Shown here one piece after another: positions 1-64,000 of a stretch of DNA of 64,000 nucleotides. This DNA comes from Salegentibacter sediminis (GTDB lineage Bacteria > Bacteroidota > Bacteroidia > Flavobacteriales > Flavobacteriaceae). Both the position numbers and the translations under genes were made by a program. Numbering within the stretch: the first letter of the stretch is position 1; each line of letters begins with the position of its first letter. Where the stretch lies: assembly GCF_002078605.1 (NCBI RefSeq), contig NZ_MSJR01000001.1, forward strand, positions 620,001 through 684,000. The letters are read 5' to 3'. The notes under the pieces were generated by a model, which was not told the DNA's origin, searched no databases, and worked only from the letters and a program-made list of their open reading frames with translations.

Positions 1-93
1 AATTTCCGATCCTGATTTCTGAGCTGACAGGGTGCCTGTGCTTAATACTAAACACAGAAGGATAGCCAGTCTGAAATTAAATTTTGATTCCAT
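1..93 (-). CDS. N-terminus of a secreted protein, cut by the left edge
   Basis: Only the first 31 codons are in the window, read from an ATG at 93 toward the left edge. They encode a charged start (MESKFNFR), a hydrophobic core (LAILLCLVLSTGTL) and a likely signal peptidase I site after SAQ, so the product is exported to the periplasm or beyond. Nothing of the mature domain is visible, so no function can be given. It lies downstream of the histidine kinase operon on the same strand, separated by a hairpin terminator, and so is probably transcribed on its own. Confidence 0.6.
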   Translation of the reverse strand, partial: MESKFNFRLAILLCLVLSTGTLSAQKSGSEI

Positions 94-116
94 GAATGTT
101 TAGGTATTGGAATAAA

Positions 117-140
117 AATGAGGTGCGCAGGCACCTCATT
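117..140 (-). terminator. Rho-independent terminator after the histidine kinase operon
   Basis: A perfect 10-bp stem (AATGAGGTGC / GCACCTCATT) with a 4-nt loop. On the minus strand it is followed by TTTTTATT. It lies about 90 bp past the stop of the hybrid kinase gene and closes the minus-strand operon. Confidence 0.8.
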
Positions 141-227
141 TCTTTTAGGCTAATTCAAACTATATATGTTGTAATCTGCGATATATAATTTTACTAGCCA
201 GGTTTTTGCAAAGCATATGCCAAAGCG

Positions 228-2450
228 CTAAACGGTTGATTCTCTTAATGCTAAATGAGTGTTAATCTTTCTGTAGAACTCTTCCGTCTTGTATGGTTTG
301 GGAATAATATCACTAAACCCATTTCCGTAGAATTCGTCCAGATTATCATCAAGGGTGACCGCGGTTAGCGCAATTATCGGGATATTTCCATTGAATTTTC
401 TAATTGCCGCGGTAGCTTCAATTCCACTTATGCCGGGCATATGAATATCCATAAGGACCAGATCGAATTCTTCAGATTTTATTTTTTCTATAGCATCGGT
501 TCCGTTATCGGCGACATCGCAAATAGTACCGTTCTTTTCAAGAATCTTCCTGGTAATCATTTGGTTGATCTTGTTGTCTTCAACCACCAGGATTTTTTTA
601 CCTTTCATCAACTCCATATTTTCTGTGGTAGTTGGAAGTTCAGTAGATTCATTTTTTGTAAATTCTTCTGCCTCAAACTTAAGCTTAAACGTAAAGCAGG
701 ATCCTTTTCCCAGTTCGCTTTCCAGGGTAATTTCACTTCCCAGTAAATGGAGAAGGTTTTTAACAATAGATAGGCCGAGTCCGGTGCCACCGAATTTTCG
801 GTTTATCTGGGTTGAGCCCTGGGTGAAATTTTCAAAAATGGCTTTTTGTTTTTCCTTGGTGATTCCCTCGCCATTATCTTTTATTTCAAAATTTAACCAA
901 ATAAATGGGCCCTCCTGCCTGGTCTTTTTAACGCTTATCCAAATATCTCCATTCTCTGTAAACTTGATGGAATTTCCTATTAAGTTGATGAGTACTTGCG
1001 AGATCTTGAGAGGGTCACCTTTTATTTTACGGGGAATCTCCTTATCAAAAGTAAAGTGGATTTTTGTATGTTTTTCATCGGCTGAATTTTTAAGGGCGAT
1101 GAGCACATCTGAAATTCTTTGCTCCAGATTAAAACTGGCTTCCATAACTTCCACCTTATTGGCCTCGAGCTTGTTGAGGTCCAGGATATTATTGATGAGC
1201 GATAACAGGTATTCCCCGGAAAATTTCAGGGAATTCAGGTGTTCTTTTTGGTTTTCAGTAGGACTCTCTTCCAGTAATAAATGGGTGAGCCCGGTAACAG
1301 CATATAAAGGAGTGCGAAGCTCATGTGTGATGGTAGAAAGGAACTGTGCCTTGGCCATAGATGCTTTTTCGGCGTTTTCTTTGGCTTTGGTGAGTTCTGT
1401 ATTTTTCTTCTGAAGCAACTCATTGGCTCTTGCTCTCAGATTATTGTTCTTATAAAGCGATAAAGTTAATAAGGAGAGGATAGTGATTAAAGCTACACTT
1501 AAAATGGTAGTAAGCTTATTTACTTTTAATGATCGTTCCTGCTCGGCGTTTTGAAGGGCGAGTTCATTGAGACTGCTTTTCATGGCATCCACTCCATATC
1601 GGGTGGTGGCATCTAATGCCATGGCTTCCTTGTTCATGTTAAAGATAGAATCCCTAATCCTGTTACTGATCTTTAGGAATTCAAGAGCCAGTGCCGGATT
1701 GCCTATTTCTTCATGAACCCTGCTAAGCACCTTGTTGGAACTGGTTAATAACCCGCTAAAGCTCTGTTCTACCCCTATATCTCTTGCTTTTTCGAGATCG
1801 ATGAGGGCTAAATTGTAATTTTTTAATTCGGCATGACTTCTACCGCGGTAATAATGAAGCCGGGAAATCTCGTAAAGGTCAGGAGTATCATCGTTTCTTA
1901 AGTATTCTTCTGCCTTATTAAAATTAGAGAGGGCCAGAGAAGGATTTTGATCCAGGTTTAGATTTACGATCCCACGGTTTAGGTGAATAATACCCAGATA
2001 TTCAGTATTGTCATTTTGAACAGATAGGCTTTCAGCAAGATTTAAATATTGGTGAGCCCGGTTGCTTTCTTTTTCTGAATTAAGGATTTTTGCGTAGGTT
2101 ATATAGCTGTAAGCCAGCCCCATATCGTCTTCGATTTCCCGCTGGATGGAAATAGCGCGATTCAACTCGGTAGTAGCTTTGCTATACTCATGCCGAATGT
2201 AGTATAACTTAGCCAGAATGCTACTGGAGAGAGCAATATATTTTTTGTTATCTATGGCTTTTGAAAATTCAAGGGAAGTGTTTAGCTGCTGCAAGGCCTT
2301 ATCGAAATCCAGAATATTTATTGATTCTTCTGCTTCCCCCAGGAGCTTTTGGATTCTTGCATTGGTCTCTTCAATCTCATCAACATCCTGGGTTGGTAAG
2401 GAGACTGAGAAAAATAAGAAAAATACCCATATATGCGTAAAGTTCATCAC
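228..2450 (-). CDS. Hybrid two-component sensor histidine kinase with TPR sensor region
   Basis: A 740-residue sensor kinase. The N-terminus is hydrophobic (residues 5-20, signal or anchor). Residues about 40-270 are helical TPR-like repeats, predicted periplasmic. A membrane segment at about 313-334 is followed by a coiled coil, then a HisKA domain with phospho-acceptor His376 (THELRTP). The HATPase domain shows N493 in the N box, DNGEGI at 525-530 and GGTGLGL at 554-560. A C-terminal receiver has VVEDN at 622-626, phospho-acceptor Asp668 (MDIHMP) and a conserved Lys in PKPY. No DNA-binding output domain follows, so the signal must pass to another protein by phosphorelay or contact. It is the last gene of a minus-strand operon, 37 bp after the GAPDH gene, and its ligand cannot be predicted. 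Confidence 0.93.
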   Translation of the reverse strand: MMNFTHIWVFFLFFSVSLPTQDVDEIEETNARIQKLLGEAEESINILDFDKALQQLNTSLEFSKAIDNKKYIALSSSILAKLYYIRHEYSKATTELNRAISIQREIEDDMGLAYSYITYAKILNSEKESNRAHQYLNLAESLSVQNDNTEYLGIIHLNRGIVNLNLDQNPSLALSNFNKAEEYLRNDDTPDLYEISRLHYYRGRSHAELKNYNLALIDLEKARDIGVEQSFSGLLTSSNKVLSRVHEEIGNPALALEFLKISNRIRDSIFNMNKEAMALDATTRYGVDAMKSSLNELALQNAEQERSLKVNKLTTILSVALITILSLLTLSLYKNNNLRARANELLQKKNTELTKAKENAEKASMAKAQFLSTITHELRTPLYAVTGLTHLLLEESPTENQKEHLNSLKFSGEYLLSLINNILDLNKLEANKVEVMEASFNLEQRISDVLIALKNSADEKHTKIHFTFDKEIPRKIKGDPLKISQVLINLIGNSIKFTENGDIWISVKKTRQEGPFIWLNFEIKDNGEGITKEKQKAIFENFTQGSTQINRKFGGTGLGLSIVKNLLHLLGSEITLESELGKGSCFTFKLKFEAEEFTKNESTELPTTTENMELMKGKKILVVEDNKINQMITRKILEKNGTICDVADNGTDAIEKIKSEEFDLVLMDIHMPGISGIEATAAIRKFNGNIPIIALTAVTLDDNLDEFYGNGFSDIIPKPYKTEEFYRKINTHLALRESTV

Positions 2451-2487
2451 TTGGGGTGGTTGGAGGCTAATTTGATGTTAAATATAG

Positions 2488-3495
2488 TTAATTATCATTA
2501 ACCACTGAAATTAAATCGATAAGCCTGCTGGAATAACCAATTTCATTATCATACCAGCCAATAAGTTTAACGAGCCTTCCGCCTATCACCGAGGTCATTT
2601 GAGCATCAAAAATGCAGGAATGGCTGTTGCCCTGTATATCTATGGATACTATGGGATCTTCAGTATAACTTAAGATTCCTGCCAGTTTCTCTTCCGAAGC
2701 TTTCTTAAACAGTTTGTTTACCTCTTCAATGGAGGTTTGTTTCCTGATATTTAGGGTCATATCGGTTAGGGAGCCATTGGGTACAGGAACCCGAATCCCG
2801 CAGCCTCCAATAACTTTGCTTAAATCGGGGAAAATGTGTGTTAAGGCTTTAGCGGCGCCCGTTGTGGTTGGAATGATAGATTGTGCTGCTGCCCTGCTTC
2901 GCCTAAGGTCACGGTGGGGCTTATCATGCAGACTTTGATCGGAGGTATAAGAGTGAACCGTGGTGATATAGGCCTGTTCTACTCCAAAATGCTCGTGAAT
3001 AAGTTTAAGCATAGGCGCAGCATTATTCGTAGTACAGGAAGCATTGGAGATAATCTTCTCTGTGCCGTCAAGAATATGCTCATTTACCCCTAAAACCACC
3101 ATTTTAATCCTGTCGTCCTGAGGTGGAACAGAGAGAATCACTTTCTTTACCCCTTCTTTTAAATGATGCTGAAGATCCTTGGTAGTTTTAAATTTTCCGG
3201 AAGCTTCAACTACATAATCTACTTTATAATTCTCCCAATTAAGTTCTTTAGGATGAGATTTGTTTAGCAGTTTTACCGGATTTCCGTCGACATTAAATCC
3301 GTCTTCAGAAGCACGAATCTCATTTTTTAAGACTCCGTGAATACTGTCGTATTTCAATAAATGAATTAAGGTAGGAGCATCAGAAATATCGTTGACTACT
3401 ACCACCCTGATAGTGGGGTGTCCAATTAACAACCTAAAAAGGTTACGTCCTATACGACCAAAACCATTTATGGCTATATTGATTTTTGCCCGCAT
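2488..3495 (-). CDS. gap: Type I glyceraldehyde-3-phosphate dehydrogenase
   Basis: A 335-residue cytosolic enzyme that interconverts glyceraldehyde-3-phosphate and 1,3-bisphosphoglycerate. The Rossmann motif NGFGRIGR starts at residue 10, Asp36 sits where the NAD ribose is bound, the catalytic Cys154 is in SNASCTTN, and His181 is in the TTVHSYT motif. The sequence after the catalytic Cys (NNAAP) differs from the usual N-CLAP. LLKYDS and the DLRRSRAAA stretch resemble GapB/Gap2-type enzymes more than strictly glycolytic GapA, so an anabolic or dual-cofactor role is possible. That isozyme reading is inference. It lies between lipA (13 bp upstream) and the hybrid kinase in one operon. Confidence 0.93.
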   Translation of the reverse strand: MRAKINIAINGFGRIGRNLFRLLIGHPTIRVVVVNDISDAPTLIHLLKYDSIHGVLKNEIRASEDGFNVDGNPVKLLNKSHPKELNWENYKVDYVVEASGKFKTTKDLQHHLKEGVKKVILSVPPQDDRIKMVVLGVNEHILDGTEKIISNASCTTNNAAPMLKLIHEHFGVEQAYITTVHSYTSDQSLHDKPHRDLRRSRAAAQSIIPTTTGAAKALTHIFPDLSKVIGGCGIRVPVPNGSLTDMTLNIRKQTSIEEVNKLFKKASEEKLAGILSYTEDPIVSIDIQGNSHSCIFDAQMTSVIGGRLVKLIGWYDNEIGYSSRLIDLISVVNDN

Positions 3496-3508
3496 AGAAA
3501 GCTCTTGC

Positions 3509-4387
3509 TTAGTTTATGTGTTTTTGTGCTTTATAAGAGGAACGTACCAGAGCACTGCTTTCCACGTGACGGAAGCCCAAATCCAATCCTATAGCCTCGT
3601 ATTTCTTAAACTGATCCGGAGTAATGAATTGTTTCACCGGTAAATGTTTTTTGCTGGGTTGAAGATATTGCCCAATAGTTACCACATCTACTCCGGCATC
3701 TTTTAAATCATGAAGCGTTTGAATTACTTCATCCTCCTGTTCTCCAAGACCAAGCATGATCCCAGATTTTGTTCGGTTGATGCCTTGTTCTTTAAGATAA
3801 CGTAAAACTTCCAGGCTTCGCTCGTACTTGGCCTGAATTCTTACCTCGCGGGTTAATCGCTTTACGGTTTCCATATTATGGGAGACCACTTCCGGAGCAA
3901 CTTCAATAATACGATCAAGATTTCTTTCATTTCCCTGGAAATCGGGAATAAGAGTTTCCAATGTGGTTTCAGGATTCATTCTTCGAATGGCCTTTACCGT
4001 CTCGGCCCAAATGATAGAACCCATATCTTTAAGGTCATCGCGGTCTACACTTGTGATTACCGCGTGTTTGATCTTCATGAGCTTAATAGATCGGGCAACT
4101 TTCTCGGGTTCATCCCAATCTACAGTTTCCGGCCTACCGGTTTTAACCCCGCAAAATCCACAGGACCGGGTACAAATATTTCCCAGAATCATAAAAGTAG
4201 CTGTGCCTTCACTCCAGCATTCCCCCATATTGGGACAGCTCCCGGAGGTACATATAGTATGGAGGTCATATTTGTCTACCAGACTACGTAACTCGGTGTA
4301 TTTTTTTCCGGTAGGTAGCTTAACCCTTAACCATTTAGGTTTGGATTTTGTCCTGGTTTCTTTAGGGGAAATTGTCTCTGTACTCAT
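3509..4387 (-). CDS. lipA: Lipoyl synthase
   Basis: Radical SAM enzyme that inserts two sulfurs into protein-bound octanoyl groups to make lipoyl cofactors for pyruvate and 2-oxoglutarate dehydrogenases and the glycine cleavage system. From the ATG at 4387 it has 292 residues. The auxiliary 4Fe-4S cysteines are C46, C51 and C57 ([12 protein letters not shown]); the radical SAM triad CTRSCGFC gives C72, C76 and C79; and the C-terminal RSSY motif (282-285) carries the Ser ligand of the auxiliary cluster. The frame also opens at a TTG at 4399, but the ATG is the better start. It follows the ECF sigma gene by about 70 bp and precedes gap. Confidence 0.96.
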
Positions 4388-4460
4388 AGCAAAATTCAAT
4401 TGGTCAAAGATACAATAATCTGTGTAACTGCATAAATTAGGCGGGCTTTGTTCTAATTGC

Positions 4461-5033
4461 TTACAGGCTGTTTCTGTTTTTTATAATCTCCGCCAGTAGT
4501 TTTTTGGCTCTAAGCAATTTAACCTTAACATTGTTCATCGGTTCATTAAGAGCTTCAGCGATTTCCTTGTAGGATTTCTCCTGAAAATATCTAAGATTAA
4601 TCACTTCCTGGTAATGAGGTTTTAACTGCTTGATATCGGTTAGCAATTGTGCGAGATGCTGTTCCTTGATGAGCTTGTCTTCAATAGTAGGGGTTTCATC
4701 GGCAATCTTATGAACCTGACTTATATTTTCTGAAGTGGTTTTAGACCTTATAGAAGCATTCTTTTTTCTAATAAGATCTACATGCAGATTTTTTGATATC
4801 GCAATAAGCCAGGTGCTAAAAGAATAATTCTCATCGAAACTTTGAATCTTATTAAAAGCTTTGGAAAAAGTTTGAATGCTTATGTCTTCAGCCTCATATT
4901 CATCGCGGGTTTTTTTTAGCTGAAAACCATACACATCATTCCAGAATTTATCCAGTAGATAATTGAAGGCAGTCTGACTTCCATTCTTGGCGGCTTTTAT
5001 CTTGGCAAGCAGCTCCTCCTGGTTTATTTCCAA
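4461..5033 (-). CDS. ECF-type RNA polymerase sigma-70 factor
   Basis: A 190-residue sigma factor with region 2 (about residues 24-90, including the [13 protein letters not shown] helix) and region 4 (about 130-180, [20 protein letters not shown] helix-turn-helix), and no region 1 or 3. It starts at a TTG that overlaps the last 10 bases of the upstream glycosyltransferase gene. No ATG lies near the N-terminus, so translational coupling to the glycosyltransferase is likely. No anti-sigma or FecR-like gene is adjacent, so how it is controlled is not apparent. Its target promoters are unknown. Confidence 0.9.
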
Positions 5034-6127
5034 TGGCTTGGTTTTGAGAAAATATTAGCTATAAAAATGCTTAAATGCGATAAGATTAAAAATACTTCTA
5101 AAAGCGGAAATAACCAAACCACATCTGTTTCTCCTAATTTTCGTGCCGATTTGTAATAGACCAGCAATTCTAAAAACAATAAGATCCCTAACGCCAATAA
5201 TACTATTACGGGGTAAACCTGCGCGATTAATAAAATTGGCAATAATAGCCAGAAAAATAACCTGGAGCTGTAAAAAAGACCCAGTAGCAATTTATGTTTT
5301 GGTTTGTAATGTTTGGCAATGGAGGTGTGTCTTCTTTTCTGCTGAAACCAACTCTGAAAAGAGCTTTTTGGGACACTACGGGTTATAGCATCCTTATTGA
5401 AACAAATAGCGGTGTTGGTGGGTGTAGCGGCTTCATTCACAAAAAGATCATCATCCCCCGATCGCAGATGCAAATGACTGGCAAAACCTTTATGCGCATA
5501 AAATTCTTCTGAGGTATACGCCAGGTTTCGACCTACGCCCATATAAGGACTTCCCAGCCTGGCATAAGAAAAATACTGAATGGCAGTAAGTAGGGTTTCA
5601 AACCTTATCAGTTTGTTTAATAAGGAATTTTTATGCTTAAAGTAACCGCCATAGCCCAGGATAATACTCTTTTCGCCCTTAAAATTTTGGACCATTTCAG
5701 CAATCCATTTGTTGGATTGAGGGGCGCAATCGGCATCGGTGAATAGGAGGTGAGAGTTTCTGGCTTTTTTTATTCCAAGGGTAAGAGCATATTTTTTATT
5801 CGCCCAGAAAGCTTCGTTATTCTGAACGTTCACAATCTTTATACGTCCATCTATTTTCTGAAATTCCTCGATTACCTCGAGGGTATTATCGGTGGAAGCA
5901 TCATTGATTACTACAACCTCAAAATCGGGATAATCCTGTTCCAAAACTGAGGGAAGAAAATTCCTTAAATTTTCAGCTTCGTTTTTAGCACAAATAATTA
6001 CAGAAACCGGAAAGCCAGCTTTGTCGATCTTTCGGTTTCTGGCATTGGCAAACGAGAGAAAAGCCAGGAAAAAAAGGATATTGATTAAACTGAATAATAA
6101 ATAGAAACCGAGTAAAGTTAGGGCCAT
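5024..6127 (-). CDS. Membrane glycosyltransferase, family GT2
   Basis: A 367-residue processive-type GT2 enzyme. An N-terminal membrane helix (about 3-25) is followed by a GT-A domain with VSVIICAKNEAENL (nucleotide-sugar binding), VINDAST, a TDADC metal-binding DxD-like motif, and a QQKRRH segment in the position of the QxxRW motif. Two or more hydrophobic helices lie at about 280-345. It probably adds sugars to a lipid or surface polysaccharide at the inner membrane; donor and acceptor are unknown. It sits 4 bp after a small membrane protein gene and overlaps the sigma-factor gene by 10 bp, so all three are probably co-transcribed. Confidence 0.88.
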   Translation of the reverse strand: MALTLLGFYLLFSLINILFFLAFLSFANARNRKIDKAGFPVSVIICAKNEAENLRNFLPSVLEQDYPDFEVVVINDASTDNTLEVIEEFQKIDGRIKIVNVQNNEAFWANKKYALTLGIKKARNSHLLFTDADCAPQSNKWIAEMVQNFKGEKSIILGYGGYFKHKNSLLNKLIRFETLLTAIQYFSYARLGSPYMGVGRNLAYTSEEFYAHKGFASHLHLRSGDDDLFVNEAATPTNTAICFNKDAITRSVPKSSFQSWFQQKRRHTSIAKHYKPKHKLLLGLFYSSRLFFWLLLPILLIAQVYPVIVLLALGILLFLELLVYYKSARKLGETDVVWLFPLLEVFLILSHLSIFIANIFSKPSHWK

Positions 6128-6131
6128 TCAG

Positions 6132-6347
6132 TTATTTAATCTGTTTCCCTTGTGTATCGGTGCTACAATTTCCCATTTCTTCAGGCATCTTTCCGCAGAA
6201 ACTGCAGGATTCGCCTTCCTTATTTAAATACGGACTTTGGCTAGCACAGGTGCCGGCAAATTTTCCGTCTTTCTTACTCCAAATTTTTATAGCAAGCCCT
6301 GCAAAGGCAAGAGCTAGCAATACTATACTTATGATTATTAATTTCAT
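6132..6347 (-). CDS. Small membrane or secreted Cys-rich protein
   Basis: A 71-residue protein starting at the ATG at 6347; a longer in-frame extension upstream is hydrophobic but lacks support. One N-terminal membrane helix (MKLIIISIVLLALAFAGLAI) is followed by a soluble tail containing GTCASQSPYLN and a CSFCGKMP pair, plus another Cys near the end. This compact Cys pattern matches a family found upstream of glycosyltransferase genes in many Flavobacteriaceae, usually annotated only as membrane or secreted protein. The cysteines could bind a metal or form disulfides. It is the first gene of the operon that runs to the hybrid kinase. Confidence 0.75.
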   Translation of the reverse strand: MKLIIISIVLLALAFAGLAIKIWSKKDGKFAGTCASQSPYLNKEGESCSFCGKMPEEMGNCSTDTQGKQIK

Positions 6348-6365
6348 GCTGATAAATTTCTTCTG

Positions 6366-6397
6366 CAAAAATAACAATAAAAACAGGATTGGTAAAA
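6366..6397 (-). promoter_or_regulatory. Candidate promoter of the operon ending at the hybrid kinase
   Basis: On the minus strand TATTTTTG (6373 to 6366) matches the Bacteroidota -7 consensus TAnnTTTG. TTTA lies 20 bp upstream, one base from the -33 consensus TTTG. It would start transcription about 15 bp before the ATG at 6347. Confidence 0.45.
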
Positions 6398-6478
6398 TTA
6401 GATAGCACATTAGGAAAAGCTTTACACTATTTAACTAAACATTATATGTAAATCTCTAATAATGTTGGGGTTACGAAA

Positions 6479-6486
6479 TAGATTTG
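6479..6486 (+). promoter_or_regulatory. Candidate -7 element of the fasciclin lipoprotein gene
   Basis: TAGATTTG matches TAnnTTTG exactly, 28 bp before the ATG at 6514. No convincing -33 TTTG is found at 19-21 bp spacing. Confidence 0.4.
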
Positions 6487-6513
6487 CGGGTTAATAAATT
6501 AAAAAGCTCAATT

Positions 6514-7128
6514 ATGAAAATTAAAAAGATTTTGCTTATACTATTTTTAGGTCTTTTTGTGTTTTCTTCTTGTGAAGATGAAAAGAAAAAGGCTGAAGAG
6601 GAAAGATTAGAAAGACAGGAGGCTGAACGAGCCGCCGAATTGCAGGCCGAAGAAGAACGTATGGACCGGGAAGCAAACAGTATTACCGCAAAAACTATGG
6701 AAGATGATTCGCTGAGTTCCTTGTCTGGCGCTTTACAAAATGCCGGGCTTGCACAAACTTTTACTGAAGAGGAGGGACCGTATACTATTTTTGCTCCTAC
6801 CAATGAGGCATTCCAAAAGATTGATCAGGCTACTTTGGATACATTAATGAAAAGTGAAAACCGCGAAAAGTTGAGCGATGTGCTCAAATATCACGTAGTG
6901 GAGGATAAAATAACGGCAGAGGAACTTTCTAAAAGAATTGATCAGGGTAATGGAGAATATACCATAACAACCTTAAGTGGAGCCTCGCTTACTGCTCTTA
7001 AGAGTGGAGATGATATCCTTCTCAAAGATGAGAACGGCAATACTGCTAAAATCACTAAAACTAATATTGATGCCTCAAACGGTGTTATTCATCAAATAGA
7101 TGGAGTGGTGATTGGAAAAAAATCCTAG
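6514..7128 (+). CDS. Fasciclin-domain lipoprotein
   Basis: A 204-residue exported lipoprotein. The lipobox FSSC puts the lipidated Cys at residue 20. A highly charged coiled-coil segment rich in Lys, Glu and Arg (about 25-60) is followed by one FAS1 domain (about 65-200) with the typical YTIFAPTNEAF and DVLKYHVV motifs and a final NGVIHQIDGVV. FAS1 domains mediate adhesion or weak protein interactions on the cell surface; the coiled coil probably holds the domain away from the membrane. The ATG at 6514 was chosen because the signal peptide begins there; the frame also opens at a TTG at 6484. It is monocistronic, with a terminator directly downstream. Confidence 0.9.
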   Translation: MKIKKILLILFLGLFVFSSCEDEKKKAEEERLERQEAERAAELQAEEERMDREANSITAKTMEDDSLSSLSGALQNAGLAQTFTEEEGPYTIFAPTNEAFQKIDQATLDTLMKSENREKLSDVLKYHVVEDKITAEELSKRIDQGNGEYTITTLSGASLTALKSGDDILLKDENGNTAKITKTNIDASNGVIHQIDGVVIGKKS

Positions 7129-7162
7129 CGGTTTAAATGAATAAACATAAAGTTTAAAAGTG

Positions 7163-7201
7163 AAAGCTACCGGCAACTACCAGTAGCTTTTTCATTTTTT
7201 T
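7163..7201 (+). terminator. Terminator of the fasciclin gene
   Basis: Stem AAAGCTAC (7163-7170) / GTAGCTTT (7183-7190), with two further G-C pairs inside, followed by TTCATTTTTTT on the plus strand. It lies 35 bp past the stop codon. Confidence 0.75.
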
Positions 7202-7206
7202 AAGTA

Positions 7207-7244
7207 CAAAAAAAAGCTTCATTTCCTGTAAAGGAAATGAAGCT
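7207..7244 (-). terminator. Strong terminator downstream of the TPP riboswitch
   Basis: On the minus strand a 13-bp perfect stem (7244-7232 with 7227-7215) and a 4-nt loop are followed by eight U. A smaller hairpin (GAGGC/GCCTC, 7254-7268) lies between it and the riboswitch. It is well placed to be the expression-platform terminator: ligand-bound aptamer allows it to form and transcription stops. Confidence 0.8.
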
Positions 7245-7275
7245 CCTCTATATGAGGCGTTTAGCCTCGATAGAT

Positions 7276-7350
7276 TCAATATTTCCTACACTGGGATTAT
7301 CCAGATCAGGTTGTGCGGGTATAATCTCAGCCTAAGCACCCCGATATTGA
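7276..7350 (-). ncRNA. TPP riboswitch (THI element) without a downstream gene
   Basis: Read on the minus strand, the region holds the hallmarks of the thiamine pyrophosphate aptamer: GGGGTGC, GGCTGAGA, a following ATACCC, then CCTGATCTGGATAAT. A 7-bp P1 helix (TCAATAT at 7350-7344 with ATATTGA at 7282-7276) closes the element. About 75 nt matches the usual aptamer size. A terminator follows, but beyond it on this strand lies only the antisense of the fasciclin gene, with no thiamine biosynthesis or transport gene. Upstream on the same strand is murB, ending about 100 bp before. It is either an orphan left after gene loss, a 3' element of the murB transcript, or a regulator acting in trans. 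Confidence 0.88.
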
Positions 7351-7451
7351 TATAATAAAGATAAGGAATAAAAAGAGGAGGCTTTGATAATAAAATCTTA
7401 AATAAAAGCTTTTTAAACTGTAGGGGTTGTTAAATATATTCCTACAAAAAA

Positions 7452-8465
7452 TTAGAATATATTCACTTCGGTTTCCAGCTTTATTTTGAACTCTGAAAAT
7501 ATCTTGTTGCGAATTTCTTTGGAAAGGTCAAGCAACTCCTCGCCTGTAGCTTCCCCGTAGTTTACAAGGACCAGTGCCTGGTTTTTATGCACCCCGGCAT
7601 CGCCTCTGCGGTAGCCCTTAAGGCCTACCTTATCAATAAGCCAGCCGGCGGGTACTTTCACCTTGTCTTCGTCTATAGGATAAGAAGGGATTTCCGGAAA
7701 TTTTTCCCGTAGTTTTAAATACTCTACTTTTCTGATTATTGGATTCTTAAAAAAACTTCCGCTGTTGCCAAGCACCCGTGGGTCTGGTAATTTAGACTGC
7801 CGAATAGCGATTACAGCATTGGAAATGTCTTTTATCCCTGGTTTGGTTATTTTTTCTCCAACCAACCAATCATTTATTGCCCCGTAGCCGGTGTGCAATT
7901 GGTGTTGAGTTTTGCTTAACCTAAACCTTACAGAGGTAATTATGTATTGGTCCTTTAATCTTTGCTTAAAAACGGAATTTCTATATCCGAATTCACAATC
8001 TTCAGGTTTGAAGGTTACCTCTTCAAGAGTTTGTATTTGTATTGCGGTGCAGGATTCAAAAACATCTTTCAGCTCTACCCCATAAGCACCAATATTTTGA
8101 ATAGGGGCTGTTCCTACGTTTCCGGGGATAAGGGAAAGGTTTTCAAGGCCGCCGAAATCGCGCTCCAGCGTCCATAAGACAAATTGATGCCAGTTTTCCC
8201 CGGCATTGGCTTCTACAACAACCTCATCTTCAGTTTCAGAAATGATTTGTTTGCCGGTAAGACCAATATGTAAAACTGTTTTGGAGATATCCTGGGTGAG
8301 GAGCATATTGCTCCCGCCGCCCAGGATAAATATTTCTGATGCATAGGTTTGCTGAAGTGCCTTCCTTAATTCTTCAGGAGAAGAAACCGAAATAAACTTT
8401 CTGGCATTTACGTCTATACCAAAGGTGTTATAATTCTTCAAAGAAACATTTTCAGAAACCTGCAT
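7452..8465 (-). CDS. murB: UDP-N-acetylmuramate dehydrogenase (UDP-N-acetylenolpyruvoylglucosamine reductase)
   Basis: A 337-residue cytosolic FAD enzyme that reduces UDP-GlcNAc-enolpyruvate with NADPH to UDP-MurNAc, the second committed step of peptidoglycan synthesis. The FAD-binding half shows NTFGIDV, ILGGGSNML and SLIPGNVGTAPIQNIGAYG. The substrate half has GYRNSVFK (the Tyr insertion of type I MurB), GNSGSFFKNP with the proton-donor Ser, and an Ala-Gly-Trp-Leu-Ile segment. Length fits type I MurB. It follows the aminotransferase gene by 6 bp on the same strand, so the two are probably co-transcribed. A TPP riboswitch lies 100 bp past its stop. Confidence 0.95.
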   Translation of the reverse strand: MQVSENVSLKNYNTFGIDVNARKFISVSSPEELRKALQQTYASEIFILGGGSNMLLTQDISKTVLHIGLTGKQIISETEDEVVVEANAGENWHQFVLWTLERDFGGLENLSLIPGNVGTAPIQNIGAYGVELKDVFESCTAIQIQTLEEVTFKPEDCEFGYRNSVFKQRLKDQYIITSVRFRLSKTQHQLHTGYGAINDWLVGEKITKPGIKDISNAVIAIRQSKLPDPRVLGNSGSFFKNPIIRKVEYLKLREKFPEIPSYPIDEDKVKVPAGWLIDKVGLKGYRRGDAGVHKNQALVLVNYGEATGEELLDLSKEIRNKIFSEFKIKLETEVNIF

Positions 8466-8471
8466 ATGAGC

Positions 8472-9662
8472 TTATTTGTTGTATTGCTTTAAGGCTATTT
8501 CCAATATTTCAATTGCTCTTATCAGGTTTTCTTTTTTCAATACATAGGCAATTCGAACCTGATTAAGGCCGGTATTGGGGGTAGAGTAGAATCCCGCGGC
8601 GGGAGCGACCATAATGGTTTCGTTATCCATTTCAAACTCTTCCAGCAACCATTGAGCAAAATCATCAGCGTTTTTCACCGGGAGTTCAGCGATGCAATAA
8701 AATGCTCCCTTTGGTTTGGCTACCTTCACGCCATCAATTTTTTCGAGGCCTTCTATAAGGATATTTCTTCGGTTGGTATATTCTTCAATTACTTCATCAA
8801 AATATTCCTGTGGAGTGTCTAAAGCAGCTTCGCTGGCAATTTGAGCAAAAGTTGGAGGACTAAGCCGTGCCTGCGCAAATTTCATAGCTGTTTTCATAAC
8901 CTCCTGGTTTTTTGATACAAGGCAACCAATTCTTGCCCCGCACATGCTATAACGTTTGGAAACCGAATCGACCATAATGGCGTTCTGTGCAAGTTTTGGA
9001 ATACTCATAATGGAATGATGCTTTACTCCGTCATAAGCAAATTCGCGGTACACTTCGTCCGCTACGATAAAAAGATCATGTTTAAGAGCGATTTCTGCCA
9101 GTTGTTCGATCTCTTCTTTAGTATATAAGTATCCGGTGGGATTTCCTGGATTACAGAGAATTATTGCTTTGGTTTTTTCGCTTATCAGGGCTTCAAAATC
9201 TGAAATAGGTGGTAAAGCAAAATTATTCTCTATAGAACTTTGTATGGGAATGATCTTTACGCCAGAGGCGGTAGCAAAGCCGTTGTAATTTGCGTAAAAT
9301 GGCTCGGGGATAATTACTTCGTCTCCCGGATCGGTAATGCTCCCCATGGCGAACATCAAAGCTTCAGAACCTCCAGTAGTCACAATAATTTCTTCTGCAT
9401 TTACAGGGATATCATTTTTCTGATAATATGCAGCCAGCTTAGTTCGGTAAGATTCAAAACCTGCCGAATGGCTGTAAGACAATACCTCAATATCATTGGT
9501 TTTAACCGCATCAAGCGCGGCTTGAGGAGTTTTTATGTCGGGCTGTCCAATGTTTAATTGATAGATATTACGACCCTTTCTGATAGCGGCTTCAGCATAA
9601 GGTACCAGTTTTCGTATCGGAGATTCGGGCATGTTTCTACCCTTATTAGAAATATTAGGCAT
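8472..9662 (-). CDS. PLP-dependent class I/II aminotransferase
   Basis: A 396-residue fold-type I aminotransferase, probably aspartate or a related amino acid as donor. Visible motifs are NIGQPD near the N-terminus, TGGSEAL, the PLP-contacting NPGNPTG, ADEVYREF with the Asp that holds the pyridine nitrogen, SVSKRYSMCGARIG with the Schiff-base Lys, and a C-terminal VRIAY Arg that binds the substrate carboxylate. The frame is open further upstream, but the conserved part begins at MPNISNKG, so the ATG at 9662 was chosen. It precedes murB by 6 bp. Substrate specificity cannot be set from sequence alone. Confidence 0.9.
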   Translation of the reverse strand: MPNISNKGRNMPESPIRKLVPYAEAAIRKGRNIYQLNIGQPDIKTPQAALDAVKTNDIEVLSYSHSAGFESYRTKLAAYYQKNDIPVNAEEIIVTTGGSEALMFAMGSITDPGDEVIIPEPFYANYNGFATASGVKIIPIQSSIENNFALPPISDFEALISEKTKAIILCNPGNPTGYLYTKEEIEQLAEIALKHDLFIVADEVYREFAYDGVKHHSIMSIPKLAQNAIMVDSVSKRYSMCGARIGCLVSKNQEVMKTAMKFAQARLSPPTFAQIASEAALDTPQEYFDEVIEEYTNRRNILIEGLEKIDGVKVAKPKGAFYCIAELPVKNADDFAQWLLEEFEMDNETIMVAPAAGFYSTPNTGLNQVRIAYVLKKENLIRAIEILEIALKQYNK

Positions 9663-9706
9663 GATTGATATTTTTAATGGTATGCAAAAATGCAAAATTA
9701 TTGTCA

Positions 9707-9714
9707 CAAAGTTA
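9707..9714 (-). promoter_or_regulatory. Candidate -7 element for the aminotransferase-murB unit
   Basis: On the minus strand TAACTTTG matches TAnnTTTG, 45 bp upstream of the ATG at 9662. No clear -33 TTTG was found. Confidence 0.4.
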
Positions 9715-9762
9715 GCCGCCTTATGCTCATTATTTTGTGAATATTTCATAAATTAAAGAAGA

Positions 9763-11097
9763 ATGAAAAGGCTAATGGTTTTATGGTTGTGCATGCTTTG
9801 GTTAACGGGTTTAACCTTGCCTGCTACAGCCCAGAGTGAATATCGTATTGAAAATAGAAAAAGCTATTTTAAGTTGCCTTTCCTGTTGATTAATGACCTG
9901 GTGATCGTTCCTGTGACGGTCAACGGCGTTGAACTTTCTTTTTTGCTGGATACCGGAGTGAATGCAACCTTGGTTTTTGCGATAGATGGTAAAATTCCTG
10001 ATGTTAAAAATACTAGCAGAATCTTTCTTCGGGGTTTGGGGGCCGGGGAGCCGGTTATGGCGTTAAAATCTATAAATAATACGGTGGTATTGGGTGATGC
10101 GGTAAGCGATGGAGAAACTCTTTTTATTGTTGATGAAGAATTGATCGGACTTTCAAACCGGCTTGGCATTGAGTTAAACGGGATTTTGGGTTATGACTTC
10201 TTTCGGCATTTCATTGTTGAATTCAATTACCGAAGGAAATTTATTAAGGTTTACGAGCCCGGAAATTATAAATATAAGAAGTGCAGACGCTGCGTGGATA
10301 TCCCTTTAATTTTTAATGAAAATAAACCATACCTGAAAGCTGATATTAATATCGATGAGCAAGAACATAATTTATTATTTCTGATGGATAGTGGCGCGGG
10401 GGATGCCGTTTGGATATTTACGGATGAAGAAAAAGGAATTGCTGTCCCCAAATCCTCTTTTGAAGATTTTCTGGGCTACAGCATTAGCGGAAGTGTCTAT
10501 GGCCAAAGAAGCAGGATAAAATCTTTAAATCTTGGTGGTTTGGAACTAAAAGAGGTTACCGCCAGTTTCCCCGATACGCTTTATATAGAAAATGTATCGC
10601 TTTATGATAAACGCAATGGTAGCATTGGGAGTCAGGTTCTTAAGCGTTTTCACTATACCCTGGATTACCCCGGGAAGAACCTTCGGCTTAAGCCAAATTC
10701 AGATTTTAGAAAATCTTTTGAATATAATATGAGCGGAGTGGTGGTAGAACACAGGGGCCAAAGATTTGTAAGGGAATATGAAACCCCACCGCCTTTTTTT
10801 GCTGTGGAAGAGATTAAGAAAGAGGGGGTTGAGGTTTCTGAAAGTACTTATCAGCTTAAATTCTCCCTGGCTCCAGATTACCAAATCGCCGAAATCAGGC
10901 CTGGTTCTCCGGCTGAAAAAGCCGGACTGCGAAAAGGTGATATAATCCTTGAGATTAACGGGAGACCAGCCCATACATATTCTCTTGATAAAATTTCGAA
11001 ACTATTTACTTCCCGCGAAGGCCGGCAGATAAAGCTGGTGGTGGAAAGAGAACAAAAAGAGATGAAATTTGCTTTCAGGCTTAAACGAATTATATAA
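9763..11097 (+). CDS. Exported retropepsin-like aspartyl protease with PDZ domain
   Basis: A 444-residue protein. A signal peptide (about 1-24, ending ATAQ) is followed by two aspartyl-protease-like lobes: DTG with Asp63 (FLLDTGVNATLV) and DSG with Asp209 (LMDSGAGDAVW). The C-terminal PDZ domain (about 365-435) has the RPGSPAEKAGLRKGDIILEING pattern without a carboxylate-binding GLGF. Both catalytic Asp motifs are present, so it may be active in the periplasm, with the PDZ binding C-termini of substrates. This family is widespread in Bacteroidota but its substrates are not known. It is divergent from the aminotransferase gene and ends at a bidirectional terminator. Confidence 0.87.
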   Translation: MKRLMVLWLCMLWLTGLTLPATAQSEYRIENRKSYFKLPFLLINDLVIVPVTVNGVELSFLLDTGVNATLVFAIDGKIPDVKNTSRIFLRGLGAGEPVMALKSINNTVVLGDAVSDGETLFIVDEELIGLSNRLGIELNGILGYDFFRHFIVEFNYRRKFIKVYEPGNYKYKKCRRCVDIPLIFNENKPYLKADINIDEQEHNLLFLMDSGAGDAVWIFTDEEKGIAVPKSSFEDFLGYSISGSVYGQRSRIKSLNLGGLELKEVTASFPDTLYIENVSLYDKRNGSIGSQVLKRFHYTLDYPGKNLRLKPNSDFRKSFEYNMSGVVVEHRGQRFVREYETPPPFFAVEEIKKEGVEVSESTYQLKFSLAPDYQIAEIRPGSPAEKAGLRKGDIILEINGRPAHTYSLDKISKLFTSREGRQIKLVVEREQKEMKFAFRLKRII

Positions 11098-11099
11098 AA

Positions 11100-11127
11100 A
11101 AAACTCCTGCGATTAGGCAGGAGTTTT
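11100..11127. terminator. Bidirectional terminator between convergent genes
   Basis: Stem CTCCTGC (11104-11110) / GCAGGAG (11117-11123) with an A run before and TTTT after. It can serve both the protease gene (+) and the DUF1573 gene (-). Confidence 0.8.
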
Positions 11128-11149
11128 AAGATTTTTAAAAGTGAAAATT

Positions 11150-11536
11150 TTACAAAGTATCTTCGTCTACCACTTTCCCTTTTATTTTAAGGGCTTTAGT
11201 TGGAACATCAGAATTTGAATATACGGTAACTGTTTTTCTGATTGGGCCAACCCGTTTAGTGTCGTATTTTACCTCGATCTCCCCGGTTTCTCCCGGCATA
11301 ATAGCCTCTTCGGGCTTTTTTGGAATGGTACATCCACAACTGGAAGTCACATTCTCGATCACTAAAGGTGCATTTCCGGTATTGGTAAATTCAAAAACCC
11401 GAACCCCGTCGCTACCTTTCTTTATTTCGCCGTAATCAATAGTTTCTGTTTTAAATTCCATTTTTGCGGTATTCTGGGCAGTGGCTACACCAACTCCGGC
11501 TAAAACAAAAACAGCGATTGCAATTAACTTTTTCAT
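11150..11536 (-). CDS. Exported DUF1573 protein
   Basis: A 128-residue protein with a signal peptide (about 1-20, ending TAQ) and a single DUF1573 domain, an immunoglobulin-like fold. It contains the DYGEIKKG and FEFTNTGNAPLVI strands and the conserved SSCGCTIP Cys pair, followed by PGETGEIEVKYDT. The family is abundant in Bacteroidota and periplasmic or surface-located; a copper- or disulfide-related role has been suggested, but no function is established. It is monocistronic, convergent with the PDZ protease. Confidence 0.88.
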   Translation of the reverse strand: MKKLIAIAVFVLAGVGVATAQNTAKMEFKTETIDYGEIKKGSDGVRVFEFTNTGNAPLVIENVTSSCGCTIPKKPEEAIMPGETGEIEVKYDTKRVGPIRKTVTVYSNSDVPTKALKIKGKVVDEDTL

Positions 11537-11707
11537 ATCTCATAATTTAGAAGTCTTTAAAAGCCTAAGCTTTCAAGGACTTTGGTTGAACATTGCCTTA
11601 GAAGGCATGATAATTTAGTTTTTTCGGAATAGTAAAGATAAGCTGAAATGCAGTTATTCACAAAATTTTATTCAATTCAACTCCTTTTAAATTCCTTAAC
11701 TAATGGT

Positions 11708-11715
11708 TACTTTTG
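11708..11715 (+). promoter_or_regulatory. Candidate -7 element of valS
   Basis: TACTTTTG matches TAnnTTTG, 28 bp before the chosen ATG at 11743. It overlaps the TTG that opens the longer frame, which argues that the TTG is promoter rather than start codon. The -33 region holds only TTTT. Confidence 0.45.
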
Positions 11716-11742
11716 CCATTATTTTCAAAAACCAGACCAATT

Positions 11743-14373
11743 ATGGCGATAGCTTCCAAATATAACGCGAAACAAGTAGAGGAAAAATGGTACCAATACT
11801 GGATGGAAAACCGGTATTTTCATTCTGAAGTAGACGAGCGTGAACCTTATACCATTGTAATTCCTCCTCCCAACGTGACCGGGGTTTTACACATGGGCCA
11901 TATGCTGAATAATACCATTCAGGATGTTCTGGTAAGAAGAGCGAGACTTAAAGGTTTTAACGCCTGCTGGGTTCCAGGAACTGACCACGCTTCCATCGCG
12001 ACCGAGGCTAAAGTAGTTGCTAAATTAAAAGCTGAAGGGATTGATAAGAATAGTCTCAGCCGTGAGGAATTTCTACAACATGCCTGGGACTGGACTCATA
12101 AACACGGGGGCATCATTCTGGAACAGCTTAAAAAGCTGGGAGCTTCCTGTGACTGGGACCGTACCAAGTTCACTATGGATGAAAAAATGTCGGCGTCGGT
12201 TATAAAAGTTTTTGTAGATCTCTATGAAAAAGGCCTCATTTATCGCGGTTACCGTATGGTGAACTGGGATCCGGAAGCTAAAACCACCTTGTCTGATGAG
12301 GAAGTAATCTACCAGGAAAAACAAGGTAATTTATATTTTCTTAATTATAAAATTGTTGGTAGTGATGAGGTGGTGACCATTGCCACTACACGTCCCGAAA
12401 CCATTCTTGGGGATACCGCTATTTGTATAAACCCCCATGACGAGCGATTTAAACATTTAAAAGGGAAAAAAGCTATAGTGCCGGTAGGTAATCGTGAAAT
12501 TCCGGTAATAGAAGATGAGTATGTGGATATGGAATTCGGAACCGGTTGTTTAAAGGTTACTCCCGCCCACGACGAAAATGATAAGATGCTGGGCGATAAG
12601 CATAACCTGGAAGTTATAGACATTTTAAATGATGATGCCAGCCTCAATGAATACGGTTTGCATTATAAAGGAATGGATCGTTTTAAGGTCCGAAAAGAAA
12701 TAATCATTGAACTGGAAGAGCTTGGGGTTTTAGTTAATACTGAAGAGCATACCAATAAAGTGGGAACCAGTGAACGCACAGGTGCCGTAATTGAGCCTAA
12801 ATTAAGCGACCAATGGTTTCTTAAAATGAAAGAAATGGCCAAACCGGCTCTTGATGCAGTTGTTGATAAGGATATTAATCTTGTTCCTGATAAATTTCTG
12901 AACACCTATAAACACTGGATGGAAAATGTTCGGGACTGGAACATTTCAAGACAATTGTGGTGGGGCCATCAAATTCCTGCTTGGTACTTTGGTACGGGTA
13001 AAGAAGATTTTGTGGTGGCGGAAAATGCAGAAACGGCCTTGGAAAAAGCTAAAAAGAAATCTGGAAATAGAAATTTACAGGCTGCCGATCTTTCCAGGGA
13101 TAAGGATGCTCTTGATACCTGGTTTTCTTCCTGGTTGTGGCCCATGAGTGTTTTTAACGGAATCCTGGAACCTGAAAATCCGGAGATCGAATATTACTAT
13201 CCAACCAACGATCTTGTAACCGCTCCTGAAATTTTGTTTTTCTGGGTTGCCCGTATGATTATGGCTGGCTATGAATATCGTGGAGAAAAGCCTTTTAAAA
13301 ATGTTTATCTCACGGGGATAGTGCGCGATAAACAACGCCGTAAAATGTCTAAATCCCTGGGGAACTCCCCGGATCCTCTAGGATTAATTGAGCAATATGG
13401 CGCAGATGGCGTAAGGGTAGGGATGCTGCTTAGCTCCCCTGCCGGGAACGACCTGATGTTTGAGGAAGAACTTTGTAAGCAGGGTAGTGCCTTCAGCAAT
13501 AAAATATGGAATGCTTTCCGCCTGGTAAAAGGTTGGGAAGTTTCTGAAGAAAAAGAGCAGGAAGAAACCTCAAGAATTGCGATAGACTGGTATACGGCTA
13601 AATTCAGAAAAAGCCTGACCGAGATCGAAGATCATTTTTCCAAATTCCGCATAAGTGACGCATTAATGACTACTTATAAACTGGTTTGGGACGATTACTG
13701 CTCCTGGTTTTTGGAAATGGTAAAGCCTGCTTACGGTGAGCCAATTGACGCTAAAACCTATAAAGCTGTGATCTCGATCCTGGAAGATAATCTTAAGATT
13801 CTTCACCCTTTTATGCCTTTTGTTTCTGAAGAGATCTGGCAGGAAATTACCAGCAGAACTCCGGAGGAGGCTTTGATTGTAGCCAAATGGCCGGAGCTAA
13901 AAGATTTCGATCAGAATATTATTGAAGAGTTTGCAGTTGCTTCTGAAGTGATCGCGGGTATAAGAAAGATCAGGAAAGAGAAAAATATTTCCTTTAAGAA
14001 CACCATTGATTTTATGGTGCTGAATAATGAGAAAACTTCCGAAGTATTCGATCCTGTTATTAGAAAAATGGGGAATATCGCCCAATTTCAAACCGTAGAA
14101 AAACAAGTGGAAGGAGCGCTAAGCTTCCGGGTAAGGTCTAACGAATACTATATCCCTATCACCGGGGCTGTAGATGTTGAGGCCGAAATTAATAAGATGG
14201 AGGAAGAGTTGGAATACACCCGCGGATTCCTGAAGACTGTAGATAAAAAACTTTCCAACGAGCGTTTTGTAAATAATGCTCCAGAAAAGGTAGTAGCCGT
14301 AGAAAAAGCCAAAAAGGCCGATGCTGAGGCAAAGATCGAAGCACTGGAGGCTAGTTTGAAGAATTTGAAATAA
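11743..14373 (+). CDS. valS: Valyl-tRNA synthetase
   Basis: An 876-residue class Ia synthetase that charges tRNA-Val and edits misactivated threonine. The HIGH-type motif is HMGH at residues 50-53 ([13 protein letters not shown]), and KMSKS lies at 534-538. The CP1 editing domain lies between them ([12 protein letters not shown]). The anticodon-binding domain is followed by the C-terminal coiled coil (about 805-876) typical of ValRS. The ATG at 11743 gives the usual N-terminus. The gene stands alone on the plus strand and ends 28 bp before the convergent ACBP gene. Confidence 0.97.
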
Positions 14374-14401
14374 TGAAAAGAGGAAATATTGGTGCTCTAT
14401 C

Positions 14402-14677
14402 CTATTCTGGTATTTCGCCAATATGTTCTTCTACAAGAGCGATATATTTTTCCTGTGCGTCTTTTTTGCTGAGGTCTTTTACCTGAACCAAAGCATTAAT
14501 TTTGAAAGCACTTCTAAGGTCACCCTGTTCAGAAGGAGGTAAATAAAAGCCGTTCTTTTCGGTAGCTCTTTTATAATAAGCATAGAAACTAAGCATAATA
14601 TCTGGAGGGAAACTAAGGTTGGTAGTACTGGCCAATTCGTAGGCCTTGTTGAATCTTTTTTGTGTTGAATCTAGCAT
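14402..14677 (-). CDS. Acyl-CoA-binding protein
   Basis: A 91-residue four-helix acyl-CoA-binding protein. It shows F-NKAYELAS near the start, FPPDIMLSFYAYYKRAT (the core binding helix with Tyr and Lys), and a C-terminal AQEKYIALVEEH helix. The protein binds long-chain acyl-CoA in the cytosol and buffers or delivers it. The usual KWDAW motif is replaced by SAFKINA, so the Trp is missing. It is the last gene of a lipid-linked block, 2 bp after psd, consistent with supplying acyl-CoA to phospholipid metabolism. Confidence 0.85.
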   Translation of the reverse strand: MLDSTQKRFNKAYELASTTNLSFPPDIMLSFYAYYKRATEKNGFYLPPSEQGDLRSAFKINALVQVKDLSKKDAQEKYIALVEEHIGEIPE

Positions 14678-14679
14678 TT

Positions 14680-15339
14680 TTAATCCTCCTCAATTTTTGC
14701 GATTAGGCTTAAACCGCCTTTCACTTTTTGATTTAATTTTACCCTTAATGGAGTATTAACCGGTAAAAGCACATCTACTCTGGATCCGAATTTAATAAAA
14801 CCGCTATCGCTTCCCTGGGTAACCTCAGAGCCTTCTTCAGCATAATTAACTATGCGTTTGGCTAATGCTCCTGCAATTTGGCGGTAAAGTACTTCTCCTG
14901 CAAGCTTATTTTTAACCACAACCGTAGTACGTTCATTCTCCTCACTGGATTTTGGATGCCAGGCTACTAAAAATTTTCCTGGATGATATTTGCTGTAAAT
15001 CACAGTTCCGCTTACGGGATGCCTTGTCACGTGAACATTTAAAGGAGACATGAAAATAGAGACTTGCAGTCTTTTATCCTTAAAATATTCTTTTTCATAA
15101 ACCTCTTCAATAGCAACTACTTTTCCGTCTACGGGTGCGACTATATGAGCATCGTTATGCTGGGTGCTTCTTTTTGGATTCCTGAAAAACTGGATGATCA
15201 GTAAGAACAACAAAATAGAAATCAGCAAAACTGAAAATTTAATCCAGTATGCGTTTATTAAACTATAAGAAAGCACGTTTATTGCAATAAGAATTATTGC
15301 AGTAAAGGCCATTATTTTATATCCTTCTCTATGAAACAT
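14680..15339 (-). CDS. psd: Phosphatidylserine decarboxylase proenzyme (short form)
   Basis: A 219-residue membrane-associated enzyme that converts phosphatidylserine to phosphatidylethanolamine. Two hydrophobic N-terminal segments (about 10-47) anchor it. It has FMSPLNVHVTRHPVSG (catalytic His region) and, near the C-terminus, IKFGSRVD: the Gly-Ser bond is the self-cleavage site where Ser becomes the pyruvoyl group, in the place of the LGST of longer enzymes. Length fits the short (archaeal/PSD-like) subfamily. It overlaps cdsA by 11 bp and is followed after 2 bp by the acyl-CoA-binding protein gene. Confidence 0.93.
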   Translation of the reverse strand: MFHREGYKIMAFTAIILIAINVLSYSLINAYWIKFSVLLISILLFLLIIQFFRNPKRSTQHNDAHIVAPVDGKVVAIEEVYEKEYFKDKRLQVSIFMSPLNVHVTRHPVSGTVIYSKYHPGKFLVAWHPKSSEENERTTVVVKNKLAGEVLYRQIAGALAKRIVNYAEEGSEVTQGSDSGFIKFGSRVDVLLPVNTPLRVKLNQKVKGGLSLIAKIEED

Positions 15340-16132
15340 AATTTAATAGGTATAAATATGCGTATACAAATGGGCTGGCAAAAATAATACTATCCAGTCG
15401 GTCAAACAATCCACCGTGGCCCGGCATCAACTTTCCGCTGTCCTTTACGCCAGCCTGTCTTTTAAATTTAGACTGAATTAAATCTCCTAAGGTCCCGAAA
15501 ACACTAAGTATTATAGCCATTCCGAGCCAGAGGGGGAAACTGAGAAATTGGGTGTAATAAAAAATAAAAAAACTTGCTATTCCACTAAATACAAGACCAC
15601 CCAGAAAACCTTCTATGGTTTTTTTGGGGGAAATACGTTCAAACAGTTTATTCCTGCCAAAATTTTTTCCTACAATATAGGCAAAGGTATCGTTAGTCCA
15701 AATCAGGATAAAGATTCCAACTATTAAATCAGGTCTAAAAAACCCGTGAATAGTAGGGAGTAAGGTTAGAAATATAACCGAAGAAATCAGATAGAAAATT
15801 ATTATTATATATTTCTTCTTTTCAAAAACCGGAATCTTCTGGACTACCATAAGGTCTTTAACCAGAAATAAATTTACAAAAATGGTGATGAAAAGCAGTA
15901 ATACGGTAGCATCGGGATTGAACTTTAAATAGCTGAAAAGATAAAATAAAAGCGCCTGTACAGCGTAAAGAGCATAGCTCTTAAGGTGAAGGAGCTTTTG
16001 CATCTCAATAAGGCATACCAGGCCTAAAAGATAGAATAGGCTAATGAATACGAGCTCATCATGAAGGATAGAAGCAACCAATATGGATATATACAATAAC
16101 CCTGAAATTGTCCTGATAATTGCTTCCCTCAT
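15329..16132 (-). CDS. cdsA: Phosphatidate cytidylyltransferase (CDP-diglyceride synthase)
   Basis: A 267-residue integral membrane enzyme that makes CDP-diacylglycerol from phosphatidic acid and CTP, the precursor of all phospholipids. It has about eight membrane helices. The C-terminal signature is present: SPKKTIEGFLGG, then GDLIQSKFKRQAGVKDSG followed by PGHGGLFDRLDS, with the metal-binding Asp residues. It starts 3 bp after the LUD gene and overlaps psd by 11 bp, so the CDP-DAG and PE steps are translationally linked. Confidence 0.95.
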   Translation of the reverse strand: MREAIIRTISGLLYISILVASILHDELVFISLFYLLGLVCLIEMQKLLHLKSYALYAVQALLFYLFSYLKFNPDATVLLLFITIFVNLFLVKDLMVVQKIPVFEKKKYIIIIFYLISSVIFLTLLPTIHGFFRPDLIVGIFILIWTNDTFAYIVGKNFGRNKLFERISPKKTIEGFLGGLVFSGIASFFIFYYTQFLSFPLWLGMAIILSVFGTLGDLIQSKFKRQAGVKDSGKLMPGHGGLFDRLDSIIFASPFVYAYLYLLNYVS

Positions 16133-16135
16133 GTG

Positions 16136-16747
16136 TTATAGATCTTCCAGCAGGAGCAAATATAGGTTTTTCGTGCTACTTCCGTAACTCATGAAATCAC
16201 CTTCTTTTTGTGTTTCGAAGTTTTTAATCGTGGTGATATTAGAGGGGATGCTCTGCTTATTACGCGATTTAATACCTCTAAGCCCCTCACCAATAGTGTC
16301 TACCAGCTGGCTGGTAGAAGAAATAATCACAAAATTGGCGGGTAATTCATGAAGTTTACACTCTTTGATTTGATTTGAAGAAATTAAAATAGAACCATCA
16401 TTGGCCACTAAAAATTCGCAGGTAGAAAGATAGAAGGCTGCTGTACCCGATTTAGTGAACTCAAGGTTGAAACCCTTAAATCTATCCTTAAGATTGGGGT
16501 CAAAACAACAACACTCCTTTTCATACCAATCGTTCTCCAGTAAAATATTATCAAAAGCTTCCCTGATCTCCGATTCATCTTCGCAATAAAGGAATTTTCC
16601 TCCATTATTTTTGAAGTTAAGCATAAATCGCTCATCGGTTGGAAGTTTCACTTCCGGCATGTATTTGCCCCGATCAGCATTTTCAGGGGATTCCTGTTTT
16701 TTGTCTGATTTAGATTTAGGGTTAAGGAATCTTCTAAATAGACTCAT
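16136..16747 (-). CDS. LUD-domain protein (LutC/YkgG-like)
   Basis: A 203-residue soluble protein with an LUD (lactate utilisation) fold: a basic N-terminus, then a region with CEDESEIREAF, FTKSGTAAFYLSTCEFLVANDGSILISS, and a C-terminal GLRGIKSRNKQS segment. LutC-type proteins work with LutA and LutB in lactate oxidation, but neither partner is nearby and the Flavobacteriaceae homologues occupy this same place beside ftsH and cdsA. A lactate role is therefore doubtful. It is 3 bp upstream of cdsA and separated from ftsH by a large hairpin. Confidence 0.75.
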   Translation of the reverse strand: MSLFRRFLNPKSKSDKKQESPENADRGKYMPEVKLPTDERFMLNFKNNGGKFLYCEDESEIREAFDNILLENDWYEKECCCFDPNLKDRFKGFNLEFTKSGTAAFYLSTCEFLVANDGSILISSNQIKECKLHELPANFVIISSTSQLVDTIGEGLRGIKSRNKQSIPSNITTIKNFETQKEGDFMSYGSSTKNLYLLLLEDL

Positions 16748-16779
16748 AGAGTTTTGGGTGTGGTTCTAAAGCTCATTTT

Positions 16780-16840
16780 AACCAAAGGTAAAAAATCTTA
16801 CTTTAACTTACATTAAAATAAGATTTTTTAAACTTTGGTT
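16780..16840 (-). terminator. Large hairpin between ftsH and the LUD-cdsA-psd genes
   Basis: Directly after the ftsH stop, nested arms pair: AACCAAAG (16780-16787) with CTTTGGTT (16833-16840), and AAAAAATCTTA with TAAGATTTTTT inside. On the minus strand the inner stem ends in a U run. It could be a partial terminator that sets the ratio of ftsH to downstream lipid genes, or an mRNA 3'-end protector. Confidence 0.55.
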
Positions 16841-16845
16841 ATAAA

Positions 16846-18918
16846 CTATTTATTAACGGAATCGTTTTCTGAAACTTCAGATTCGGTTTCGCTTGATCCC
16901 TCTTCAGAAGATTTTTCCGAATTTTTGGGAGATTCTTCAGTTTGGGATCTCTTTTTAGCTTCTTTCTTTGCCTGTTCTGCCTCAGCAAGGTGTTTATCCT
17001 TTTGAAAGGGCCGGGCACCGAATATTTTCTCAAGGTCGTCCTTGAAAATAACCTCCTTATCCAATAGGATATCAGCAAGTTGAGTGAGCTTGTCTTTGTT
17101 CTCCGTGAGAAGCTTTATGGCTCGTTTATACTGGGCTTCAATAAGATTTGATATCTCTTTGTCTATCAGTTCTGAGGTCTTTTCACTATAAGGCTTGGTG
17201 AAGTTATATTCACTCTGCCCCGATGAATCATAATAGGTAAGATTACCTACCGCTTCGTTTAATCCATAAATAGTAACCATGGCTTTGGCTTGCTTGGTTA
17301 CTTTTTCAAGATCGCTTAGAGCCCCGGTGGAAATATTGTCAAAAATTACCTTCTCGGCTGCGCGGCCACCAAGAGCGGCACACATTTCATCAAGCATTTG
17401 CTCAGGTCTAACAATTAACCTCTCTTCCGGAAGATACCAGGCAGCACCCAGCGATTGTCCCCGGGGAACAATGGTTACTTTTACCAGGGGAGCCGCATGT
17501 TCCAACATCCAGCTAACTGTAGCGTGACCCGCTTCGTGAAAGGCGATAGCCTTTTTCTCTTCTGGGGTAATAATCTTATTTTTCTTTTCAAGCCCGCCAA
17601 CAATTCGGTCTACGGCATCAAGAAAATCCTGTTTACCAACGGCTTTGTTGCCTTTACGGGCTGCAATAAGGGCAGCCTCATTACATACGTTAGCGATATC
17701 TGCTCCGCTGAAGCCTGGAGTTTGTTTGGCAAGGAATTCAGTATCAAGTTCATCTGCCACTTTTTTCAATGGCTTAAGGTGAACCTCAAATATCTCTTTT
17801 CTCTCATTGAGGTCAGGCAGGTCTACATATATCTGTCGATCAAAACGACCAGCACGCATTAAGGCCTTATCCAGTACGTCGGCCCGGTTAGTGGCAGCTA
17901 CTACAATAACATTGGTATTGGTGCCAAAACCATCCATTTCAGTAAGTAATTGGTTCAGGGTGTTTTCGCGCTCGTCATTAGAGCCAGAAAAATTACTTTT
18001 TCCCCGTGCACGGCCAATAGCATCAATCTCATCAATAAAGATAATAGAAGGAGATTTCTCTTTAGCCTGTTTGAAAAGGTCTCTTACTCTTGAGGCTCCG
18101 ACCCCCACAAACATCTCTACAAAATCTGAACCTGACAGGGAGAAAAATGGCACCTTGGCTTCACCAGCAACGGCTTTTGCCAATAGCGTTTTACCGGTTC
18201 CCGGAGGGCCTACAAGTAAGGCTCCCTTTGGAATTTTACCTCCCAGGGAAGTATATTTTTCAGGTTGTTTAAGGAAATCTACAATTTCCTGTACTTCCTC
18301 CTTGGCGCCTTCAAGACCGGCAACATCTTTGAAAGAGGTTTTTACATCGGTATTCTGGTCGAAAAGCTTAGCCTTGGATTTTCCTATATTGAAGATCTGG
18401 CCTCCGGCACCGCCACCGCCACCACTGCTCATTCTTCTCATAATAAAGATCCAAATCCCAATTATAAGTACAAATGGCAGTAGGGTTATGAAGATCTCTC
18501 CCCATACATTGCTTTGCGTGTCGTAAGTGACCACAGTGTCCAGATTTTCTTCATTTTTAATTTCAGAGATACTATTCTCGAAATTCTGAAGATCCCCAAA
18601 CTGGAAAGTATAGGCCGGAGTTTCACCAGTGGCAAAGATTTCCGGGTCCTGGGCTTTTTTATGAACTTCTTTTTGCTTGGCTTCTTCGGTAAGGAATACC
18701 TGGGCCTGGTTTTTATTGATGATGACTACTTTTTCTACATCACCGTTTCTTAGGAAAGTTTGAAATTCTGCAGGGTTGGTCTTGGCCGGTTCATTAAAAC
18801 CGCCGCCACTGAAGAAATTAATTCCTAAAAATACTAAGATTATCGCTGCATAGATCCAGTATGCGCTGAATTTTGGTTTCTTGGGATCGATATTTTTCTT
18901 GGGTTGTTCTTTCGCCAT
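16846..18918 (-). CDS. ftsH: ATP-dependent zinc metalloprotease FtsH
   Basis: A 690-residue membrane AAA+ protease that degrades damaged and regulatory membrane and cytosolic proteins as a hexamer. Two membrane helices (about 17-38 and 137-160) flank a periplasmic domain. A Gly-rich linker precedes the AAA module: Walker A GPPGTGKT near residue 235, Walker [13 protein letters not shown], and the second-region-of-homology Arg finger in MRAGRFDRQ. The zinc site HEAGH is near residue 460 with a downstream Asp ligand. The C-terminal tail of about 50 residues is very rich in Ser and Glu. It follows rsfS by 20 bp. Confidence 0.97.
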
Positions 18919-18938
18919 ACCTGGTAGGTCTTATAAGT

Positions 18939-19310
18939 TTAGTAATTAGTCTCGATAGAGGTGATCTTTGCATCACCCCAGAGGCTTTCAATGTCGTAAA
19001 ATTCCCTGATGTGTTTTTGGAAAACGTGTACTACTACATTCACATAATCCATTAAAACCCACTCGGCGTTTTCGCTGCCTTCAATATGCCAGGGTTTGTC
19101 TTTAAGGGCTTTACTTACCGTTTTTTGGATAGAGTTGACTATGGCGTTTACCTGCGTGTTTGAAGTACCATTGCAGATGATAAAATAATCACAAACTGTA
19201 TTTTCAATTTCTCTAAGGTCTAGAATTTCAATGTCATTTCCTTTTACCTCTTCTATCCCTTTAATTATATGTGCAATAAGTTGATCGCTGTTCGTTTCCT
19301 TTTTTACCAT
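18939..19310 (-). CDS. rsfS: Ribosomal silencing factor RsfS
   Basis: A 123-residue protein of the RsfS/Iojap family. It binds ribosomal protein uL14 on the 50S subunit and blocks subunit joining in starvation. Conserved segments are [30 protein letters not shown], and the C-terminal [30 protein letters not shown]. It is the first gene of the rsfS-ftsH unit and divergent from birA. Another ribosome-hibernation gene (HPF-like) lies at 44953-45252 under apparently different control. Confidence 0.95.
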   Translation of the reverse strand: [123 protein letters not shown]

Positions 19311-19328
19311 TAAAATTTTTTATTTTCG

Positions 19329-19336
19329 CAAAGTTA
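19329..19336 (-). promoter_or_regulatory. Candidate -7 element of rsfS-ftsH
   Basis: On the minus strand TAACTTTG matches TAnnTTTG exactly and lies 18 bp before the rsfS ATG, giving a very short leader. No -33 TTTG at normal spacing. Confidence 0.45.
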
Positions 19337-19404
19337 TTACTTTTTGAGCTTTTTTAGAGCCTGTTAACACAAGATTTAACTCCTTTACGACTTCTTAATC
19401 ACCT

Positions 19405-20136
19405 ATGCGTATAATCAAAGTTAATGCCATCAATTCTACCAACGATTTTGCCCGGGAACTCTATCGTGGGAATTCTAATTTTGATCCTTGCTGCGTGCTG
19501 GCACAAAATCAAACCAGTGGGCGTGGACAGCGGGGGTCGGGGTGGATGGCAAACCCGGGGCAGAATCTAACCTTTAGCATTCTGTATCCAAAGATAGAGG
19601 TGGAGGTGGACCGACAGTTTTTATTTAGCGCAGGGGTTTCAGTGGCTGTAGTGAAGGCCCTGGAAATATTTAATATTCCAAACCTAAAGGTGAAATGGCC
19701 AAACGACATAATGTCAGGGAATTTTAAAGTGGGTGGAATCCTTATCGAGAATATTTTGAAAAACAACCAGATTTCAGCCTCGGTGATTGGTGTTGGGCTT
19801 AATGTAAACCAGGTGGATTTTCCTGGTTTACCCCAGGCGGCCTCCTTAAAAATGCTCACCGGGAGAACCTTTGAATTGGAGGAGGTGCTGGATGGAATCC
19901 TGACCTCCATCGAAAAGGACTTGCAGTCCATTTCTTCTACCAATCAAAGTCGGGTGCTGGAGGAATACGCCGAAAGAATGTTTAGGAAAGATGTGGTTTC
20001 CACATTTCAATATCCTGATAATTCTTTTCTCACAGGAATCATTCGGGGGGTAACCACTGCGGGCAGACTCAATGTGGAGATCGAAAATTCGGTTTTTAAA
20101 ACTTTTGATCTCAAGGAACTTAGGCTCATGTATTAA
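19405..20136 (+). CDS. birA: Biotin-[acetyl-CoA-carboxylase] ligase
   Basis: A 243-residue cytosolic enzyme that forms biotinyl-AMP and transfers biotin to a Lys of biotin carboxyl carrier proteins. The catalytic domain has NSTNDFA at the start, the biotin/ATP loop GRGQRGSGW, KWPNDIM, and KVGGILIE, followed by a small SH3-like C-terminal domain. The N-terminal winged-helix of bifunctional BirA is absent, so it is a pure ligase and not a repressor. It is divergent from rsfS (94 bp apart) and convergent with the SRPBCC gene. Confidence 0.95.
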   Translation: MRIIKVNAINSTNDFARELYRGNSNFDPCCVLAQNQTSGRGQRGSGWMANPGQNLTFSILYPKIEVEVDRQFLFSAGVSVAVVKALEIFNIPNLKVKWPNDIMSGNFKVGGILIENILKNNQISASVIGVGLNVNQVDFPGLPQAASLKMLTGRTFELEEVLDGILTSIEKDLQSISSTNQSRVLEEYAERMFRKDVVSTFQYPDNSFLTGIIRGVTTAGRLNVEIENSVFKTFDLKELRLMY

Positions 20137-20143
20137 AAAATAA

Positions 20144-20166
20144 AACCCCGGAAAGTTTCCAGGGTT
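20144..20166 (-). terminator. Terminator between birA and the SRPBCC-pyrE unit
   Basis: Stem of two blocks, AACCC and GGAAA pairing with TTTCC and GGGTT around one C-A mismatch. On the minus strand it is followed by TTTTATTTTTT, so it mainly ends the pyrE-SRPBCC transcript. Confidence 0.65.
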
Positions 20167-20193
20167 GAATATATTCTGAAATAGCTAACTTAC

Positions 20194-20586
20194 TTAAAGT
20201 TTGCCAGCGTTTTCAGATAGCGTATTAATAAATTTTTGAAGCGGGCCTTTTACCATCATCGCCATCATCGCATTAAACTTCCCCTCAAAATCCATGAAAA
20301 TGAGACTTTGCTGTTCGCCTTCCTGTTCAATATGTATATTTAGAGCAAAATTGAACTTATCTGAAGTTGATCCTAAAACCACTAATTCGGGTTCTTTGGT
20401 TTCTTTGATCTCCAGCTGTATTTCGGGCATTCCCTTTAAACCAAATAAAAACCGGTCGTGAGCCTTTACCTCAAACTTCTCTGTGCTTTCAGGCATTAAT
20501 TGCTCGTAATTTTCAACATTGGTTAAAAATTCAAACATTTCCTGCTGATTCTTTCCGGTAGTAACTTTTTTACTTTCTAAATGCAT
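20194..20586 (-). CDS. SRPBCC-superfamily protein
   Basis: A 130-residue protein with the start-domain-like SRPBCC pattern: an N-terminal strand, NQQEMFEFLTNVENYEQLMPE (helix plus loop shared by polyketide-cyclase-like proteins), central beta strands, and a long C-terminal helix with MMVKGPLQKFINTLSENAG. Such proteins bind hydrophobic ligands in a deep cavity; the ligand here is unknown. It lies 2 bp after pyrE and is probably co-transcribed. There is no signal peptide, so it is cytosolic. Confidence 0.75.
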   Translation of the reverse strand: MHLESKKVTTGKNQQEMFEFLTNVENYEQLMPESTEKFEVKAHDRFLFGLKGMPEIQLEIKETKEPELVVLGSTSDKFNFALNIHIEQEGEQQSLIFMDFEGKFNAMMAMMVKGPLQKFINTLSENAGKL

Positions 20587-20588
20587 GT

Positions 20589-21230
20589 TTATTTTTTCCA
20601 GTTGCTAGGGTCCTGCCGCCAATCCTTAAGGGTTTCGGCTTCCGAAGCGTTTATGTAATTTGTGCGTTGTGCGGTTTCCAGTAAGTAATCGTAATTGCTT
20701 AAGGTATGTAACTCCACTTCTGCATGTTTAAAATTATCTTCGGCAGTGCTAAATCCGTAGGTGAAGATGGCAAGCATTCCTTTAACATTGGCACCGGCTT
20801 CCTTAAGGGCTTTTACTGCATTTAAACTGCTCTTTCCGGTACTTATAAGATCTTCTATCACCACTACATTCTGCCCTTCTTCCAATGCGCCTTCAATTTG
20901 GTTTTTACGACCATGACTTTTAGGCTCTGGTCTAACATAGATAAAAGGAAGGCTCAAATACTCGGCAACCAACATCCCGATACCTATGGCTCCGGTAGCA
21001 ACTGCGGCTATAACGTCTGGTTTGCCATAGAGTTCCTCGGTTTGGCGGGCAAAGTGTTCCCTGATGTAGTTTCTGATTGGCGGATAGGATAAAACAATCC
21101 TATTGTCACAATAAATTGGCGATTTCCAGCCACTGGCCCACGTGAATGGAGCTTGTGGTTCTAATTTTATTGCTTTAATTTGCAGGAGTAGTTCAGCAGT
21201 TTTGATTGCTGTTTCTTTATTCAAAATCAT
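20589..21230 (-). CDS. pyrE: Orotate phosphoribosyltransferase
   Basis: A 213-residue cytosolic enzyme of de novo pyrimidine synthesis that joins orotate and PRPP to form OMP. It has the substrate segment FTWASGWKSPIYCDNR, AAVATGAIGIG, the mobile loop with RPEPKSHGRKNQIEG, and the PRPP-binding VVVIEDLISTGKSS. The ATG at 21230 was chosen because the conserved N-terminus starts there; the frame is open 26 codons further but would run into the opposite NUDIX gene. The start codons of the two divergent genes are only 7 bp apart. Confidence 0.95.
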   Translation of the reverse strand: MILNKETAIKTAELLLQIKAIKLEPQAPFTWASGWKSPIYCDNRIVLSYPPIRNYIREHFARQTEELYGKPDVIAAVATGAIGIGMLVAEYLSLPFIYVRPEPKSHGRKNQIEGALEEGQNVVVIEDLISTGKSSLNAVKALKEAGANVKGMLAIFTYGFSTAEDNFKHAEVELHTLSNYDYLLETAQRTNYINASEAETLKDWRQDPSNWKK

Positions 21231-21234
21231 AATA

Positions 21235-21242
21235 CAAATGTA
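21235..21242 (-). promoter_or_regulatory. Candidate -7 element of pyrE inside the NUDIX start
   Basis: On the minus strand TACATTTG fits TAnnTTTG and overlaps the ATG of the divergent NUDIX gene. Transcription would begin at or within a few bases of the pyrE ATG, giving a leaderless or near-leaderless mRNA. Confidence 0.4.
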
Positions 21243-21861
21243 TAAAGTTTTTGTCAATGATGTTCCAATAATCCTTTCTACTAAAAAAGATTTTGGCGAA
21301 AAATACACCTCTTATCCCATTAAAAAGGTGAAACTCAAGCGTATCATTAAACAAATTAATAAAGGGGAGTTGCTTTTTGTGAACCTTTATCACGAAAAGG
21401 AAGAGAAGCTTTTGAAACATTTGTATAAAAAACTTCCGGTAGTAACCGCTGGCGGTGGGATGGTTTTCAATGATAAAAATGAAATCTTATTTATTTACCG
21501 CAATAAACGCTGGGACCTGCCAAAAGGAAAAACCGAAAAAGGTGAGGATATTGCAGCTTCAGCAATAAGAGAAACCGAAGAAGAAACCGGGGTGAAAAAC
21601 CTAAAGCTTACCGGGTTTTTAGCCAAAACTTACCATGTTTTTAAAAGAAAAGGTAGATTTAGATTAAAAGTAACCCACTGGTATGAAATGTATTCAGATT
21701 ATACCGGCGAACTTATTCCGGAGGAAAAAGAGGGGATTGAAAAAGCAAAATGGAAAAACCTTGAAAAGTCCCGCAAAGCCCTCAAAAAATCCTATGCTAA
21801 TATAAGAGAACTTTTTCCGAAGAAATACTTATCGGGGAACTCTAAAAACAGGGTAGCGTAA
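21238..21861 (+). CDS. NUDIX hydrolase
   Basis: A 207-residue protein whose C-terminal two thirds form a NUDIX domain. The NUDIX box is complete: GKTEKGE, then seven residues, then RETEEETGV, with the metal-binding Glu residues. The N-terminal 60 residues (MYKVFVNDVPIIL...) are a small separate domain seen in flavobacterial homologues. It hydrolyses a nucleoside diphosphate linked to another moiety, substrate unknown. The ATG at 21238 is 7 bp from the divergent pyrE start. Its 3' end overlaps the convergent M14 peptidase gene by 33 bp. Confidence 0.88.
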   Translation: MYKVFVNDVPIILSTKKDFGEKYTSYPIKKVKLKRIIKQINKGELLFVNLYHEKEEKLLKHLYKKLPVVTAGGGMVFNDKNEILFIYRNKRWDLPKGKTEKGEDIAASAIRETEEETGVKNLKLTGFLAKTYHVFKRKGRFRLKVTHWYEMYSDYTGELIPEEKEGIEKAKWKNLEKSRKALKKSYANIRELFPKKYLSGNSKNRVA

Positions 21862-23580
21862 ATGGGCCTCCTCATAATGCTTAGATCTTTGGTGCAACCA
21901 GCTTAACTGGGAATAGGAATTATTCGCGAATTCCGGTTCGTTGCTTTTTTTCTCCTCAAACTCTTCTTTTAGCTCTGGGTTTTCTTCCAACATAGCTTTG
22001 GCTGTGTCTTCAAATACATAGCCCGAGAAGCCTTCTTTTTTCTGAAGGATGGGATCGAAGAAATTCCAGTTGAAGAAGGAGTCAGGCGCGGTTGGTTCCA
22101 AAGTCTCTAATAAATACCTGGCACCGTCCTGAAACGTTTTTACATAAAAATCTCCTTTTCTGAATTGAATTGAATCTATCCTGGTGCTCACCTGGGTGTT
22201 CTTATGCAAATAATGGCCTTCGTAAGCCTTGCTTGTAGTTTCAAAATCTTTAATTCTGTAACTTTCTACAAGAATAATGGTATCCTGCGGCAAAGGTTCT
22301 AAAACAATGTTGTTAAGTTCGAGAAGTTCGGTGACATTCCACCAGCCCTGCGGAATGATGTAGGCCCTTGGGATTTCTATCCGGTCTTGAGCAACAAAAT
22401 TATCATAATAATCAATCTCCTCGGTAAAGGGCTTGTCCCGGTTATATTTTAATCTTTGCCCTCCGGTGACTTCACTTTGAACCGTTTCAGCCTCAAAACC
22501 TTTAAAACTCCTTTTACTCGGGTTTTCCATATCGGGTTTGAAATTGATTGGATACCAGCGATCGGTGAGGTATTTCCTCCTGGCTCTGTCCCGAAGATCT
22601 TTGATGGTTTCCTTTTCAGTATCGGTGAAATTAATAACAGAAGTCAGAAATTGATAGGTGCCGTGAACCCTTTTTTTATAGGGTTTCAGCATATGAGTTT
22701 CCATCATCATTCCCAGGGTATTGAATAAAGTTGTGTAGCCAGTGGAGTATCTTGGTTTGTCGAGAAATTGAGGAAATCCTTCCTCGGGAACCTGGTTAAA
22801 AACGTTTACATATGGTGTCATCTCCCAGTTTTTGTTCTGCAGGGAGTCTTCTATCGCGGGCATCATTTTCTTATTTAAATATTCGCCCAGCTCGCCACCA
22901 AGTTTGTTGTGTTGGGTGAATAAATGGGTTAGTGTATATTGATAATCGGCCCCGTTACTCACGTGGTTGTCTATAAAAACATCGGGTTGTACCTTATGGA
23001 AGATTTCATAAAAACTCCGGGTGTTACGGGTATCGGCCTTAATAAAATCCCGATTTAGGTCATAATTTCGGGCGTTGCCTCTAAATCCATATTCTTCGGG
23101 CCCATTTTGGTTGGTTCGCGTGGTGGAATTGCGGTTAAGAGCTCCGCCAACATTGTAGATGGGAATGGTGGCGATAACAGTGTTTTTAGGGGTTGGAATG
23201 GAATCACCGGCTAAATCACGAAACAACATCATAGTGGCATCAATACCATCGCTCTCCCCGGGATGGATCCCGTTGTTGATTAAAATTATCCCGTTTTCCT
23301 CCCTTAAATCATCAAAATTGAAATTTTCGTTTTGACTGTAGATGGCAAGGTGGAGTGGTTCGCCACTATCGGTAATACCAATTTTTTCCAGACTTACATT
23401 CGGAGATGCATCGGCGAGCTCCTGGTAGAATTCTATAACTTCGGCATAGGGGCCAGTTTCTTTGCCTTCAGATTTCTCGAATTTTGTTAAAAAATCAAAA
23501 TCATTTACCAATCGGTATTTTTCGAAATCACAGGAAATCAGTAAAAAAGCCCCAAGAAATATAGTGATGAGTTTTTTCAT
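21829..23580 (-). CDS. M14-family zinc carboxypeptidase lipoprotein
   Basis: A 583-residue exported metallopeptidase. The lipobox LISC puts the lipidated Cys at residue 17. The M14 zinc ligands are visible as His106 and Glu109 in NNGIHPGESDG and His206 in FIDNHVSNG. NYDLNRDF carries the substrate-carboxylate Arg. The C-terminal 250 residues have a beta-rich accessory part. It probably trims peptides at the cell surface or periplasm. The ATG at 23580 gives a clean lipoprotein signal; an ATG eight codons upstream is the alternative. It overlaps the NUDIX gene end to end by 33 bp. Confidence 0.9.
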   Translation of the reverse strand: MKKLITIFLGAFLLISCDFEKYRLVNDFDFLTKFEKSEGKETGPYAEVIEFYQELADASPNVSLEKIGITDSGEPLHLAIYSQNENFNFDDLREENGIILINNGIHPGESDGIDATMMLFRDLAGDSIPTPKNTVIATIPIYNVGGALNRNSTTRTNQNGPEEYGFRGNARNYDLNRDFIKADTRNTRSFYEIFHKVQPDVFIDNHVSNGADYQYTLTHLFTQHNKLGGELGEYLNKKMMPAIEDSLQNKNWEMTPYVNVFNQVPEEGFPQFLDKPRYSTGYTTLFNTLGMMMETHMLKPYKKRVHGTYQFLTSVINFTDTEKETIKDLRDRARRKYLTDRWYPINFKPDMENPSKRSFKGFEAETVQSEVTGGQRLKYNRDKPFTEEIDYYDNFVAQDRIEIPRAYIIPQGWWNVTELLELNNIVLEPLPQDTIILVESYRIKDFETTSKAYEGHYLHKNTQVSTRIDSIQFRKGDFYVKTFQDGARYLLETLEPTAPDSFFNWNFFDPILQKKEGFSGYVFEDTAKAMLEENPELKEEFEEKKSNEPEFANNSYSQLSWLHQRSKHYEEAHLRYPVFRVPR

Positions 23581-23737
23581 AAAAAAACCAAAATATTTTG
23601 CCATAAACTTAGTTAAAAGGCCCTTAGTAGCAAAACCCTTTGTGCATTATTAATCTTTTTCAGCTTGTGTGCCTAGTGGCAATAAGGTATTTTTACATTA
23701 TAAAATTATTATTCGGAAATTGTTAAATATAAAACTA

Positions 23738-26029
23738 TTGAAAAATTTATTATTGCTCCTTCTGGTTTTAATTGGTACAGAGCAGGTTATAGGCCAGAAT
23801 TTTGAGGGAAAAGTTATAAATGCTGCTTCTGCAGCACCAGTTTTAAAGGCTCGAATTGAGAATACTGCCACAGGAAGCGTAGTCTTATCTGATGAAGCAG
23901 GGAATTTCGAAATAAGCATTGTGGATTTTCCGGCCAGGCTCAATATAACAGCGGCAGGGTTCGAAAACCTTGACATTGATATCCTTAACCCTGATCATCC
24001 CGGGGTTTTCTATCTCAACCCCTTACTGGAAAATCTCTCAGAGGTGATTATTACCAGCACCGCAATTCCTGCCAGGTTGCAGGAATTACCTGCACCTGTG
24101 AGCCTTGTTTCTTCGAGAGATCTCAAGCGCGGTGATAATACCAATCTTGTGGAAAAATTTAATAATGTGCCGGGAATGTTCGTAAATCAGGGTGCACTTA
24201 ATACCAATAAAATTAATATTCGCGGTATCGGTGCCCGCTCGCAATACAGCACTAATCGAATTCAGTCATATTTTGACGGTATCCCCCTTACCACGGCTGA
24301 AGGAGAACTTACCTTAGATGATATCGACCCCGAAAGCCTGGACCGCATTGAGGTGATAAAAGGGCCTACTTCCAGTATTTATGGCGCCGGACTCGGTGGC
24401 TCGGTTAATCTTTTTTCAGCCCTGCCAAAAAAACCGAAGACCGAAGCTTCAATAAAATCGCAGATTGGAAGTTTTAATACCAGGAAAAATGTGGTGAGAG
24501 CAATGCATGCCACTTCGAACACCGCTATCCACGCCAATTTCACTAATTTAACCAGTGATGGTTATCGCGATAATGGCGAGTACGATCGCCAGTCTGCTTT
24601 AATTAATGCAAGGCTGCAAACTTCTGAAGATAATAGTCTTTCCCTGCTAGCCAATTTCACAAAACTTAAGGCCTATATTCCAAGCTCGTTGAATAAAAAT
24701 GATTTTTTGAACAATCCACAAATTGCCAATGCCAACTGGGAAGCGGCACGGGGCTTCGAGTCGTATGACCGCGGAATGTTGGGAGCTTCCTACCTGCATA
24801 AGTTTTCTGAAAATTTTAGCAATAATACCAGCATATATTTGAGTTTTAGGGATGCTTATGAACCACGATTCTTTGATATCCTGAAAGAAGAACGGGTTTC
24901 TGCCGGAGCCCGTACCAGGTTTAATCTTGATATACTGGCGTTCAATTTGCCTTCCCAGATAAGTTTTGGTGCCGAATATTATAACGAATGGTACAACACT
25001 TCTATTTTTGAGAATTTGTTTCGGGAATTTGAAGACCAGGGAAGCGTATTGGGGCAACGCCTTAGTGGGAATGAACAGGACCGGAACTATATTAATTTTT
25101 TTGGGCAAATGAATTTGGAAGTTTCCGAAAAATGGAAGTTGACAGCGGGCTTCAATGTCAATTCTACGCAATATAGCCTTAACGATCTTTACGTTCAGGA
25201 TGAAGTAGATCAATCGGGGGATTATCGTTTCGACCTCATCTTTTCCCCCCGCATTGGAAGCACCTACGAAATTAGTACCGGGAAAAATCTTTATGGCACC
25301 ATAAGTCACGGTTTTTCTACACCGACTGTGGCCGAAACCTTAACTCCCGAAGGACTTATTAACACCGATCTTCAGCCTGAAACCGGGATTAACTATGAGC
25401 TGGGCTTTAAAGGAAACTGGTTAGAAAATCATCTTTATACCGAATTCTCGGCCTATTCCATTAGGATAGAAGATCTTCTGGTGGCCCAGCGCGTGGCCGA
25501 AGATCGTTATGTTGGGCTCAATGCAGGAAAAACCATTCATAACGGACTTGAATTTCTTGTAAACTATAATTGGAACCTGGCACCCGGGATTTCTGCAAAA
25601 CCATATTTCAATGCAGCTTTTAACTTTTTTGAATTTGAAGACTTCGTAAATAACGATCAGGATTTTTCAGGAAACGAATTGCCAGGTGTGCCAAAATCTA
25701 CGCTTAACCTGGGCCTGAATCTTGAAAGTGATTTGGGACTTGATCTCTTTGCAGGGTACAGTACGGTTGGTGAAATTCCTTTGGATGATGCCAATTCTGG
25801 TTATTCAGAAAATTATCAGTTGGTAAACCTAAAGGCTTCCTGGAACTTTAATATTTTGAGGGATCTTGGGGTGAATTTTTATGCCGGGATTAATAATGTC
25901 TTTGATGAACACTATGCTGCCAGTATTCTAACCAATGCCGTAGGATTTGGAGGCGCTGCTCCAAGATATTATTATCCAGGGAACCCGCGAAATTACTATG
26001 GGGGAGTTCAATTAAATTACCTCTTTTAA
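23738..26029 (+). CDS. TonB-dependent outer-membrane receptor
   Basis: An outer-membrane receptor of about 763 residues. The signal peptide (MKNLLLLLLVLIG..., ending VIGQ) precedes a carboxypeptidase-regulatory-like domain (about 25-100). The plug domain shows INIRGIGARSQYSTNRIQSYFDGIPL and DRIEVIKGPTSSIYGAGLGG. The 22-strand barrel ends in YGGVQLNYLF with a terminal Phe. The plug resembles siderophore and metal-chelate receptors, and there is no SusD partner. No ATG exists near the signal peptide: the start could be TTG 23738 (chosen, best signal peptide), TTG 23720, or GTG 23669. It is monocistronic and overlaps the coaD stop by 4 bp. Confidence 0.9.
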   Translation: MKNLLLLLLVLIGTEQVIGQNFEGKVINAASAAPVLKARIENTATGSVVLSDEAGNFEISIVDFPARLNITAAGFENLDIDILNPDHPGVFYLNPLLENLSEVIITSTAIPARLQELPAPVSLVSSRDLKRGDNTNLVEKFNNVPGMFVNQGALNTNKINIRGIGARSQYSTNRIQSYFDGIPLTTAEGELTLDDIDPESLDRIEVIKGPTSSIYGAGLGGSVNLFSALPKKPKTEASIKSQIGSFNTRKNVVRAMHATSNTAIHANFTNLTSDGYRDNGEYDRQSALINARLQTSEDNSLSLLANFTKLKAYIPSSLNKNDFLNNPQIANANWEAARGFESYDRGMLGASYLHKFSENFSNNTSIYLSFRDAYEPRFFDILKEERVSAGARTRFNLDILAFNLPSQISFGAEYYNEWYNTSIFENLFREFEDQGSVLGQRLSGNEQDRNYINFFGQMNLEVSEKWKLTAGFNVNSTQYSLNDLYVQDEVDQSGDYRFDLIFSPRIGSTYEISTGKNLYGTISHGFSTPTVAETLTPEGLINTDLQPETGINYELGFKGNWLENHLYTEFSAYSIRIEDLLVAQRVAEDRYVGLNAGKTIHNGLEFLVNYNWNLAPGISAKPYFNAAFNFFEFEDFVNNDQDFSGNELPGVPKSTLNLGLNLESDLGLDLFAGYSTVGEIPLDDANSGYSENYQLVNLKASWNFNILRDLGVNFYAGINNVFDEHYAASILTNAVGFGGAAPRYYYPGNPRNYYGGVQLNYLF

Positions 26030-26484
26030 TCTTTTTTTCTAACAACACTGGGCACCATGAATTCATAGTCTCCGCCGTGTCTAATTACATCACGTACCAC
26101 CGTAGAAGAGATATGACTGTGCCCGGAAGAACAGATGAGAAATACGGTATCAATACCGGCCATCTTATAATTGGTCTGACCAATCGCTTTTTCAAACTCC
26201 AGGTCCTGAACGCTTCTAAGTCCTCGCAAAAGAAAATCGGCGCCCTGCTCTTTACAAAAATCTACGGTTAGGCCTTTATAGGTCATCACCTTAACCTTGG
26301 GAACATCTTTATAGGTTTCCTCCAAAAAATGAAGTCTTTCTTCCAGAGAAAACATATAATTCTTGTTAGAATTTGTCCCTATAGCCAGAATTATTTCTTC
26401 AAATAAAGGTAAAGCCCTGTCGATAACGTCGGTGTGGCCCAGGGTTAAGGGGTCAAATGATCCCGGAAATACAGCTTTTCTCAT
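26026..26484 (-). CDS. coaD: Phosphopantetheine adenylyltransferase
   Basis: A 152-residue cytosolic enzyme that adenylates 4'-phosphopantetheine in the penultimate step of coenzyme A synthesis. The nucleotidyltransferase motif GSFDPLTLGHTD is at the N-terminus, LLRGLRS is in the middle, and the SHISSTVVRD signature is near the end. Length is normal for CoaD. Its stop overlaps the stop of the convergent TonB receptor gene by 4 bp. The 160 bp upstream, before ddl, hold short palindromes but no gene. Confidence 0.96.
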   Translation of the reverse strand: MRKAVFPGSFDPLTLGHTDVIDRALPLFEEIILAIGTNSNKNYMFSLEERLHFLEETYKDVPKVKVMTYKGLTVDFCKEQGADFLLRGLRSVQDLEFEKAIGQTNYKMAGIDTVFLICSSGHSHISSTVVRDVIRHGGDYEFMVPSVVRKKD

Positions 26485-26647
26485 AATATCAAAATTTAGT
26501 CTTTTCGGTGAAGGCGGAAAACTAATTTAGTCTTTTCCGCCCCTCCCGAATGTCGGGATAAACTCCGGCGGAGAACCTTTTTATAATTCCGGCTGTACTG
26601 ATTTTTCTTCAGTAAAACAGGAAACTTCGTAAATATAGTTATTTGAT

Positions 26648-27622
26648 TTACTTTAATGCCGCTTCAATGGCACTTCCGTAAAGCTCTGTAAGGTTTATAT
26701 TGGCAGCCATTGCCTGTTGTGGTAAAATACTGGCCTGGCTCAGACCGGGCGTGGTATTCATTTCAATAAAATGAGGCTCCCCATTATGAAAAATAAATTC
26801 TGAGCGGGTAAAACCTCTCATTTTTAGTTTCTTGTAGATTAGTTTAGCAATCTCCTGGACTTTTTTTGTTTTCTCTTCTGAAATATTTGCCGGGGTGATC
26901 TCCTGTGATTTACCCAGGTATTTGGCTTCATAGTCGAAGAATTCATTTTCAGAAATAATCTCGGTAACCGGAAGGGCCCGAACTTTTCCTTTCCACATAA
27001 TCACTCCCACTGAAACTTCGGTGCCGCCCAGGAAAGATTCGATAATAATCTCATCGTCTTCTTTAAATGCGGTTTTGGTAGCCGGTATTAAATCTTCCTC
27101 TTTTTTAACCTTGGTGATGCCAAAGCTGCTTCCGGCGCGGTTTGCTTTTACAAAACAGGGGAGGCCCACACGGTCTATAATAGCCTTGACATCAATTTTC
27201 TCATCTTTGTTTAAAAAGTAATTTGTTGCGGCTTTAATTCTATAGGCTTTTAAAACACTTATCAGGTCTCTTTTATTAAAAGTGAGGGCGGCCTGGTAAT
27301 ATCCACAGGTGGTTTGTGGAATTCCAACTAATTCGAGGTATGCCTGCAGTAAACCGTTCTCACCCGGAGTACCGTGGATGGTATTAAAAACACAATCAAA
27401 GCTTATGGTCTTTTCGCCTATCTTAACCGTAAAGTCATTCTTATTTATGGGGTAGGGATTGTCGTTTTCATCTATCACAGACCAGCCGTTCTGTAAAATA
27501 TGTACCCGGTAAGGTTCATAAATTTCCCGGTTTAAATGTTTATAAACCATATTACCACTGTTAATAGAAATGTGATATTCGCTCGAATACCCGCCCATTG
27601 CGATGGCGATTTTTTTCTTCAT
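26648..27622 (-). CDS. ddl: D-alanine--D-alanine ligase
   Basis: A 324-residue ATP-grasp enzyme that joins two D-alanines for the peptidoglycan stem peptide. The N-terminal domain starts KIAIAMGGYSSEYHIS and the central domain has the ATP-binding VGLPCFVKANRAGSSFG. The C-terminal catalytic part carries FIEMNTTPGLSQASILPQQA, with the metal-binding Glu and Asn. The ATG at 27622 gives the usual start; the frame is open 19 codons upstream. It is divergent from the PASTA-domain gene. Confidence 0.95.
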   Translation of the reverse strand: MKKKIAIAMGGYSSEYHISINSGNMVYKHLNREIYEPYRVHILQNGWSVIDENDNPYPINKNDFTVKIGEKTISFDCVFNTIHGTPGENGLLQAYLELVGIPQTTCGYYQAALTFNKRDLISVLKAYRIKAATNYFLNKDEKIDVKAIIDRVGLPCFVKANRAGSSFGITKVKKEEDLIPATKTAFKEDDEIIIESFLGGTEVSVGVIMWKGKVRALPVTEIISENEFFDYEAKYLGKSQEITPANISEEKTKKVQEIAKLIYKKLKMRGFTRSEFIFHNGEPHFIEMNTTPGLSQASILPQQAMAANINLTELYGSAIEAALK

Positions 27623-27697
27623 CTTCAATTTTTGGAGTTTATTTCCGTTAAACAAAAATATCATTAATAAGGCCTGCAACCAAAAGCACGGGTTTTA

Positions 27698-27705
27698 TAT
27701 CTTTG
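27698..27705 (+). promoter_or_regulatory. Candidate -7 element of the PASTA-rluD unit
   Basis: TATCTTTG matches TAnnTTTG, 19 bp before the chosen ATG at 27724. The longer frame would start at the TTG inside this element, so the ATG is preferred. Confidence 0.45.
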
Positions 27706-27723
27706 TCGCTCACAAACAAATGT

Positions 27724-28332
27724 ATGGGATTATTTAAATTTATCTTTAGCAAAACTTTTTTAATTCAGTTGGTACTGGCTGTAATTGTTCTTATAGTGCT
27801 CGCCTTTTTAGCCTTAAAATGGCTCGATTATTCTACCAATCAAGATCAGCGCATCGAGGTGCCCGATCTTTCCAAAATGTCTCTTGATAAGGTAGACGAC
27901 CGCCTCGCGACGCTGGAATTGCAGTATGAGATCCTGGATTCTGCTAATTTTAATCCCGATTTCCCGCGCTTTTCAGTGATCGAACAGGTTCCCGAACCCG
28001 GACAATTTGTAAAAGAAGACCGAAAAATATATTTAACCCTTAATCCTTCGGGTTACAGAACCGTAGTTATTCCCGATCTTATAAGGAAAACCCGCCGCCA
28101 GGTAGAACCAACCCTGCGTTCGCTGGGGTTTGAAATAGGAGACGTTACCTATAAACCAGATATCGCCAAAGATGCGGTACTGGAACTAAGGCATGAGGGT
28201 CAGAAAATAGAAGCGGGAGATGAATTGATGAAGACCTCCAAAATAGATCTTATTTTAGGGGACGGTTCCGGCCGCTATTCGGTAAGTGAAGAAGAGGAAG
28301 AGGATGATAACGCGGAAGAACTGGATTTTTAA
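27724..28332 (+). CDS. Membrane-anchored PASTA-domain protein
   Basis: A 202-residue protein with one N-terminal membrane helix (about 10-33) and two or three PASTA domains outside the membrane: VPDLSKMSLDKVDDRLATL..., then IPDLIRKTRRQVEPTLRSLGFEIG. The tail is very acidic (EEEEEDDN). PASTA domains bind uncrosslinked peptidoglycan, usually on Ser/Thr kinases or penicillin-binding proteins; here no kinase domain is attached. Its place opposite ddl suggests a cell-wall-sensing or assembly role, which is inference. It overlaps rluD by one base (TAATG). Confidence 0.85.
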   Translation: MGLFKFIFSKTFLIQLVLAVIVLIVLAFLALKWLDYSTNQDQRIEVPDLSKMSLDKVDDRLATLELQYEILDSANFNPDFPRFSVIEQVPEPGQFVKEDRKIYLTLNPSGYRTVVIPDLIRKTRRQVEPTLRSLGFEIGDVTYKPDIAKDAVLELRHEGQKIEAGDELMKTSKIDLILGDGSGRYSVSEEEEEDDNAEELDF

Positions 28333-29384
28333 TGAGGAAAGAAGACGATAACAACGAGCTTGAAGAACAGGACGAAACCCTCTATGAACATCACAAATTC
28401 GTAGCGAAAGTTGGTCAGAAGCCTTTACGGGTGGATAAATTTCTGATGAATTTCATAGAAAATGCTACCCGGAATAAAATTCAGAAAGCTGCTAAAACCG
28501 GAAACATTTATGTTAACGACGAGCCGGTTAAGCAAAACTATAAAGTGAAAGCAGGCGATATTGTACAGGTGATGTTCGAACACCCGCCTTATGAATTTCT
28601 GCTTACTCCAGAGAATATTCCACTCGATATTGTGTATGAGGATGACAGCCTGTTGGTAATTAATAAACCAGCTGGAATGGTAGTGCACCCCGGTCATGGC
28701 AATTACAGCGGCACCCTGATTAACGCCCTGGTGTATCATTTTGAAAATCTGCCAAATAACAGCAGTGAACGGCCGGGTCTGGTACATCGTATAGATAAAG
28801 ACACCAGTGGCCTGTTGGTCGTAGCCAAGACCGAACATGCGATGACTCACCTATCTAAACAATTTTTCGATAAAACCAGCGACCGGGAATATGTTGCCCT
28901 GGTATGGGGGAATGTGGAAGAAGATGAAGGTAAAATTGAAGGTAATATTGGCCGTCATCCGAAAAACAGATTGCAGAATACAGTATTTGAAGGCGAAGAG
29001 GAAATTAAAGGAAAACCGGCCGTTACTCACTACAAAGTTTTGGAGCGTTTTGGCTATGTTAGCCTGGTCTCCTGTAAACTTGAAACTGGTCGTACTCACC
29101 AGATTCGCGTTCATATGAAGCACATTGGGCATACGCTGTTCAATGATGAGCGCTACGGGGGAGATAAGATCCTTAAAGGGACTACCTTCTCAAAATACAA
29201 GCAGTTTGTCGATAATTGTTTTAAAGTGCTTCCCCGCCAGGCTTTGCACGCTAAAACCCTTGGCTTTATTCATCCCGAAACCGGAAAAGAACTAAGCTTC
29301 GATACCGAAATCCCTCAGGATATGCGGGATTGTATTGAAAAGTGGCGTAATTATTCTAAAAACCTGAAAAATAACCTGAATTAG
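28332..29384 (+). CDS. rluD: Ribosomal large subunit pseudouridine synthase, RluD type
   Basis: A 350-residue cytosolic enzyme that isomerises uridines of 23S rRNA to pseudouridine. An N-terminal S4 RNA-binding domain (about 30-90, LRVDKFLMNFIENATRNKIQ) precedes the catalytic domain. The catalytic Asp155 is in HRIDKDTSG and the GRTHQIRVH motif is present. Helix 69 uridines would be the targets if it is a true RluD; the exact sites are inferred from family. Its start overlaps the stop of the PASTA gene, so the two are translationally coupled. Confidence 0.93.
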   Translation: MRKEDDNNELEEQDETLYEHHKFVAKVGQKPLRVDKFLMNFIENATRNKIQKAAKTGNIYVNDEPVKQNYKVKAGDIVQVMFEHPPYEFLLTPENIPLDIVYEDDSLLVINKPAGMVVHPGHGNYSGTLINALVYHFENLPNNSSERPGLVHRIDKDTSGLLVVAKTEHAMTHLSKQFFDKTSDREYVALVWGNVEEDEGKIEGNIGRHPKNRLQNTVFEGEEEIKGKPAVTHYKVLERFGYVSLVSCKLETGRTHQIRVHMKHIGHTLFNDERYGGDKILKGTTFSKYKQFVDNCFKVLPRQALHAKTLGFIHPETGKELSFDTEIPQDMRDCIEKWRNYSKNLKNNLN

Positions 29385-29403
29385 CTTTCTCAAATTTCCT
29401 TGT

Positions 29404-29469
29404 GCTTCAGATGGCTGAAACCTTTTGGTTTCCTTAATTTTATAGATTCTAAATCTAAAAATCTGAAGC
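29404..29469 (+). repeat. Nested inverted repeats between rluD and the creatininase gene
   Basis: GCTTCAGAT (29404-29412) and ATCTGAAGC (29461-29469) form 9-bp arms ending one base before the creatininase ATG. Inside, GAAACC-TTTT-GGTTTC (29417-29432) makes a small hairpin followed by CTTAATTTT, a possible weak rluD terminator. Confidence 0.5.
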
Positions 29470-29470
29470 A

Positions 29471-30244
29471 ATGAGCAATAAAATAAGGCCTTACGTATTA
29501 GCCGAAACCAATTGGAAACAGGTTAAAGATGAGAATTATACCGTAGCCATCCTGCCCTGGGGTGCTACCGAAGCTCATAATTACCACCTCCCTTATGCTA
29601 CCGATAATATTTTAGGAGAATCCAATGCTATAGAAGCTGCTGCCAAAGCCTGGAAGCAAAATGCAAAGCCCATTGTCTTGCCTACTATTCCTTTTGGTGT
29701 AAACACCGGCCAGATGGATGTTAAGCTTTGTATGAATATGAGTCCTTCTACCCAGTATGCAGTTTTAAAAGATGTGGTACAGGTGCTTGATGCTCATAAA
29801 GTTCATAAACTGGTTATTCTTAATGCTCACGGCGGGAATAATTTCAAACAGATGATTCGGGAACTTAGCCTGGAATATCCCGATGTTTTTATTTGTGCTA
29901 TTAATTGGTGGCAACTTTCAGATGCAAAAAAGTATTTTGAGGAGCCCGGTGATCACGCAGGAGAACTGGAAACCGCCACGGTGATGCATTTAAAACCAAA
30001 TTTGGTGCTTCCCCTGGAAGAGGCTGGAGATGGCGCCGCCAAAACTTTTAAAATTCGTGGTCTAAAAGAAGGCTGGGCGACTTCACAACGAGCCTGGACT
30101 AAAGTTACCCAAGATACCGGAGTGGGGAATCCCAAAAAAGCCACCGCCGAAAATGGCAGACAATTCTTTGAAAAAACCACCGATATGATTGCCGGCTTTA
30201 TCACAGATTTGCATCATGCCGATCTTCAGGATATGTATGAATAA
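29471..30244 (+). CDS. Creatininase-family metallohydrolase
   Basis: A 257-residue cytosolic protein with the creatininase fold. Metal-binding residues are visible in PWGATEAHNYHLPYATD (Glu34, His36, Asp45), in LNAHGGN, and in GDHAGELETA with its Glu. Family members hydrolyse cyclic amides or related C-N bonds (creatinine, formamides in flavin or F420 biosynthesis), so the actual substrate is open. It is followed by LrgA and LrgB genes on the same strand (13 bp gap). Confidence 0.85.
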   Translation: MSNKIRPYVLAETNWKQVKDENYTVAILPWGATEAHNYHLPYATDNILGESNAIEAAAKAWKQNAKPIVLPTIPFGVNTGQMDVKLCMNMSPSTQYAVLKDVVQVLDAHKVHKLVILNAHGGNNFKQMIRELSLEYPDVFICAINWWQLSDAKKYFEEPGDHAGELETATVMHLKPNLVLPLEEAGDGAAKTFKIRGLKEGWATSQRAWTKVTQDTGVGNPKKATAENGRQFFEKTTDMIAGFITDLHHADLQDMYE

Positions 30245-30256
30245 GCACCTTGTTTT

Positions 30257-30589
30257 ATGCTGAAGAGCCTTCTTTATATTTTTGGGTTTTTAATTGTGGG
30301 AGAATTTGTCTCCTGGCTTTTCCAGCTTCCGGTAGCGGGAAATATTCTGGGAATGCTACTTCTCTTTATCGCTCTAAAATTACAATTGCTAAATTTGGAA
30401 GATGTGAAACCTGCATCAGATAAACTAATTAAATACCTCGTGGTTTTCTTCATTCCTTATGGGGTTGGCTTGATGGTTCATTTTAATTTGATAGCTGAAT
30501 TCTGGCTTCCCATAACAGTAGCTGTGATTTTTAGCAGTATCCTTACGCTGTATGTTACGGCTAAAATCCTCGAAAAATCTGGGAAATGA
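30257..30589 (+). CDS. CidA/LrgA-family membrane protein
   Basis: A 110-residue protein with four membrane helices and the family motifs FQLPVAGNILGMLLLF and FFIPYGVGLM. CidA/LrgA proteins are holin-like and work with LrgB/CidB; they have been linked to murein hydrolase control, pyruvate or glycolate export, and lysis. The start follows the creatininase stop by 13 bp and the end overlaps the LrgB gene by 4 bp, so it forms a standard lrgAB pair. Confidence 0.9.
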   Translation: MLKSLLYIFGFLIVGEFVSWLFQLPVAGNILGMLLLFIALKLQLLNLEDVKPASDKLIKYLVVFFIPYGVGLMVHFNLIAEFWLPITVAVIFSSILTLYVTAKILEKSGK

Positions 30590-31281
30590 TGCAGCAGTTT
30601 TTTCAGCTTCCGGTATTTGGGGTTTTTATAACATTAATCGCATATTTCCTTGCGGTAAAACTGAGGAAAAAGTGGAATTATGTATTGTTAAATCCGGTGT
30701 TGATCGCTATTGCAGGAATAATTGGTTTCCTGCTAATCTTCCGAATTGACTTTGAAACTTACAATGTGGGGGGAAAATACGTTAGTTTCTTTCTGGGACC
30801 ATCTGTGGTAGCCTTAGGAGTGTTTTTTTATGAGAAGTATGAAGAGGTAAAGCAGAATTTAAAGATATTTATTCTGGCGGTACTCGCCGGAGGGATTACC
30901 GGGGTGCTTAGCGTTATCGGTTTTCTTTTATTACTGAAAGCTCCTGAAGTGATCACCAGGTCTCTTGCAGCAAAATCGGTGACCACCCCAATTGCGATCG
31001 AAATAACCAGGCTTTTGAATGGAATCCCGGAAATAACTGCGGGAATCGTCATTGCAGTAGGAATATTTGGCAATGCCTTCGGGCCATTTATTCTGAAAAA
31101 ATCAGGGATTAAAAGCAAAATCGCCATCGGCACAGCCCTAGGTACCGCCGCCCACGGAATTGGAACCGCAAGAGCTTTTGAAGAAGGAAAACTTCAAGGG
31201 GTTTACAGTGGCATGGCGATGTGCCTTAATGGAATTATTACCGCTTTAATAACCCCTTACCTTATAGAATTAATTTTCTGA
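30586..31281 (+). CDS. lrgB: LrgB/CidB-family membrane protein
   Basis: A 231-residue protein with about seven membrane helices and the conserved LLKAPEVITRSLAAKSVTTPIA and GTALGTAAHGIGTARAFEEG motifs. It is the partner of LrgA in a holin-like or metabolite transport complex of the inner membrane. It overlaps the LrgA gene by 4 bp (ATGA) and its last 12 bases overlap the end of the convergent antiporter gene. Confidence 0.92.
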   Translation: MMQQFFQLPVFGVFITLIAYFLAVKLRKKWNYVLLNPVLIAIAGIIGFLLIFRIDFETYNVGGKYVSFFLGPSVVALGVFFYEKYEEVKQNLKIFILAVLAGGITGVLSVIGFLLLLKAPEVITRSLAAKSVTTPIAIEITRLLNGIPEITAGIVIAVGIFGNAFGPFILKKSGIKSKIAIGTALGTAAHGIGTARAFEEGKLQGVYSGMAMCLNGIITALITPYLIELIF

Positions 31282-32559
31282 TTCCTTTGTGATTTCGTTT
31301 TCTTCTTCATCTACAACATCATTTCCAAACCTGTCTTTTTTGAAATAGCTTATAATAGATGGAGCGGTGAAGCCGTGAATAACTATTGAAATTAGGATAA
31401 TATACGCCGTGATAGAATGCAGCTCATTCCTATTATCAAAACCTTCAAATTGTACCAATGCCCAGGAAAGATAAAAGACCGAACCAATTCCTTTTATTCC
31501 CAGGAAACTTATTGCCAGTTTGCTTTTAAAAGACTCCTTTATACCAATAAGTCCAATTAAGCCGGCAAGGGGGCGTATGATCAAAACAAATACAAAAGCA
31601 AATAATATCCCTTTCCAGTCGGTTAATTCCAGCATTCCGTTCATGAGCGAGCCTCCAAATAAAATGATCCATACCACCAGTAATAAGCGTTCGATTTCGT
31701 GCACAAAATCATGCATTTTCCTCTTAAAATCTCCACTTATTTTTTCATAGTACCTTAAACTAAGTCCGGCAAAGAATACGGCCAGAAAGCCATAACCATG
31801 CAAAAGCTCTGTTATTCCGTAGCTAAAGATGGTGAGCGATAATGCCAGGAATCCATCAAAAGTTTTAATATTCGTCCACACATGGAGCCTGTCAAGAAGA
31901 AAACCTATAAACCTGCCTATGGCTATTCCGCAAATAACACCTATAATAATTTTTAATAGGAATTTATCCAAAAACCAGTCGCTGAAGTCAAACATAGCCC
32001 ATCCGCCGGCCTGGGCTACGAGCAGGGCCATATAGGTAAATGGAAAAGCCATCCCGTCGTTTAAACCTGCCTCAGCGGTTAAGGAAAATCTCACCCGCTC
32101 CCTGAACTTTTTTTCCCGTTTTGGGTCGTCTAACTGGGTCTCAGCCGCCAGCACCGGATCTGTTGGCGCCAGAACCGCGGCCAGTAGCAGAGAAGATGGA
32201 ACACTTAGCAATAAAAAATGATTACCCAGAAGATAAGCCGAGAGCATACAGAGAGGCATGGTGACAAAAACCAGTAAGAGGGGGCGTTTCCAGGTTTTAA
32301 GGCTATACTCGGTGCCAATCTTTAATCCTGCCCCCATTAAGGAGATGATCACGATCATTTCAGAAAAATACATCAGGTTACGATCATTCCATAAGGGATC
32401 TGGCCAACTCAATGGAATGTCGATGTAAAAAAGTAAAAAACCTATTAATAGTAATAGAATTGGGGAGCTTATTTTGATTTTCCGTGAAATAGAGGGGAGC
32501 CAGGCCATAACCAGGGTGGCTAGCCCTAATCCTGCAAGGATAAGGTAGTGGTCTTTCAT
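31270..32559 (-). CDS. Na+/H+ antiporter, CPA1 type
   Basis: A 429-residue integral membrane protein with 12-13 helices. The CPA1 signature is visible as ALTAEAGLNDGMAFPF-like (FSLTAEAGLNDG) and LAAVLAPTDPVLAA, in which the Asp residues carry ions. It exchanges cytosolic Na+ (or K+) for H+, fitting a marine organism. The hydrophilic C-terminal tail is short and acidic. It is convergent with lrgB (12-bp overlap) and divergent from the DUF6544-like gene. Confidence 0.9.
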   Translation of the reverse strand: MKDHYLILAGLGLATLVMAWLPSISRKIKISSPILLLLIGFLLFYIDIPLSWPDPLWNDRNLMYFSEMIVIISLMGAGLKIGTEYSLKTWKRPLLLVFVTMPLCMLSAYLLGNHFLLLSVPSSLLLAAVLAPTDPVLAAETQLDDPKREKKFRERVRFSLTAEAGLNDGMAFPFTYMALLVAQAGGWAMFDFSDWFLDKFLLKIIIGVICGIAIGRFIGFLLDRLHVWTNIKTFDGFLALSLTIFSYGITELLHGYGFLAVFFAGLSLRYYEKISGDFKRKMHDFVHEIERLLLVVWIILFGGSLMNGMLELTDWKGILFAFVFVLIIRPLAGLIGLIGIKESFKSKLAISFLGIKGIGSVFYLSWALVQFEGFDNRNELHSITAYIILISIVIHGFTAPSIISYFKKDRFGNDVVDEEENEITKESEN

Positions 32560-32677
32560 AGTAAATAAAAATAATAGAATTTTTTCGTTGGTGCGAAAAT
32601 GTATTCAGACTTTCACAAAAGACTAACACTTAGAGAAAATAAGCGGTGCAGGAGTAGTTTTTCTGAATTTAATTTGC

Positions 32678-32720
32678 TGATTTTCATCATTTTTCAACCA
32701 ATTATATTCCGGTAAATTTA
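32678..32720 (+). promoter_or_regulatory. Crp/Fnr-type site A with -7 element, before the DUF6544-like gene
   Basis: Dyad TGAT-TTTC-ATCA at 32678-32689, then TAAATTTA (32713-32720) as -7 element. The dyad centre is 29.5 bp from the first T of the -7 element, so it would sit near -41.5. There is no -33 TTTG, as expected for an activator-dependent promoter. Predicted start is near 32725. Confidence 0.65.
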
Positions 32721-32740
32721 TAATCTGTAATCCCTGAAAA

Positions 32741-33847
32741 ATGAAAATTCTTGTTGGTTTAATTTTTCTTATTCACGCCCTCATTCATCTGTTGGGTTTT
32801 CTCAAGGCATTCCGTCTGGCTGAATTACGACAACTTCCCTTGGAAATCTCCAGGCCCCTGGGATATTTATGGTTGTTTTGTGCACTTCTTTTTTTGTTTG
32901 TGCTATACTTATTTCTTCAGGGTAAATCCTGGTGGCCGTTTTTTGCCATTGCGGCTATAATAATTTCTCAAAGTCTTATTATTCTAGTTTGGCAAGACGC
33001 CAAATATGGTAGTATTCTTAACCTTATTATTTTACTTATAAGTCTTCCAGCCATGGGGAGTTTTTATTTTCAGAAAAAGACAGAAAAAGAAGTGACCCGC
33101 TTAGTCCAATTGGCTACAACTTCAACAGAGGCCACCGTAGAACTGGAAGACAGAGCTCAACTCCCCGAAATAATCTGGAAATGGTTAAGAATTTCAGGAG
33201 TAAATGCTAAATCGGAAGTTGCTTTTGTTCGGCTTCGGCAGCAGGGTAGAATGAAGATTAAACCCGATGGGGATTGGATGCCCTTTCGGGCTAAGCAATA
33301 TTTTAATGTGAAAGCACAGTCTTTCCTCTGGACCACCCGTGTTAATACTGGTTCTCCCATTTATTTTGATGGCCGGGATAAGCTAATGAACGGGCAGGGA
33401 GCAATGCTTATTAAGTTGTTTTCGCTGTTTCCCCTCGTAAATGAATATGATAATGATAAAATAGATGCCGGAGCTATGCAGCGCTTTCTCGCCGAGATCT
33501 GTTGGTTTCCCACAGCCGCCTTAAGCAGGCAAATTAGCTGGGAGGCCATGGATGGTAATGCTGCCCGGGCAGAATTAGAAATAAATGGAAAGAAAGTGTC
33601 AGGGATTTTCAATTTTTCTGAAGAAGGAAAGTTGCTTTCTTTTCAAACCAAACGCTTTTACGGTGGAAAACAGGATTCCAGGGAAGAAACATGGAAAGTT
33701 GAAATGCTTGGTTTTAAAGAATTTTCCGGGTATGAAATTCCTAATAAATGCCGAATTACCTGGAAACTGCCAGAAGGGGATTTTACCTGGCTGGAGCTGG
33801 AAATAGTGGAAGTAGATTATAATAAGGCTGAGTTATACCCAAATTAA
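32741..33847 (+). CDS. DUF6544-like membrane protein
   Basis: A 368-residue protein. About four N-terminal membrane helices (residues 1-110, starting MKILVGLIFLIHALIHLLGF) are followed by a soluble domain of about 230 residues. That domain has RLRQQGRMKIKPDGDWMPFRAKQ, WTTRVNTGSPIYFDG, GAMQRFLAEICWFP and a C-terminal EIPNKCRITW. The pattern agrees with DUF6544 (formerly DUF6920), widespread and of unknown function; family naming is from memory. It stands first in the 32.6-45.3 kb group, with its own Crp/Fnr-type site. Confidence 0.75.
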   Translation: MKILVGLIFLIHALIHLLGFLKAFRLAELRQLPLEISRPLGYLWLFCALLFLFVLYLFLQGKSWWPFFAIAAIIISQSLIILVWQDAKYGSILNLIILLISLPAMGSFYFQKKTEKEVTRLVQLATTSTEATVELEDRAQLPEIIWKWLRISGVNAKSEVAFVRLRQQGRMKIKPDGDWMPFRAKQYFNVKAQSFLWTTRVNTGSPIYFDGRDKLMNGQGAMLIKLFSLFPLVNEYDNDKIDAGAMQRFLAEICWFPTAALSRQISWEAMDGNAARAELEINGKKVSGIFNFSEEGKLLSFQTKRFYGGKQDSREETWKVEMLGFKEFSGYEIPNKCRITWKLPEGDFTWLELEIVEVDYNKAELYPN

Positions 33848-33859
33848 GCCATTCTGTAC

Positions 33860-33902
33860 TGACAAATGTCATATTAATTCTGGCTTATTACTGGTAAATT
33901 TG
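33860..33902 (+). promoter_or_regulatory. Crp/Fnr-type site B with -7 element, before the 4-TM protein, ppsA and ATPase genes
   Basis: Dyad TGAC-AAAT-GTCA (33860-33871) and a perfect -7 element TAAATTTG (33895-33902). Centre to -7 start is 29.5 bp, as at the other five sites. Predicted start is near 33907, 20 bp before the ATG. Confidence 0.7.
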
Positions 33903-33926
33903 GGTTAAACCAATGCGTTTTAGGTT

Positions 33927-34313
33927 ATGGAACCATCTGTCTTTCTTGCCAAATTTTGGGGCTGGTATCTGCTCATTTTTTTCTTTATCCTTAGTTTCAA
34001 TCCACGAAGGATCAGACAAATTTTTGACGATCTCAAAGATCAAAAGTTTCTGATTCTGGCCGCCTTTGCAGCGATTATTTTAGGACTTTTAAATATTCTT
34101 TTCCATAATATCTGGGAGCCTGATTGGCGCATTATTATTACAGCGCTGGGTTGGATATCCCTTTTTATTGGCCTCGGACTTTTTGTTTTTCCCGATTCTA
34201 CAACCCGCCGGCTAACCACCCTTAACATAAGGTTTGTGCAGGTAATTTATATTATTCTTTTCCTTTTGGGCATATTTCTGTTGAACATGGGCTATCAACT
34301 GGTATTATATTAA
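33927..34313 (+). CDS. Four-helix membrane protein of unknown function
   Basis: A 128-residue protein with four predicted membrane helices (about 10-25, 40-60, 70-92, 103-127) and very short loops. I do not recognise a family. It is the first gene of a probable operon: its stop lies 11 bp before ppsA, which is followed by a P-type ATPase gene. Expression is likely driven by the Crp/Fnr-type site upstream. A role supporting the ATPase or membrane energetics is possible but not shown. Confidence 0.7.
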   Translation: MEPSVFLAKFWGWYLLIFFFILSFNPRRIRQIFDDLKDQKFLILAAFAAIILGLLNILFHNIWEPDWRIIITALGWISLFIGLGLFVFPDSTTRRLTTLNIRFVQVIYIILFLLGIFLLNMGYQLVLY

Positions 34314-34324
34314 AATCCTTAACT

Positions 34325-36697
34325 ATGATGGAGTTTATAAAGAAATTCAGCAACTTATCTCTGGACGATCTTCCACAGGTAGGAGGTAAAAATGCCTCCC
34401 TGGGCGAAATGTTTAATGAGCTTTCTTCTGAAGGCGTTTTGGTACCCGATGGTTTTGCGACAACCTCAGACGCTTTTTGGTCTTTTCTGAAGGAGAATAA
34501 CCTGGACCAAAAACTAAAAGATCTCATCAAGACTCTCGATAAAGATCATTTTGAGAACCTCCCCGAAATTGGAGCTGAAGCGAGAAAGATCATAAAATCT
34601 TCTGAGTTTTCCGACGCATTTGCCAATGAAATCAGGCAAGCCTATAAAGAACTGGGCGAAACGCTTAATATTCCGGTAGCAGTAAGAAGCAGCGCCACAG
34701 CCGAAGATCTTCCTGATGCTAGTTTTGCAGGCCAGCACGATACATTTTTAAATGTTACCGGCGAAGAAGCCCTTTTAAAGGCCGTTAAAAATTGTTTTGC
34801 CTCCCTCTATACAGATCGTGCTATAAAATACCGCGAAGATCACGGTTTTGTACATCACGATATTGCACTATCGGTGGGGGTTCAAAAAATGGTGCGATCA
34901 GATACAGGCTGCTCTGGGATTGGCTTCAGCCTGGAACCCGAATCGGGTTTTCGAAATCTCATTCATTTATCGGGAGTATGGGGCTTAGGAGAAACTATAG
35001 TGCAGGGGCTGGTGAATCCAGATGAATTTGATGTTTTTAAACCCACCCTTAAAAAAGATAAAAATCCCATCGTTCAGAAAAAGCTGGGCAGAAAAGAGCT
35101 CACCATGGTTTATTCTGAATCCAACGGGCATTCCTCTACCGTGACTATGGATACCACTGTTGAAAAACAGGATTCCTACGTTCTAAGCGATGAGGAGGTA
35201 ATCCAGCTTTCTAAGTGGATTCTGGTGATCGAAGATCATTATTCCCGTCCTATGGATGTCGAATGGGCAAAGGATGGTGAAACCGGGCAACTATATATTA
35301 CCCAGGCCCGCCCCGAAACTGTACATAGAGAGAAAGAGGGTAGATATCATTTGGAGTACCATCTTACTGAGCATTCTGAAATGCTGGTAAGCGGGAATGC
35401 CATAGGATCCAGTATCGCTACGGGGATTGCACGCTACCTTAAATCTCCAACTGAAGCACATAAATTAAAACCCGGGGATATTCTGGTAACTTCAACCACC
35501 AGCCCAGACTGGGACCCGCTACTTAAAAGATCGGCAGCAGTAATTACAGACCGGGGAGGTCGCACCAGCCACGCAGCTATTGTAGCCCGGGAGTTAGGTG
35601 TGCCTGCAGTAGTAGGAACCAATAATGCTACAGAAATCATTAAGGACGGCCAGGAAATAACTGTTTCCTGTGAAGGCAAAATCGGTTTTGTTTATAAGGG
35701 AAAACTGAAATTCGAAAAGAAGGAAATAGATTTTGGTAAAATAAATCTGCCTAATACAGAGGTTAAACTAATCCTTTCCGATCCCGCCAGGGCTTTTCAA
35801 CTTTCTTTTTATCCCAATAACGGAATAGGCCTGCTACGCATGGAATTTATAATTACTCATCTAATTAAGGTACACCCAATGGCCCTGGTGAAGTTTGACC
35901 AGATAAGCGATTCCAAAACAAAAAAAACCATTGAAGATCTCACCTGGCAATACAAAGATAAGAAAGACTACTTTGTAGAGGAATTATCGCGTGGGCTCGC
36001 AGTTATGGCAGCGGCTTTTTATCCTAAAGAGGTGATCGTTAGAATGAGTGATTTCAAAAGTAACGAATATGCAAATCTCATAGGCGGAAAACAGTTTGAA
36101 CCGGAGGAAGAAAACCCGATGCTGGGCTTCCGGGGAGCAGCACGTTATTACCATCCTTTTTATAAAGACGGGTTTGAATTAGAGTGTAAAGCTATTAAAA
36201 GGCTAAGGGACGAAATGGGCCTCACCAATGTAAAGGTGATGATTCCGTTTTGCCGAACCCTGGAGGAAGGTAAAAACGTGGTTGGACTGATGAAAAATTT
36301 CGGACTGGTTCAGGGAGAGAACGGTCTCGAGATCTATATGATGGTAGAAATTCCTTCTAATGTGATTCTGGCAGAAGAGTTTGCTGAAATTTTCGACGGT
36401 TTCTCGATTGGCTCAAACGACCTTACCCAACTTACTCTTGGGGTAGACAGGGATTCAGAGGTAATGGCCGGGGTTTTTGATGAAAATGATGCGGCAGCCA
36501 GGGAGATGATCGCCACAGCTATAAAGAAAGCCAATAAGGCTGGTGTGAAAATAGGACTCTGTGGGCAGGCGCCAAGCGATTTCCCTGAATATGCAGCATT
36601 CCTCGTAAAAGAAGGCATAAATAGTATTTCTTTTAATCCCGATGCGCTGCTGAAAGGTATTGAAAACATCAATAAAGCCGAAGGAGACCGAGGTTAA
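34325..36697 (+). CDS. ppsA: Phosphoenolpyruvate synthase
   Basis: A 790-residue enzyme that makes PEP from pyruvate, ATP and water for gluconeogenesis. The N-terminal ATP-grasp part starts VGGKNASLGEM and contains VAVRSSATAEDLPDASFAGQHDTFLN. The swivelling phosphohistidine domain has TDRGGRTSHAAIVARELGVPAV with His416. The C-terminal PEP/pyruvate barrel has IGSNDLTQL and the active-site Cys746 in GLCGQAPSD. Its position under a Crp/Fnr-type promoter, next to an ion-pumping ATPase, suggests use when energy or carbon flow changes rather than as a housekeeping gene. Confidence 0.95.
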   Translation: MMEFIKKFSNLSLDDLPQVGGKNASLGEMFNELSSEGVLVPDGFATTSDAFWSFLKENNLDQKLKDLIKTLDKDHFENLPEIGAEARKIIKSSEFSDAFANEIRQAYKELGETLNIPVAVRSSATAEDLPDASFAGQHDTFLNVTGEEALLKAVKNCFASLYTDRAIKYREDHGFVHHDIALSVGVQKMVRSDTGCSGIGFSLEPESGFRNLIHLSGVWGLGETIVQGLVNPDEFDVFKPTLKKDKNPIVQKKLGRKELTMVYSESNGHSSTVTMDTTVEKQDSYVLSDEEVIQLSKWILVIEDHYSRPMDVEWAKDGETGQLYITQARPETVHREKEGRYHLEYHLTEHSEMLVSGNAIGSSIATGIARYLKSPTEAHKLKPGDILVTSTTSPDWDPLLKRSAAVITDRGGRTSHAAIVARELGVPAVVGTNNATEIIKDGQEITVSCEGKIGFVYKGKLKFEKKEIDFGKINLPNTEVKLILSDPARAFQLSFYPNNGIGLLRMEFIITHLIKVHPMALVKFDQISDSKTKKTIEDLTWQYKDKKDYFVEELSRGLAVMAAAFYPKEVIVRMSDFKSNEYANLIGGKQFEPEEENPMLGFRGAARYYHPFYKDGFELECKAIKRLRDEMGLTNVKVMIPFCRTLEEGKNVVGLMKNFGLVQGENGLEIYMMVEIPSNVILAEEFAEIFDGFSIGSNDLTQLTLGVDRDSEVMAGVFDENDAAAREMIATAIKKANKAGVKIGLCGQAPSDFPEYAAFLVKEGINSISFNPDALLKGIENINKAEGDRG

Positions 36698-36722
36698 ATA
36701 TTTTTAATCAAACGCAGGTATA

Positions 36723-39356
36723 ATGCCCAAACAACCCCATGCGAGAGCGTACCAGGAAATTCTTTCTGAATTTTCTGTAGATCCTGAAAAAGGCCTTTCT
36801 GCAGCTGAAGCACAGAAACGCCTGAAACAATACGGGCAAAATAAATTACGTGATGCCAGAACCAAAAACATCTGGTTAATTCTCTTTGAACAATTCCTCG
36901 ATCCTATAATTTATATTCTTGCGGGAGCAATGGTACTGGCCTTTGCATTTAGCGAGTGGCTGGAGGGATTTGCCGTGTTAATTGTGATTCTTATAACGGC
37001 ACTCATCGGGTTTTTTATGGAGTGGCAGGCGATAAGATCGGTAGAGGCCCTGCAAAAAATGGTACAAACCGTGGCCACGGTACTTAGAGACTCCAGGACT
37101 GAAAAGATAAAGGCTAAGTCATTGGTGCCCGGCGATATTATTGAATTGGAGGCGGGAGACGTTATTCCTGGCGATGCCCGGGTGTTGGGATCCCGGAGTT
37201 TTGCAGTAAAAGAAGCCGTTCTCACCGGGGAAAGTAACCAAATTGAAAAAATTGAGGAGAAACTCCCTGAAGACACTCCGCTTGCAGACCGTAGAAATAT
37301 GCTTTACAAGGGCACTATTGCCGCCAGGGGTAAAGCCAAAGCGATAATCGTAGCCACGGGCACCAAAACCGAAATCGGAAGGATTAGTGAGCTCACCCAC
37401 GAAGCTAAGAAAGAAACAACTCCGCTGGAAAAAAAGCTCAAAAAACTTAGTTATTGGTTGATTTGGCTAACCCTTGGTCTCGCTTTATTAATTGTAATAA
37501 CCGGATTTTTCCAGGGTAAAGACCTCACCTTAATGATAAAAACCGGGATCGCCCTGGCTGTAGCTGCCATTCCAGAAGGTCTTCCTATTGTGGCAACTAT
37601 AGCACTGGCCAGGGGAATGTTGAGGCTCTCCCGGCGGAATGTAGTGATTAAAAAACTGGAAGCTGTACAAACTCTTGGAGAAACAGGAATCATCTGCACC
37701 GATAAAACCGGCACGCTTACCGAAAATAAAATGAGTATCCACTATATGGTGCTTTCTTCGGGAGATTATCCTGTTGAAGAAATAAATGCAAAAAGCTTTA
37801 AAGACGAGAAAGCCTTTCAAAAAATTATCGAAGTTGCTGCGCTTTGTAACGATAGCAGCCTTCGTGATGGAAAACAAAAAGGGGATGCGGTAGAAATCGC
37901 ACTTGTTGAATTTCTTGCGGAGCAGGGCTTCAATTATCAGGAAATGCGGGAAAGATATTCCAGAATAGCTGAAATTCCCTTCGATGCAGAGATCAAGAAA
38001 ATGGCCACCCTCCATACCTATGAAGAACATTATCTCATCACTGTAAAAGGGGCCCTGGAAGCCTTACTCCCGGATTGTGATTTTATTTTAACCCCAGATG
38101 GAAAAGAGGATTTCACCGATAAGGATTTTTGGTTAAAAAAAGCTGCTGAGATCGCTGCCGAAGGGATTAGGGTGTTGGCTTTTGCTTACCGGGAATCTCA
38201 GGAAAAACCAGAAAATGAACAACTCTTGAAGAATTTGGTTTTTGTGGGGGTTCTTGGTTTTCTGGATCCGCCGCGAAAAGATATTAAACAGGCGATAGAA
38301 ACCTATAAAAATGCGGGGATTAGGGTGGTGATGATCACAGGGGATCATCCCGATACTGCGCGGAAGATAGGGGAGGAAATAGGTTTAATCGAAAAAGATG
38401 CTCCTGTAACCAATGTGATTTTGGGGCGGGAACTGGAAGAATTTGAAACCTTTTCTCCCGAAAAGAAAGAAACCGTCATGGAAGCCGGGATATTTGCCAG
38501 GATGGTCCCAAAACAAAAACTTGATCTGGTGGAATTTTATCAGAAAAATAAAGCGATAGTGGGGATGCTTGGAGATGGAGTTAATGACGCTCCCGCTCTC
38601 AAAAAAGCAGATATTGGAATAGCGATGGGTATTCGGGGAACAGAGGCTGCCAAGGAAGTAGCCGATGTGATCCTGATGGACGATAAATTTACCTCGACCG
38701 AACTGGCTATCCGGCAGGGGCGAACCATCTTTGAAAATATCAGGCAATTTGTGGTCTTTTTGCTTTCCTGTAATCTTGCAGAGATAATTTCTGTGGCACT
38801 GGCATCCTTCAGCAACTTGCCTTTACCGCTATTACCCCTGCAAATTCTGTTTTTAAACCTGGTGACAGACGTGTTCCCAGCCCTGGCCCTGGGCGTAGGT
38901 AAGGGTGATCCACAGGTCATGAAGCAGCCTCCCCGCGATCCGCAGGAACCCATTCTCACCCGCAAATTGTGGACCTCTACTGTCTTGTATGGCCTTAGTA
39001 TTACTGCAGCAGTAATAGGAATTGTGGTCTATGCTCATTTGGGCAAAGGCTATCCTGCCCTTGAGGTTAATAATATCGCCTTTTATACCCTGGTCTTAGC
39101 ACAATTGCTAAATGTTTTTAATCTGCCCCGCCGAAAAACTTCCTTCCTCCTAAATGAGGTGACGAAAAATCCCTGGGTTTGGGTTGCGCTGGTGTTTTCA
39201 ATTGCTATAATGGTGTTAGTCTATTTTATTCCTATTATGCAGGAGGCCCTATCCCTGGTAGCTTTAAATGAAGAGCAATTCCTGATAATTGCGGGCTTCG
39301 CCTTTGCTTCCCTGTTGTTATCACAGATTTTTAAAAAAACAGGCTTAACAAATTAA
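36723..39356 (+). CDS. P-type cation ATPase, P2A (Ca2+) type
   Basis: An 877-residue ion pump. It has the N-terminal cation ATPase domain, the actuator TGES loop (VLTGESNQIEK), the phosphorylated Asp327 in CTDKTGTL, KGA in the nucleotide domain (TVKGALEAL), and MLGDGVNDAPALKKADIGIAMG. About ten membrane helices are predicted. Helix 4 reads AAIPEGLPIV, like SERCA/PMCA-type Ca2+ pumps, so Ca2+ export is most likely. It follows ppsA by 25 bp in the same unit. Pumps of this class also occur in the mycobacterial dormancy regulon (ctpF), which fits the neighbourhood. Confidence 0.92.
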   Translation: MPKQPHARAYQEILSEFSVDPEKGLSAAEAQKRLKQYGQNKLRDARTKNIWLILFEQFLDPIIYILAGAMVLAFAFSEWLEGFAVLIVILITALIGFFMEWQAIRSVEALQKMVQTVATVLRDSRTEKIKAKSLVPGDIIELEAGDVIPGDARVLGSRSFAVKEAVLTGESNQIEKIEEKLPEDTPLADRRNMLYKGTIAARGKAKAIIVATGTKTEIGRISELTHEAKKETTPLEKKLKKLSYWLIWLTLGLALLIVITGFFQGKDLTLMIKTGIALAVAAIPEGLPIVATIALARGMLRLSRRNVVIKKLEAVQTLGETGIICTDKTGTLTENKMSIHYMVLSSGDYPVEEINAKSFKDEKAFQKIIEVAALCNDSSLRDGKQKGDAVEIALVEFLAEQGFNYQEMRERYSRIAEIPFDAEIKKMATLHTYEEHYLITVKGALEALLPDCDFILTPDGKEDFTDKDFWLKKAAEIAAEGIRVLAFAYRESQEKPENEQLLKNLVFVGVLGFLDPPRKDIKQAIETYKNAGIRVVMITGDHPDTARKIGEEIGLIEKDAPVTNVILGRELEEFETFSPEKKETVMEAGIFARMVPKQKLDLVEFYQKNKAIVGMLGDGVNDAPALKKADIGIAMGIRGTEAAKEVADVILMDDKFTSTELAIRQGRTIFENIRQFVVFLLSCNLAEIISVALASFSNLPLPLLPLQILFLNLVTDVFPALALGVGKGDPQVMKQPPRDPQEPILTRKLWTSTVLYGLSITAAVIGIVVYAHLGKGYPALEVNNIAFYTLVLAQLLNVFNLPRRKTSFLLNEVTKNPWVWVALVFSIAIMVLVYFIPIMQEALSLVALNEEQFLIIAGFAFASLLLSQIFKKTGLTN

Positions 39357-39359
39357 ACC

Positions 39360-40121
39360 TTATTTGATATACATTCCTCCATCAATTACCTGTTGGGTGC
39401 CGGTTATATATTTGCTTTCATCGCTGGCAAGAAAAAGAGCCAGTTGTCCTATTTCTTTTGATTCAGCATAGCGACCAAATGGAATTGAATTTTCAAAACC
39501 ACCCTTGACTTCTTCTGGATTATCCGGACCGAGTTGATCTTCTATAGACCGCATCATACGGTTGTCTACAGGACCGGGATGTATAGAATTTACCCTTATT
39601 TTTCTTTCAGCAAATTCCAGGGCAGCAGTGCGCATAATACCGATAACCCCATGTTTAGAAGCTACATAAGCCCCAAGCTTAGGAAAACCTTTTAATCCTG
39701 CAACCGAGCTGGTAATGATAACACTCCCTCCATCTTCCATCCTGGGAATAACATGTTGGCATCCCAGCCATACCCCTTTTAGGTTTACAGCTATAACCCG
39801 GTCAAAAACCTCTTCAGGATATTCTGCAATGGAACTGGTTTTACCTTCAATTCCGGCATTGCTGAAGAAAATATCTATCTTACTAAAATTATAAAGACAT
39901 TTTTCCAAATATTTCTTAGTGTCCCCGGCTTTAGATACATCGGCAGCGAACCATGCTACCTTGTCGCTTTTTAAGCTTTCTGCAGCCTTTTTAAGTTTCT
40001 CTTCCTCCAGGTCGGTTAAAAATACTTTAGCACCTTCTGCAAGGAACAACCTGGCTGTTTCCAATCCAATCCCACCGGCGCCCCCGGTGATTAATGCGAC
40101 TTTGTTTTCTAATCTTTTCAT
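39360..40121 (-). CDS. Short-chain dehydrogenase/reductase (SDR)
   Basis: A 253-residue classical SDR. The cofactor motif is TGGAGGIGLE, an acidic residue follows strand 2 (FLTDLEEE, favouring NAD), NAGIEG is present, the catalytic Ser is in TSSVAG, and the YVASK motif gives the Tyr and Lys. The C-terminal IDGGMYIK is typical. The substrate, an alcohol or carbonyl compound, is unknown. It lies 32 bp after the phosphoribosyltransferase gene on the same strand, so both should be driven by Crp/Fnr-type site C. It is convergent with the P-type ATPase gene (3 bp gap). Confidence 0.9.
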   Translation of the reverse strand: MKRLENKVALITGGAGGIGLETARLFLAEGAKVFLTDLEEEKLKKAAESLKSDKVAWFAADVSKAGDTKKYLEKCLYNFSKIDIFFSNAGIEGKTSSIAEYPEEVFDRVIAVNLKGVWLGCQHVIPRMEDGGSVIITSSVAGLKGFPKLGAYVASKHGVIGIMRTAALEFAERKIRVNSIHPGPVDNRMMRSIEDQLGPDNPEEVKGGFENSIPFGRYAESKEIGQLALFLASDESKYITGTQQVIDGGMYIK

Positions 40122-40153
40122 AGTTATTCGTGTTAGATTAATCCCTGAAAATT

Positions 40154-40798
40154 TTAACCCTTAGGCTTTCCGTATTCCCGGTTGGTTTCGTGCAGTATCT
40201 CTATAGCTTCTTTATCGCTTACCGCCCTGAAATCTTCATAAAACTGTCCTACTGCACTGAAATTGAAAGGAGTTTCAAGACAAATTACTTTGCTGATTTC
40301 GGGGGAGTTCTTTAATTTTTCAACAGAGGAAGGAGGCGCTACCGGGATGGCCACAATAATTTCCCGGGGCTTTTGTTTGTGCACCAACATGACCGTACTT
40401 AAAAGCGTATTCCCGGTAGCGATTCCGTCATCGGTTATAATTATGATTTTGTCCTTTAAATTAACCGGACTGGAATTTTTATGATATTCCCTGTCTCTTT
40501 TGCGAAGGAGCTCTCTTATTTTCTCTGTTTGTGTACTGATATATTCTTCTGAAAAATGTTCAGTAGGACTTAGTGTGATATCCTCCAAACTAACTGCACC
40601 TATAGCAAATTCTGAATTATAGGGATGGCCTATTTTCTTAGATAAGACTACATCCAGAGGGGCTTCCAGGCTTTTTGCAAGTATAGCTCCTATTGGGAGC
40701 CCGCCTCTGGGAATAGCCAACACAACAACTGGCTTTCCCTTGTAGTCTGCCAATTCCCGGCTTAATTGCTCTCCTGCATCTATCCTGTCTGTAAACAT
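40154..40798 (-). CDS. Phosphoribosyltransferase-family protein
   Basis: A 214-residue protein of the PRTase fold. It has VVLAIPRGGLPIG near the start (PPi loop) and the PRPP-binding IIITDDGIATGNTL. The loop AIGAVSLEDITL and a hood region differ from known purine or pyrimidine enzymes, so the acceptor is not identifiable. Related stand-alone PRTases of this kind occur in the mycobacterial DosR dormancy regulon and in Fnr/Anr-controlled clusters; that comparison is from family knowledge. It is divergent from the 146-residue helical protein, with two Crp/Fnr-type sites between them. Confidence 0.85.
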   Translation of the reverse strand: MFTDRIDAGEQLSRELADYKGKPVVVLAIPRGGLPIGAILAKSLEAPLDVVLSKKIGHPYNSEFAIGAVSLEDITLSPTEHFSEEYISTQTEKIRELLRKRDREYHKNSSPVNLKDKIIIITDDGIATGNTLLSTVMLVHKQKPREIIVAIPVAPPSSVEKLKNSPEISKVICLETPFNFSAVGQFYEDFRAVSDKEAIEILHETNREYGKPKG

Positions 40799-40814
40799 GG
40801 CTGAGGTTTTGATC

Positions 40815-40857
40815 TGAAGTTATTATAAAGTTACCTCCCCCCAAATGATAAAAATCA
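40815..40857 (-). promoter_or_regulatory. Crp/Fnr-type site C with -7 element, for the PRTase-SDR unit
   Basis: Dyad TGAT-AAAA-ATCA (40846-40857). On the minus strand TAACTTCA (40822 to 40815) is the -7 element, differing from TAnnTTTG in the last two bases. The centre is exactly 29.5 bp from its first base. Predicted start is near 40810, 12 bp before the ATG. Confidence 0.65.
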
Positions 40858-40871
40858 ATCTTGCGGCTGTA

Positions 40872-40914
40872 TGATTAAAATCATTATTTTTTATGACTGA
40901 AAGAGGTAATTTCA
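40872..40914 (+). promoter_or_regulatory. Crp/Fnr-type site D with -7 element, for the 146-residue protein gene
   Basis: Dyad TGAT-TAAA-ATCA (40872-40883), extended to ATGATT/AATCAT, and TAATTTCA (40907-40914) as -7 element at the same 29.5-bp distance. Predicted start is near 40919, 18 bp before the ATG. The centre is 26 bp from that of site C, about 2.5 helical turns. Confidence 0.65.
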
Positions 40915-40936
40915 GAAGGAAATAAATTCTTGCATT

Positions 40937-41377
40937 ATGGAAAATTTTAGAAAAAGGCCAAAAGGAGAATTCATGATTCAGGCCAACTGGGAACAGCTCT
41001 ATTTGCTTACCAAACACTGGGAATCTGATCTGAAATTTTTTAGGGATGATCTGAATTTTCTCAATAAACTTATCGATAAATATTTTATTTGGATAGACAG
41101 TGATGAGAGTATAAATGAAGTTTCCAGGATTAGATCTGAGCTTCAGGAAATTCGTTCCCGATGTGAAGATCTGCTTCATAAAACCCAAAAACACCGGGCC
41201 CAGTTAGGAGTAATGATGGAGAAGGAGAATGATGACTCCAGGATATTCCGCCTGGAACACGAACACCTTGAAGATGAGGTAACCGATTTCGTGAAATCCT
41301 TTAGAAATAACAGAAAAGAAATTTTTAAGATTACCGAATATCTTAAAGATACAGAGGACTTTTCAGGAATTAATTAA
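40937..41377 (+). CDS. Helical, charged protein of unknown function
   Basis: A 146-residue cytosolic protein with no signal peptide or membrane helix. It is predicted almost wholly alpha-helical, with heptad-like charged segments at about residues 50-85 and 95-140, and several Trp/Phe/Tyr in the first 50 residues. The look is of a small helical bundle or coiled-coil dimer. I recognise no family. It is monocistronic, ended by a strong hairpin, and divergent from the phosphoribosyltransferase under paired Crp/Fnr-type sites. That suggests a role in the same physiological response. Confidence 0.75.
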   Translation: MENFRKRPKGEFMIQANWEQLYLLTKHWESDLKFFRDDLNFLNKLIDKYFIWIDSDESINEVSRIRSELQEIRSRCEDLLHKTQKHRAQLGVMMEKENDDSRIFRLEHEHLEDEVTDFVKSFRNNRKEIFKITEYLKDTEDFSGIN

Positions 41378-41386
41378 ATCTAAAAC

Positions 41387-41423
41387 AAACAAAACATCCC
41401 ATATTTGGTGGGATGTTTTGTTT
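41387..41423. terminator. Bidirectional terminator between the helical protein and GT4 genes
   Basis: A perfect 15-bp stem (41387-41401 with 41409-41423; core CATCCCA/TGGGATG) and a 7-nt loop, A-rich before and T-rich after. It serves both convergent genes and overlaps the last two bases of the GT4 frame. Confidence 0.85.
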
Positions 41424-43713
41424 AACGAAACTCAGGTCTCGAAGCTTTTCTCACCCGTCTTCTTTTTTTTGTTCGTAACGCGTTAGCATGAGAAGACCCG
41501 TATTCAGAGCTTTCAGGATAGGATTCCATTATCAGCCTTGCCATTAGGTAACAAATGGTAGACTCGGCACCCTGATTTAAATTCACATTCTCTTTTTCGA
41601 GCCCATCTCCACAACCGCCTGTAACGGGGTTGTAGATAATGCGGTTAAGATGATTGTCTCCAAGAAACCAATTGAAAGCTTTTTCCATTTTTATTTTATA
41701 CTCCGGCTTTTTAAAATGCTGGTAAAAAATATCCAGGGCCTGGATAGTGTAGGCAACATCTATAGGTTGCTCTCCGTAAATTTCCGGTTTTGTATGTTTT
41801 TGGTGCCAACCTTTGTTAGAGATCACCCTAAATTTGCCGTTTTTGTACATTTTGGATAACAGGAATTCAAATGATTCCAGTGCAGTATTTTTATACACCT
41901 TCTTCCCAGTGGTTAAAAAAGCAAGCAACATGGCCTCGGGGAGGATACTGTTGGCATAGGTGAGGTATTCTTCAAACCATTCCCAGTCCTTTTCCCTGTT
42001 CAGATCGTACCTGCTTATTAGATTTTCGGCTAATTTTTCTATTGCTTTTTTAAATTCCTGGTCTTCAAAATTTTCCAGGTAAAGGAAAAGCCCCTTTATG
42101 GTAAAGGCTATGGACCGGGGTGATAGAACTCCTGGTATCCAGGACCGGGCTTTGTCCAAACAGCTTTTTGCTCTTTTAATGTATTCAGGAGGAAGATTAT
42201 GGACTTCACTAACCACCTGGCCAAGTGCCCAGATGGCTCTGGCATTGGAATCTTCCAGGTTTACATAATCGTTTTTAATATGAACCTGGTTATGTTCATC
42301 AATATAATTCACAAAATTGCCGGACCCGGTCTGGCATCTTTCAATAAAAGACAAATAGAGATCTATATAATCTAGATCTTCGCTGGTTCTGAAAATATTA
42401 TAATGCATCAGCATAACAATAAGTGCCCTGGCATTATCATCAAGGGTATATCCCGAATCCCGATCGGGAATGTTTATCTTGGAAAATTGAATCATTCCCA
42501 ATTCCGTGCTTAGTCTCTTAAGATGATCCAGCTTGATCTTTGGCCTTGAGAATTTAAGGGGCTCATTTTTATCCAGAACGTCCTGGTAGACCTTCGCATG
42601 TTGAATAGCGATATTGTCCCAAACACTGGAACTGGTTTTGGTGTAGGCCTGTACAGCCATAAATTTCCGAAGTTTTTTATCTGAAAGTAATTTTATGGCT
42701 GCTTCTGAAAGCTGCTTGTGATCACCAATTTTAATGAGGATTCCCAATTCATGGTTAAGGATTTCCCTGGTATGAGGATTGGTAGTGGCAATAATAGGGC
42801 AGGCACAACTCATTGCATAAGAAAAAGTGCCACTCACCGCCTGGTTAGGATCCTTGGAGGTAAACAGGTAAACATCTGTGGCCTGTAATAATTCGAGGAG
42901 CTGCTTTAACTCCAAATAAGAATCATAAAATTTTACATGAGCTGATAGTTCAAGCTGGTTTACCAGGCTTTTTAAAAACCTCCTGTAATCATCCCTGTTG
43001 TTTTTGATATTTCCGGGATGGGTTTTTCCAATTATGAGATATAAGACGTCCGGATGTTGTTTTATGATTTCAGGTAAGGCATATAAAGCCGTCTCAATGC
43101 TTTTTCCTGCTCCCAGTAAACCGAAAGTAGATAAGACCAACCTTCCTTTAAACCCATATTTCTCCTTGACCTCTTCGGGGGATTTCCATGCTACCATATG
43201 AGTGCCGTGCTGGATAAGCTCCAGGTCTTCTTCCCGAATATCATAAGCCTCCCTCAGAATCTTTACCGATTCCTGGGTCATAACAAAAATTACCTTTGAG
43301 AAGGCAGCTAGTTTCTGAACCACCGATTTTAATTCGGGGTTGGGGTTGGGAAGTACCGTATGAAAAGTCATCACAACCGGTTTATTTATCTTTTCTAAAA
43401 AATCAAACAGATAAGTGCCGTAATCTCCGCCAAAAAGCCCAAACTCGTGCTGTATATGAATCAGTTTAACTTCAGGATCCCTGTTAATTTCCTCTGCGAT
43501 ACGTACATACTCCTGTTTTTCCTCTGGATTGAAATGATAAGGAAAACCCGGTTTCTGATCTTTTACAATTTCCAGTTCTTTACACTCAAAACTTTTTCCG
43601 AATTTACGCTGAATAGATTGCATAGTATCGGTGGTATAGGTAGCTATTCCGCAGGTGGTGGGCGGAAAGGTGGACATAAAGAGGATTTTGGAAGTCTTAT
43701 TTAAATTTTTCAT
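41422..43713 (-). CDS. GT4-family glycosyltransferase with C-terminal helical domain
   Basis: A 763-residue protein of two halves. Residues 1-370 are a GT-B glycosyltransferase of family GT4: LFMSTFPPTTCGIATYT, IQHEFGLFGGDYG, a GLLGAGKSIETAL phosphate-binding segment, and an E-x7-E-like region near SCACPIIATTNPHTREIL. Residues 400-740 are helical repeats resembling an (alpha/alpha)6 barrel (DDNARALIVM, EYLTYANSILPEA, GEQPIDVAYTIQALD), unusual for a plain GT4. Donor and acceptor are unknown; the GH130 gene upstream (4-bp overlap) makes a mannose- or glucose-linked glycan plausible. The second domain could bind or process the product. Confidence 0.85.
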   Translation of the reverse strand: MKNLNKTSKILFMSTFPPTTCGIATYTTDTMQSIQRKFGKSFECKELEIVKDQKPGFPYHFNPEEKQEYVRIAEEINRDPEVKLIHIQHEFGLFGGDYGTYLFDFLEKINKPVVMTFHTVLPNPNPELKSVVQKLAAFSKVIFVMTQESVKILREAYDIREEDLELIQHGTHMVAWKSPEEVKEKYGFKGRLVLSTFGLLGAGKSIETALYALPEIIKQHPDVLYLIIGKTHPGNIKNNRDDYRRFLKSLVNQLELSAHVKFYDSYLELKQLLELLQATDVYLFTSKDPNQAVSGTFSYAMSCACPIIATTNPHTREILNHELGILIKIGDHKQLSEAAIKLLSDKKLRKFMAVQAYTKTSSSVWDNIAIQHAKVYQDVLDKNEPLKFSRPKIKLDHLKRLSTELGMIQFSKINIPDRDSGYTLDDNARALIVMLMHYNIFRTSEDLDYIDLYLSFIERCQTGSGNFVNYIDEHNQVHIKNDYVNLEDSNARAIWALGQVVSEVHNLPPEYIKRAKSCLDKARSWIPGVLSPRSIAFTIKGLFLYLENFEDQEFKKAIEKLAENLISRYDLNREKDWEWFEEYLTYANSILPEAMLLAFLTTGKKVYKNTALESFEFLLSKMYKNGKFRVISNKGWHQKHTKPEIYGEQPIDVAYTIQALDIFYQHFKKPEYKIKMEKAFNWFLGDNHLNRIIYNPVTGGCGDGLEKENVNLNQGAESTICYLMARLIMESYPESSEYGSSHANALRTKKRRRVRKASRPEFR

Positions 43714-44756
43714 TCTGATTCCTTTTTTAGTTCATTAAGCAAATTTTTTAATTTAACCGAAGCTACGGCAATACAATCGTCTCCCGCCCCATAGTAGATA
43801 TACAAATCCTCTCCGAAAACGGCCGTGCCGGTAGGGAATACCACATTGTCTACCACTCCCTTTTTTTCATATTCTTCGGTAGGAGAGAATAAGGGAGTTT
43901 TCAATTTGGAAATCAGTTTTCTGGGTTCTTGCAGGTCCAGTAATGCAGCCGAAGCGTGGTAAACCAATCCTTTCACGGTGGTCTCTACCGCGTGATATAT
44001 AAGAAGCCAGCCCTCTTCGGTTTCAATGGGGGGACAGCCGGCCCCAACGTGACTGCATTCATAATGGTACCGCGGGCGTAAAACAATATGTTCGCGCAAA
44101 TTCTTCACATAATCCCGCCAGAATGCCCGACTGAGATCTTCTTTCTCTTCAAAATAAAAGATTTGAATGGAAGGCCAAAGGCGATGAAGCACAGCAAATT
44201 TTCCATTTATTTTTTTCGGGAAGAACATCACATTTTTATCCCATACATAAATCTTTCCCTTCATTAATTCGTTGAGCTTATACCGCACGAAAAGTTCGTA
44301 GAAGAGCAGGTGTTTTTCACTTATTTTTTCGAAGTTTTCTCTGATGAGCTCTGAATATTCTTCATAGTTAAAGACAGGAGTAAGAATGCCCTGGCGGGTG
44401 AAATTTTTCAGATCTTTAGAGGTGGCATAAGCGCCAAAAACATTGATGCCGTCAAAGGCCGAATAAGTAAGATAATAGGTGTCTTCAATTTTGGCGATTC
44501 TGGGATCCTCTGTCCCCTGGAATTCATAGGTTTCTGTGGGGAAAAATATGGGGGAGGTGTTTCTTTTGACAACCTCCAGTGGACCCTCCAACCGGCAATA
44601 GCCCAAACTCGAATAGTTGCCAATGCGCACAGCCCGGTAGAAGATATGCACGGTGTCATCCTCTTTTATTACTGCAGGATTAAAAACCCCTTCATTTTCA
44701 AAATTGTGTGGGGTCTTCTCCAGTATCACTCCGTGTTTTTTTACTTCCAGCGGCAT
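43710..44756 (-). CDS. GH130-family glycoside phosphorylase or hydrolase
   Basis: A 348-residue cytosolic five-bladed beta-propeller of family GH130. Characteristic parts are NEGVFNPAVIKEDDTVHIFYRA, QGTEDPRIAKIEDTYYLTYSAFDG with the Asp of the EDPR motif, and GAGCPPIETEEGWLLIYHA. Many GH130 enzymes phosphorolyse beta-1,2- or beta-1,4-mannosides, releasing mannose-1-phosphate, so energy would be conserved. Exact linkage cannot be told. The gene is followed by the GT4 gene with a 4-bp overlap, so synthesis and phosphorolysis of one glycan could be paired. It has its own Crp/Fnr-type site upstream. Confidence 0.88.
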   Translation of the reverse strand: MPLEVKKHGVILEKTPHNFENEGVFNPAVIKEDDTVHIFYRAVRIGNYSSLGYCRLEGPLEVVKRNTSPIFFPTETYEFQGTEDPRIAKIEDTYYLTYSAFDGINVFGAYATSKDLKNFTRQGILTPVFNYEEYSELIRENFEKISEKHLLFYELFVRYKLNELMKGKIYVWDKNVMFFPKKINGKFAVLHRLWPSIQIFYFEEKEDLSRAFWRDYVKNLREHIVLRPRYHYECSHVGAGCPPIETEEGWLLIYHAVETTVKGLVYHASAALLDLQEPRKLISKLKTPLFSPTEEYEKKGVVDNVVFPTGTAVFGEDLYIYYGAGDDCIAVASVKLKNLLNELKKESE

Positions 44757-44777
44757 TATGAGGTGAATTATTAAAGG

Positions 44778-44820
44778 TAAAAATGAATAAAAAGAACCTT
44801 TAAAGCTATGATATTTATCA
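44778..44820 (-). promoter_or_regulatory. Crp/Fnr-type site E, for the GH130-GT4 unit
   Basis: Dyad TGAT-ATTT-ATCA (44809-44820). At the standard 29.5-bp offset on the minus strand lies CATTTTTA (44785 to 44778), a weak -7 element matching TAnnTTTG at four of its six fixed bases. Predicted start is near 44773. Confidence 0.55.
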
Positions 44821-44887
44821 AGTTAAAGATTTGTGCGGGCAATAATCTTTTGTTAAAAATGCCTTGTTGATTAAAGTGAATTTTAGC

Positions 44888-44930
44888 TGATGCCGGTCAT
44901 ATTAATTTTAGGGAGTTCGATGTAAATTAG
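44888..44930 (+). promoter_or_regulatory. Crp/Fnr-type site F with -7 element, for the HPF-like gene
   Basis: Dyad TGAT-GCCG-GTCA (44888-44899) and TAAATTAG (44923-44930), one base from TAnnTTTG, at the same 29.5-bp distance. Predicted start is near 44935, 18 bp before the ATG. Confidence 0.6.
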
Positions 44931-44952
44931 GGTAATCATTAAAACATCTACT

Positions 44953-45252
44953 ATGCATATCAATATACAGTTTGTGAAGATCAAAAACAGCGAAGCTTTA
45001 GCTGAATTTATCAACCAACAACTCGAAAAATTACAGAATAAGTATGAATGGCTTATCCGGGCTGAGGTTTTCATCAAATGGGAAAGTCAGGCAATTGGAA
45101 GGGATAAGATCTGCGAAATAGAACTCAGTGCTCCGGGGCCAAGAATTTATGCTGAAGCCAGGGCAGAGAATTTTGAATTAGCCGTGAAAAATACTGTTGC
45201 AGAACTTGAACAACAACTTAAAAAGCGAAAAGCAGTTTTTCAGAATTATTAA
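44953..45252 (+). CDS. Ribosome hibernation-promoting factor, short HPF/RaiA family
   Basis: A 99-residue protein with the beta-alpha-beta-beta-beta-alpha pattern of HPF/YfiA proteins (MHINIQFVKIKNSEALAEFINQQLEKL, then strands, then a basic C-terminal helix ELEQQLKKRK). These proteins sit in the 30S decoding channel and inactivate ribosomes when growth stops. The length is that of the short form without the dimerising tail. Sequence divergence from classical HPF is considerable, so the call rests on overall pattern. It is monocistronic, with a Crp/Fnr-type promoter and a strong terminator. Confidence 0.8.
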   Translation: MHINIQFVKIKNSEALAEFINQQLEKLQNKYEWLIRAEVFIKWESQAIGRDKICEIELSAPGPRIYAEARAENFELAVKNTVAELEQQLKKRKAVFQNY

Positions 45253-45274
45253 TTAGTTTAGGTGTTAATTTTTG

Positions 45275-45300
45275 ACCCGGCGCGAGCCGGGTTTTTTCTT
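45275..45300 (+). terminator. Terminator of the HPF-like gene
   Basis: ACCCGGC (45275-45281) pairs with GCCGGGT (45286-45292) around a GCGA tetraloop, then TTTTTCTT. A textbook terminator. Confidence 0.9.
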
Positions 45301-45309
45301 TTCCAAAAT

Positions 45310-45807
45310 TTAAAACAAAAGATCACGGTATTCCCATACCTTATAAATAAACAGGAATAAAAAGCCTATGGCAACAAGAAATTCCATAAATGTTGAGGCC
45401 AGTAAGCCTACAAAAGAACCAAAAGCCGCCCGAACCGCCGCTCTTGAATCGCTTTTATTGATGATCTCTCCAATAAAAGCTCCCACAAAAGCCCCTATGA
45501 TAATACCAAAAGGAATGGGAGTAAAAATACCTATTACCAGGCCAATAGTTGCGCCCCACATGCCGGTCTTACTTCCTCCATACCTTTTTGTGCCAATAGC
45601 AGGGATCACCAATTGAAGCACATAAATTAGCATGGCTATGGCTAAAGTAATCCCCAAAAATAAATAGTTAACAGGCACCGAAGGAGCGAGATACAAAAAT
45701 AATAAACCTATCCAGCTAACCTGAACTCCCGGCAATACCGGAAGAAAACTACCCAGAATTCCGGTTATGATTAAAATACCGCCGAGAATTATAAAGAGTA
45801 AATCCAT
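45310..45807 (-). CDS. DUF456 membrane protein
   Basis: A 165-residue integral membrane protein with four to five helices, rich in Gly, Ile and Leu, matching DUF456. It has LGSFLPVLPGVQVSWIGLL at the start, a KRYGGSKTGMWGATIGLVIG loop, and GAFVGAFIGEII, resembling glycine-zipper repeats. Function is unknown. It is monocistronic on the minus strand, convergent with the HPF-like gene. Its upstream region has no Crp/Fnr-type site that I can see. Confidence 0.85.
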   Translation of the reverse strand: MDLLFIILGGILIITGILGSFLPVLPGVQVSWIGLLFLYLAPSVPVNYLFLGITLAIAMLIYVLQLVIPAIGTKRYGGSKTGMWGATIGLVIGIFTPIPFGIIIGAFVGAFIGEIINKSDSRAAVRAAFGSFVGLLASTFMEFLVAIGFLFLFIYKVWEYRDLLF

Positions 45808-45869
45808 AGTGCGTATGCTATTTTTAAGGGAAGTTACGAATTAAAAGAAATTTCCCTGAAAATATTTTT

Positions 45870-45903
45870 AACTAAAACATTAGGTGCAACTAAATAATTA
45901 GTT
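45870..45903 (+). promoter_or_regulatory. Two tandem dyads, candidate BlaI-family operators
   Basis: AACTAA-AACA-TTAGGT (45870-45885) and AACTAA-ATAA-TTAGTT (45888-45903) are two 16-bp near-palindromes with an 18-bp period, 70-105 bp before the BlaI start. The second is a perfect 6-bp dyad. BlaI/MecI repressors bind such paired dyads next to their own genes, but the motif differs from the TACA-TGTA type of Gram-positive BlaI. Confidence 0.5.
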
Positions 45904-45975
45904 TATATTAGCAGGCATAGAGGATAAAATGAATAAATAGATTTCTGCCTTCGCGGAAATAACAAAGCAACTACT

Positions 45976-46338
45976 ATGAAACAACTAACCAAAGCAGAAG
46001 AAGAGATCATGCAGATCCTCTGGAAACTGGAAAAGGCCAATGTCGCTTCTATCATAGAAGAAATGCCCGAGCCTAAGCCAGCATATAACACGGTTTCTAC
46101 TATTGTGCGAATCCTGGAAGACAAAGGTTTTGTAGACCACGAGAAGAAGGGAAAAGGCTATTTGTATTTTCCGCTGCTTGAGCGGGAAACCTATAGCAAC
46201 CAGAGCATTAATAAACTAATGAACTCTTATTTTAATGGGTCTTTTAAAAGTATGCTTTCGTTTTTTATGAAAAATAATGATATGACTACCAAAGACCTAG
46301 AGGCAATTTTAAAAGAAATCGATAAAAAAGAGGAATAA
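45976..46338 (+). CDS. BlaI/MecI/CopY-family transcriptional repressor
   Basis: A 120-residue winged-helix repressor. The N-terminal DNA-binding domain reads LTKAEEEIMQILWKLEKANVASIIEEM and has KPAYNTVSTIVRILEDKGFV as recognition helix and wing. The C-terminal helices dimerise. In the classical system the M56 protein cleaves or triggers cleavage of the repressor on sensing a cell-wall signal. It overlaps the M56 gene by one base (TAATG), so the two are translationally coupled. No beta-lactamase gene is near. Confidence 0.93.
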   Translation: MKQLTKAEEEIMQILWKLEKANVASIIEEMPEPKPAYNTVSTIVRILEDKGFVDHEKKGKGYLYFPLLERETYSNQSINKLMNSYFNGSFKSMLSFFMKNNDMTTKDLEAILKEIDKKEE

Positions 46339-47879
46339 TGGCACATTATATCTTACAGGTAATATTATTTCAGTTAGTCTTTCTGCTGGTCTATGAGTTT
46401 TTGTTGAAAAAAGAAACATTTTTCCTTGCCAACCGTTGGTATCTATTACTTACTCCGGTCTTTTCACTTCTCCTGCCTTTGCTGAAAATTGAAGCTTTAG
46501 CCGGCCTTTTTCCCGAGGAATCCACAGCGGTTTGGTCTAATATTCTGTTGCCTGAAGTTTTTCTGGGAGGGACAGCCCAAAATGTTCAGAATTTACCTGA
46601 AGTAATTATAAACCAGCAACAGTATTTTCAGATCAACTGGTGGTTGATGGTATATTTTGGCGGTGCTTTGCTGAGTATTCTTCTGTTTTTTAAGAAGTAT
46701 CAAAGTCTAAACCGACTCTTTAGCTTCAGCAGAATTTCAGAAGAAAAAGAGTTCAGGATTATTGAAGTCCCAAACTCAAAAATTGCCTGTACATTTTATA
46801 AAACGATTTTCCTGGGCGACCGACTTTCCGAAGAAGAAAAACAACAGATCCTCTCGCACGAATTGGTGCATGTAAGACAAAAACACAGCCTGGACCTGGT
46901 TTTTTTCGAGCTACTAAAGATCATTTTCTGGTTTAATCCCCTGGTTTATATTTTCCAGCATAGGATTGCTGTCTTGCACGAGTTCATCGCCGATGCGAGC
47001 GTGGTTAAAACCACTAAAAAACGCAATTATTATGAGCAGTTGCTCAACACTGCCTTCAATACCCGTAATATTTCATTTATCAATCAATTTTTCAATCATT
47101 CATTAATCAAAAAACGAATACTTATGTTACAAAAATCAAGATCAAAATCAATCGCAAAATTTAAGTTTCTCGTCATCGTACCGCTCCTGCTTATAATGCT
47201 CACTTATGTGGCGTGTTCGCAGGATAAAGCTTCTGATGAACTTCAAACCCAAAATTTAGAAAATGAAAATCTTACTATTCAGGTTGAGAATCTAAGTGAT
47301 TTTACGCCGGGAGAAAAAGAAGAGCTTTCAGAAGTTATGAAAGTAATGAATTCCACTTCAGATTATAAAGAGGTAAGAATGACCGATGGTAAAAAAACTA
47401 TCATTTATTCTGTGAATACCCCTGATGGCACACCTTCAATTACGGTTGAGAATAATGGCGAAAAGGAACCGTATATCAGGGGAAAAGAGGTTGCAATGGA
47501 TAAGGATCAGAAAAGTAGTGAAGTACCCTTCGCTGTAATCGATGAGGTGCCGGTTTTCCCAGGCTGTGAAGACCTGGAAAGCCTGGAATTAAGAAAACAT
47601 TGTATGAGTTCTGGAATTACTGATTTTGTTAGCTCAAATTTTAATGTTAAGGAAATGCGGCAATATGCCGAGCAAGGTATCAACCGGGTAATCGTTCAGT
47701 TTAAAATCGATGCTACAGGCCAGGTAGTGAATGCCAAAGCCCGTGCAAGCAGTCCGGAACTTGAAGCAGAGGCCATTCGCGTGGTAAACGCTTTACCTAA
47801 AATGGAACCCGGAAAACAGAGAGGTAAGGAAGTTGGAGTGATGTACTCCCTTCCAATAGTTTTTCAGGGAGGGGAATAG
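46338..47879 (+). CDS. M56 (BlaR1-like) metallopeptidase with C-terminal TonB domain
   Basis: A 513-residue membrane protein. Four membrane helices (about 1-20, 35-50, 100-115, 278-296) surround a cytosolic zinc protease with HELVH (His174, Glu175, His178) and a downstream FIADASV Glu/Asp region. The extracellular part lacks the penicillin-binding sensor of BlaR1. Instead it ends in a TonB C-terminal domain (about 395-513: PVFPGCED, C-x11-C, FKIDATGQVVNAKA, YSLPIVFQGG). Such fusions are common in Bacteroidota; the signal sensed is unknown. It is coupled to the BlaI gene. Confidence 0.9.
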   Translation: MAHYILQVILFQLVFLLVYEFLLKKETFFLANRWYLLLTPVFSLLLPLLKIEALAGLFPEESTAVWSNILLPEVFLGGTAQNVQNLPEVIINQQQYFQINWWLMVYFGGALLSILLFFKKYQSLNRLFSFSRISEEKEFRIIEVPNSKIACTFYKTIFLGDRLSEEEKQQILSHELVHVRQKHSLDLVFFELLKIIFWFNPLVYIFQHRIAVLHEFIADASVVKTTKKRNYYEQLLNTAFNTRNISFINQFFNHSLIKKRILMLQKSRSKSIAKFKFLVIVPLLLIMLTYVACSQDKASDELQTQNLENENLTIQVENLSDFTPGEKEELSEVMKVMNSTSDYKEVRMTDGKKTIIYSVNTPDGTPSITVENNGEKEPYIRGKEVAMDKDQKSSEVPFAVIDEVPVFPGCEDLESLELRKHCMSSGITDFVSSNFNVKEMRQYAEQGINRVIVQFKIDATGQVVNAKARASSPELEAEAIRVVNALPKMEPGKQRGKEVGVMYSLPIVFQGGE

Positions 47880-47905
47880 AACCTATAATTTCTAAAGCAA
47901 TAGTT

Positions 47906-47937
47906 GGCCTGTCCAAAAAAATATTTTGAGGCAGGCC
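47906..47937 (+). terminator. Terminator of the BlaI-M56 unit
   Basis: GGCCTG (47906-47911) pairs with CAGGCC (47932-47937), with further A-T pairing inside, followed by TTGTTATTTATT. It lies 27 bp past the M56 stop. Confidence 0.7.
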
Positions 47938-48258
47938 TTGTTATTTATTACTTCTTTTTCAGGCTCTTCCCGGATTTTTTAATTTGTATGTGCTTACCAG
48001 AATACCAGGAAAAAAGAGAGTGTTTCTGTTACTTTCCTTTGGATGATTTATAACCCCCCGGCCCGTTCTTCTTCAATGTGCTTAAGAATATCGATCTTAA
48101 CAAATAGCTTTGATCCTTAAAGATTTATGTCTTAAAAGAAATAAATTCCCGTGTTTTGGATGACTTTCGTTACTCCCTGAGAACCTCCTGTGGTCTATCT
48201 TTAATAGAGGGTTCTGTAAGCAGGATCTGCCATTGTGTTTAACTAAAATTATGGGGTC
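47938..48258. other. Gene-free interval before the T9SS protein gene
   Basis: No open frame with start and signal is found in these 320 bp. A dyad TTAAGA-N7-TCTTAA near 48090-48110 is the only clear structure. On the minus strand a 19-codon stretch ending at 48048 (LFVKIDILKHIEEERAGGL, preceded by a stop two codons earlier) looks protein-like and could be the tail of a lost gene; this is weak. Confidence 0.4.
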
Positions 48259-50319
48259 ATGAAAAAACTTTTACTTTTCTTATTAGGAATAATACCGGTT
48301 TTATTGTCCGGGTCAATATGGAGTCAGGAAACCGACTTTCCATATACAGAAGGCTTTGAAGACAGCTTCACTATACAAAATGAGAACTTTATTCCCAACT
48401 GGTCAGGGAACGAGGTAGATGGAATTAGAATTTTTCAGGAGGATTTTTTTACAAGAACAGGAGATTATTCATTAGGGCTTTGGCCGGTAGTGGAAGAGGG
48501 GGAAGATGAGGAAGAAGTAGAGATCTTTGCACAGGTTCGTCTCGATCTTAGTGGCCTGGAAAATGTTGCTGCCAATTTCTGGGTGGCTACCAGGGCAACA
48601 GGGGCTATGAAACACGTAAAGCTATTCATGCAGGTTTCCACAGATGGAGGACTTAGCTTTGGCTCCAGGATTTTAATGGGTTCGGATCACCGGGGGTTCA
48701 ATAATGTAGATTCTGAGTTCAAAGAATTTACTTATGCTTTGCATCCAGCCGCTTTTAATAACAGCAATGTGGTACTGCGATTTCTCACTAAAGCAGGAGC
48801 CCGTAAGGGAACAGCTGCAAAGGTTCTTATCGATGATGTGCTGATCTACGCCGCAGAGAGTGATATTTTTCCTCCTGTTGCTCTTGAGCCCAAACCCTTA
48901 AATATTGATGAGATACAAATAGAATTCAGTGAACCGGTAAACCACACTGCCCTGGATATATCAAATTATAGCCTGAATTCAATACCCGTTGAAGGATGGG
49001 TTGAAATTTCAGCAGAAGGGGATTTGGTTGTACTCCATCTAGCCAATCCTATTGGCATAGGTAAATATTATGAACTTGGAATAGCCAATGTCCAGGACCT
49101 CGCAGGCAATGTTATGCAAGCTATGACTTCAGATATCATTTACAACCCACTGCGGGAAGGCCTGGTAATAACCGAGATCATGTATGACGAACCTCCTAAA
49201 GAACAAAATGACGATCTTGAATTTATCGAGTTGTATAATGCCACCGATGAAGCAATAGAATTGGGCGGTTTGAGAATTAAAGGCGGGATCACCAGCGGCC
49301 GTTTACCCGAGTATACCCTGCAACCCGGAGCATACTGGGTAACAGCAAAAAATGCTGAAATCTTTACTGATTTCTTCGGTGTTCCAGCCTATGAATGGCA
49401 TGGGGCAAACTTAAGCAATGATGAACCGGAGACCATTTATATAATAAATACCGATCATCATTCTGATCTTAGGATTGATCTGGTTACCTATGGTATTGGA
49501 TCACCATGGCCCGAAGGTGCTGCGGGAGTTGGTTACTCTATGGAGCTTTGTGATGCCAGCCTGGATAATAACGATCCCGCCAATTGGAGTGATGCTACTA
49601 TGTATGCAGGCACTTATAAAGGATACGATATCTATGCTAGTCCGGGGAAAAGTTGCTGTACCTCAGAGATTCTTGTCGATGCAGGGCCAGATAAGATAGT
49701 TTATACCGGTTTACCTGATAAGTTTAGTTGCACTGAATTGTCTGTTATGGCATCCGGAGGAACACCTCCATATACCTACAGCTGGACATCCCTGCCTGAG
49801 TTTTCTGGATCTGAAGTAGAAGTATGTCCGGAGGTTACCACTACCTATACTGTAAGGGTAACAGATGCGCAGGGTTGCTCAGCCATCGATGAAGTTAGCG
49901 TTTTGGTATCGGATATTTCTGAAAAGAGGAAAATCGAACTGTGTTATAACGAAAAAACTCTTTCAGTTCCACCGGCTGCAGTTAAATCTTTCCTTGCTAA
50001 AGGAGCGCTACTAGGGGCCTGTGTGGATCTTTCAGGTACTACTAATTCCCAGGATGAAATTGTAAATATCAATATATATCCTAATCCATCTACCGGACCA
50101 GTAACTCTTGAATTTAAAACCCTCTTTGAAGGTAGAGCTTCTGCAGAGGTCTTTAATCTTTCAGGGAAAAGGATGGAAACTCTCTTTTTAGGGAATGTAT
50201 TGGCCGAAAAAAATTATAATTTTAAACTGGATGTTGGTAACTGGCCAAATGGATTTTATCTCTTTGTAGTGAAAACCGGGGGAACCACTATTTCCCGGCA
50301 ATTTATAGTTCGGAAATAA
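48259..50319 (+). CDS. Secreted lamin-tail-domain protein with T9SS sorting domain
   Basis: A 686-residue secreted protein. A signal peptide (about 1-24) is followed by a jellyroll-like region (about 30-205), an Ig-like segment, and a lamin-tail (LTD) domain (about 298-455; GLVITEIMYDEPP and NDDLEFIELYNAT). A SprB-like repeat (about 480-550; YTYSWTSLPEFSG, TYTVRVTDAQGCSA) leads to a C-terminal type A T9SS sorting domain (about 605-686; NIYPNPSTGPVTLEF, then FYLFVV). It should cross the outer membrane by the gliding-linked T9SS and be anchored or released. LTD domains often accompany secreted nucleases or adhesins, but no catalytic domain is visible. Confidence 0.88.
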   Translation: MKKLLLFLLGIIPVLLSGSIWSQETDFPYTEGFEDSFTIQNENFIPNWSGNEVDGIRIFQEDFFTRTGDYSLGLWPVVEEGEDEEEVEIFAQVRLDLSGLENVAANFWVATRATGAMKHVKLFMQVSTDGGLSFGSRILMGSDHRGFNNVDSEFKEFTYALHPAAFNNSNVVLRFLTKAGARKGTAAKVLIDDVLIYAAESDIFPPVALEPKPLNIDEIQIEFSEPVNHTALDISNYSLNSIPVEGWVEISAEGDLVVLHLANPIGIGKYYELGIANVQDLAGNVMQAMTSDIIYNPLREGLVITEIMYDEPPKEQNDDLEFIELYNATDEAIELGGLRIKGGITSGRLPEYTLQPGAYWVTAKNAEIFTDFFGVPAYEWHGANLSNDEPETIYIINTDHHSDLRIDLVTYGIGSPWPEGAAGVGYSMELCDASLDNNDPANWSDATMYAGTYKGYDIYASPGKSCCTSEILVDAGPDKIVYTGLPDKFSCTELSVMASGGTPPYTYSWTSLPEFSGSEVEVCPEVTTTYTVRVTDAQGCSAIDEVSVLVSDISEKRKIELCYNEKTLSVPPAAVKSFLAKGALLGACVDLSGTTNSQDEIVNINIYPNPSTGPVTLEFKTLFEGRASAEVFNLSGKRMETLFLGNVLAEKNYNFKLDVGNWPNGFYLFVVKTGGTTISRQFIVRK

Positions 50320-50330
50320 TATCTTTTCTG

Positions 50331-50365
50331 AATAAAGAGACCGGGATTATCCCGGTCTCTTTATT
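50331..50365 (+). terminator. Terminator of the T9SS protein gene
   Basis: A perfect 16-bp stem (50331-50346 with 50350-50365; core GAGACCGGGA/TCCCGGTCTC) and a 3-nt loop, A-rich before and T-rich after. It can act in both directions. Confidence 0.9.
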
Positions 50366-50570
50366 TTCCTGGAAAAATTTTCTCGCCCTCTCCTGTTTTT
50401 TGAAAAAATACAGGATCAATCTGTCACAGATTGCTGCAGGATATCTTAATTCAGGATAAGCCTTAAAATGGTTTCTTTATCTTTTCCTTTTCTGCAGCAG
50501 CAGTAAAAGTTTTTTGTCCTTTTAAGCAAGAGCAGCCGTTTGATAAGATAGAAGTTCCCTTCATTTTCCT

Positions 50571-50578
50571 TACTTTTG
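50571..50578 (+). promoter_or_regulatory. Candidate -7 element of the PxFxxC lipoprotein gene
   Basis: TACTTTTG matches TAnnTTTG, 26 bp before the ATG at 50604. A TTTG at 50539-50542 is too far (28 bp) for the usual -33 spacing. Confidence 0.4.
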
Positions 50579-50603
50579 TCTAAAGTCTAAGCGCAGTTTG
50601 CTA

Positions 50604-51077
50604 ATGAAAAGAACTTTACTCCTGCTTTTACCTATTTTCTTGTTTGCCTGTAATTTCGAGACCAAGAAGATATCTTCGGAAGAGGTGCTGGAAGTCGAAT
50701 CCCAAAGCCTTAACTGGAAGGAAGTAGACGAATATCCCGCCTTTGAAGACTGCCAGAATGAAACGGAGCTCACCGCAGCACGAGACTGTTTTGAGCGGGA
50801 AGTCGCCGAAAGTGTCTATGCTTACCTGGCTAAACAACAACCTGTGGTGACCGAAGCTATTAACGATACTTTATTGTTGTATTTAGAAATAAGTAAGGAA
50901 GGCCGGCCCAGGATCGATTCGGTGGAGATCGATTCTACCACCATAAACCAGTTACCGGAAATCAGAACCTGGCTCACTCAAAGCATCGATTCCCTGCCAA
51001 AAATTTATCCCGCCAGCAAACGAGGCATCCCTGTTTCTACGGTGTTTAAAATGCCCATCCTAATTAAGGCGGAATAA
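50604..51077 (+). CDS. Lipoprotein with a TonB-C-like Cys module
   Basis: A 157-residue exported lipoprotein; the lipobox LFAC gives the lipidated Cys at about residue 16. It contains YPAFEDCQN followed eleven residues later by a second Cys (ARDC). This is the same P-x-F-x-x-C ... C-x11-C arrangement as the C-terminal domain of the M56 protein 3 kb upstream. The C-terminal strands (LLLYLEISKEGRPRIDSVEID) also fit a TonB-C-like fold. It has no anchor helix and no proline-rich spacer, so it is not a normal TonB. Function unknown. The ATG at 50604 was preferred over a TTG two codons upstream. Confidence 0.7.
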   Translation: MKRTLLLLLPIFLFACNFETKKISSEEVLEVESQSLNWKEVDEYPAFEDCQNETELTAARDCFEREVAESVYAYLAKQQPVVTEAINDTLLLYLEISKEGRPRIDSVEIDSTTINQLPEIRTWLTQSIDSLPKIYPASKRGIPVSTVFKMPILIKAE

Positions 51078-51081
51078 ACTT

Positions 51082-51333
51082 TTATACTCCCAGCATCATT
51101 TCGTCGAAATCAGTAACCTGCTTATCCTTATAATCATTCAGCAGATTGCAAATGAGATTCCCTATGGCATCATGGCGTTCCTGAGCCTTAGTCATAAACT
51201 GGATTTTACTCCAACCTCTAATATCACAAATCATCATTCCTTTGGCGTCCCTAATGGTTTGTGCCGAGTCTTCATAGTGTACCGGGAAATCTATTGTAGA
51301 TATTGCCAGTAATGTTTTCTCAATACTTGTCAT
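51082..51333 (-). CDS. Small cytosolic protein of unknown function
   Basis: An 83-residue protein without signal peptide or membrane helix. It is mixed alpha/beta, with an N-terminal helix (MTSIEKTLLAISTI), a central GMMICDIRGWSKIQFM segment and a C-terminal acidic helix. I do not recognise a family. It is convergent with the lipoprotein gene (4 bp gap) and has its own 100-bp upstream interval. The low conservation signal and small size make this the least certain of the intact genes here. Confidence 0.55.
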   Translation of the reverse strand: MTSIEKTLLAISTIDFPVHYEDSAQTIRDAKGMMICDIRGWSKIQFMTKAQERHDAIGNLICNLLNDYKDKQVTDFDEMMLGV

Positions 51334-51437
51334 AACTTATTTTCGGCAAAAATAATTCCTTTATGAGCATTAAGCTGTTACCTCAATATTAAAGAAGATT
51401 GAAGCAGTATTAAAGTATGGTTAATTAAGTTATTCTC

Positions 51438-51728
51438 TTATTGCTCAAAACAATTTCCAATCACCACATTCCATTGGCGAATCTCCGATTTTGCAATGAG
51501 GCCGTTTTGAACATACGGATCTTGTCTGGCAAATTCAGCAACCTCTTTTTCCGATTCCGTTTTAAAGACCAATATGGCTTCATCGGTCGGATCGGCTAAA
51601 GCTCCACCGAGTACCAGCAACCCACGATCGGCATAGTCTTTTGCCAGTTTAAGATGTTCCTCCCTGTATTTTCCCCGCTCTTCCATATAGGTTGGGATGA
51701 GACTGTACTTTAAAATAAAATAGTTCAT
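51438..51728 (-). CDS. YciI-like protein
   Basis: A 96-residue protein of the YciI/YCII fold, a ferredoxin-like alpha/beta barrel that often dimerises. The conserved RGKYREEHLKLAKDYADRGLLVLGGALADPTDEAILVF includes the His and Asp of the putative active site, and DPYVQNGL follows. Most homologues lack a known reaction; some dehalogenate or act as muconolactone-isomerase-like enzymes. It is followed by a glycosyltransferase gene further along the strand. Confidence 0.88.
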   Translation of the reverse strand: MNYFILKYSLIPTYMEERGKYREEHLKLAKDYADRGLLVLGGALADPTDEAILVFKTESEKEVAEFARQDPYVQNGLIAKSEIRQWNVVIGNCFEQ

Positions 51729-51781
51729 AATTCTAATTTTTAAATTCCTACTTCTAAGCTCGTACTTTCAATTTCACACCT

Positions 51782-52915
51782 CTAATTTCTAAATTTCCTT
51801 CCTTTCCATTCATAACCCGAAACAAGTGATTTTAAAGCCACATAAGTCGAGAAAAATGGATAGGCCAGGCTACTCCAGAAATAACTACGCAATACTGCCT
51901 CGCGTTGAAAAAACCTTGCTGAAAGATATAGAAGTCCGAAATCAAAATTAAATTTCAAAAGAAAGATGATTAATATAGGATAATAAGGCCAAATCTCCAT
52001 CAAGGCCAAAACTGCTCCCAATACGAGTCCGACATTCATTAATAACACAATGGCTCCCGTAAATTTAGAGAACAAACTTTTATATGCCGGAGCCTTAGCT
52101 GCCCAGCGAATGCGTTGTGAGATCAAGGCGTGTAAATTCTTTTGCGGCCGGGTCTTTACAATAGCATCCCGACTTTTTAAATAAGCTACTTTATATTTTT
52201 CCTGCTGAAATTTCTGAAGCAAAAACACATCATCTCCGCTTGCTATTGCATCATTACCACTAAACCCAGCTACTTTAAGAAACGCTTCTTTGCGGTAGCA
52301 TAAATTTGCCCCGTTGCACATAAAAGCCTGCTGGATTCCAAAAGCTCCTGCGCCCGCTGCCTGCAAACTTAAAACATCCAATTCTTCAAAGATCTGAAAA
52401 GACTTTGTAGTTTTCCCCCCTTGGGGAGAGAGGGATACCGGGCCGGCAATTAATGAAAGTTTTGTTTTAGAAATAAAATCATTAAAAGTCTTTAGCCAGA
52501 GTTTTGGTGCCCTGCAATCGGCATCGGTGGTGAGGATATAATCAAATTTAGCTTTCTCAATTGCCGTTGTGATGGCATCTTTTTTTGGAGAATTCGACCA
52601 ACGTTCATTTTCCAGGATTTTAATGCTGAAGTGGGGGTGTTTTTCCTGAAATTCCTTACAAATTTTTACCGAATTATCTACTGAGGCATCGTTCACCAGC
52701 AAAACTTCAAATTTATCTTTGGAATATTGGATTTCGGCTAGTGAGTTTAATAAAACCGGTAAATTTTTGGCTTCATTTCTAAAGGGGATGATAATCGAAA
52801 ACCCGGTTTGTGCAGGAGAGAAGTCGGCGGAGAATTCAGGGATTTGTCGCCAGCCGTAGATCAGGGAGATCATTAGGATGAGGTAGGCGATACTTATAAA
52901 GATGAAAATTATCAT
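51782..52915 (-). CDS. Membrane glycosyltransferase, family GT2
   Basis: A 377-residue GT2 enzyme. An N-terminal membrane helix (about 2-20) is followed by FSIIIPFRNEAKNL, LVNDASVD, TTDADCRAP (metal-binding DAD), and ISQRIRWAAK (the QxxRW motif). Helices at about 290-345 form a membrane platform. It probably makes a surface or lipid-linked glycan. A segment SLSPQGGKTT near residue 165 is encoded by a C/G-rich palindromic stretch (see 52412-52434) and looks like an insertion in a loop. It resembles the GT2 at 5024-6127 in overall plan. Confidence 0.88.
   Translation of the reverse strand: MIIFIFISIAYLILMISLIYGWRQIPEFSADFSPAQTGFSIIIPFRNEAKNLPVLLNSLAEIQYSKDKFEVLLVNDASVDNSVKICKEFQEKHPHFSIKILENERWSNSPKKDAITTAIEKAKFDYILTTDADCRAPKLWLKTFNDFISKTKLSLIAGPVSLSPQGGKTTKSFQIFEELDVLSLQAAGAGAFGIQQAFMCNGANLCYRKEAFLKVAGFSGNDAIASGDDVFLLQKFQQEKYKVAYLKSRDAIVKTRPQKNLHALISQRIRWAAKAPAYKSLFSKFTGAIVLLMNVGLVLGAVLALMEIWPYYPILIIFLLKFNFDFGLLYLSARFFQREAVLRSYFWSSLAYPFFSTYVALKSLVSGYEWKGRKFRN
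52412..52434. repeat. C/G-rich dyad inside the GT2 gene
   Basis: TTTCCCCCCTTGGGGAGAGA has the CCCC...GGGG arrangement of intergenic repeats common in Flavobacteriaceae, such as the one at 55979-56016. It lies in frame in the glycosyltransferase gene and encodes the Leu-Ser-Pro-Gln-Gly-Gly-Lys part of a loop. Confidence 0.45.
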
Positions 52916-52936
52916 TGGGCTTTAGAATTCCTTAGC

Positions 52937-52969
52937 TTTGCCTGGCTGCCCGAAATTACGTAATTTTTG
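52937..52969 (+). promoter_or_regulatory. Candidate promoter of ruvC
   Basis: TTTG (52937-52940), a 20-bp spacer, and TAATTTTTG (52961-52969), the Bacteroidota -33/-7 pair with one extra T. Predicted start is about 20 bp before the TTG start codon of ruvC, supporting that codon. Confidence 0.5.
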
Positions 52970-52994
52970 ACGGCTTTAAACCCCAACTGCGATT

Positions 52995-53546
52995 TTGAAG
53001 AGCGAAAAAATCATTTTAGGAATCGATCCCGGAACCACGATAATGGGCTTCGGACTTATCAAGGTGGAAAATAAAAAAATGCAATTCCTGCAACTCAACG
53101 AATTGCAGCTGAGTAAATATTCCGATCCGTACATCAAATTAAAGCTCATTTTTGAGCGTACCATAGAACTTATAGACACTTACAATCCCGACGAGATCGC
53201 GATCGAGGCGCCTTTCTTCGGAAAAAATGTGCAATCTATGCTGAAGTTGGGCCGGGCGCAAGGAGTTGCGATGGCCGCCGGACTTTCCCGCCAGATCCCC
53301 ATCACCGAATACCTACCGAAGAAAATTAAAATGGCAATTACGGGGAATGGAAACGCTAGCAAGGAACAGGTGGCCAGGATGCTACAAAGTCTGCTTAGCC
53401 TGAAATCTTTACCCAAAAATCTCGACTCAACCGATGGCCTCGCCGCGGCGGTTTGCCATTTTTATAATTCAGGCCGCACCGAGATAGGCAAAAGCTACAC
53501 AGGTTGGGAGGCTTTTGTGAAGCAGAATCCGAAAAAAATCAAATAA
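52995..53546 (+). CDS. ruvC: Holliday junction resolvase RuvC
   Basis: A 183-residue endonuclease that cuts four-way DNA junctions with RuvAB. The four catalytic acidic residues are visible as Asp11 (GIDPGT), Glu71 (AIEAPF), Asp144 and Asp147 (DSTDGLAAAVCH). Start codon is TTG at 52995: no ATG is nearby and the conserved ILGIDPG lies only seven residues in. It is divergent from the GT2 gene. It is separated from the HemW-like gene by a 139-bp AT-rich interval of short A/T tracts. Confidence 0.95.
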   Translation: MKSEKIILGIDPGTTIMGFGLIKVENKKMQFLQLNELQLSKYSDPYIKLKLIFERTIELIDTYNPDEIAIEAPFFGKNVQSMLKLGRAQGVAMAAGLSRQIPITEYLPKKIKMAITGNGNASKEQVARMLQSLLSLKSLPKNLDSTDGLAAAVCHFYNSGRTEIGKSYTGWEAFVKQNPKKIK

Positions 53547-53685
53547 CAATTAGCAATTAACAGTTAACATTAAAAATTAATAATGAACAAATCAACTGAT
53601 AATCCGTTATCTGAAAAATCCTATTCTTTTGCTTTAAAAATAAATAAGAAGTATTTGATCATTGTTAAATGATAATTGATAACTG
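53547..53685. other. AT-rich spacer between ruvC and the HemW-like gene
   Basis: No gene. It consists of imperfect direct copies of short AATTA and TTAAC-like words (for example CAATTAGCAATTAACAG and TGATAATTGATAACTG). It could be the decayed remnant of a repeat; no hairpin terminator stands out. Confidence 0.4.
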
Positions 53686-54813
53686 ATGTCTGGTATCTAC
53701 ATCCATATTCCCTTTTGTAAGCAGGCCTGTCATTACTGCGACTTTCATTTTTCGACATCTATGAAAAAGAAAGATCAGCTGGTGGATATGTTATGCAAGG
53801 AATTGGTGCTCCGGAAAGATGAATTGCCCGATGCTGAAATTCAAACCATCTATTTTGGCGGGGGAACACCCAGCTTGCTTTCTACTGAAGAACTTGATAG
53901 GATTTTCGAAACGATTTATGCCGAATATCAAATCACAAAAGATCCCGAAATCACTCTTGAGGCCAATCCCGACGACCTTTCTATGGAAAAAATAGAAATG
54001 CTGGCCGCTTCGAAAATCAATCGGCTCAGTATTGGGGTGCAGTCGTTTTTTGAAGAAGACCTGCAGTTGATGAACCGGGCGCATAATTCAAAAGAAGCCC
54101 TGGAAAGCATTCAACTGGCCAGTAAATATTTCAAAAATATTTCCATAGACCTTATTTACGGGGTGCCGGGGATGAGTGAGGAGCGCTGGAGGGAGAACCT
54201 GGAAATCGCTCTGGAGCTAGGTGTACCCCATATTTCCAGCTACGCTCTTACCATAGAACCCAATACCGCACTTCAGAAATTCATCGAAAAAGGCAAAGTG
54301 AAACCCGTTGATGATGAAGCTGCCAGGAGGCATTTTGAAATTTTGGTGGAAACATTGACCAATAACGGATTTGAGCATTACGAATTTTCCAATTTCGGGA
54401 AACCCGGTTATTTTTCTCAAAACAATACGGCCTATTGGCTTGGTAAAACCTACCTTGGGATAGGCCCTTCGGCTCATTCCTACGATGGAAATACAAGAAA
54501 ATGGAATGTGACCAATAATAGCCTCTACATCAAAGCCCTGGCGAAAGACCAGATACCACAGCAAACAGAAAAGCTCTCCACCGCCGATAAATTCAATGAA
54601 TATGTGATGACCCGGCTTCGTACAAAGTTTGGAGTTTCCCTGGTGGAGGTAGAAGAAAAGTTCGGAGTTGATTACAAGCTGCACATTCTAAAAAATGCAA
54701 GCCCGCTTCAGCAAAAGCAACTTTTGGAAGAAAGAAATGGGGTTTTGCATATCACGGCTAAAGGAAAATTTCTCAGCGATGGGATCGCGGCCGATCTTTT
54801 CTATCTTGGTTAA
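53686..54813 (+). CDS. hemW: HemW-like radical SAM protein (coproporphyrinogen oxidase-like family)
   Basis: A 375-residue radical SAM protein. The N-terminus IYIHIPFCKQACHYCDF holds the CxxxCxxC triad (Cys11, Cys15, Cys18). IYFGGGTPS, RLSIGVQSF and the C-terminal HemN-type domain follow. HemW binds heme and inserts it into respiratory proteins. True HemN needs an extra N-terminal substrate segment that is absent here, so HemW is more likely than an oxygen-independent coproporphyrinogen oxidase. It stands alone on the plus strand, 52 bp before the cyclase gene. Confidence 0.92.
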   Translation: MSGIYIHIPFCKQACHYCDFHFSTSMKKKDQLVDMLCKELVLRKDELPDAEIQTIYFGGGTPSLLSTEELDRIFETIYAEYQITKDPEITLEANPDDLSMEKIEMLAASKINRLSIGVQSFFEEDLQLMNRAHNSKEALESIQLASKYFKNISIDLIYGVPGMSEERWRENLEIALELGVPHISSYALTIEPNTALQKFIEKGKVKPVDDEAARRHFEILVETLTNNGFEHYEFSNFGKPGYFSQNNTAYWLGKTYLGIGPSAHSYDGNTRKWNVTNNSLYIKALAKDQIPQQTEKLSTADKFNEYVMTRLRTKFGVSLVEVEEKFGVDYKLHILKNASPLQQKQLLEERNGVLHITAKGKFLSDGIAADLFYLG

Positions 54814-54865
54814 ATGCCTATACATATTCCAATAATTTTTCTTTCCCTTTTCGTAATTTTACAGG

Positions 54866-55612
54866 ATGCTAGCGAACATTAACCATAAGGACAAGACTTA
54901 TCAGATAGACCTTTCCAAACCTCTGGATATTTCTTTGAGTTTACGGGGTGACTCCAAAAATCCCATAGCCTGGTATTTGGGTCCACCGGTGATAGAGCCG
55001 GTGAAAGATGGCGATTTTATAGGCAAGGTTACTGAAGGTGCTGCGGTAAATTTCAATAATGTAAAATTCAATCCGCACGCTCACGGTACGCATACCGAAT
55101 GTGTGGGGCATATTACCAGGGAATTCCACAGTATCAATCAAACCCTGAAGAACTTTTTCTTTACCGCAAAAGTGATTTCTGTGACTCCGGAAAACTGGTT
55201 GGAGGATATGGAAATCACCCAGGTTATGATCCAAAAGCTTCTGAAAAAGGGAGAGACCGATGCTTTGGTGATAAGAACGCTTCCAAATTATATCGAAAAA
55301 CGCAGTCGGAAATATTCACATACCAATTGGCCTTTTTTAAGCGAAAATGCCGCTACTTATATTCGTGAATGTGGAGTGCAGCATTTGCTCATCGACCTGC
55401 CATCTGTAGACAAGGAAAAGGATGATGGGAAATTACTGGCTCATAAAGCCTTTTGGAACTATCCCAAAAATACCCGTTTTGAGGCTACCATAACCGAACT
55501 TATCTATGTGCCGAATTCAATCCCGGATGGGGAGTATTTGCTGAATCTGCAAATCGCTTCTTTCGAGAACGATGCCGCTCCCTCCAAACCTGTTTTGTAT
55601 AAACTTCTGTAA
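54866..55612 (+). CDS. Cyclase-family protein (kynurenine formamidase-like fold)
   Basis: A 248-residue protein of the metal-dependent cyclase/formamidase family. The signature HGTHTECVGH (His73, His76, Glu78, His82) stands for the usual HxGTHxDxPxH; Asp is replaced by Glu. It could hydrolyse N-formylkynurenine or another amide or lactone, but the Asp-to-Glu change and longer loops leave the substrate open. It is followed after 2 bp by a DUF4260 gene and probably shares its transcript. Confidence 0.85.
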   Translation: MLANINHKDKTYQIDLSKPLDISLSLRGDSKNPIAWYLGPPVIEPVKDGDFIGKVTEGAAVNFNNVKFNPHAHGTHTECVGHITREFHSINQTLKNFFFTAKVISVTPENWLEDMEITQVMIQKLLKKGETDALVIRTLPNYIEKRSRKYSHTNWPFLSENAATYIRECGVQHLLIDLPSVDKEKDDGKLLAHKAFWNYPKNTRFEATITELIYVPNSIPDGEYLLNLQIASFENDAAPSKPVLYKLL

Positions 55613-55614
55613 TT

Positions 55615-55965
55615 ATGAAATTCACCCTTAAACTGGAAGAACTGGCAATGTTTCTTCTGGGAATTTTTGCCTTTAGTCAGCTGGACTTTGCCTGGTGGTG
55701 GTTTTTATTGCTATTTCTCGCTCCCGATCTTGGAATGCTGGGCTATCTTTTCGGAAATAAACCCGGGGCCCTGTTCTATAATATTTTTCACCATAAAGGC
55801 CTCGCGATTTTATTCTGGTTTGTAGGCTTAGGTCTTCAGAAGGAAGTAATTCAATTAATAGGCGTAATTTTGTTCGCCCACGCTTCATTTGATAGAATGC
55901 TGGGCTACGGACTCAAATATGAGACCGGATTTAAATACACGCATTTGGGAGAAATTGGAAAATAA
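55615..55965 (+). CDS. DUF4260 membrane protein
   Basis: A 116-residue protein with three to four membrane helices. It matches DUF4260 by LEELAMFLLGIFAF, FLAPDLGMLGYLFGNKPGALFYNIFHHKG and HASFDRMLGYGLKY. The conserved Asp and His residues near membrane borders suggest ion or metal binding, but no function is known. It follows the cyclase gene by 2 bp. Confidence 0.9.
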   Translation: MKFTLKLEELAMFLLGIFAFSQLDFAWWWFLLLFLAPDLGMLGYLFGNKPGALFYNIFHHKGLAILFWFVGLGLQKEVIQLIGVILFAHASFDRMLGYGLKYETGFKYTHLGEIGK

Positions 55966-55978
55966 ATCTTATTCAAAT

Positions 55979-56016
55979 CCCTCCCTCCTTTAGGGGGAGG
56001 GCCAGGGAGGGGGCTT
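55979..56016 (+). repeat. C/G-rich palindromic repeat directly before the MmcQ start
   Basis: CCCTCCCTCC, TTTA and GGGGGAGGG fold back, followed by a second GGGAGGGGG. It ends three bases before the ATG at 56017. Similar intergenic elements are frequent in Flavobacteriaceae genomes; here it must be part of the mRNA leader. Confidence 0.6.
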
Positions 56017-56379
56017 ATGGATATCGAAACTTTTAGAAATTACTGCATCAGCAAAAAGGGAGTGACTGAAGGTCTTCCTTTTGGGCCCGATACTCTTGTG
56101 TTTAAGGTGATGGGTAAAATGTTTGCTTTAGCTGCATTAGACAAGGTGCCTTTATTTGTAAATCTTAAATGTGATCCGGAGAAAGCTATCGAATTGCGGG
56201 AAACTTACGAAAGCCATATCCTTCCGGGATATCATATGAATAAAAAAAACTGGAATAGCCTTATATTAGACGGCCAGATAAATCCGTCGCTGGTCTTTGA
56301 ACTAACCGATCATTCCTATGATCTTGTGGTGCAGGGGCTTCCGAAGAAATTGCAGCAGGAACTCGAAACTATAAAATGA
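56017..56379 (+). CDS. MmcQ/YjbR-family protein
   Basis: A 120-residue protein of the MmcQ/YjbR family, with CyaY-like fold. It has ETFRNYCISKKGVTEGLPFGPDTLVFKVMGKMFAL, VNLKCDPEKA, and a C-terminal YDLVVQGLPKKLQQEL. Members bind DNA in some tests, but no role is established. It overlaps the MutS-like gene by 4 bp (ATGA), so the two are translationally coupled, and a C/G-rich repeat forms its leader. Confidence 0.9.
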   Translation: MDIETFRNYCISKKGVTEGLPFGPDTLVFKVMGKMFALAALDKVPLFVNLKCDPEKAIELRETYESHILPGYHMNKKNWNSLILDGQINPSLVFELTDHSYDLVVQGLPKKLQQELETIK

Positions 56380-58154
56380 AACAAGCTTTAGAATTTTATA
56401 TAGATCAAAAAGAGAATCATCAATTTCAACTCAACCAAATATCCCGGAAATTACTTTTTTCCAGTTTATTGAGGCTACTGGTTTTTTTGATCATCGCCTT
56501 TGCGATTTATTATTTCTTCGGAAATATGAATGTGCTGGTGCCGGTGGTTATTGGAGGAATCGCCCTCTTTCTCTTTCTGGTGTCCAGGCATAGCAATCTT
56601 AAGGATAAAGCCGATAAACAGAAGGAGCTTATCCGCCTTAATGAGCTGGAGATAGAAATCTTAAAACACAGGAATTTCTATGATCTTCCCGAAGGAACTG
56701 AATTTGAAGATCCGCTGCATGCTTTTAGCCAGGACATCGATCTCTTCGGAAGAGGGTCTTTTTTCCAATATCTGAATCGCACGGCACTCTACGAAGGCAC
56801 AAAGAAATTGGCAGCGATGCTAACTGAAAATTCTATCGATTTCATTCGGCAGAAACAGGAAGCGATAAAGGAACTTGAACAAAAACCCAAATGGAGACAG
56901 GAATTTACTGCCCTTGCCAGCTTGGTGAAAACAGAAACGCCATCCAAAACCGTGGTGCAGTGGCTCAAAAAATACAGGAATTTTGTGCCAGCTTATATGA
57001 AATGGCTACCCATAGTGTTTTCAGTGCTTTCCTTGTTGGTGATCCTGGGTTACTCTTTAGATTATCTAAAAGGCATTCATCTTTTTCTTTGGTTTCTCGC
57101 AGGCTTGCTGTATACCGGGATTTACCTAAAAAAGATCAACCTGCTGTCTGGTAGTGTGAGCAAAATACAGGATACCTTTCATCAGTATCATCATTTACTG
57201 GCTTTGCTGGAAAAGGCTGAGTTCTCTTCAGAAATAATGAAAAAGAATCAGCAACTCATTCACACCGAAAAGAAAAAAGCATCAGCGATTTTCAAAGAAT
57301 TTTCCAAAGCCATAGATGCACTTGACCAGCGAAATAATATGTTGTTTGGGATTTTTGCCAACGGATTCCTGCTTTGGGACCTGCGTCAAAGCTATAAACT
57401 GGAGAAATGGATCACTGCTTACCGTCAGAATGTTGAGAACTGGTTCGAAGTGATAGAAAATACCGATGCCTATAACTCCCTGGGAAATTTCTCTTTTAAT
57501 CATCCCGATTATGTTTTCCCGGAAATCAATGCTGAAGAAAATGGGATTTCAGCAACTGCTCTCGCCCATCCTTTGCTGGATCCCGAGAAAAGGGTAGCTA
57601 ATGATTTCAGTATAAATAACGAAGAATTTTTCATCATCACCGGAGCCAATATGGCCGGGAAAAGTACCTTCCTGCGCACTGTTTCTTTGCAGATCCTGAT
57701 GAGCAATATCGGTCTCCCTGTTTGTGCTGAAAACTGTAAATACTCGCCGATTAAACTCATTACCAGTATGCGTACCAGCGATTCGCTTAGCGACGATGAA
57801 TCCTATTTTTTCTCAGAATTAAAACGCCTGAAATTTATCGTAGACGAAATTAAAACCGATAGGTATTTCATTATTCTCGATGAGATCCTTAAGGGAACTA
57901 ACAGCAGCGATAAAGCTATAGGTTCAAAGAAATTTATCAGAAAACTTGTCGGTTCAAAATCTACCGGGATCATCGCTACCCACGACCTGAGTCTTTGCGA
58001 GATCACCAGCGAATTGCCACAGGTGAAAAATCATTATTTCGATGCCGAAATTGTAAACGACGAATTGTTTTTCGACTATAAGTTCAAAGACGGAATTTGC
58101 CAGAATATGAATGCTTCATTCCTGCTTCGGAAAATGGAAATCGTGGATGATTAA
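56376..58154 (+). CDS. Membrane-anchored MutS-family ATPase
   Basis: A 592-residue protein. Residues 28-70 and 205-250 contain about four hydrophobic membrane segments, unlike any classical mismatch-repair MutS. The middle has helical lever-like regions, and the C-terminal ATPase shows Walker A GANMAGKST (about 422-430), SMRTSDSLSDDESYFFSEL, the Walker B IILDEILKGTNSSDK and ATHDLSL. The mismatch-recognition domain with its Phe-x-Glu is absent. Homologues occur across Bacteroidota without known function. It could act on DNA at the membrane or have left DNA repair. It is coupled to the MmcQ gene by a 4-bp overlap. Confidence 0.85.
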   Translation: MKQALEFYIDQKENHQFQLNQISRKLLFSSLLRLLVFLIIAFAIYYFFGNMNVLVPVVIGGIALFLFLVSRHSNLKDKADKQKELIRLNELEIEILKHRNFYDLPEGTEFEDPLHAFSQDIDLFGRGSFFQYLNRTALYEGTKKLAAMLTENSIDFIRQKQEAIKELEQKPKWRQEFTALASLVKTETPSKTVVQWLKKYRNFVPAYMKWLPIVFSVLSLLVILGYSLDYLKGIHLFLWFLAGLLYTGIYLKKINLLSGSVSKIQDTFHQYHHLLALLEKAEFSSEIMKKNQQLIHTEKKKASAIFKEFSKAIDALDQRNNMLFGIFANGFLLWDLRQSYKLEKWITAYRQNVENWFEVIENTDAYNSLGNFSFNHPDYVFPEINAEENGISATALAHPLLDPEKRVANDFSINNEEFFIITGANMAGKSTFLRTVSLQILMSNIGLPVCAENCKYSPIKLITSMRTSDSLSDDESYFFSELKRLKFIVDEIKTDRYFIILDEILKGTNSSDKAIGSKKFIRKLVGSKSTGIIATHDLSLCEITSELPQVKNHYFDAEIVNDELFFDYKFKDGICQNMNASFLLRKMEIVDD

Positions 58155-58170
58155 TTAGAATTCTACAAGT

Positions 58171-58201
58171 ACGTCATACCGGACTTGATCCGGTATCTCA
58201 T
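58171..58201. repeat. Palindromic intergenic repeat
   Basis: ATACCGGA (58176-58183) and TCCGGTAT (58189-58196) pair around CTTGA, within the word GTCATACCGGACTTGATCC. Highly similar elements are scattered in many bacterial genomes. It lies just after the MutS-like gene and may act as transcript end. Confidence 0.6.
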
Positions 58202-58251
58202 CCTCAAATTATGGATAAATCGGAAACGCTGATTAACTTATAAACCAATAA

Positions 58252-59259
58252 ATGGATTCATTAACTCAAATTGTATTAGGTGCCGCGGTTGGAGAGGCCG
58301 TACTCGGCCGAAAGGTTGGAAACAAGGCAATGCTTTATGGCGCTATTGCGGGAACCATTCCCGATCTTGATACCTTTGCCAGTGCTTTTACCGATACCAT
58401 CACCGCGATAGAAATCCATCGCGGATTCACTCATTCTATTGTTTTTGCGGTCTTGTTCGCCCCGGTCTTTGGCTGGCTGATTTCAAAGATCGAGCGCAAA
58501 TCTATGGCCACCTGGAAAAACTGGTCCTGGCTTATGTTTTGGGGCTTGTTTACTCATCCTTTGCTGGATGCTCATACCACCTGGGGAACTCAGTTGCTCT
58601 GGCCGTTGGAAGTGAGGCTGGCTTATAAGAATATTTTTGTGATCGATCCGCTTTATACCTTACCATTTCTGGTTTTTCTTATCCTGGCGATGCGACAGAA
58701 ACGGGATTCTCAAATGCGCAGACGCTATAACAATCTTGGTCTTATAATTTCAAGTATTTATCTACTGATCATCACTCCCGGAATAAAATTATACACCTAT
58801 AACAAATTTACCGAAGCTCTGGCAGCACAGGGAATTGCCTATAAAAAGATCGAAACCAAACCCGCTCCGTTAAATACCATTCTCTGGACGGCCAATGTGG
58901 AGGTGGAAGATTCCTATTTAATCGGGGACTATTCCCTCTTCGACTCAAAACCCATTCAATTTGTAGAATATCCCAAAAACCATCATTTACTGGGAGACTG
59001 GAAAGAAAAAAGGAATGTGCAGCGCCTTATCAAAATCTCTGAAGGCTGGTATACGATATCCGAAAAGCAAGGAGAACTTTTCTTTAACGATCTTCGCTTC
59101 GGAACTCTGGATCCTTTTCCCCGCGCCGATTCCGAATTCGCTTTTAATTATAAGCTGGTGGAAGAAAACGGTAAAATTATGGCCGAAGAAACCCCTAAAA
59201 CCCGTGGGGATGCAAAAGAATTGATGGCGCAACTGGGAGATCGTATTATGGGGAATTAG
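58252..59259 (+). CDS. YdjM-like membrane metal-dependent hydrolase
   Basis: A 335-residue protein. The N-terminal half (about 1-185) has the DUF457/YdjM pattern: MDSLTQIVLGAAVGEAVLG, GTIPDLDTF, HRGFTHSIVF, THPLLDAHTTWGTQ. Here Asp and His residues sit at helix ends and four to five membrane helices are predicted. The C-terminal half is a soluble beta-rich domain of about 140 residues. Some members are LexA-controlled in other bacteria; I see no LexA box here. It is convergent with the antitoxin gene (3-bp gap). Confidence 0.87.
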   Translation: MDSLTQIVLGAAVGEAVLGRKVGNKAMLYGAIAGTIPDLDTFASAFTDTITAIEIHRGFTHSIVFAVLFAPVFGWLISKIERKSMATWKNWSWLMFWGLFTHPLLDAHTTWGTQLLWPLEVRLAYKNIFVIDPLYTLPFLVFLILAMRQKRDSQMRRRYNNLGLIISSIYLLIITPGIKLYTYNKFTEALAAQGIAYKKIETKPAPLNTILWTANVEVEDSYLIGDYSLFDSKPIQFVEYPKNHHLLGDWKEKRNVQRLIKISEGWYTISEKQGELFFNDLRFGTLDPFPRADSEFAFNYKLVEENGKIMAEETPKTRGDAKELMAQLGDRIMGN

Positions 59260-59262
59260 AGT

Positions 59263-59598
59263 TTAATTAAGCTCAAGATTATTATCCATTAATTCCACAT
59301 TGAAACTGATTTTCGCATTGAGTGCTTTAAAAACTTTTAAGATAGTTTCAAATCTTGCGTCGTTTAGGTTATTCTCAATTTTAGAGATCTGTGCTTTTTG
59401 AACGCCAACCAATTTTCCGAGTTCAGCCTGAGTAAGATTTCGATCCTTTCTCGCCTTTTTTATGGCCTCTCCAATAAGGTCTAAGCGAAGTTCATCTTCG
59501 AAATCTTCTCTCTCCTTAGTTCCTGGTTTCCCGATGTATTTGTCGGTTACTTCCTCCAGGCTATAATGCTTTATCTTTTTAGTTTTCATTTCTATCAT
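59263..59598 (-). CDS. XRE-family antitoxin (HigA-like), toxin partner disrupted
   Basis: A 111-residue protein with a helix-turn-helix XRE domain (about 50-100, NLTQAELGKLVGVQKAQISKIENN). It ends in an ISFNVEL tail. An upstream extension of 40 residues contains a charged KHYSLEEVTDKYIG segment typical of HigA antitoxins. Its ATG overlaps the last base of a toxin frame (TAATG), the toxin-first order of higBA loci. Since the toxin carries a stop in the middle, the antitoxin may persist as a stand-alone repressor. A second in-frame ATG lies three codons in. Confidence 0.88.
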   Translation of the reverse strand: MIEMKTKKIKHYSLEEVTDKYIGKPGTKEREDFEDELRLDLIGEAIKKARKDRNLTQAELGKLVGVQKAQISKIENNLNDARFETILKVFKALNAKISFNVELMDNNLELN

Positions 59599-59933
59599 TA
59601 ATTATTCTGAAAGTAAAATTTCATTATCCCTTCAGCCTTTAAAATTTCTTTCTTTGGAATTTTGCCTGTGCTTTTTGAAATCCCATGTGTAGCCAAAATT
59701 AAAGTTGAACTTTTGTCCCTTTTATCCCAAAAAGCAAAAAGACGGTAATAATTTTGATTATAGAGAGTTCGAAATTCCCAAATTTAATTTGTAAGTTTCT
59801 TTAATAAATTACTGTCGCGGGTGACTTGAGCCTTCCTGATATTATAGATGATTTTTCTTCGTGATTTATTATCGAGACTTTCAAGGAACTTTTCTGCCTC
59901 TTCTAAAAATATGACTTTAAAATTTTCATCCAT
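59598..59933 (-). pseudogene. RelE/HigB-family toxin with in-frame ochre stop
   Basis: Translated from the ATG at 59933, the frame gives MDENFKVIFLEEAEKFLESL and then KLTN, TAA (59786-59784, codon 50), and continues in the same frame as IWEFRTLYNQNYYRLFAFWD to a second stop at 59598, 111 sense-or-stop codons in total. Both halves fit one Gp49/HigB toxin: KLxx-IWEFR-xx-NxxxYR-xFAF is the core of that family. A single GAA or GAT to TAA change would explain the break. The second half has no internal start before residue 104, so no active toxin is expected. The stop codon overlaps the antitoxin start. Confidence 0.8.
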
Positions 59934-60041
59934 CACTTAAAGATAGATGTTTCTTAATAAGGAAACAATTTTTGTGCCTTATTTCTTTATTTATTCAAAA
60001 TTCAAAAGCTTTCTTATCTTTAGCTCAAATCTACTTCACTT

Positions 60042-61763
60042 ATGAAAACCAGCTTTCAATACCTTCTCCTGCTCACAGTTTTTGTTTTCAGTAATGTTCT
60101 CCTGGCGCAAACCGAATCCGCAAAACTGGATTCCATAATCAAAACGGTTCAGGAGCATAAATTCTACGACCGGGAGGAATTCCCACTAGGGCTTTATTCC
60201 GAAGAAAATTATAAGCATCAGGCCGATTTTGCTGAAGAACGAATCGCAGAGCTGGAAAAGGTCAATGCAGAATCCCTAAGCGAGACGGAGAGAATTTCTC
60301 TGGAATTGCTAAAATTTAAACTTCAGGAGGATGTAGATCATTATAAATACGAGGCTTATTTGAATCCGCTGCTTTCCGATGCCGGATTTCATTTAAGTCT
60401 GGCTTATCAGGTTCGGGATCTCAATAATTATGCTCAGGTAAAGGCTTATCTCAATAAGCTCAATGCGATTCCTGCTTATGTAGATCAGCATTTGGTTTTG
60501 CTGCGAAAGGGCCTGGAAAAAGGCATCACTCAACCCCGGGTGATCTTTGAGGGATACGAGTCTACTTACAACGACCAGCTCGTAGATTCTCCCCGGGAAA
60601 GCTATTTCTTTGAGCCTTTTGAAAATCTGCCCCGCGGACTTTCAGCAGCACAAAAAGATTCGGTATTAAATGCTGCGGAAGAAGCGATTTCTAATAATGT
60701 GGTGCCGCAGTTTCAGCGGATAAAGGATTTCTTCGAGAAGGAATATTTGCTAAATACCCGCAACGAGCTTGGAGTTTCAGAAATTCCGAACGGGCGGGAG
60801 TATTACCAGAATAGACTCGATTATTATACCACCCTCGATCTTTCTGCAGAAGAGGTGCATCAAATCGGTTTGGATGAGGTAGCCCGTATCAATGCTGAAA
60901 TGAAAAAGATCATCAAGGAAGTGGAGTTTGAAGGCAGTTTTGAAGATTTCATCCACTTTTTGCGAACCGATGAGCAGTTTTATGCAAAAACCGCCAAGGA
61001 ACTTTTAAAGGAAGCCCGGGATATTTCCAAGCGTATAGACGCTAAGCTGCCGGCTTATTTCAAAACCCTGCCGCGAAAACCCTATGGGGTGGCGCCGGTG
61101 CCCGATGCCATCGCTCCAAAATACACTACCGGGAGATATATTGGTGCTTCGGATGAAACTCAACCTGGCTATTACTGGGTAAATACTTATAATTTGCCAA
61201 ATCGCCCGCTGTATGTATTGCCTTCGCTTACCGCTCACGAGGCTGTGCCAGGGCATCACCTGCAAAATGCGCTAAATGCTGAACTGGGGGACAGCATCCC
61301 TAAATTCAGAAGAAATATGTATTTATCGGCTTACGGAGAAGGCTGGGGGCTTTATTCTGAAACCCTTGCCGAAGAGATGGGAATTTACCGAACTCCTTAT
61401 GAGCGCTTCGGAAAACTCACCTACGAGCAATGGCGAGCCTGCCGACTCGTAATCGATACCGGAATTCACGCCATGGGCTGGAGCAGGGAAGAAGCTGTTG
61501 AATATTTCAGGAAAAACACAGCACTTTCTATGCATAATATCAATACCGAAGTAGATCGCTATATCTCCTGGCCGGGACAGGCGGTATCTTATAAAATAGG
61601 CGAGATCAAGATCAGGGAGCTTAGGAAAAAAGCAGAGGAGCAACTTGGTTCCGATTTCGATGTGCGGGAATTTCACGAGGTAATCCTGGAACAGGGCGTG
61701 GTAACGCTGCCGATCCTGGAAAAACGAGTGAATGCTTATATTCAGGAGTTGAGTTATAAATAG
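60042..61763 (+). CDS. Exported DUF885 metallopeptidase-like protein
   Basis: A 573-residue protein with a signal peptide (about 1-22, ending LLAQ). The DUF885 domain covers nearly all of it. The zinc-binding motif HEAVPGHH starts at His399, with a downstream Glu in EGWGLYSETLAEEMG. Related proteins are annotated as M-clan metallopeptidases; the substrate is unknown and it probably acts on peptides in the periplasm. It is the first gene of a plus-strand pair with the PhnA-like gene but has a 34-bp gap and a promoter before that gene. Confidence 0.88.
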   Translation: MKTSFQYLLLLTVFVFSNVLLAQTESAKLDSIIKTVQEHKFYDREEFPLGLYSEENYKHQADFAEERIAELEKVNAESLSETERISLELLKFKLQEDVDHYKYEAYLNPLLSDAGFHLSLAYQVRDLNNYAQVKAYLNKLNAIPAYVDQHLVLLRKGLEKGITQPRVIFEGYESTYNDQLVDSPRESYFFEPFENLPRGLSAAQKDSVLNAAEEAISNNVVPQFQRIKDFFEKEYLLNTRNELGVSEIPNGREYYQNRLDYYTTLDLSAEEVHQIGLDEVARINAEMKKIIKEVEFEGSFEDFIHFLRTDEQFYAKTAKELLKEARDISKRIDAKLPAYFKTLPRKPYGVAPVPDAIAPKYTTGRYIGASDETQPGYYWVNTYNLPNRPLYVLPSLTAHEAVPGHHLQNALNAELGDSIPKFRRNMYLSAYGEGWGLYSETLAEEMGIYRTPYERFGKLTYEQWRACRLVIDTGIHAMGWSREEAVEYFRKNTALSMHNINTEVDRYISWPGQAVSYKIGEIKIRELRKKAEEQLGSDFDVREFHEVILEQGVVTLPILEKRVNAYIQELSYK

Positions 61764-61779
61764 TTAAAAACTATCTTTG
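61749..61779 (+). promoter_or_regulatory. Candidate promoter of the PhnA-like gene
   Basis: TTG (61749-61751), a 20-bp spacer and TATCTTTG (61772-61779), a perfect -7 element, 19 bp before the ATG at 61798. It lies partly inside the end of the DUF885 gene. Confidence 0.5.
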
Positions 61780-61797
61780 CAGCTTCAAATAAGTAAA

Positions 61798-62376
61798 ATG
61801 AAATTAAAAGAAGAAATACAACAGCGCTCCGACTCCACCTGTGAACTTTGTGGAAATAAAGAAAATTTAAGTCTTTATACTCTGGAGGATTTTCCTGGAG
61901 AAGAGGTGGATGGCAGTTTTATGATTTGTTCGGTTTGTAGAGAGCAATTTGAAGATCCCGAAAAAGCAGAACCGAATCACTGGCGCTGCCTCAATGACTC
62001 AATGTGGAGCAGCGTGCCGGCGGTGCAGGTGGCAGCCTGGCGAATGCTGCATCATCTTAAAGCTGAAGGCTGGCCGCAAAACTTATTGGATATGATGTAT
62101 ATGGAAGATGAGCTGAAAGCTTTTGCGCAAAAGGGAATTAGCAACGGAGAGGCTTCCGCAGAAATTGTTCACCGCGACAGCAATGGTGCCGTGATCGAAG
62201 CCGGAGATACCGTGGTGCTTACCAAAGACCTGAATGTGAAAGGCAGTAGTTTAACTGCTAAACGGGGCACGGCAGTACGCCGGGTTTCCCTGGTGCACGA
62301 TAACCCTGAACAGATTGAGGGAAAAGTGGAGGGACAGCAAATCGTGATTCTCACGAAGTTTGTAAAAAAAGTATAA
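61798..62376 (+). CDS. PhnA-like zinc-ribbon protein (YjdM family)
   Basis: A 192-residue cytosolic protein. The N-terminal zinc ribbon uses Cys15, Cys18, Cys44 and Cys47 (CELCG, CSVC). A middle linker carries NHWRCLND, and the C-terminal PhnA/SH3-like domain covers about 130-190 (SNGAVIEAGDTVVLTKDLNVKG). Despite the name, PhnA/YjdM is not shown to split phosphonates; function is unknown. The ATG at 61798 was chosen over a TTG at 61777 that lies in the predicted -7 element. It ends at a strong terminator. Confidence 0.9.
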   Translation: MKLKEEIQQRSDSTCELCGNKENLSLYTLEDFPGEEVDGSFMICSVCREQFEDPEKAEPNHWRCLNDSMWSSVPAVQVAAWRMLHHLKAEGWPQNLLDMMYMEDELKAFAQKGISNGEASAEIVHRDSNGAVIEAGDTVVLTKDLNVKGSSLTAKRGTAVRRVSLVHDNPEQIEGKVEGQQIVILTKFVKKV

Positions 62377-62406
62377 AAAATGGCGCGGAATTCCGCGCCA
62401 TTTTTT
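62375..62406. terminator. Bidirectional terminator between PhnA-like and M49 genes
   Basis: A perfect 32-bp palindrome (62375-62390 with 62391-62406; core TGGCGCGG/CCGCGCCA) with A run before and T run after. It overlaps the stop codon region of the PhnA-like gene and serves both convergent genes. Confidence 0.88.
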
Positions 62407-62428
62407 CTGTTTAACCTGCGATTAGATT

Positions 62429-64000
62429 TTACTCCGCAGCCTCATTTTCATCCAGAAGGTTATATTTTCTGGTGTATTCCAACATCTGAGTTTCAAAACT
62501 CTCAGGCTGGGTTACTTCGATTTTGATGATCTCACCACTTGCATTGGTTTCAGGAACAAGCACCGGATTCACAAATCCGCTATATGGTGCCGATTTGAAG
62601 GGCTCGTTTCTTTCGATCACTTCCTGGTGAATATCCTGGTCTACCTTTACTCCGTAGTTTTCTACGAGGTTTTTGGCGGCTTCATAATCACCTTCAGATT
62701 TTATTCTCTGGGTTTCACGTAGCAAGTCTCCGAATAATTCTCTAAGTTTCTGGTAATCTTTGATGTCGTAATAGGTTTTACCATCTTTGGTTACCTTCTC
62801 GATCACCCCGTCTTCACGACCTTTTTCAATTACCCAGGCACTTACCCACATTCTGTTTCTCATATGAGCTTCTTCGATATCGTCTCCCGGCTCAATTCTA
62901 AGCAGTTGAACTAACATCGCGTTTCTAATATAGCTGTCGTAGGAAGCTTTTCCGAGCTCTTCGGCGTTTTCTACAAGGCCTAATTCTTCCAGTTTCGGGT
63001 CCATAAGATAGTACAAACCTACAAGATCGGCGCGACCTTCTTCCATAGTGGAGGCGTAGCTCTTAAGGGTTTCTTTGGTTTCTCCCACTCCCGGGTTTAT
63101 TTGCCCTGAGGCGTGACCTACCACCTCGTGCAAGGCAGTATGAAGTTTTCCAGAAAGCTCGCCGTACTTTTCAGCCAGTCTTATCTCTTCTTCATCATGT
63201 GCGAATTCGTGAAGTTTTTCAGAGCCACCAGCCTGGTTATAGGCTTCAATGATATTTCCTAAGGAAACAGATTTACTGCCGTGGGCCTTCCTGATCCAGT
63301 TGGCGTTTGGAAGGTTCACGCCAATAGGTGTACTTGGTGAAGCGTCTCCAGCTTCCCCAGCAACCACAACGGTTTTATAGGTTACCCCTACAACTTCTTC
63401 CTTCTTATGCTCGTCCATAATTGGGGCATTATCTTCAAACCACTGCACGTTATCTTCAAAAACCTGCATCTTCTTAGACATGTCGAAGTCCTTAATCTGT
63501 ACGATATTCTCGTAAGAACCGCGGTATCCAATAGGGTCGTTATAGACCTCGATGAAACTGTTGATGTAATCAATATTACCTTCGGTAGCTTCTACCCAGG
63601 CTACGTTATAGTCGTCCCAGGTTTGTAGATCGCCGGTGGTATAATAATCAATAAGCAATCCTAAGGCTTTAGCCTGCTTTTCATTTTCGGCCACAGCCTC
63701 GGCTTTTTCCAGCCAGGAAATAATCTCGGTAATGGCATCTCCATAAAGTCCGTCTGCTTTATAGACCTGCTCAACGAGCTCTCCGTTTTGTTTTACTAAT
63801 CTGGAGTTAAGTCCGTAGGAAAGCGGTTTCTCAGGATTTGGAGATTCTTTTTTAGCGTAAAAAGCTTCCGCTTCAGCGGCAGTCACATCGGGACCATAAA
63901 AGTTAACAGCCGAGCCTAATAACAGGCCTTCTTCCTGGTTAAGGTTTACTTTTTTGTTATCCTTATCGTTAAAGATTACCTCGTAAGCCTCTCCGTTAAG
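62429..64000 (-). CDS. M49 dipeptidyl-peptidase III-like metallopeptidase, 5' end cut by the right edge
   Basis: The visible 523 C-terminal codons belong to an M49 peptidase, and the frame stays open to the right edge. The zinc motif is HEVVGH (in LHEVVGHASGQINPG), one residue shorter than the HELLGH of classical DPP III written as HExxGH. The second motif, EEGRADLVGLYY, supplies the third ligand. DPP III removes dipeptides from oligopeptide N-termini. The GTG at 63886 is not a start: coding continues upstream in frame with VNFYGPDV. Any signal peptide or lipobox lies beyond the window. Confidence 0.92.
   Translation of the reverse strand, partial: LNGEAYEVIFNDKDNKKVNLNQEEGLLLGSAVNFYGPDVTAAEAEAFYAKKESPNPEKPLSYGLNSRLVKQNGELVEQVYKADGLYGDAITEIISWLEKAEAVAENEKQAKALGLLIDYYTTGDLQTWDDYNVAWVEATEGNIDYINSFIEVYNDPIGYRGSYENIVQIKDFDMSKKMQVFEDNVQWFEDNAPIMDEHKKEEVVGVTYKTVVVAGEAGDASPSTPIGVNLPNANWIRKAHGSKSVSLGNIIEAYNQAGGSEKLHEFAHDEEEIRLAEKYGELSGKLHTALHEVVGHASGQINPGVGETKETLKSYASTMEEGRADLVGLYYLMDPKLEELGLVENAEELGKASYDSYIRNAMLVQLLRIEPGDDIEEAHMRNRMWVSAWVIEKGREDGVIEKVTKDGKTYYDIKDYQKLRELFGDLLRETQRIKSEGDYEAAKNLVENYGVKVDQDIHQEVIERNEPFKSAPYSGFVNPVLVPETNASGEIIKIEVTQPESFETQMLEYTRKYNLLDENEAAE

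Follow-up and report, generated by a model that had tools for sequence, protein, structure and literature searches.

Which common signal, if any, joins the otherwise unrelated genes that lie between positions 32,678 and 45,252 of the 64-kb stretch of Salegentibacter sediminis DNA analysed here (hereafter, the window)? The initial annotation proposed a local Crp/Fnr-type regulon with a theme of low oxygen or energy, built on six dyads of the form TGAY-N4-RTCA. A motif scan of the window returned seven matches to TGAYNNNNRTCA, namely the six proposed sites and one at 32346-32357 that lies within a predicted ORF (31270-32559). The six dyads are indeed intergenic, the other intergenic intervals carry none, and a T follows each dyad when read toward its gene (6/6), as had been described. 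If only dyads are counted, the enrichment of the window is mild, with seven matches against a shuffle mean of 3.13, and 3 of 100 shuffles reached seven.

On the forward strand, the dyad TGATTTTCATCA (32678..32689) and the -7 box TAAATTTA (32713..32720), 29.5 bp from the dyad centre, precede the gene of a 368-aa DUF6544 protein (32741..33847; Pfam PF20181, 5e-72). The second dyad, TGACAAATGTCA (33860..33871), is followed by a perfect box, TAAATTTG (33895..33902), and by a unit of three genes on the same strand. These encode a 128-aa protein (33927..34313) that was initially called as having four transmembrane segments (4-TM) and has no match in Pfam or NCBIfam, a PEP synthase-like protein of 790 aa with PPDK_N and PEP-utilizers domains in Pfam (34325..36697), and a P-type cation ATPase of 877 aa in which Pfam recognizes Cation_ATPase_N and Cation_ATPase_C (36723..39356). 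On the reverse strand, a phosphoribosyltransferase-domain (PRTase) protein of 214 aa (40154..40798; Pfam PF00156, 1e-20) and a short-chain dehydrogenase/reductase of 253 aa (39360..40121; Pfam) are read from the dyad TGATTTTTATCA (40846..40857, as read toward the PRTase gene) and the box TAACTTCA (40815..40822). In the forward direction, TGATTAAAATCA (40872..40883) and the box TAATTTCA (40907..40914) precede the gene of a 146-aa uncharacterised protein (40937..41377) with a sub-threshold Pfam match only, whose homologues in other genera are also preceded by sites. The reverse-strand GH130-GT4 unit comprises a GH130 phosphorylase-like protein of 348 aa (43710..44756; Pfam PF04041, 2e-51) and a GT4-type glycosyltransferase of 763 aa (41422..43713; Pfam), with the dyad TGATAAATATCA at 44809..44820, as read toward GH130, and a poor box, CATTTTTA (44778..44785), that has four of the six box letters. 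Finally, TGATGCCGGTCA (44888..44899) and the box TAAATTAG (44923..44930) stand on the forward strand before the gene of a 99-aa ribosome hibernation promoting factor of the HPF/YfiA family (44953..45252; Pfam PF02482, and TIGR00741 above cut-off). The GH130 dyad was assigned by motif, and those of the PRTase and 146-aa genes by motif and genome-wide spacing pattern; to these two, orthologous promoters were added for the 4-TM unit, homologous promoters for HPF and dyads kept in other genomes for DUF6544.

The spacing between dyad and box carries most of the information. In five of the six sites (TAAATTTA, TAAATTTG, TAACTTCA, TAATTTCA and TAAATTAG) the distance from the dyad centre down to TAnnTT is exactly 29.5 bp, so that 12.25 kb hold 5 exact sites against 0.15 expected (scan-corrected value ~2e-4). 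In contig C1, where 45 dyads read in both directions give 90 readings, TANNTT was found at 29.5 bp in 10, while 61 other distances gave a mean of 1.03 readings and a maximum of 4; when the window dyads were left out, 29.5 bp had 5 of 76 readings, while other distances averaged 0.80 and none exceeded 4. Over the whole genome, dyads alone numbered 187 against 100 expected, and the site pattern dyad+N23+TANNTT was found 41 times, against 2 for a control in which the pattern was read backwards. In Flavobacterium psychrophilum the sigma-A box TAnnTTTG spans -12 to -5, as given in the available text of PMC9723704; with the box at that place and a spacing of 29.5 bp, the dyad centre therefore falls at -41.5, the position of class II activators on sigma-70/A promoters. 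The dyads are well supported as predicted class II Crp/Fnr-type sites, at which a protein of that family would bind and activate.

The comparison with related genomes upheld the HPF, 4-TM and DUF6544 promoters, which keep their sites in relatives. The HPF promoter has the exact site in 16 of 29 homologous promoters, and in 15 of 18 where protein identity is at least 46%; dyad and box are retained in 7 of 9 orthologous promoters of the 4-TM/ppsA unit. Both promoters hold the site in diverged relatives. For DUF6544 the site was found in 4 of 11 promoters (own genome counted), and the position of the dyad is unchanged in G007, G001 and G051, the last one from another family. No site was seen directly upstream of the PRTase homologues of G021 and G042, and, when four GH130 homologues were compared, the dyad was retained in the own genome and in two sisters only. 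GH130-GT4 is the weakest of the six promoters because its -7 box is poor and its dyad is poorly kept among homologues. In other genera, genes of the types found in the window share islands with many sites and with the candidate regulator described below.

The regulon is not local, as had first been proposed: the six promoters are one cluster among about 41 candidate sites, contig C12 carries another, and a purely local regulon is ruled out by the genome-wide count. Elsewhere, sites precede FixS/CcoNO (cbb3 oxidase), a HemN-like gene, PFOR and other oxoacid oxidoreductases (ferredoxin oxidoreductases), NadA with a FAD-binding partner, and a cytochrome c gene ahead of a NosZ-like gene. HSP20, hemerythrin, several universal stress proteins (USPs) and a ferredoxin-domain protein are further targets. 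Genes for cbb3 oxidase, HemN-like proteins and ferredoxin oxidoreductases are textbook members of low-oxygen regulons. Genome-wide spacing, these additional targets and the conservation of orthologous promoters all argue for the Crp/Fnr-type regulon with a low-oxygen theme of the initial annotation, and the regulon probably activates genes for survival once oxygen is exhausted.

As regards the regulator, the best candidate is not a plain Crp/Fnr protein but REC-Crp, a receiver domain fused to cNMP_binding and HTH_Crp_2, together with a FixL-like kinase. The own genome has two REC-Crp genes, one with the kinase directly upstream and the other (L037) with no kinase beside it. Of 27 REC-Crp loci, the own ones among them, 25 have exact sites, which are commonly located immediately 3' of the regulator gene; in 109 kb there are 49 sites against 0 for the control. 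In Sphingobacteriaceae and Cytophagales the REC-Crp loci are often without the exact motif, which is present in only 28 of 50 named loci. Every one of the 29 aligned rows (28 distinct) has the receiver Asp and Lys as well as the Glu and Arg of the HTH. Within the family, and uncorrected for relatedness, sites number 769 in the 26 genomes with REC-Crp, where the control gives 60, and 23 genomes without it among the matches listed hold 353 against 80, presence meaning a full-length match listed, so that the incomplete G007 counts as "without". The latter count rules out REC-Crp presence as the full explanation of site richness, and REC-Crp would not be the sole reader because several genomes without it stay site-rich (G017, G019, G020, G022, G023, G031 and G046, among the matches listed).

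Of 18 REC-Crp loci examined, 14 have a kinase gene immediately 5' on the same strand. Compared with PDB sequences, the first matches of the kinase PAS were FixL (2e-18) and DosP, and in the own kinase a heme-ligand His and a distal Arg align; we take them to be the counterparts of FixL H200 (proximal) and R220. The His position is kept in 12 of 14 kinases aligned and in 42 of 50 named loci, and is invariant in 16 chosen kinases; the Arg is present in 10 of the 14 and in 27 of the 42 loci having the His. One of the two kinases without an aligned His is that of L184, where a different PAS had been aligned. The first PAS of the L184 kinase shows a His by eye. The predicted structure (pLDDT 78.9, pTM 0.43) matched mostly generic kinases among the best 50 Foldseek matches in the PDB. 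On these alignments the kinase may bind heme, respond to oxygen and pass phosphate to its partner. We favour, with some reserve, a genome-wide low-oxygen regulon of the Crp/Fnr type with class II sites, whose most likely reader would be REC-Crp under a FixL-type kinase.

The strongest competing explanation, which we consider unlikely and still worth weighing, keeps the promoters and the low-oxygen regulon and assigns the sites to another Crp/Fnr protein: the plain L051, a ~200-aa type with a VETVIR helix, or one missed by the census, which used Pfam HTH_Crp_2 only and may have missed other Fnr-like readers, as suggested by L298 of G041, a below-cut-off match with an ESLSR helix that slightly reduces our confidence in the preferred reading. 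L051 (233 aa, G000:C1:762.6k) has an exact site 5' of its own gene and an ETVNR helix, whose Glu and Arg are presumably at the positions of those of Fnr-like readers, and 11 of 30 related plain loci have sites nearby, but this density is lower than that of the REC-Crp loci. Furthermore, L051 lacks an N-terminal cysteine cluster, and its close orthologues in 80 genomes, among the matches listed, are only those of G001 (88%, with one internal stop in frame) and G042 (44%), while same-genus genomes without it still have sites and conserved promoters. Its narrow distribution makes L051 unlikely as sole regulator. The VETVIR type is found in the own genome and in 4 of 5 others listed. Many relatives encode an Fnr-type protein that has a CxxC and whose helix is similar (26 of 30 loci, with G022 among the carriers); in L287, L292 and L293 the CxxC is present but the helix is RAVVNR. 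Some relatives without REC-Crp carry such a cysteine-cluster Fnr and remain rich in the same sites.

A second alternative, which we judge improbable, is that the same Crp/Fnr-type regulon answers an oxygen-independent trigger, for which energy charge, a lack of carbon or a different PAS ligand could be considered. In its favour, general stress proteins such as USPs, HSP20 and HPF account for many of the targets, and the heme-position His failed to align in two of the 14 kinases; against this stand the cbb3, HemN-like and ferredoxin oxidoreductase targets, a PAS closest to FixL/DosP and the CxxC Fnr-type proteins of relatives. In addition, the F. psychrophilum cbb3 oxidase rises under oxygen limitation, according to the available text of PMC9723704. 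Lastly, chance palindromes of AT-rich intergenic DNA, with which the modest excess of dyads alone (in window and genome) would agree, are ruled out as a general explanation by the fixed spacing and by conservation at diverged orthologous promoters, and deserve thought for the GH130 site only.

Under the preferred reading, low oxygen would lead the FixL-type PAS histidine kinase to phosphorylate REC-Crp, and the activated protein would bind TGAY-N4-RTCA beside sigma-A polymerase at TAnnTTTG promoters; this DNA binding and the low-oxygen induction are deduced from sequence. Through the window targets the cell would gain ribosome hibernation (HPF), PEP made from pyruvate (PpsA-like), cation pumping and a stand-alone PRTase, with glycan turnover (GH130-GT4) as a less sure output, and targets elsewhere would supply high-affinity respiration and stress survival.

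Among the closest known systems is the alphaproteobacterial FixL-FixJ-FixK cascade, with which this one shares a PAS kinase near FixL in sequence that keeps the heme-ligand His position, a receiver protein, an output of the Crp/Fnr type that lacks an N-terminal CxxC, and cbb3 and hemN-type targets. FixJ is a receiver domain with LuxR-type output, whereas here the receiver is fused to cNMP_binding and HTH_Crp_2; FixK is stand-alone, whereas the Crp part of REC-Crp is fused to the receiver and scores 69.7 bits with the NCBIfam FixK (Caulobacter) profile, against a cut-off of 300. FixJ and FixK thus appear merged, with one transcriptional step fewer. The operator core resembles the FnrN/FixK consensus TTGANCNNGATCAANG, as given in the text available for PMC4999443, but the dyad here favours T, not A, after RTCA. 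Unlike that cascade, the present system is found in Bacteroidota, beside TAnnTTTG promoters. Fnr of E. coli and Anr of Pseudomonas also use class II sites near -41.5 with a TGAT-N4-ATCA core, and in P. aeruginosa the PA1429, hemN and USP genes are under Anr control. These genes, PA1429 encoding a cation P-type ATPase, are linked to anaerobiosis in the available text of PMC8575079. In contrast with Fnr/Anr, N-terminal CxxC is absent from the six own Crp/Fnr sequences and from REC-Crp of G009, G003, G021 and G041; relatives carry it in the Fnr-type proteins mentioned before. The parallel with the mycobacterial DosR regulon, drawn at first from the window genes, was strengthened by the HSP20, USP and ferredoxin-domain targets. 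PRTase and HPF-like proteins are DosR regulon members, and DosR is a LuxR/NarL-type regulator. DosS-DosR is a two-component system of hypoxia, and the hypoxia-induced genes include HspX, the CtpF ATPase and USP, as described in the available text of PMC8044303. The likeness concerns the target list only, the candidate regulator here having a Crp output; since DosR is not Crp/Fnr, the genes in common would reflect convergence.

Among open-access PMC titles and abstract openings, the terms used retrieved no description of this regulon or of a REC-Crp regulator in Bacteroidota, and neither "Crp" nor "Fnr" appears in the main text available for PMC9723704. The combination of sensor and switch protein looks little described, and, although the phylum is a major one in the sea and in soils, its low-oxygen regulation seems to have received little description in the open literature that was searched. 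The present analysis offers a defined operator, a rule for its promoters (TAnnTT 29.5 bp downstream of the dyad centre), a list of targets and a two-protein relay that is open to test. We lean slightly towards a broader view, in which a two-protein oxygen relay of Bacteroidota, from a FixL-like heme kinase to REC-Crp, governs survival genes much as DosR does, and members of a single family use either the relay or a cysteine-cluster Fnr to read the same operators, as a natural swap of oxygen sensors over a conserved promoter network. If true, the relay merges the FixLJ and FixK steps, and the regulon would be a case in which gene content converged on that of the mycobacterial dormancy regulon although the regulators are of unrelated types, with a possible replacement of the sensor over fixed binding sites.

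The pattern TGAYNNNNRTCA, that is, the dyad TGAY-N4-RTCA, has 7 matches in the window. Six are confined to four intergenic intervals, as the initial annotation had reported, and each is followed by T when read toward its gene; the seventh lies within the predicted gene 31270-32559. Taken alone, the dyads are only mildly enriched: 7 in the window versus a shuffle mean of 3.13 (at least 7 in 3 of 100 shuffles), and 187 genome-wide versus 100 for the reversed pattern. It is the fixed 29.5-bp spacing to TANNTT that marks the dyad as a real signal. On contig C1, all 45 dyads, chosen irrespective of spacing, were read in both directions, and TANNTT stood at 29.5 bp in 10 of the 90 readings; the 61 other distances average 1.03 and never exceed 4. 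When the dyads of the window are left out, 5 of 76 readings have it at 29.5 bp (mean 0.80, maximum 4 elsewhere). Five window sites are exact, and the sixth, of the GH130-GT4 unit, carries CATTTTTA at the box position. Class II activators of the Crp/Fnr type are centred at -41.5. The sigma-A box TAnnTTTG of Flavobacterium psychrophilum lies at -12 to -5 (PMC9723704), and the dyad centre therefore falls at -41.5.

When the whole genome was searched for dyad plus box, TANNTT was found exactly 23 bases past the dyad at 41 sites versus 2 for the reversed pattern. The regulon had been described as local to the window, an idea that did not hold, as these candidate sites are spread over the genome. 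Part of them will be chance matches; one (L056) falls within a predicted gene, and others stand before genes without an obvious low-oxygen role, encoding a TonB receptor (L055) and a FadL-like protein (L049). Targets were taken as the nearest downstream genes of the examined sites and named by Pfam. They include respiratory functions (FixS and CcoNO of the cbb3 oxidase, complex I subunits), a HemN-like radical SAM protein, a ferredoxin-domain protein with pyruvate:ferredoxin oxidoreductase, a second oxoacid oxidoreductase, a TPP/POR enzyme, NadA with a FAD-binding partner, and a PdxH-like protein. Hemerythrin, several universal stress proteins (USPs), HSP20, MlaE and a beta-CASP protein that is part of a USP gene row are also among them, as is the gene of the plain Crp protein L051 itself. 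Furthermore, a site precedes genes for a cytochrome c, a fasciclin protein and a NosZ-like (nos_propeller) protein (L047:11862-15138, contig C20), which suggests that nitrous oxide reduction belongs to the regulon. On the same locus, the promoter of a GH97 gene carries the motif (position 4861), and a gene for a Crp protein of about 200 aa (5027-5623) is divergent from it. A second dense cluster of sites is located on contig C12, around 380-393 kb. It adjoins a CheB/CheR-PAS-histidine kinase (1049 aa) and a phytochrome-type kinase (738 aa) (L038:120-5491).

The same promoters were then compared in relatives. For HPF, 34 relatives were searched, 30 loci taken and 29 aligned, and a promoter was considered conserved with an exact dyad and at least 5 of 6 box letters at 29.5 bp. 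The site is kept in 16 of the 29, and in 15 of 18 at protein identity of at least 46%; three promoters have one dyad mismatch and ten have no dyad or a weak one. The 4-TM promoter keeps it in 7 of 9, and in the two misses the gene sits after a USP gene with a site of its own. Thirteen DUF6544 loci were returned and two partial ones left out; 4 of the 11 examined, own genome counted, keep the site, one being from another family. Of 20 GH130 loci, 4 were taken, the rest being weaker matches (identity up to 40%): the dyad is kept in the own genome and two sisters, always with a 4/6 box, and is absent from the fourth (51% identity). PRTase relatives are scarce (3 of 34 genomes). G001 keeps the dyads with a 4/6 box; G021 and G042 have no site within 350 bp upstream, and in G021 a site lies ahead of the gene preceding PRTase (L185).

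With respect to the candidate regulator, the own genome has six HTH_Crp_2 matches. Two of them, L037 and L039, combine a receiver, a cNMP-binding domain and a Crp helix-turn-helix in one fusion protein (REC-Crp). Of 27 REC-Crp loci, counting the own ones, 25 have exact sites (49 sites, 0 control, 109 kb), versus 11 of 30 loci that encode plain Crp/Fnr relatives (13 sites, 0 control, 105 kb). Among 18 REC-Crp loci, 14 have a histidine kinase on the same strand immediately 5', and a fifteenth (L193) has one by alignment; the three loci without kinase are of the L037 type. The own kinase (L039:2311-3543) carries PAS, HisKA and HATPase domains, and the best PDB sequence matches of its PAS alone are FixL (2e-18) and DosP, with the positions of the heme-ligand His and the distal Arg aligned. 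This His is aligned in 12 of 14 kinases; L184 has it in the first PAS, by eye, and L187 has none. In 16 kinases hand-chosen from 20 ORFs, the His is invariant. All 29 REC-Crp rows (28 distinct) retain the phospho-Asp and Lys of the receiver as well as the Glu and Arg of the helix. No NCBIfam model reached the cut-off among the best 25 of 108 matches for REC-Crp and the best 25 of 87 for the kinase.

Across 80 genomes including the own, 1346 sites were counted versus 215 control. Own-family genomes with a full-length REC-Crp among the matches listed (n=26) have 769 versus 60, those without one among the matches listed (n=23) 353 versus 80, and genomes of other families (n=31) 224 versus 75. The within-family difference, with REC-Crp scored among the matches listed, persists minus the own genus (Mann-Whitney p ~3e-4, relatedness uncorrected).

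Scanning species genomes gave 80 loci, of which the 50 with a listed match over both parts were used and 30 partial ones dropped. The genera include Salinimicrobium, Maribacter, Lutibacter, Winogradskyella, Mucilaginibacter, Hymenobacter, Dyadobacter, Pedobacter and Chitinophaga. A kinase core, irrespective of strand, is no more than 4.5 kb away in 49/50. A PAS with the His is present in 42/50, in some with an identity of only 26-30%, and 28/50 have exact sites (64 sites, 3 control, 585 kb), most of these in loci named as Flavobacteriaceae genera. As rough controls, 10 loci whose listed match spans the receiver only gave 4 exact sites, all in L253 (Eudoraea) and none in the other nine, and 29 dropped loci gave two PAS matches, both without the His. 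Six Sphingobacteriaceae loci (L218, L224, L229, L244, L245, L252) have REC-Crp and a PAS kinase and lack the exact motif; operator or promoter spacing may be different there. L195 (G045) and L188 (G025) are very dense islands, each with numerous USP genes and at least 10 site readings in 20 kb.

Other proteins could also read the motif. G022 lacks REC-Crp, yet has 28 sites versus 3; its candidate reader, of the Fnr type, has a CxxC, and its TESAIR helix is close to the TESFIR/SETLIR of REC-Crp. CxxC is present in 26 of the 30 best plain Crp/Fnr loci, and some genomes have both REC-Crp and plain Crp/Fnr. We infer that REC-Crp and a CxxC Fnr-type protein can both read the same operator. In G009, G003, G021 and G041, the Glu-x3-Arg helices of Crp proteins that pass the Pfam cut-off belong to REC-Crp and to a VETVIR type of about 200 aa, and no protein there has both an N-terminal CxxC and a helix of this kind. 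The VETVIR helix is shared by the Crp protein of L047, next to the GH97 gene. A 346-aa open frame of G041 (L298) has a below-cut-off Crp helix-turn-helix with an Fnr-like ESLSR helix; the census of Crp readers is therefore incomplete, and L298 is a possible further reader.

PRTase and HPF are members of the DosR set. The target list resembles the DosR set (PMC8044303), the core of the operator is similar to the FnrN/FixK one (PMC4999443), and several of the targets are linked to anaerobiosis in P. aeruginosa (PMC8575079). The plan is similar to FixL-FixJ-FixK, with FixJ and FixK here apparently merged. In relatives, several window-type genes are grouped into a single island together with REC-Crp, USPs and HSP20. 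Two small window proteins (the 4-TM protein, 33927-34313, and 40937-41377), with no Pfam above cut-off and no NCBIfam, stand behind sites in several genera and are good candidates for new hypoxia proteins. Going beyond the sequence evidence, low oxygen would free the putative heme kinase, which would phosphorylate REC-Crp; the phosphorylated protein would bind at -41.5 and recruit sigma-A polymerase. HPF (ribosome storage), the PpsA-like enzyme, the cation ATPase, PRTase, SDR, DUF6544 and the 146-aa protein would thereby be raised and, less surely, GH130-GT4 too.
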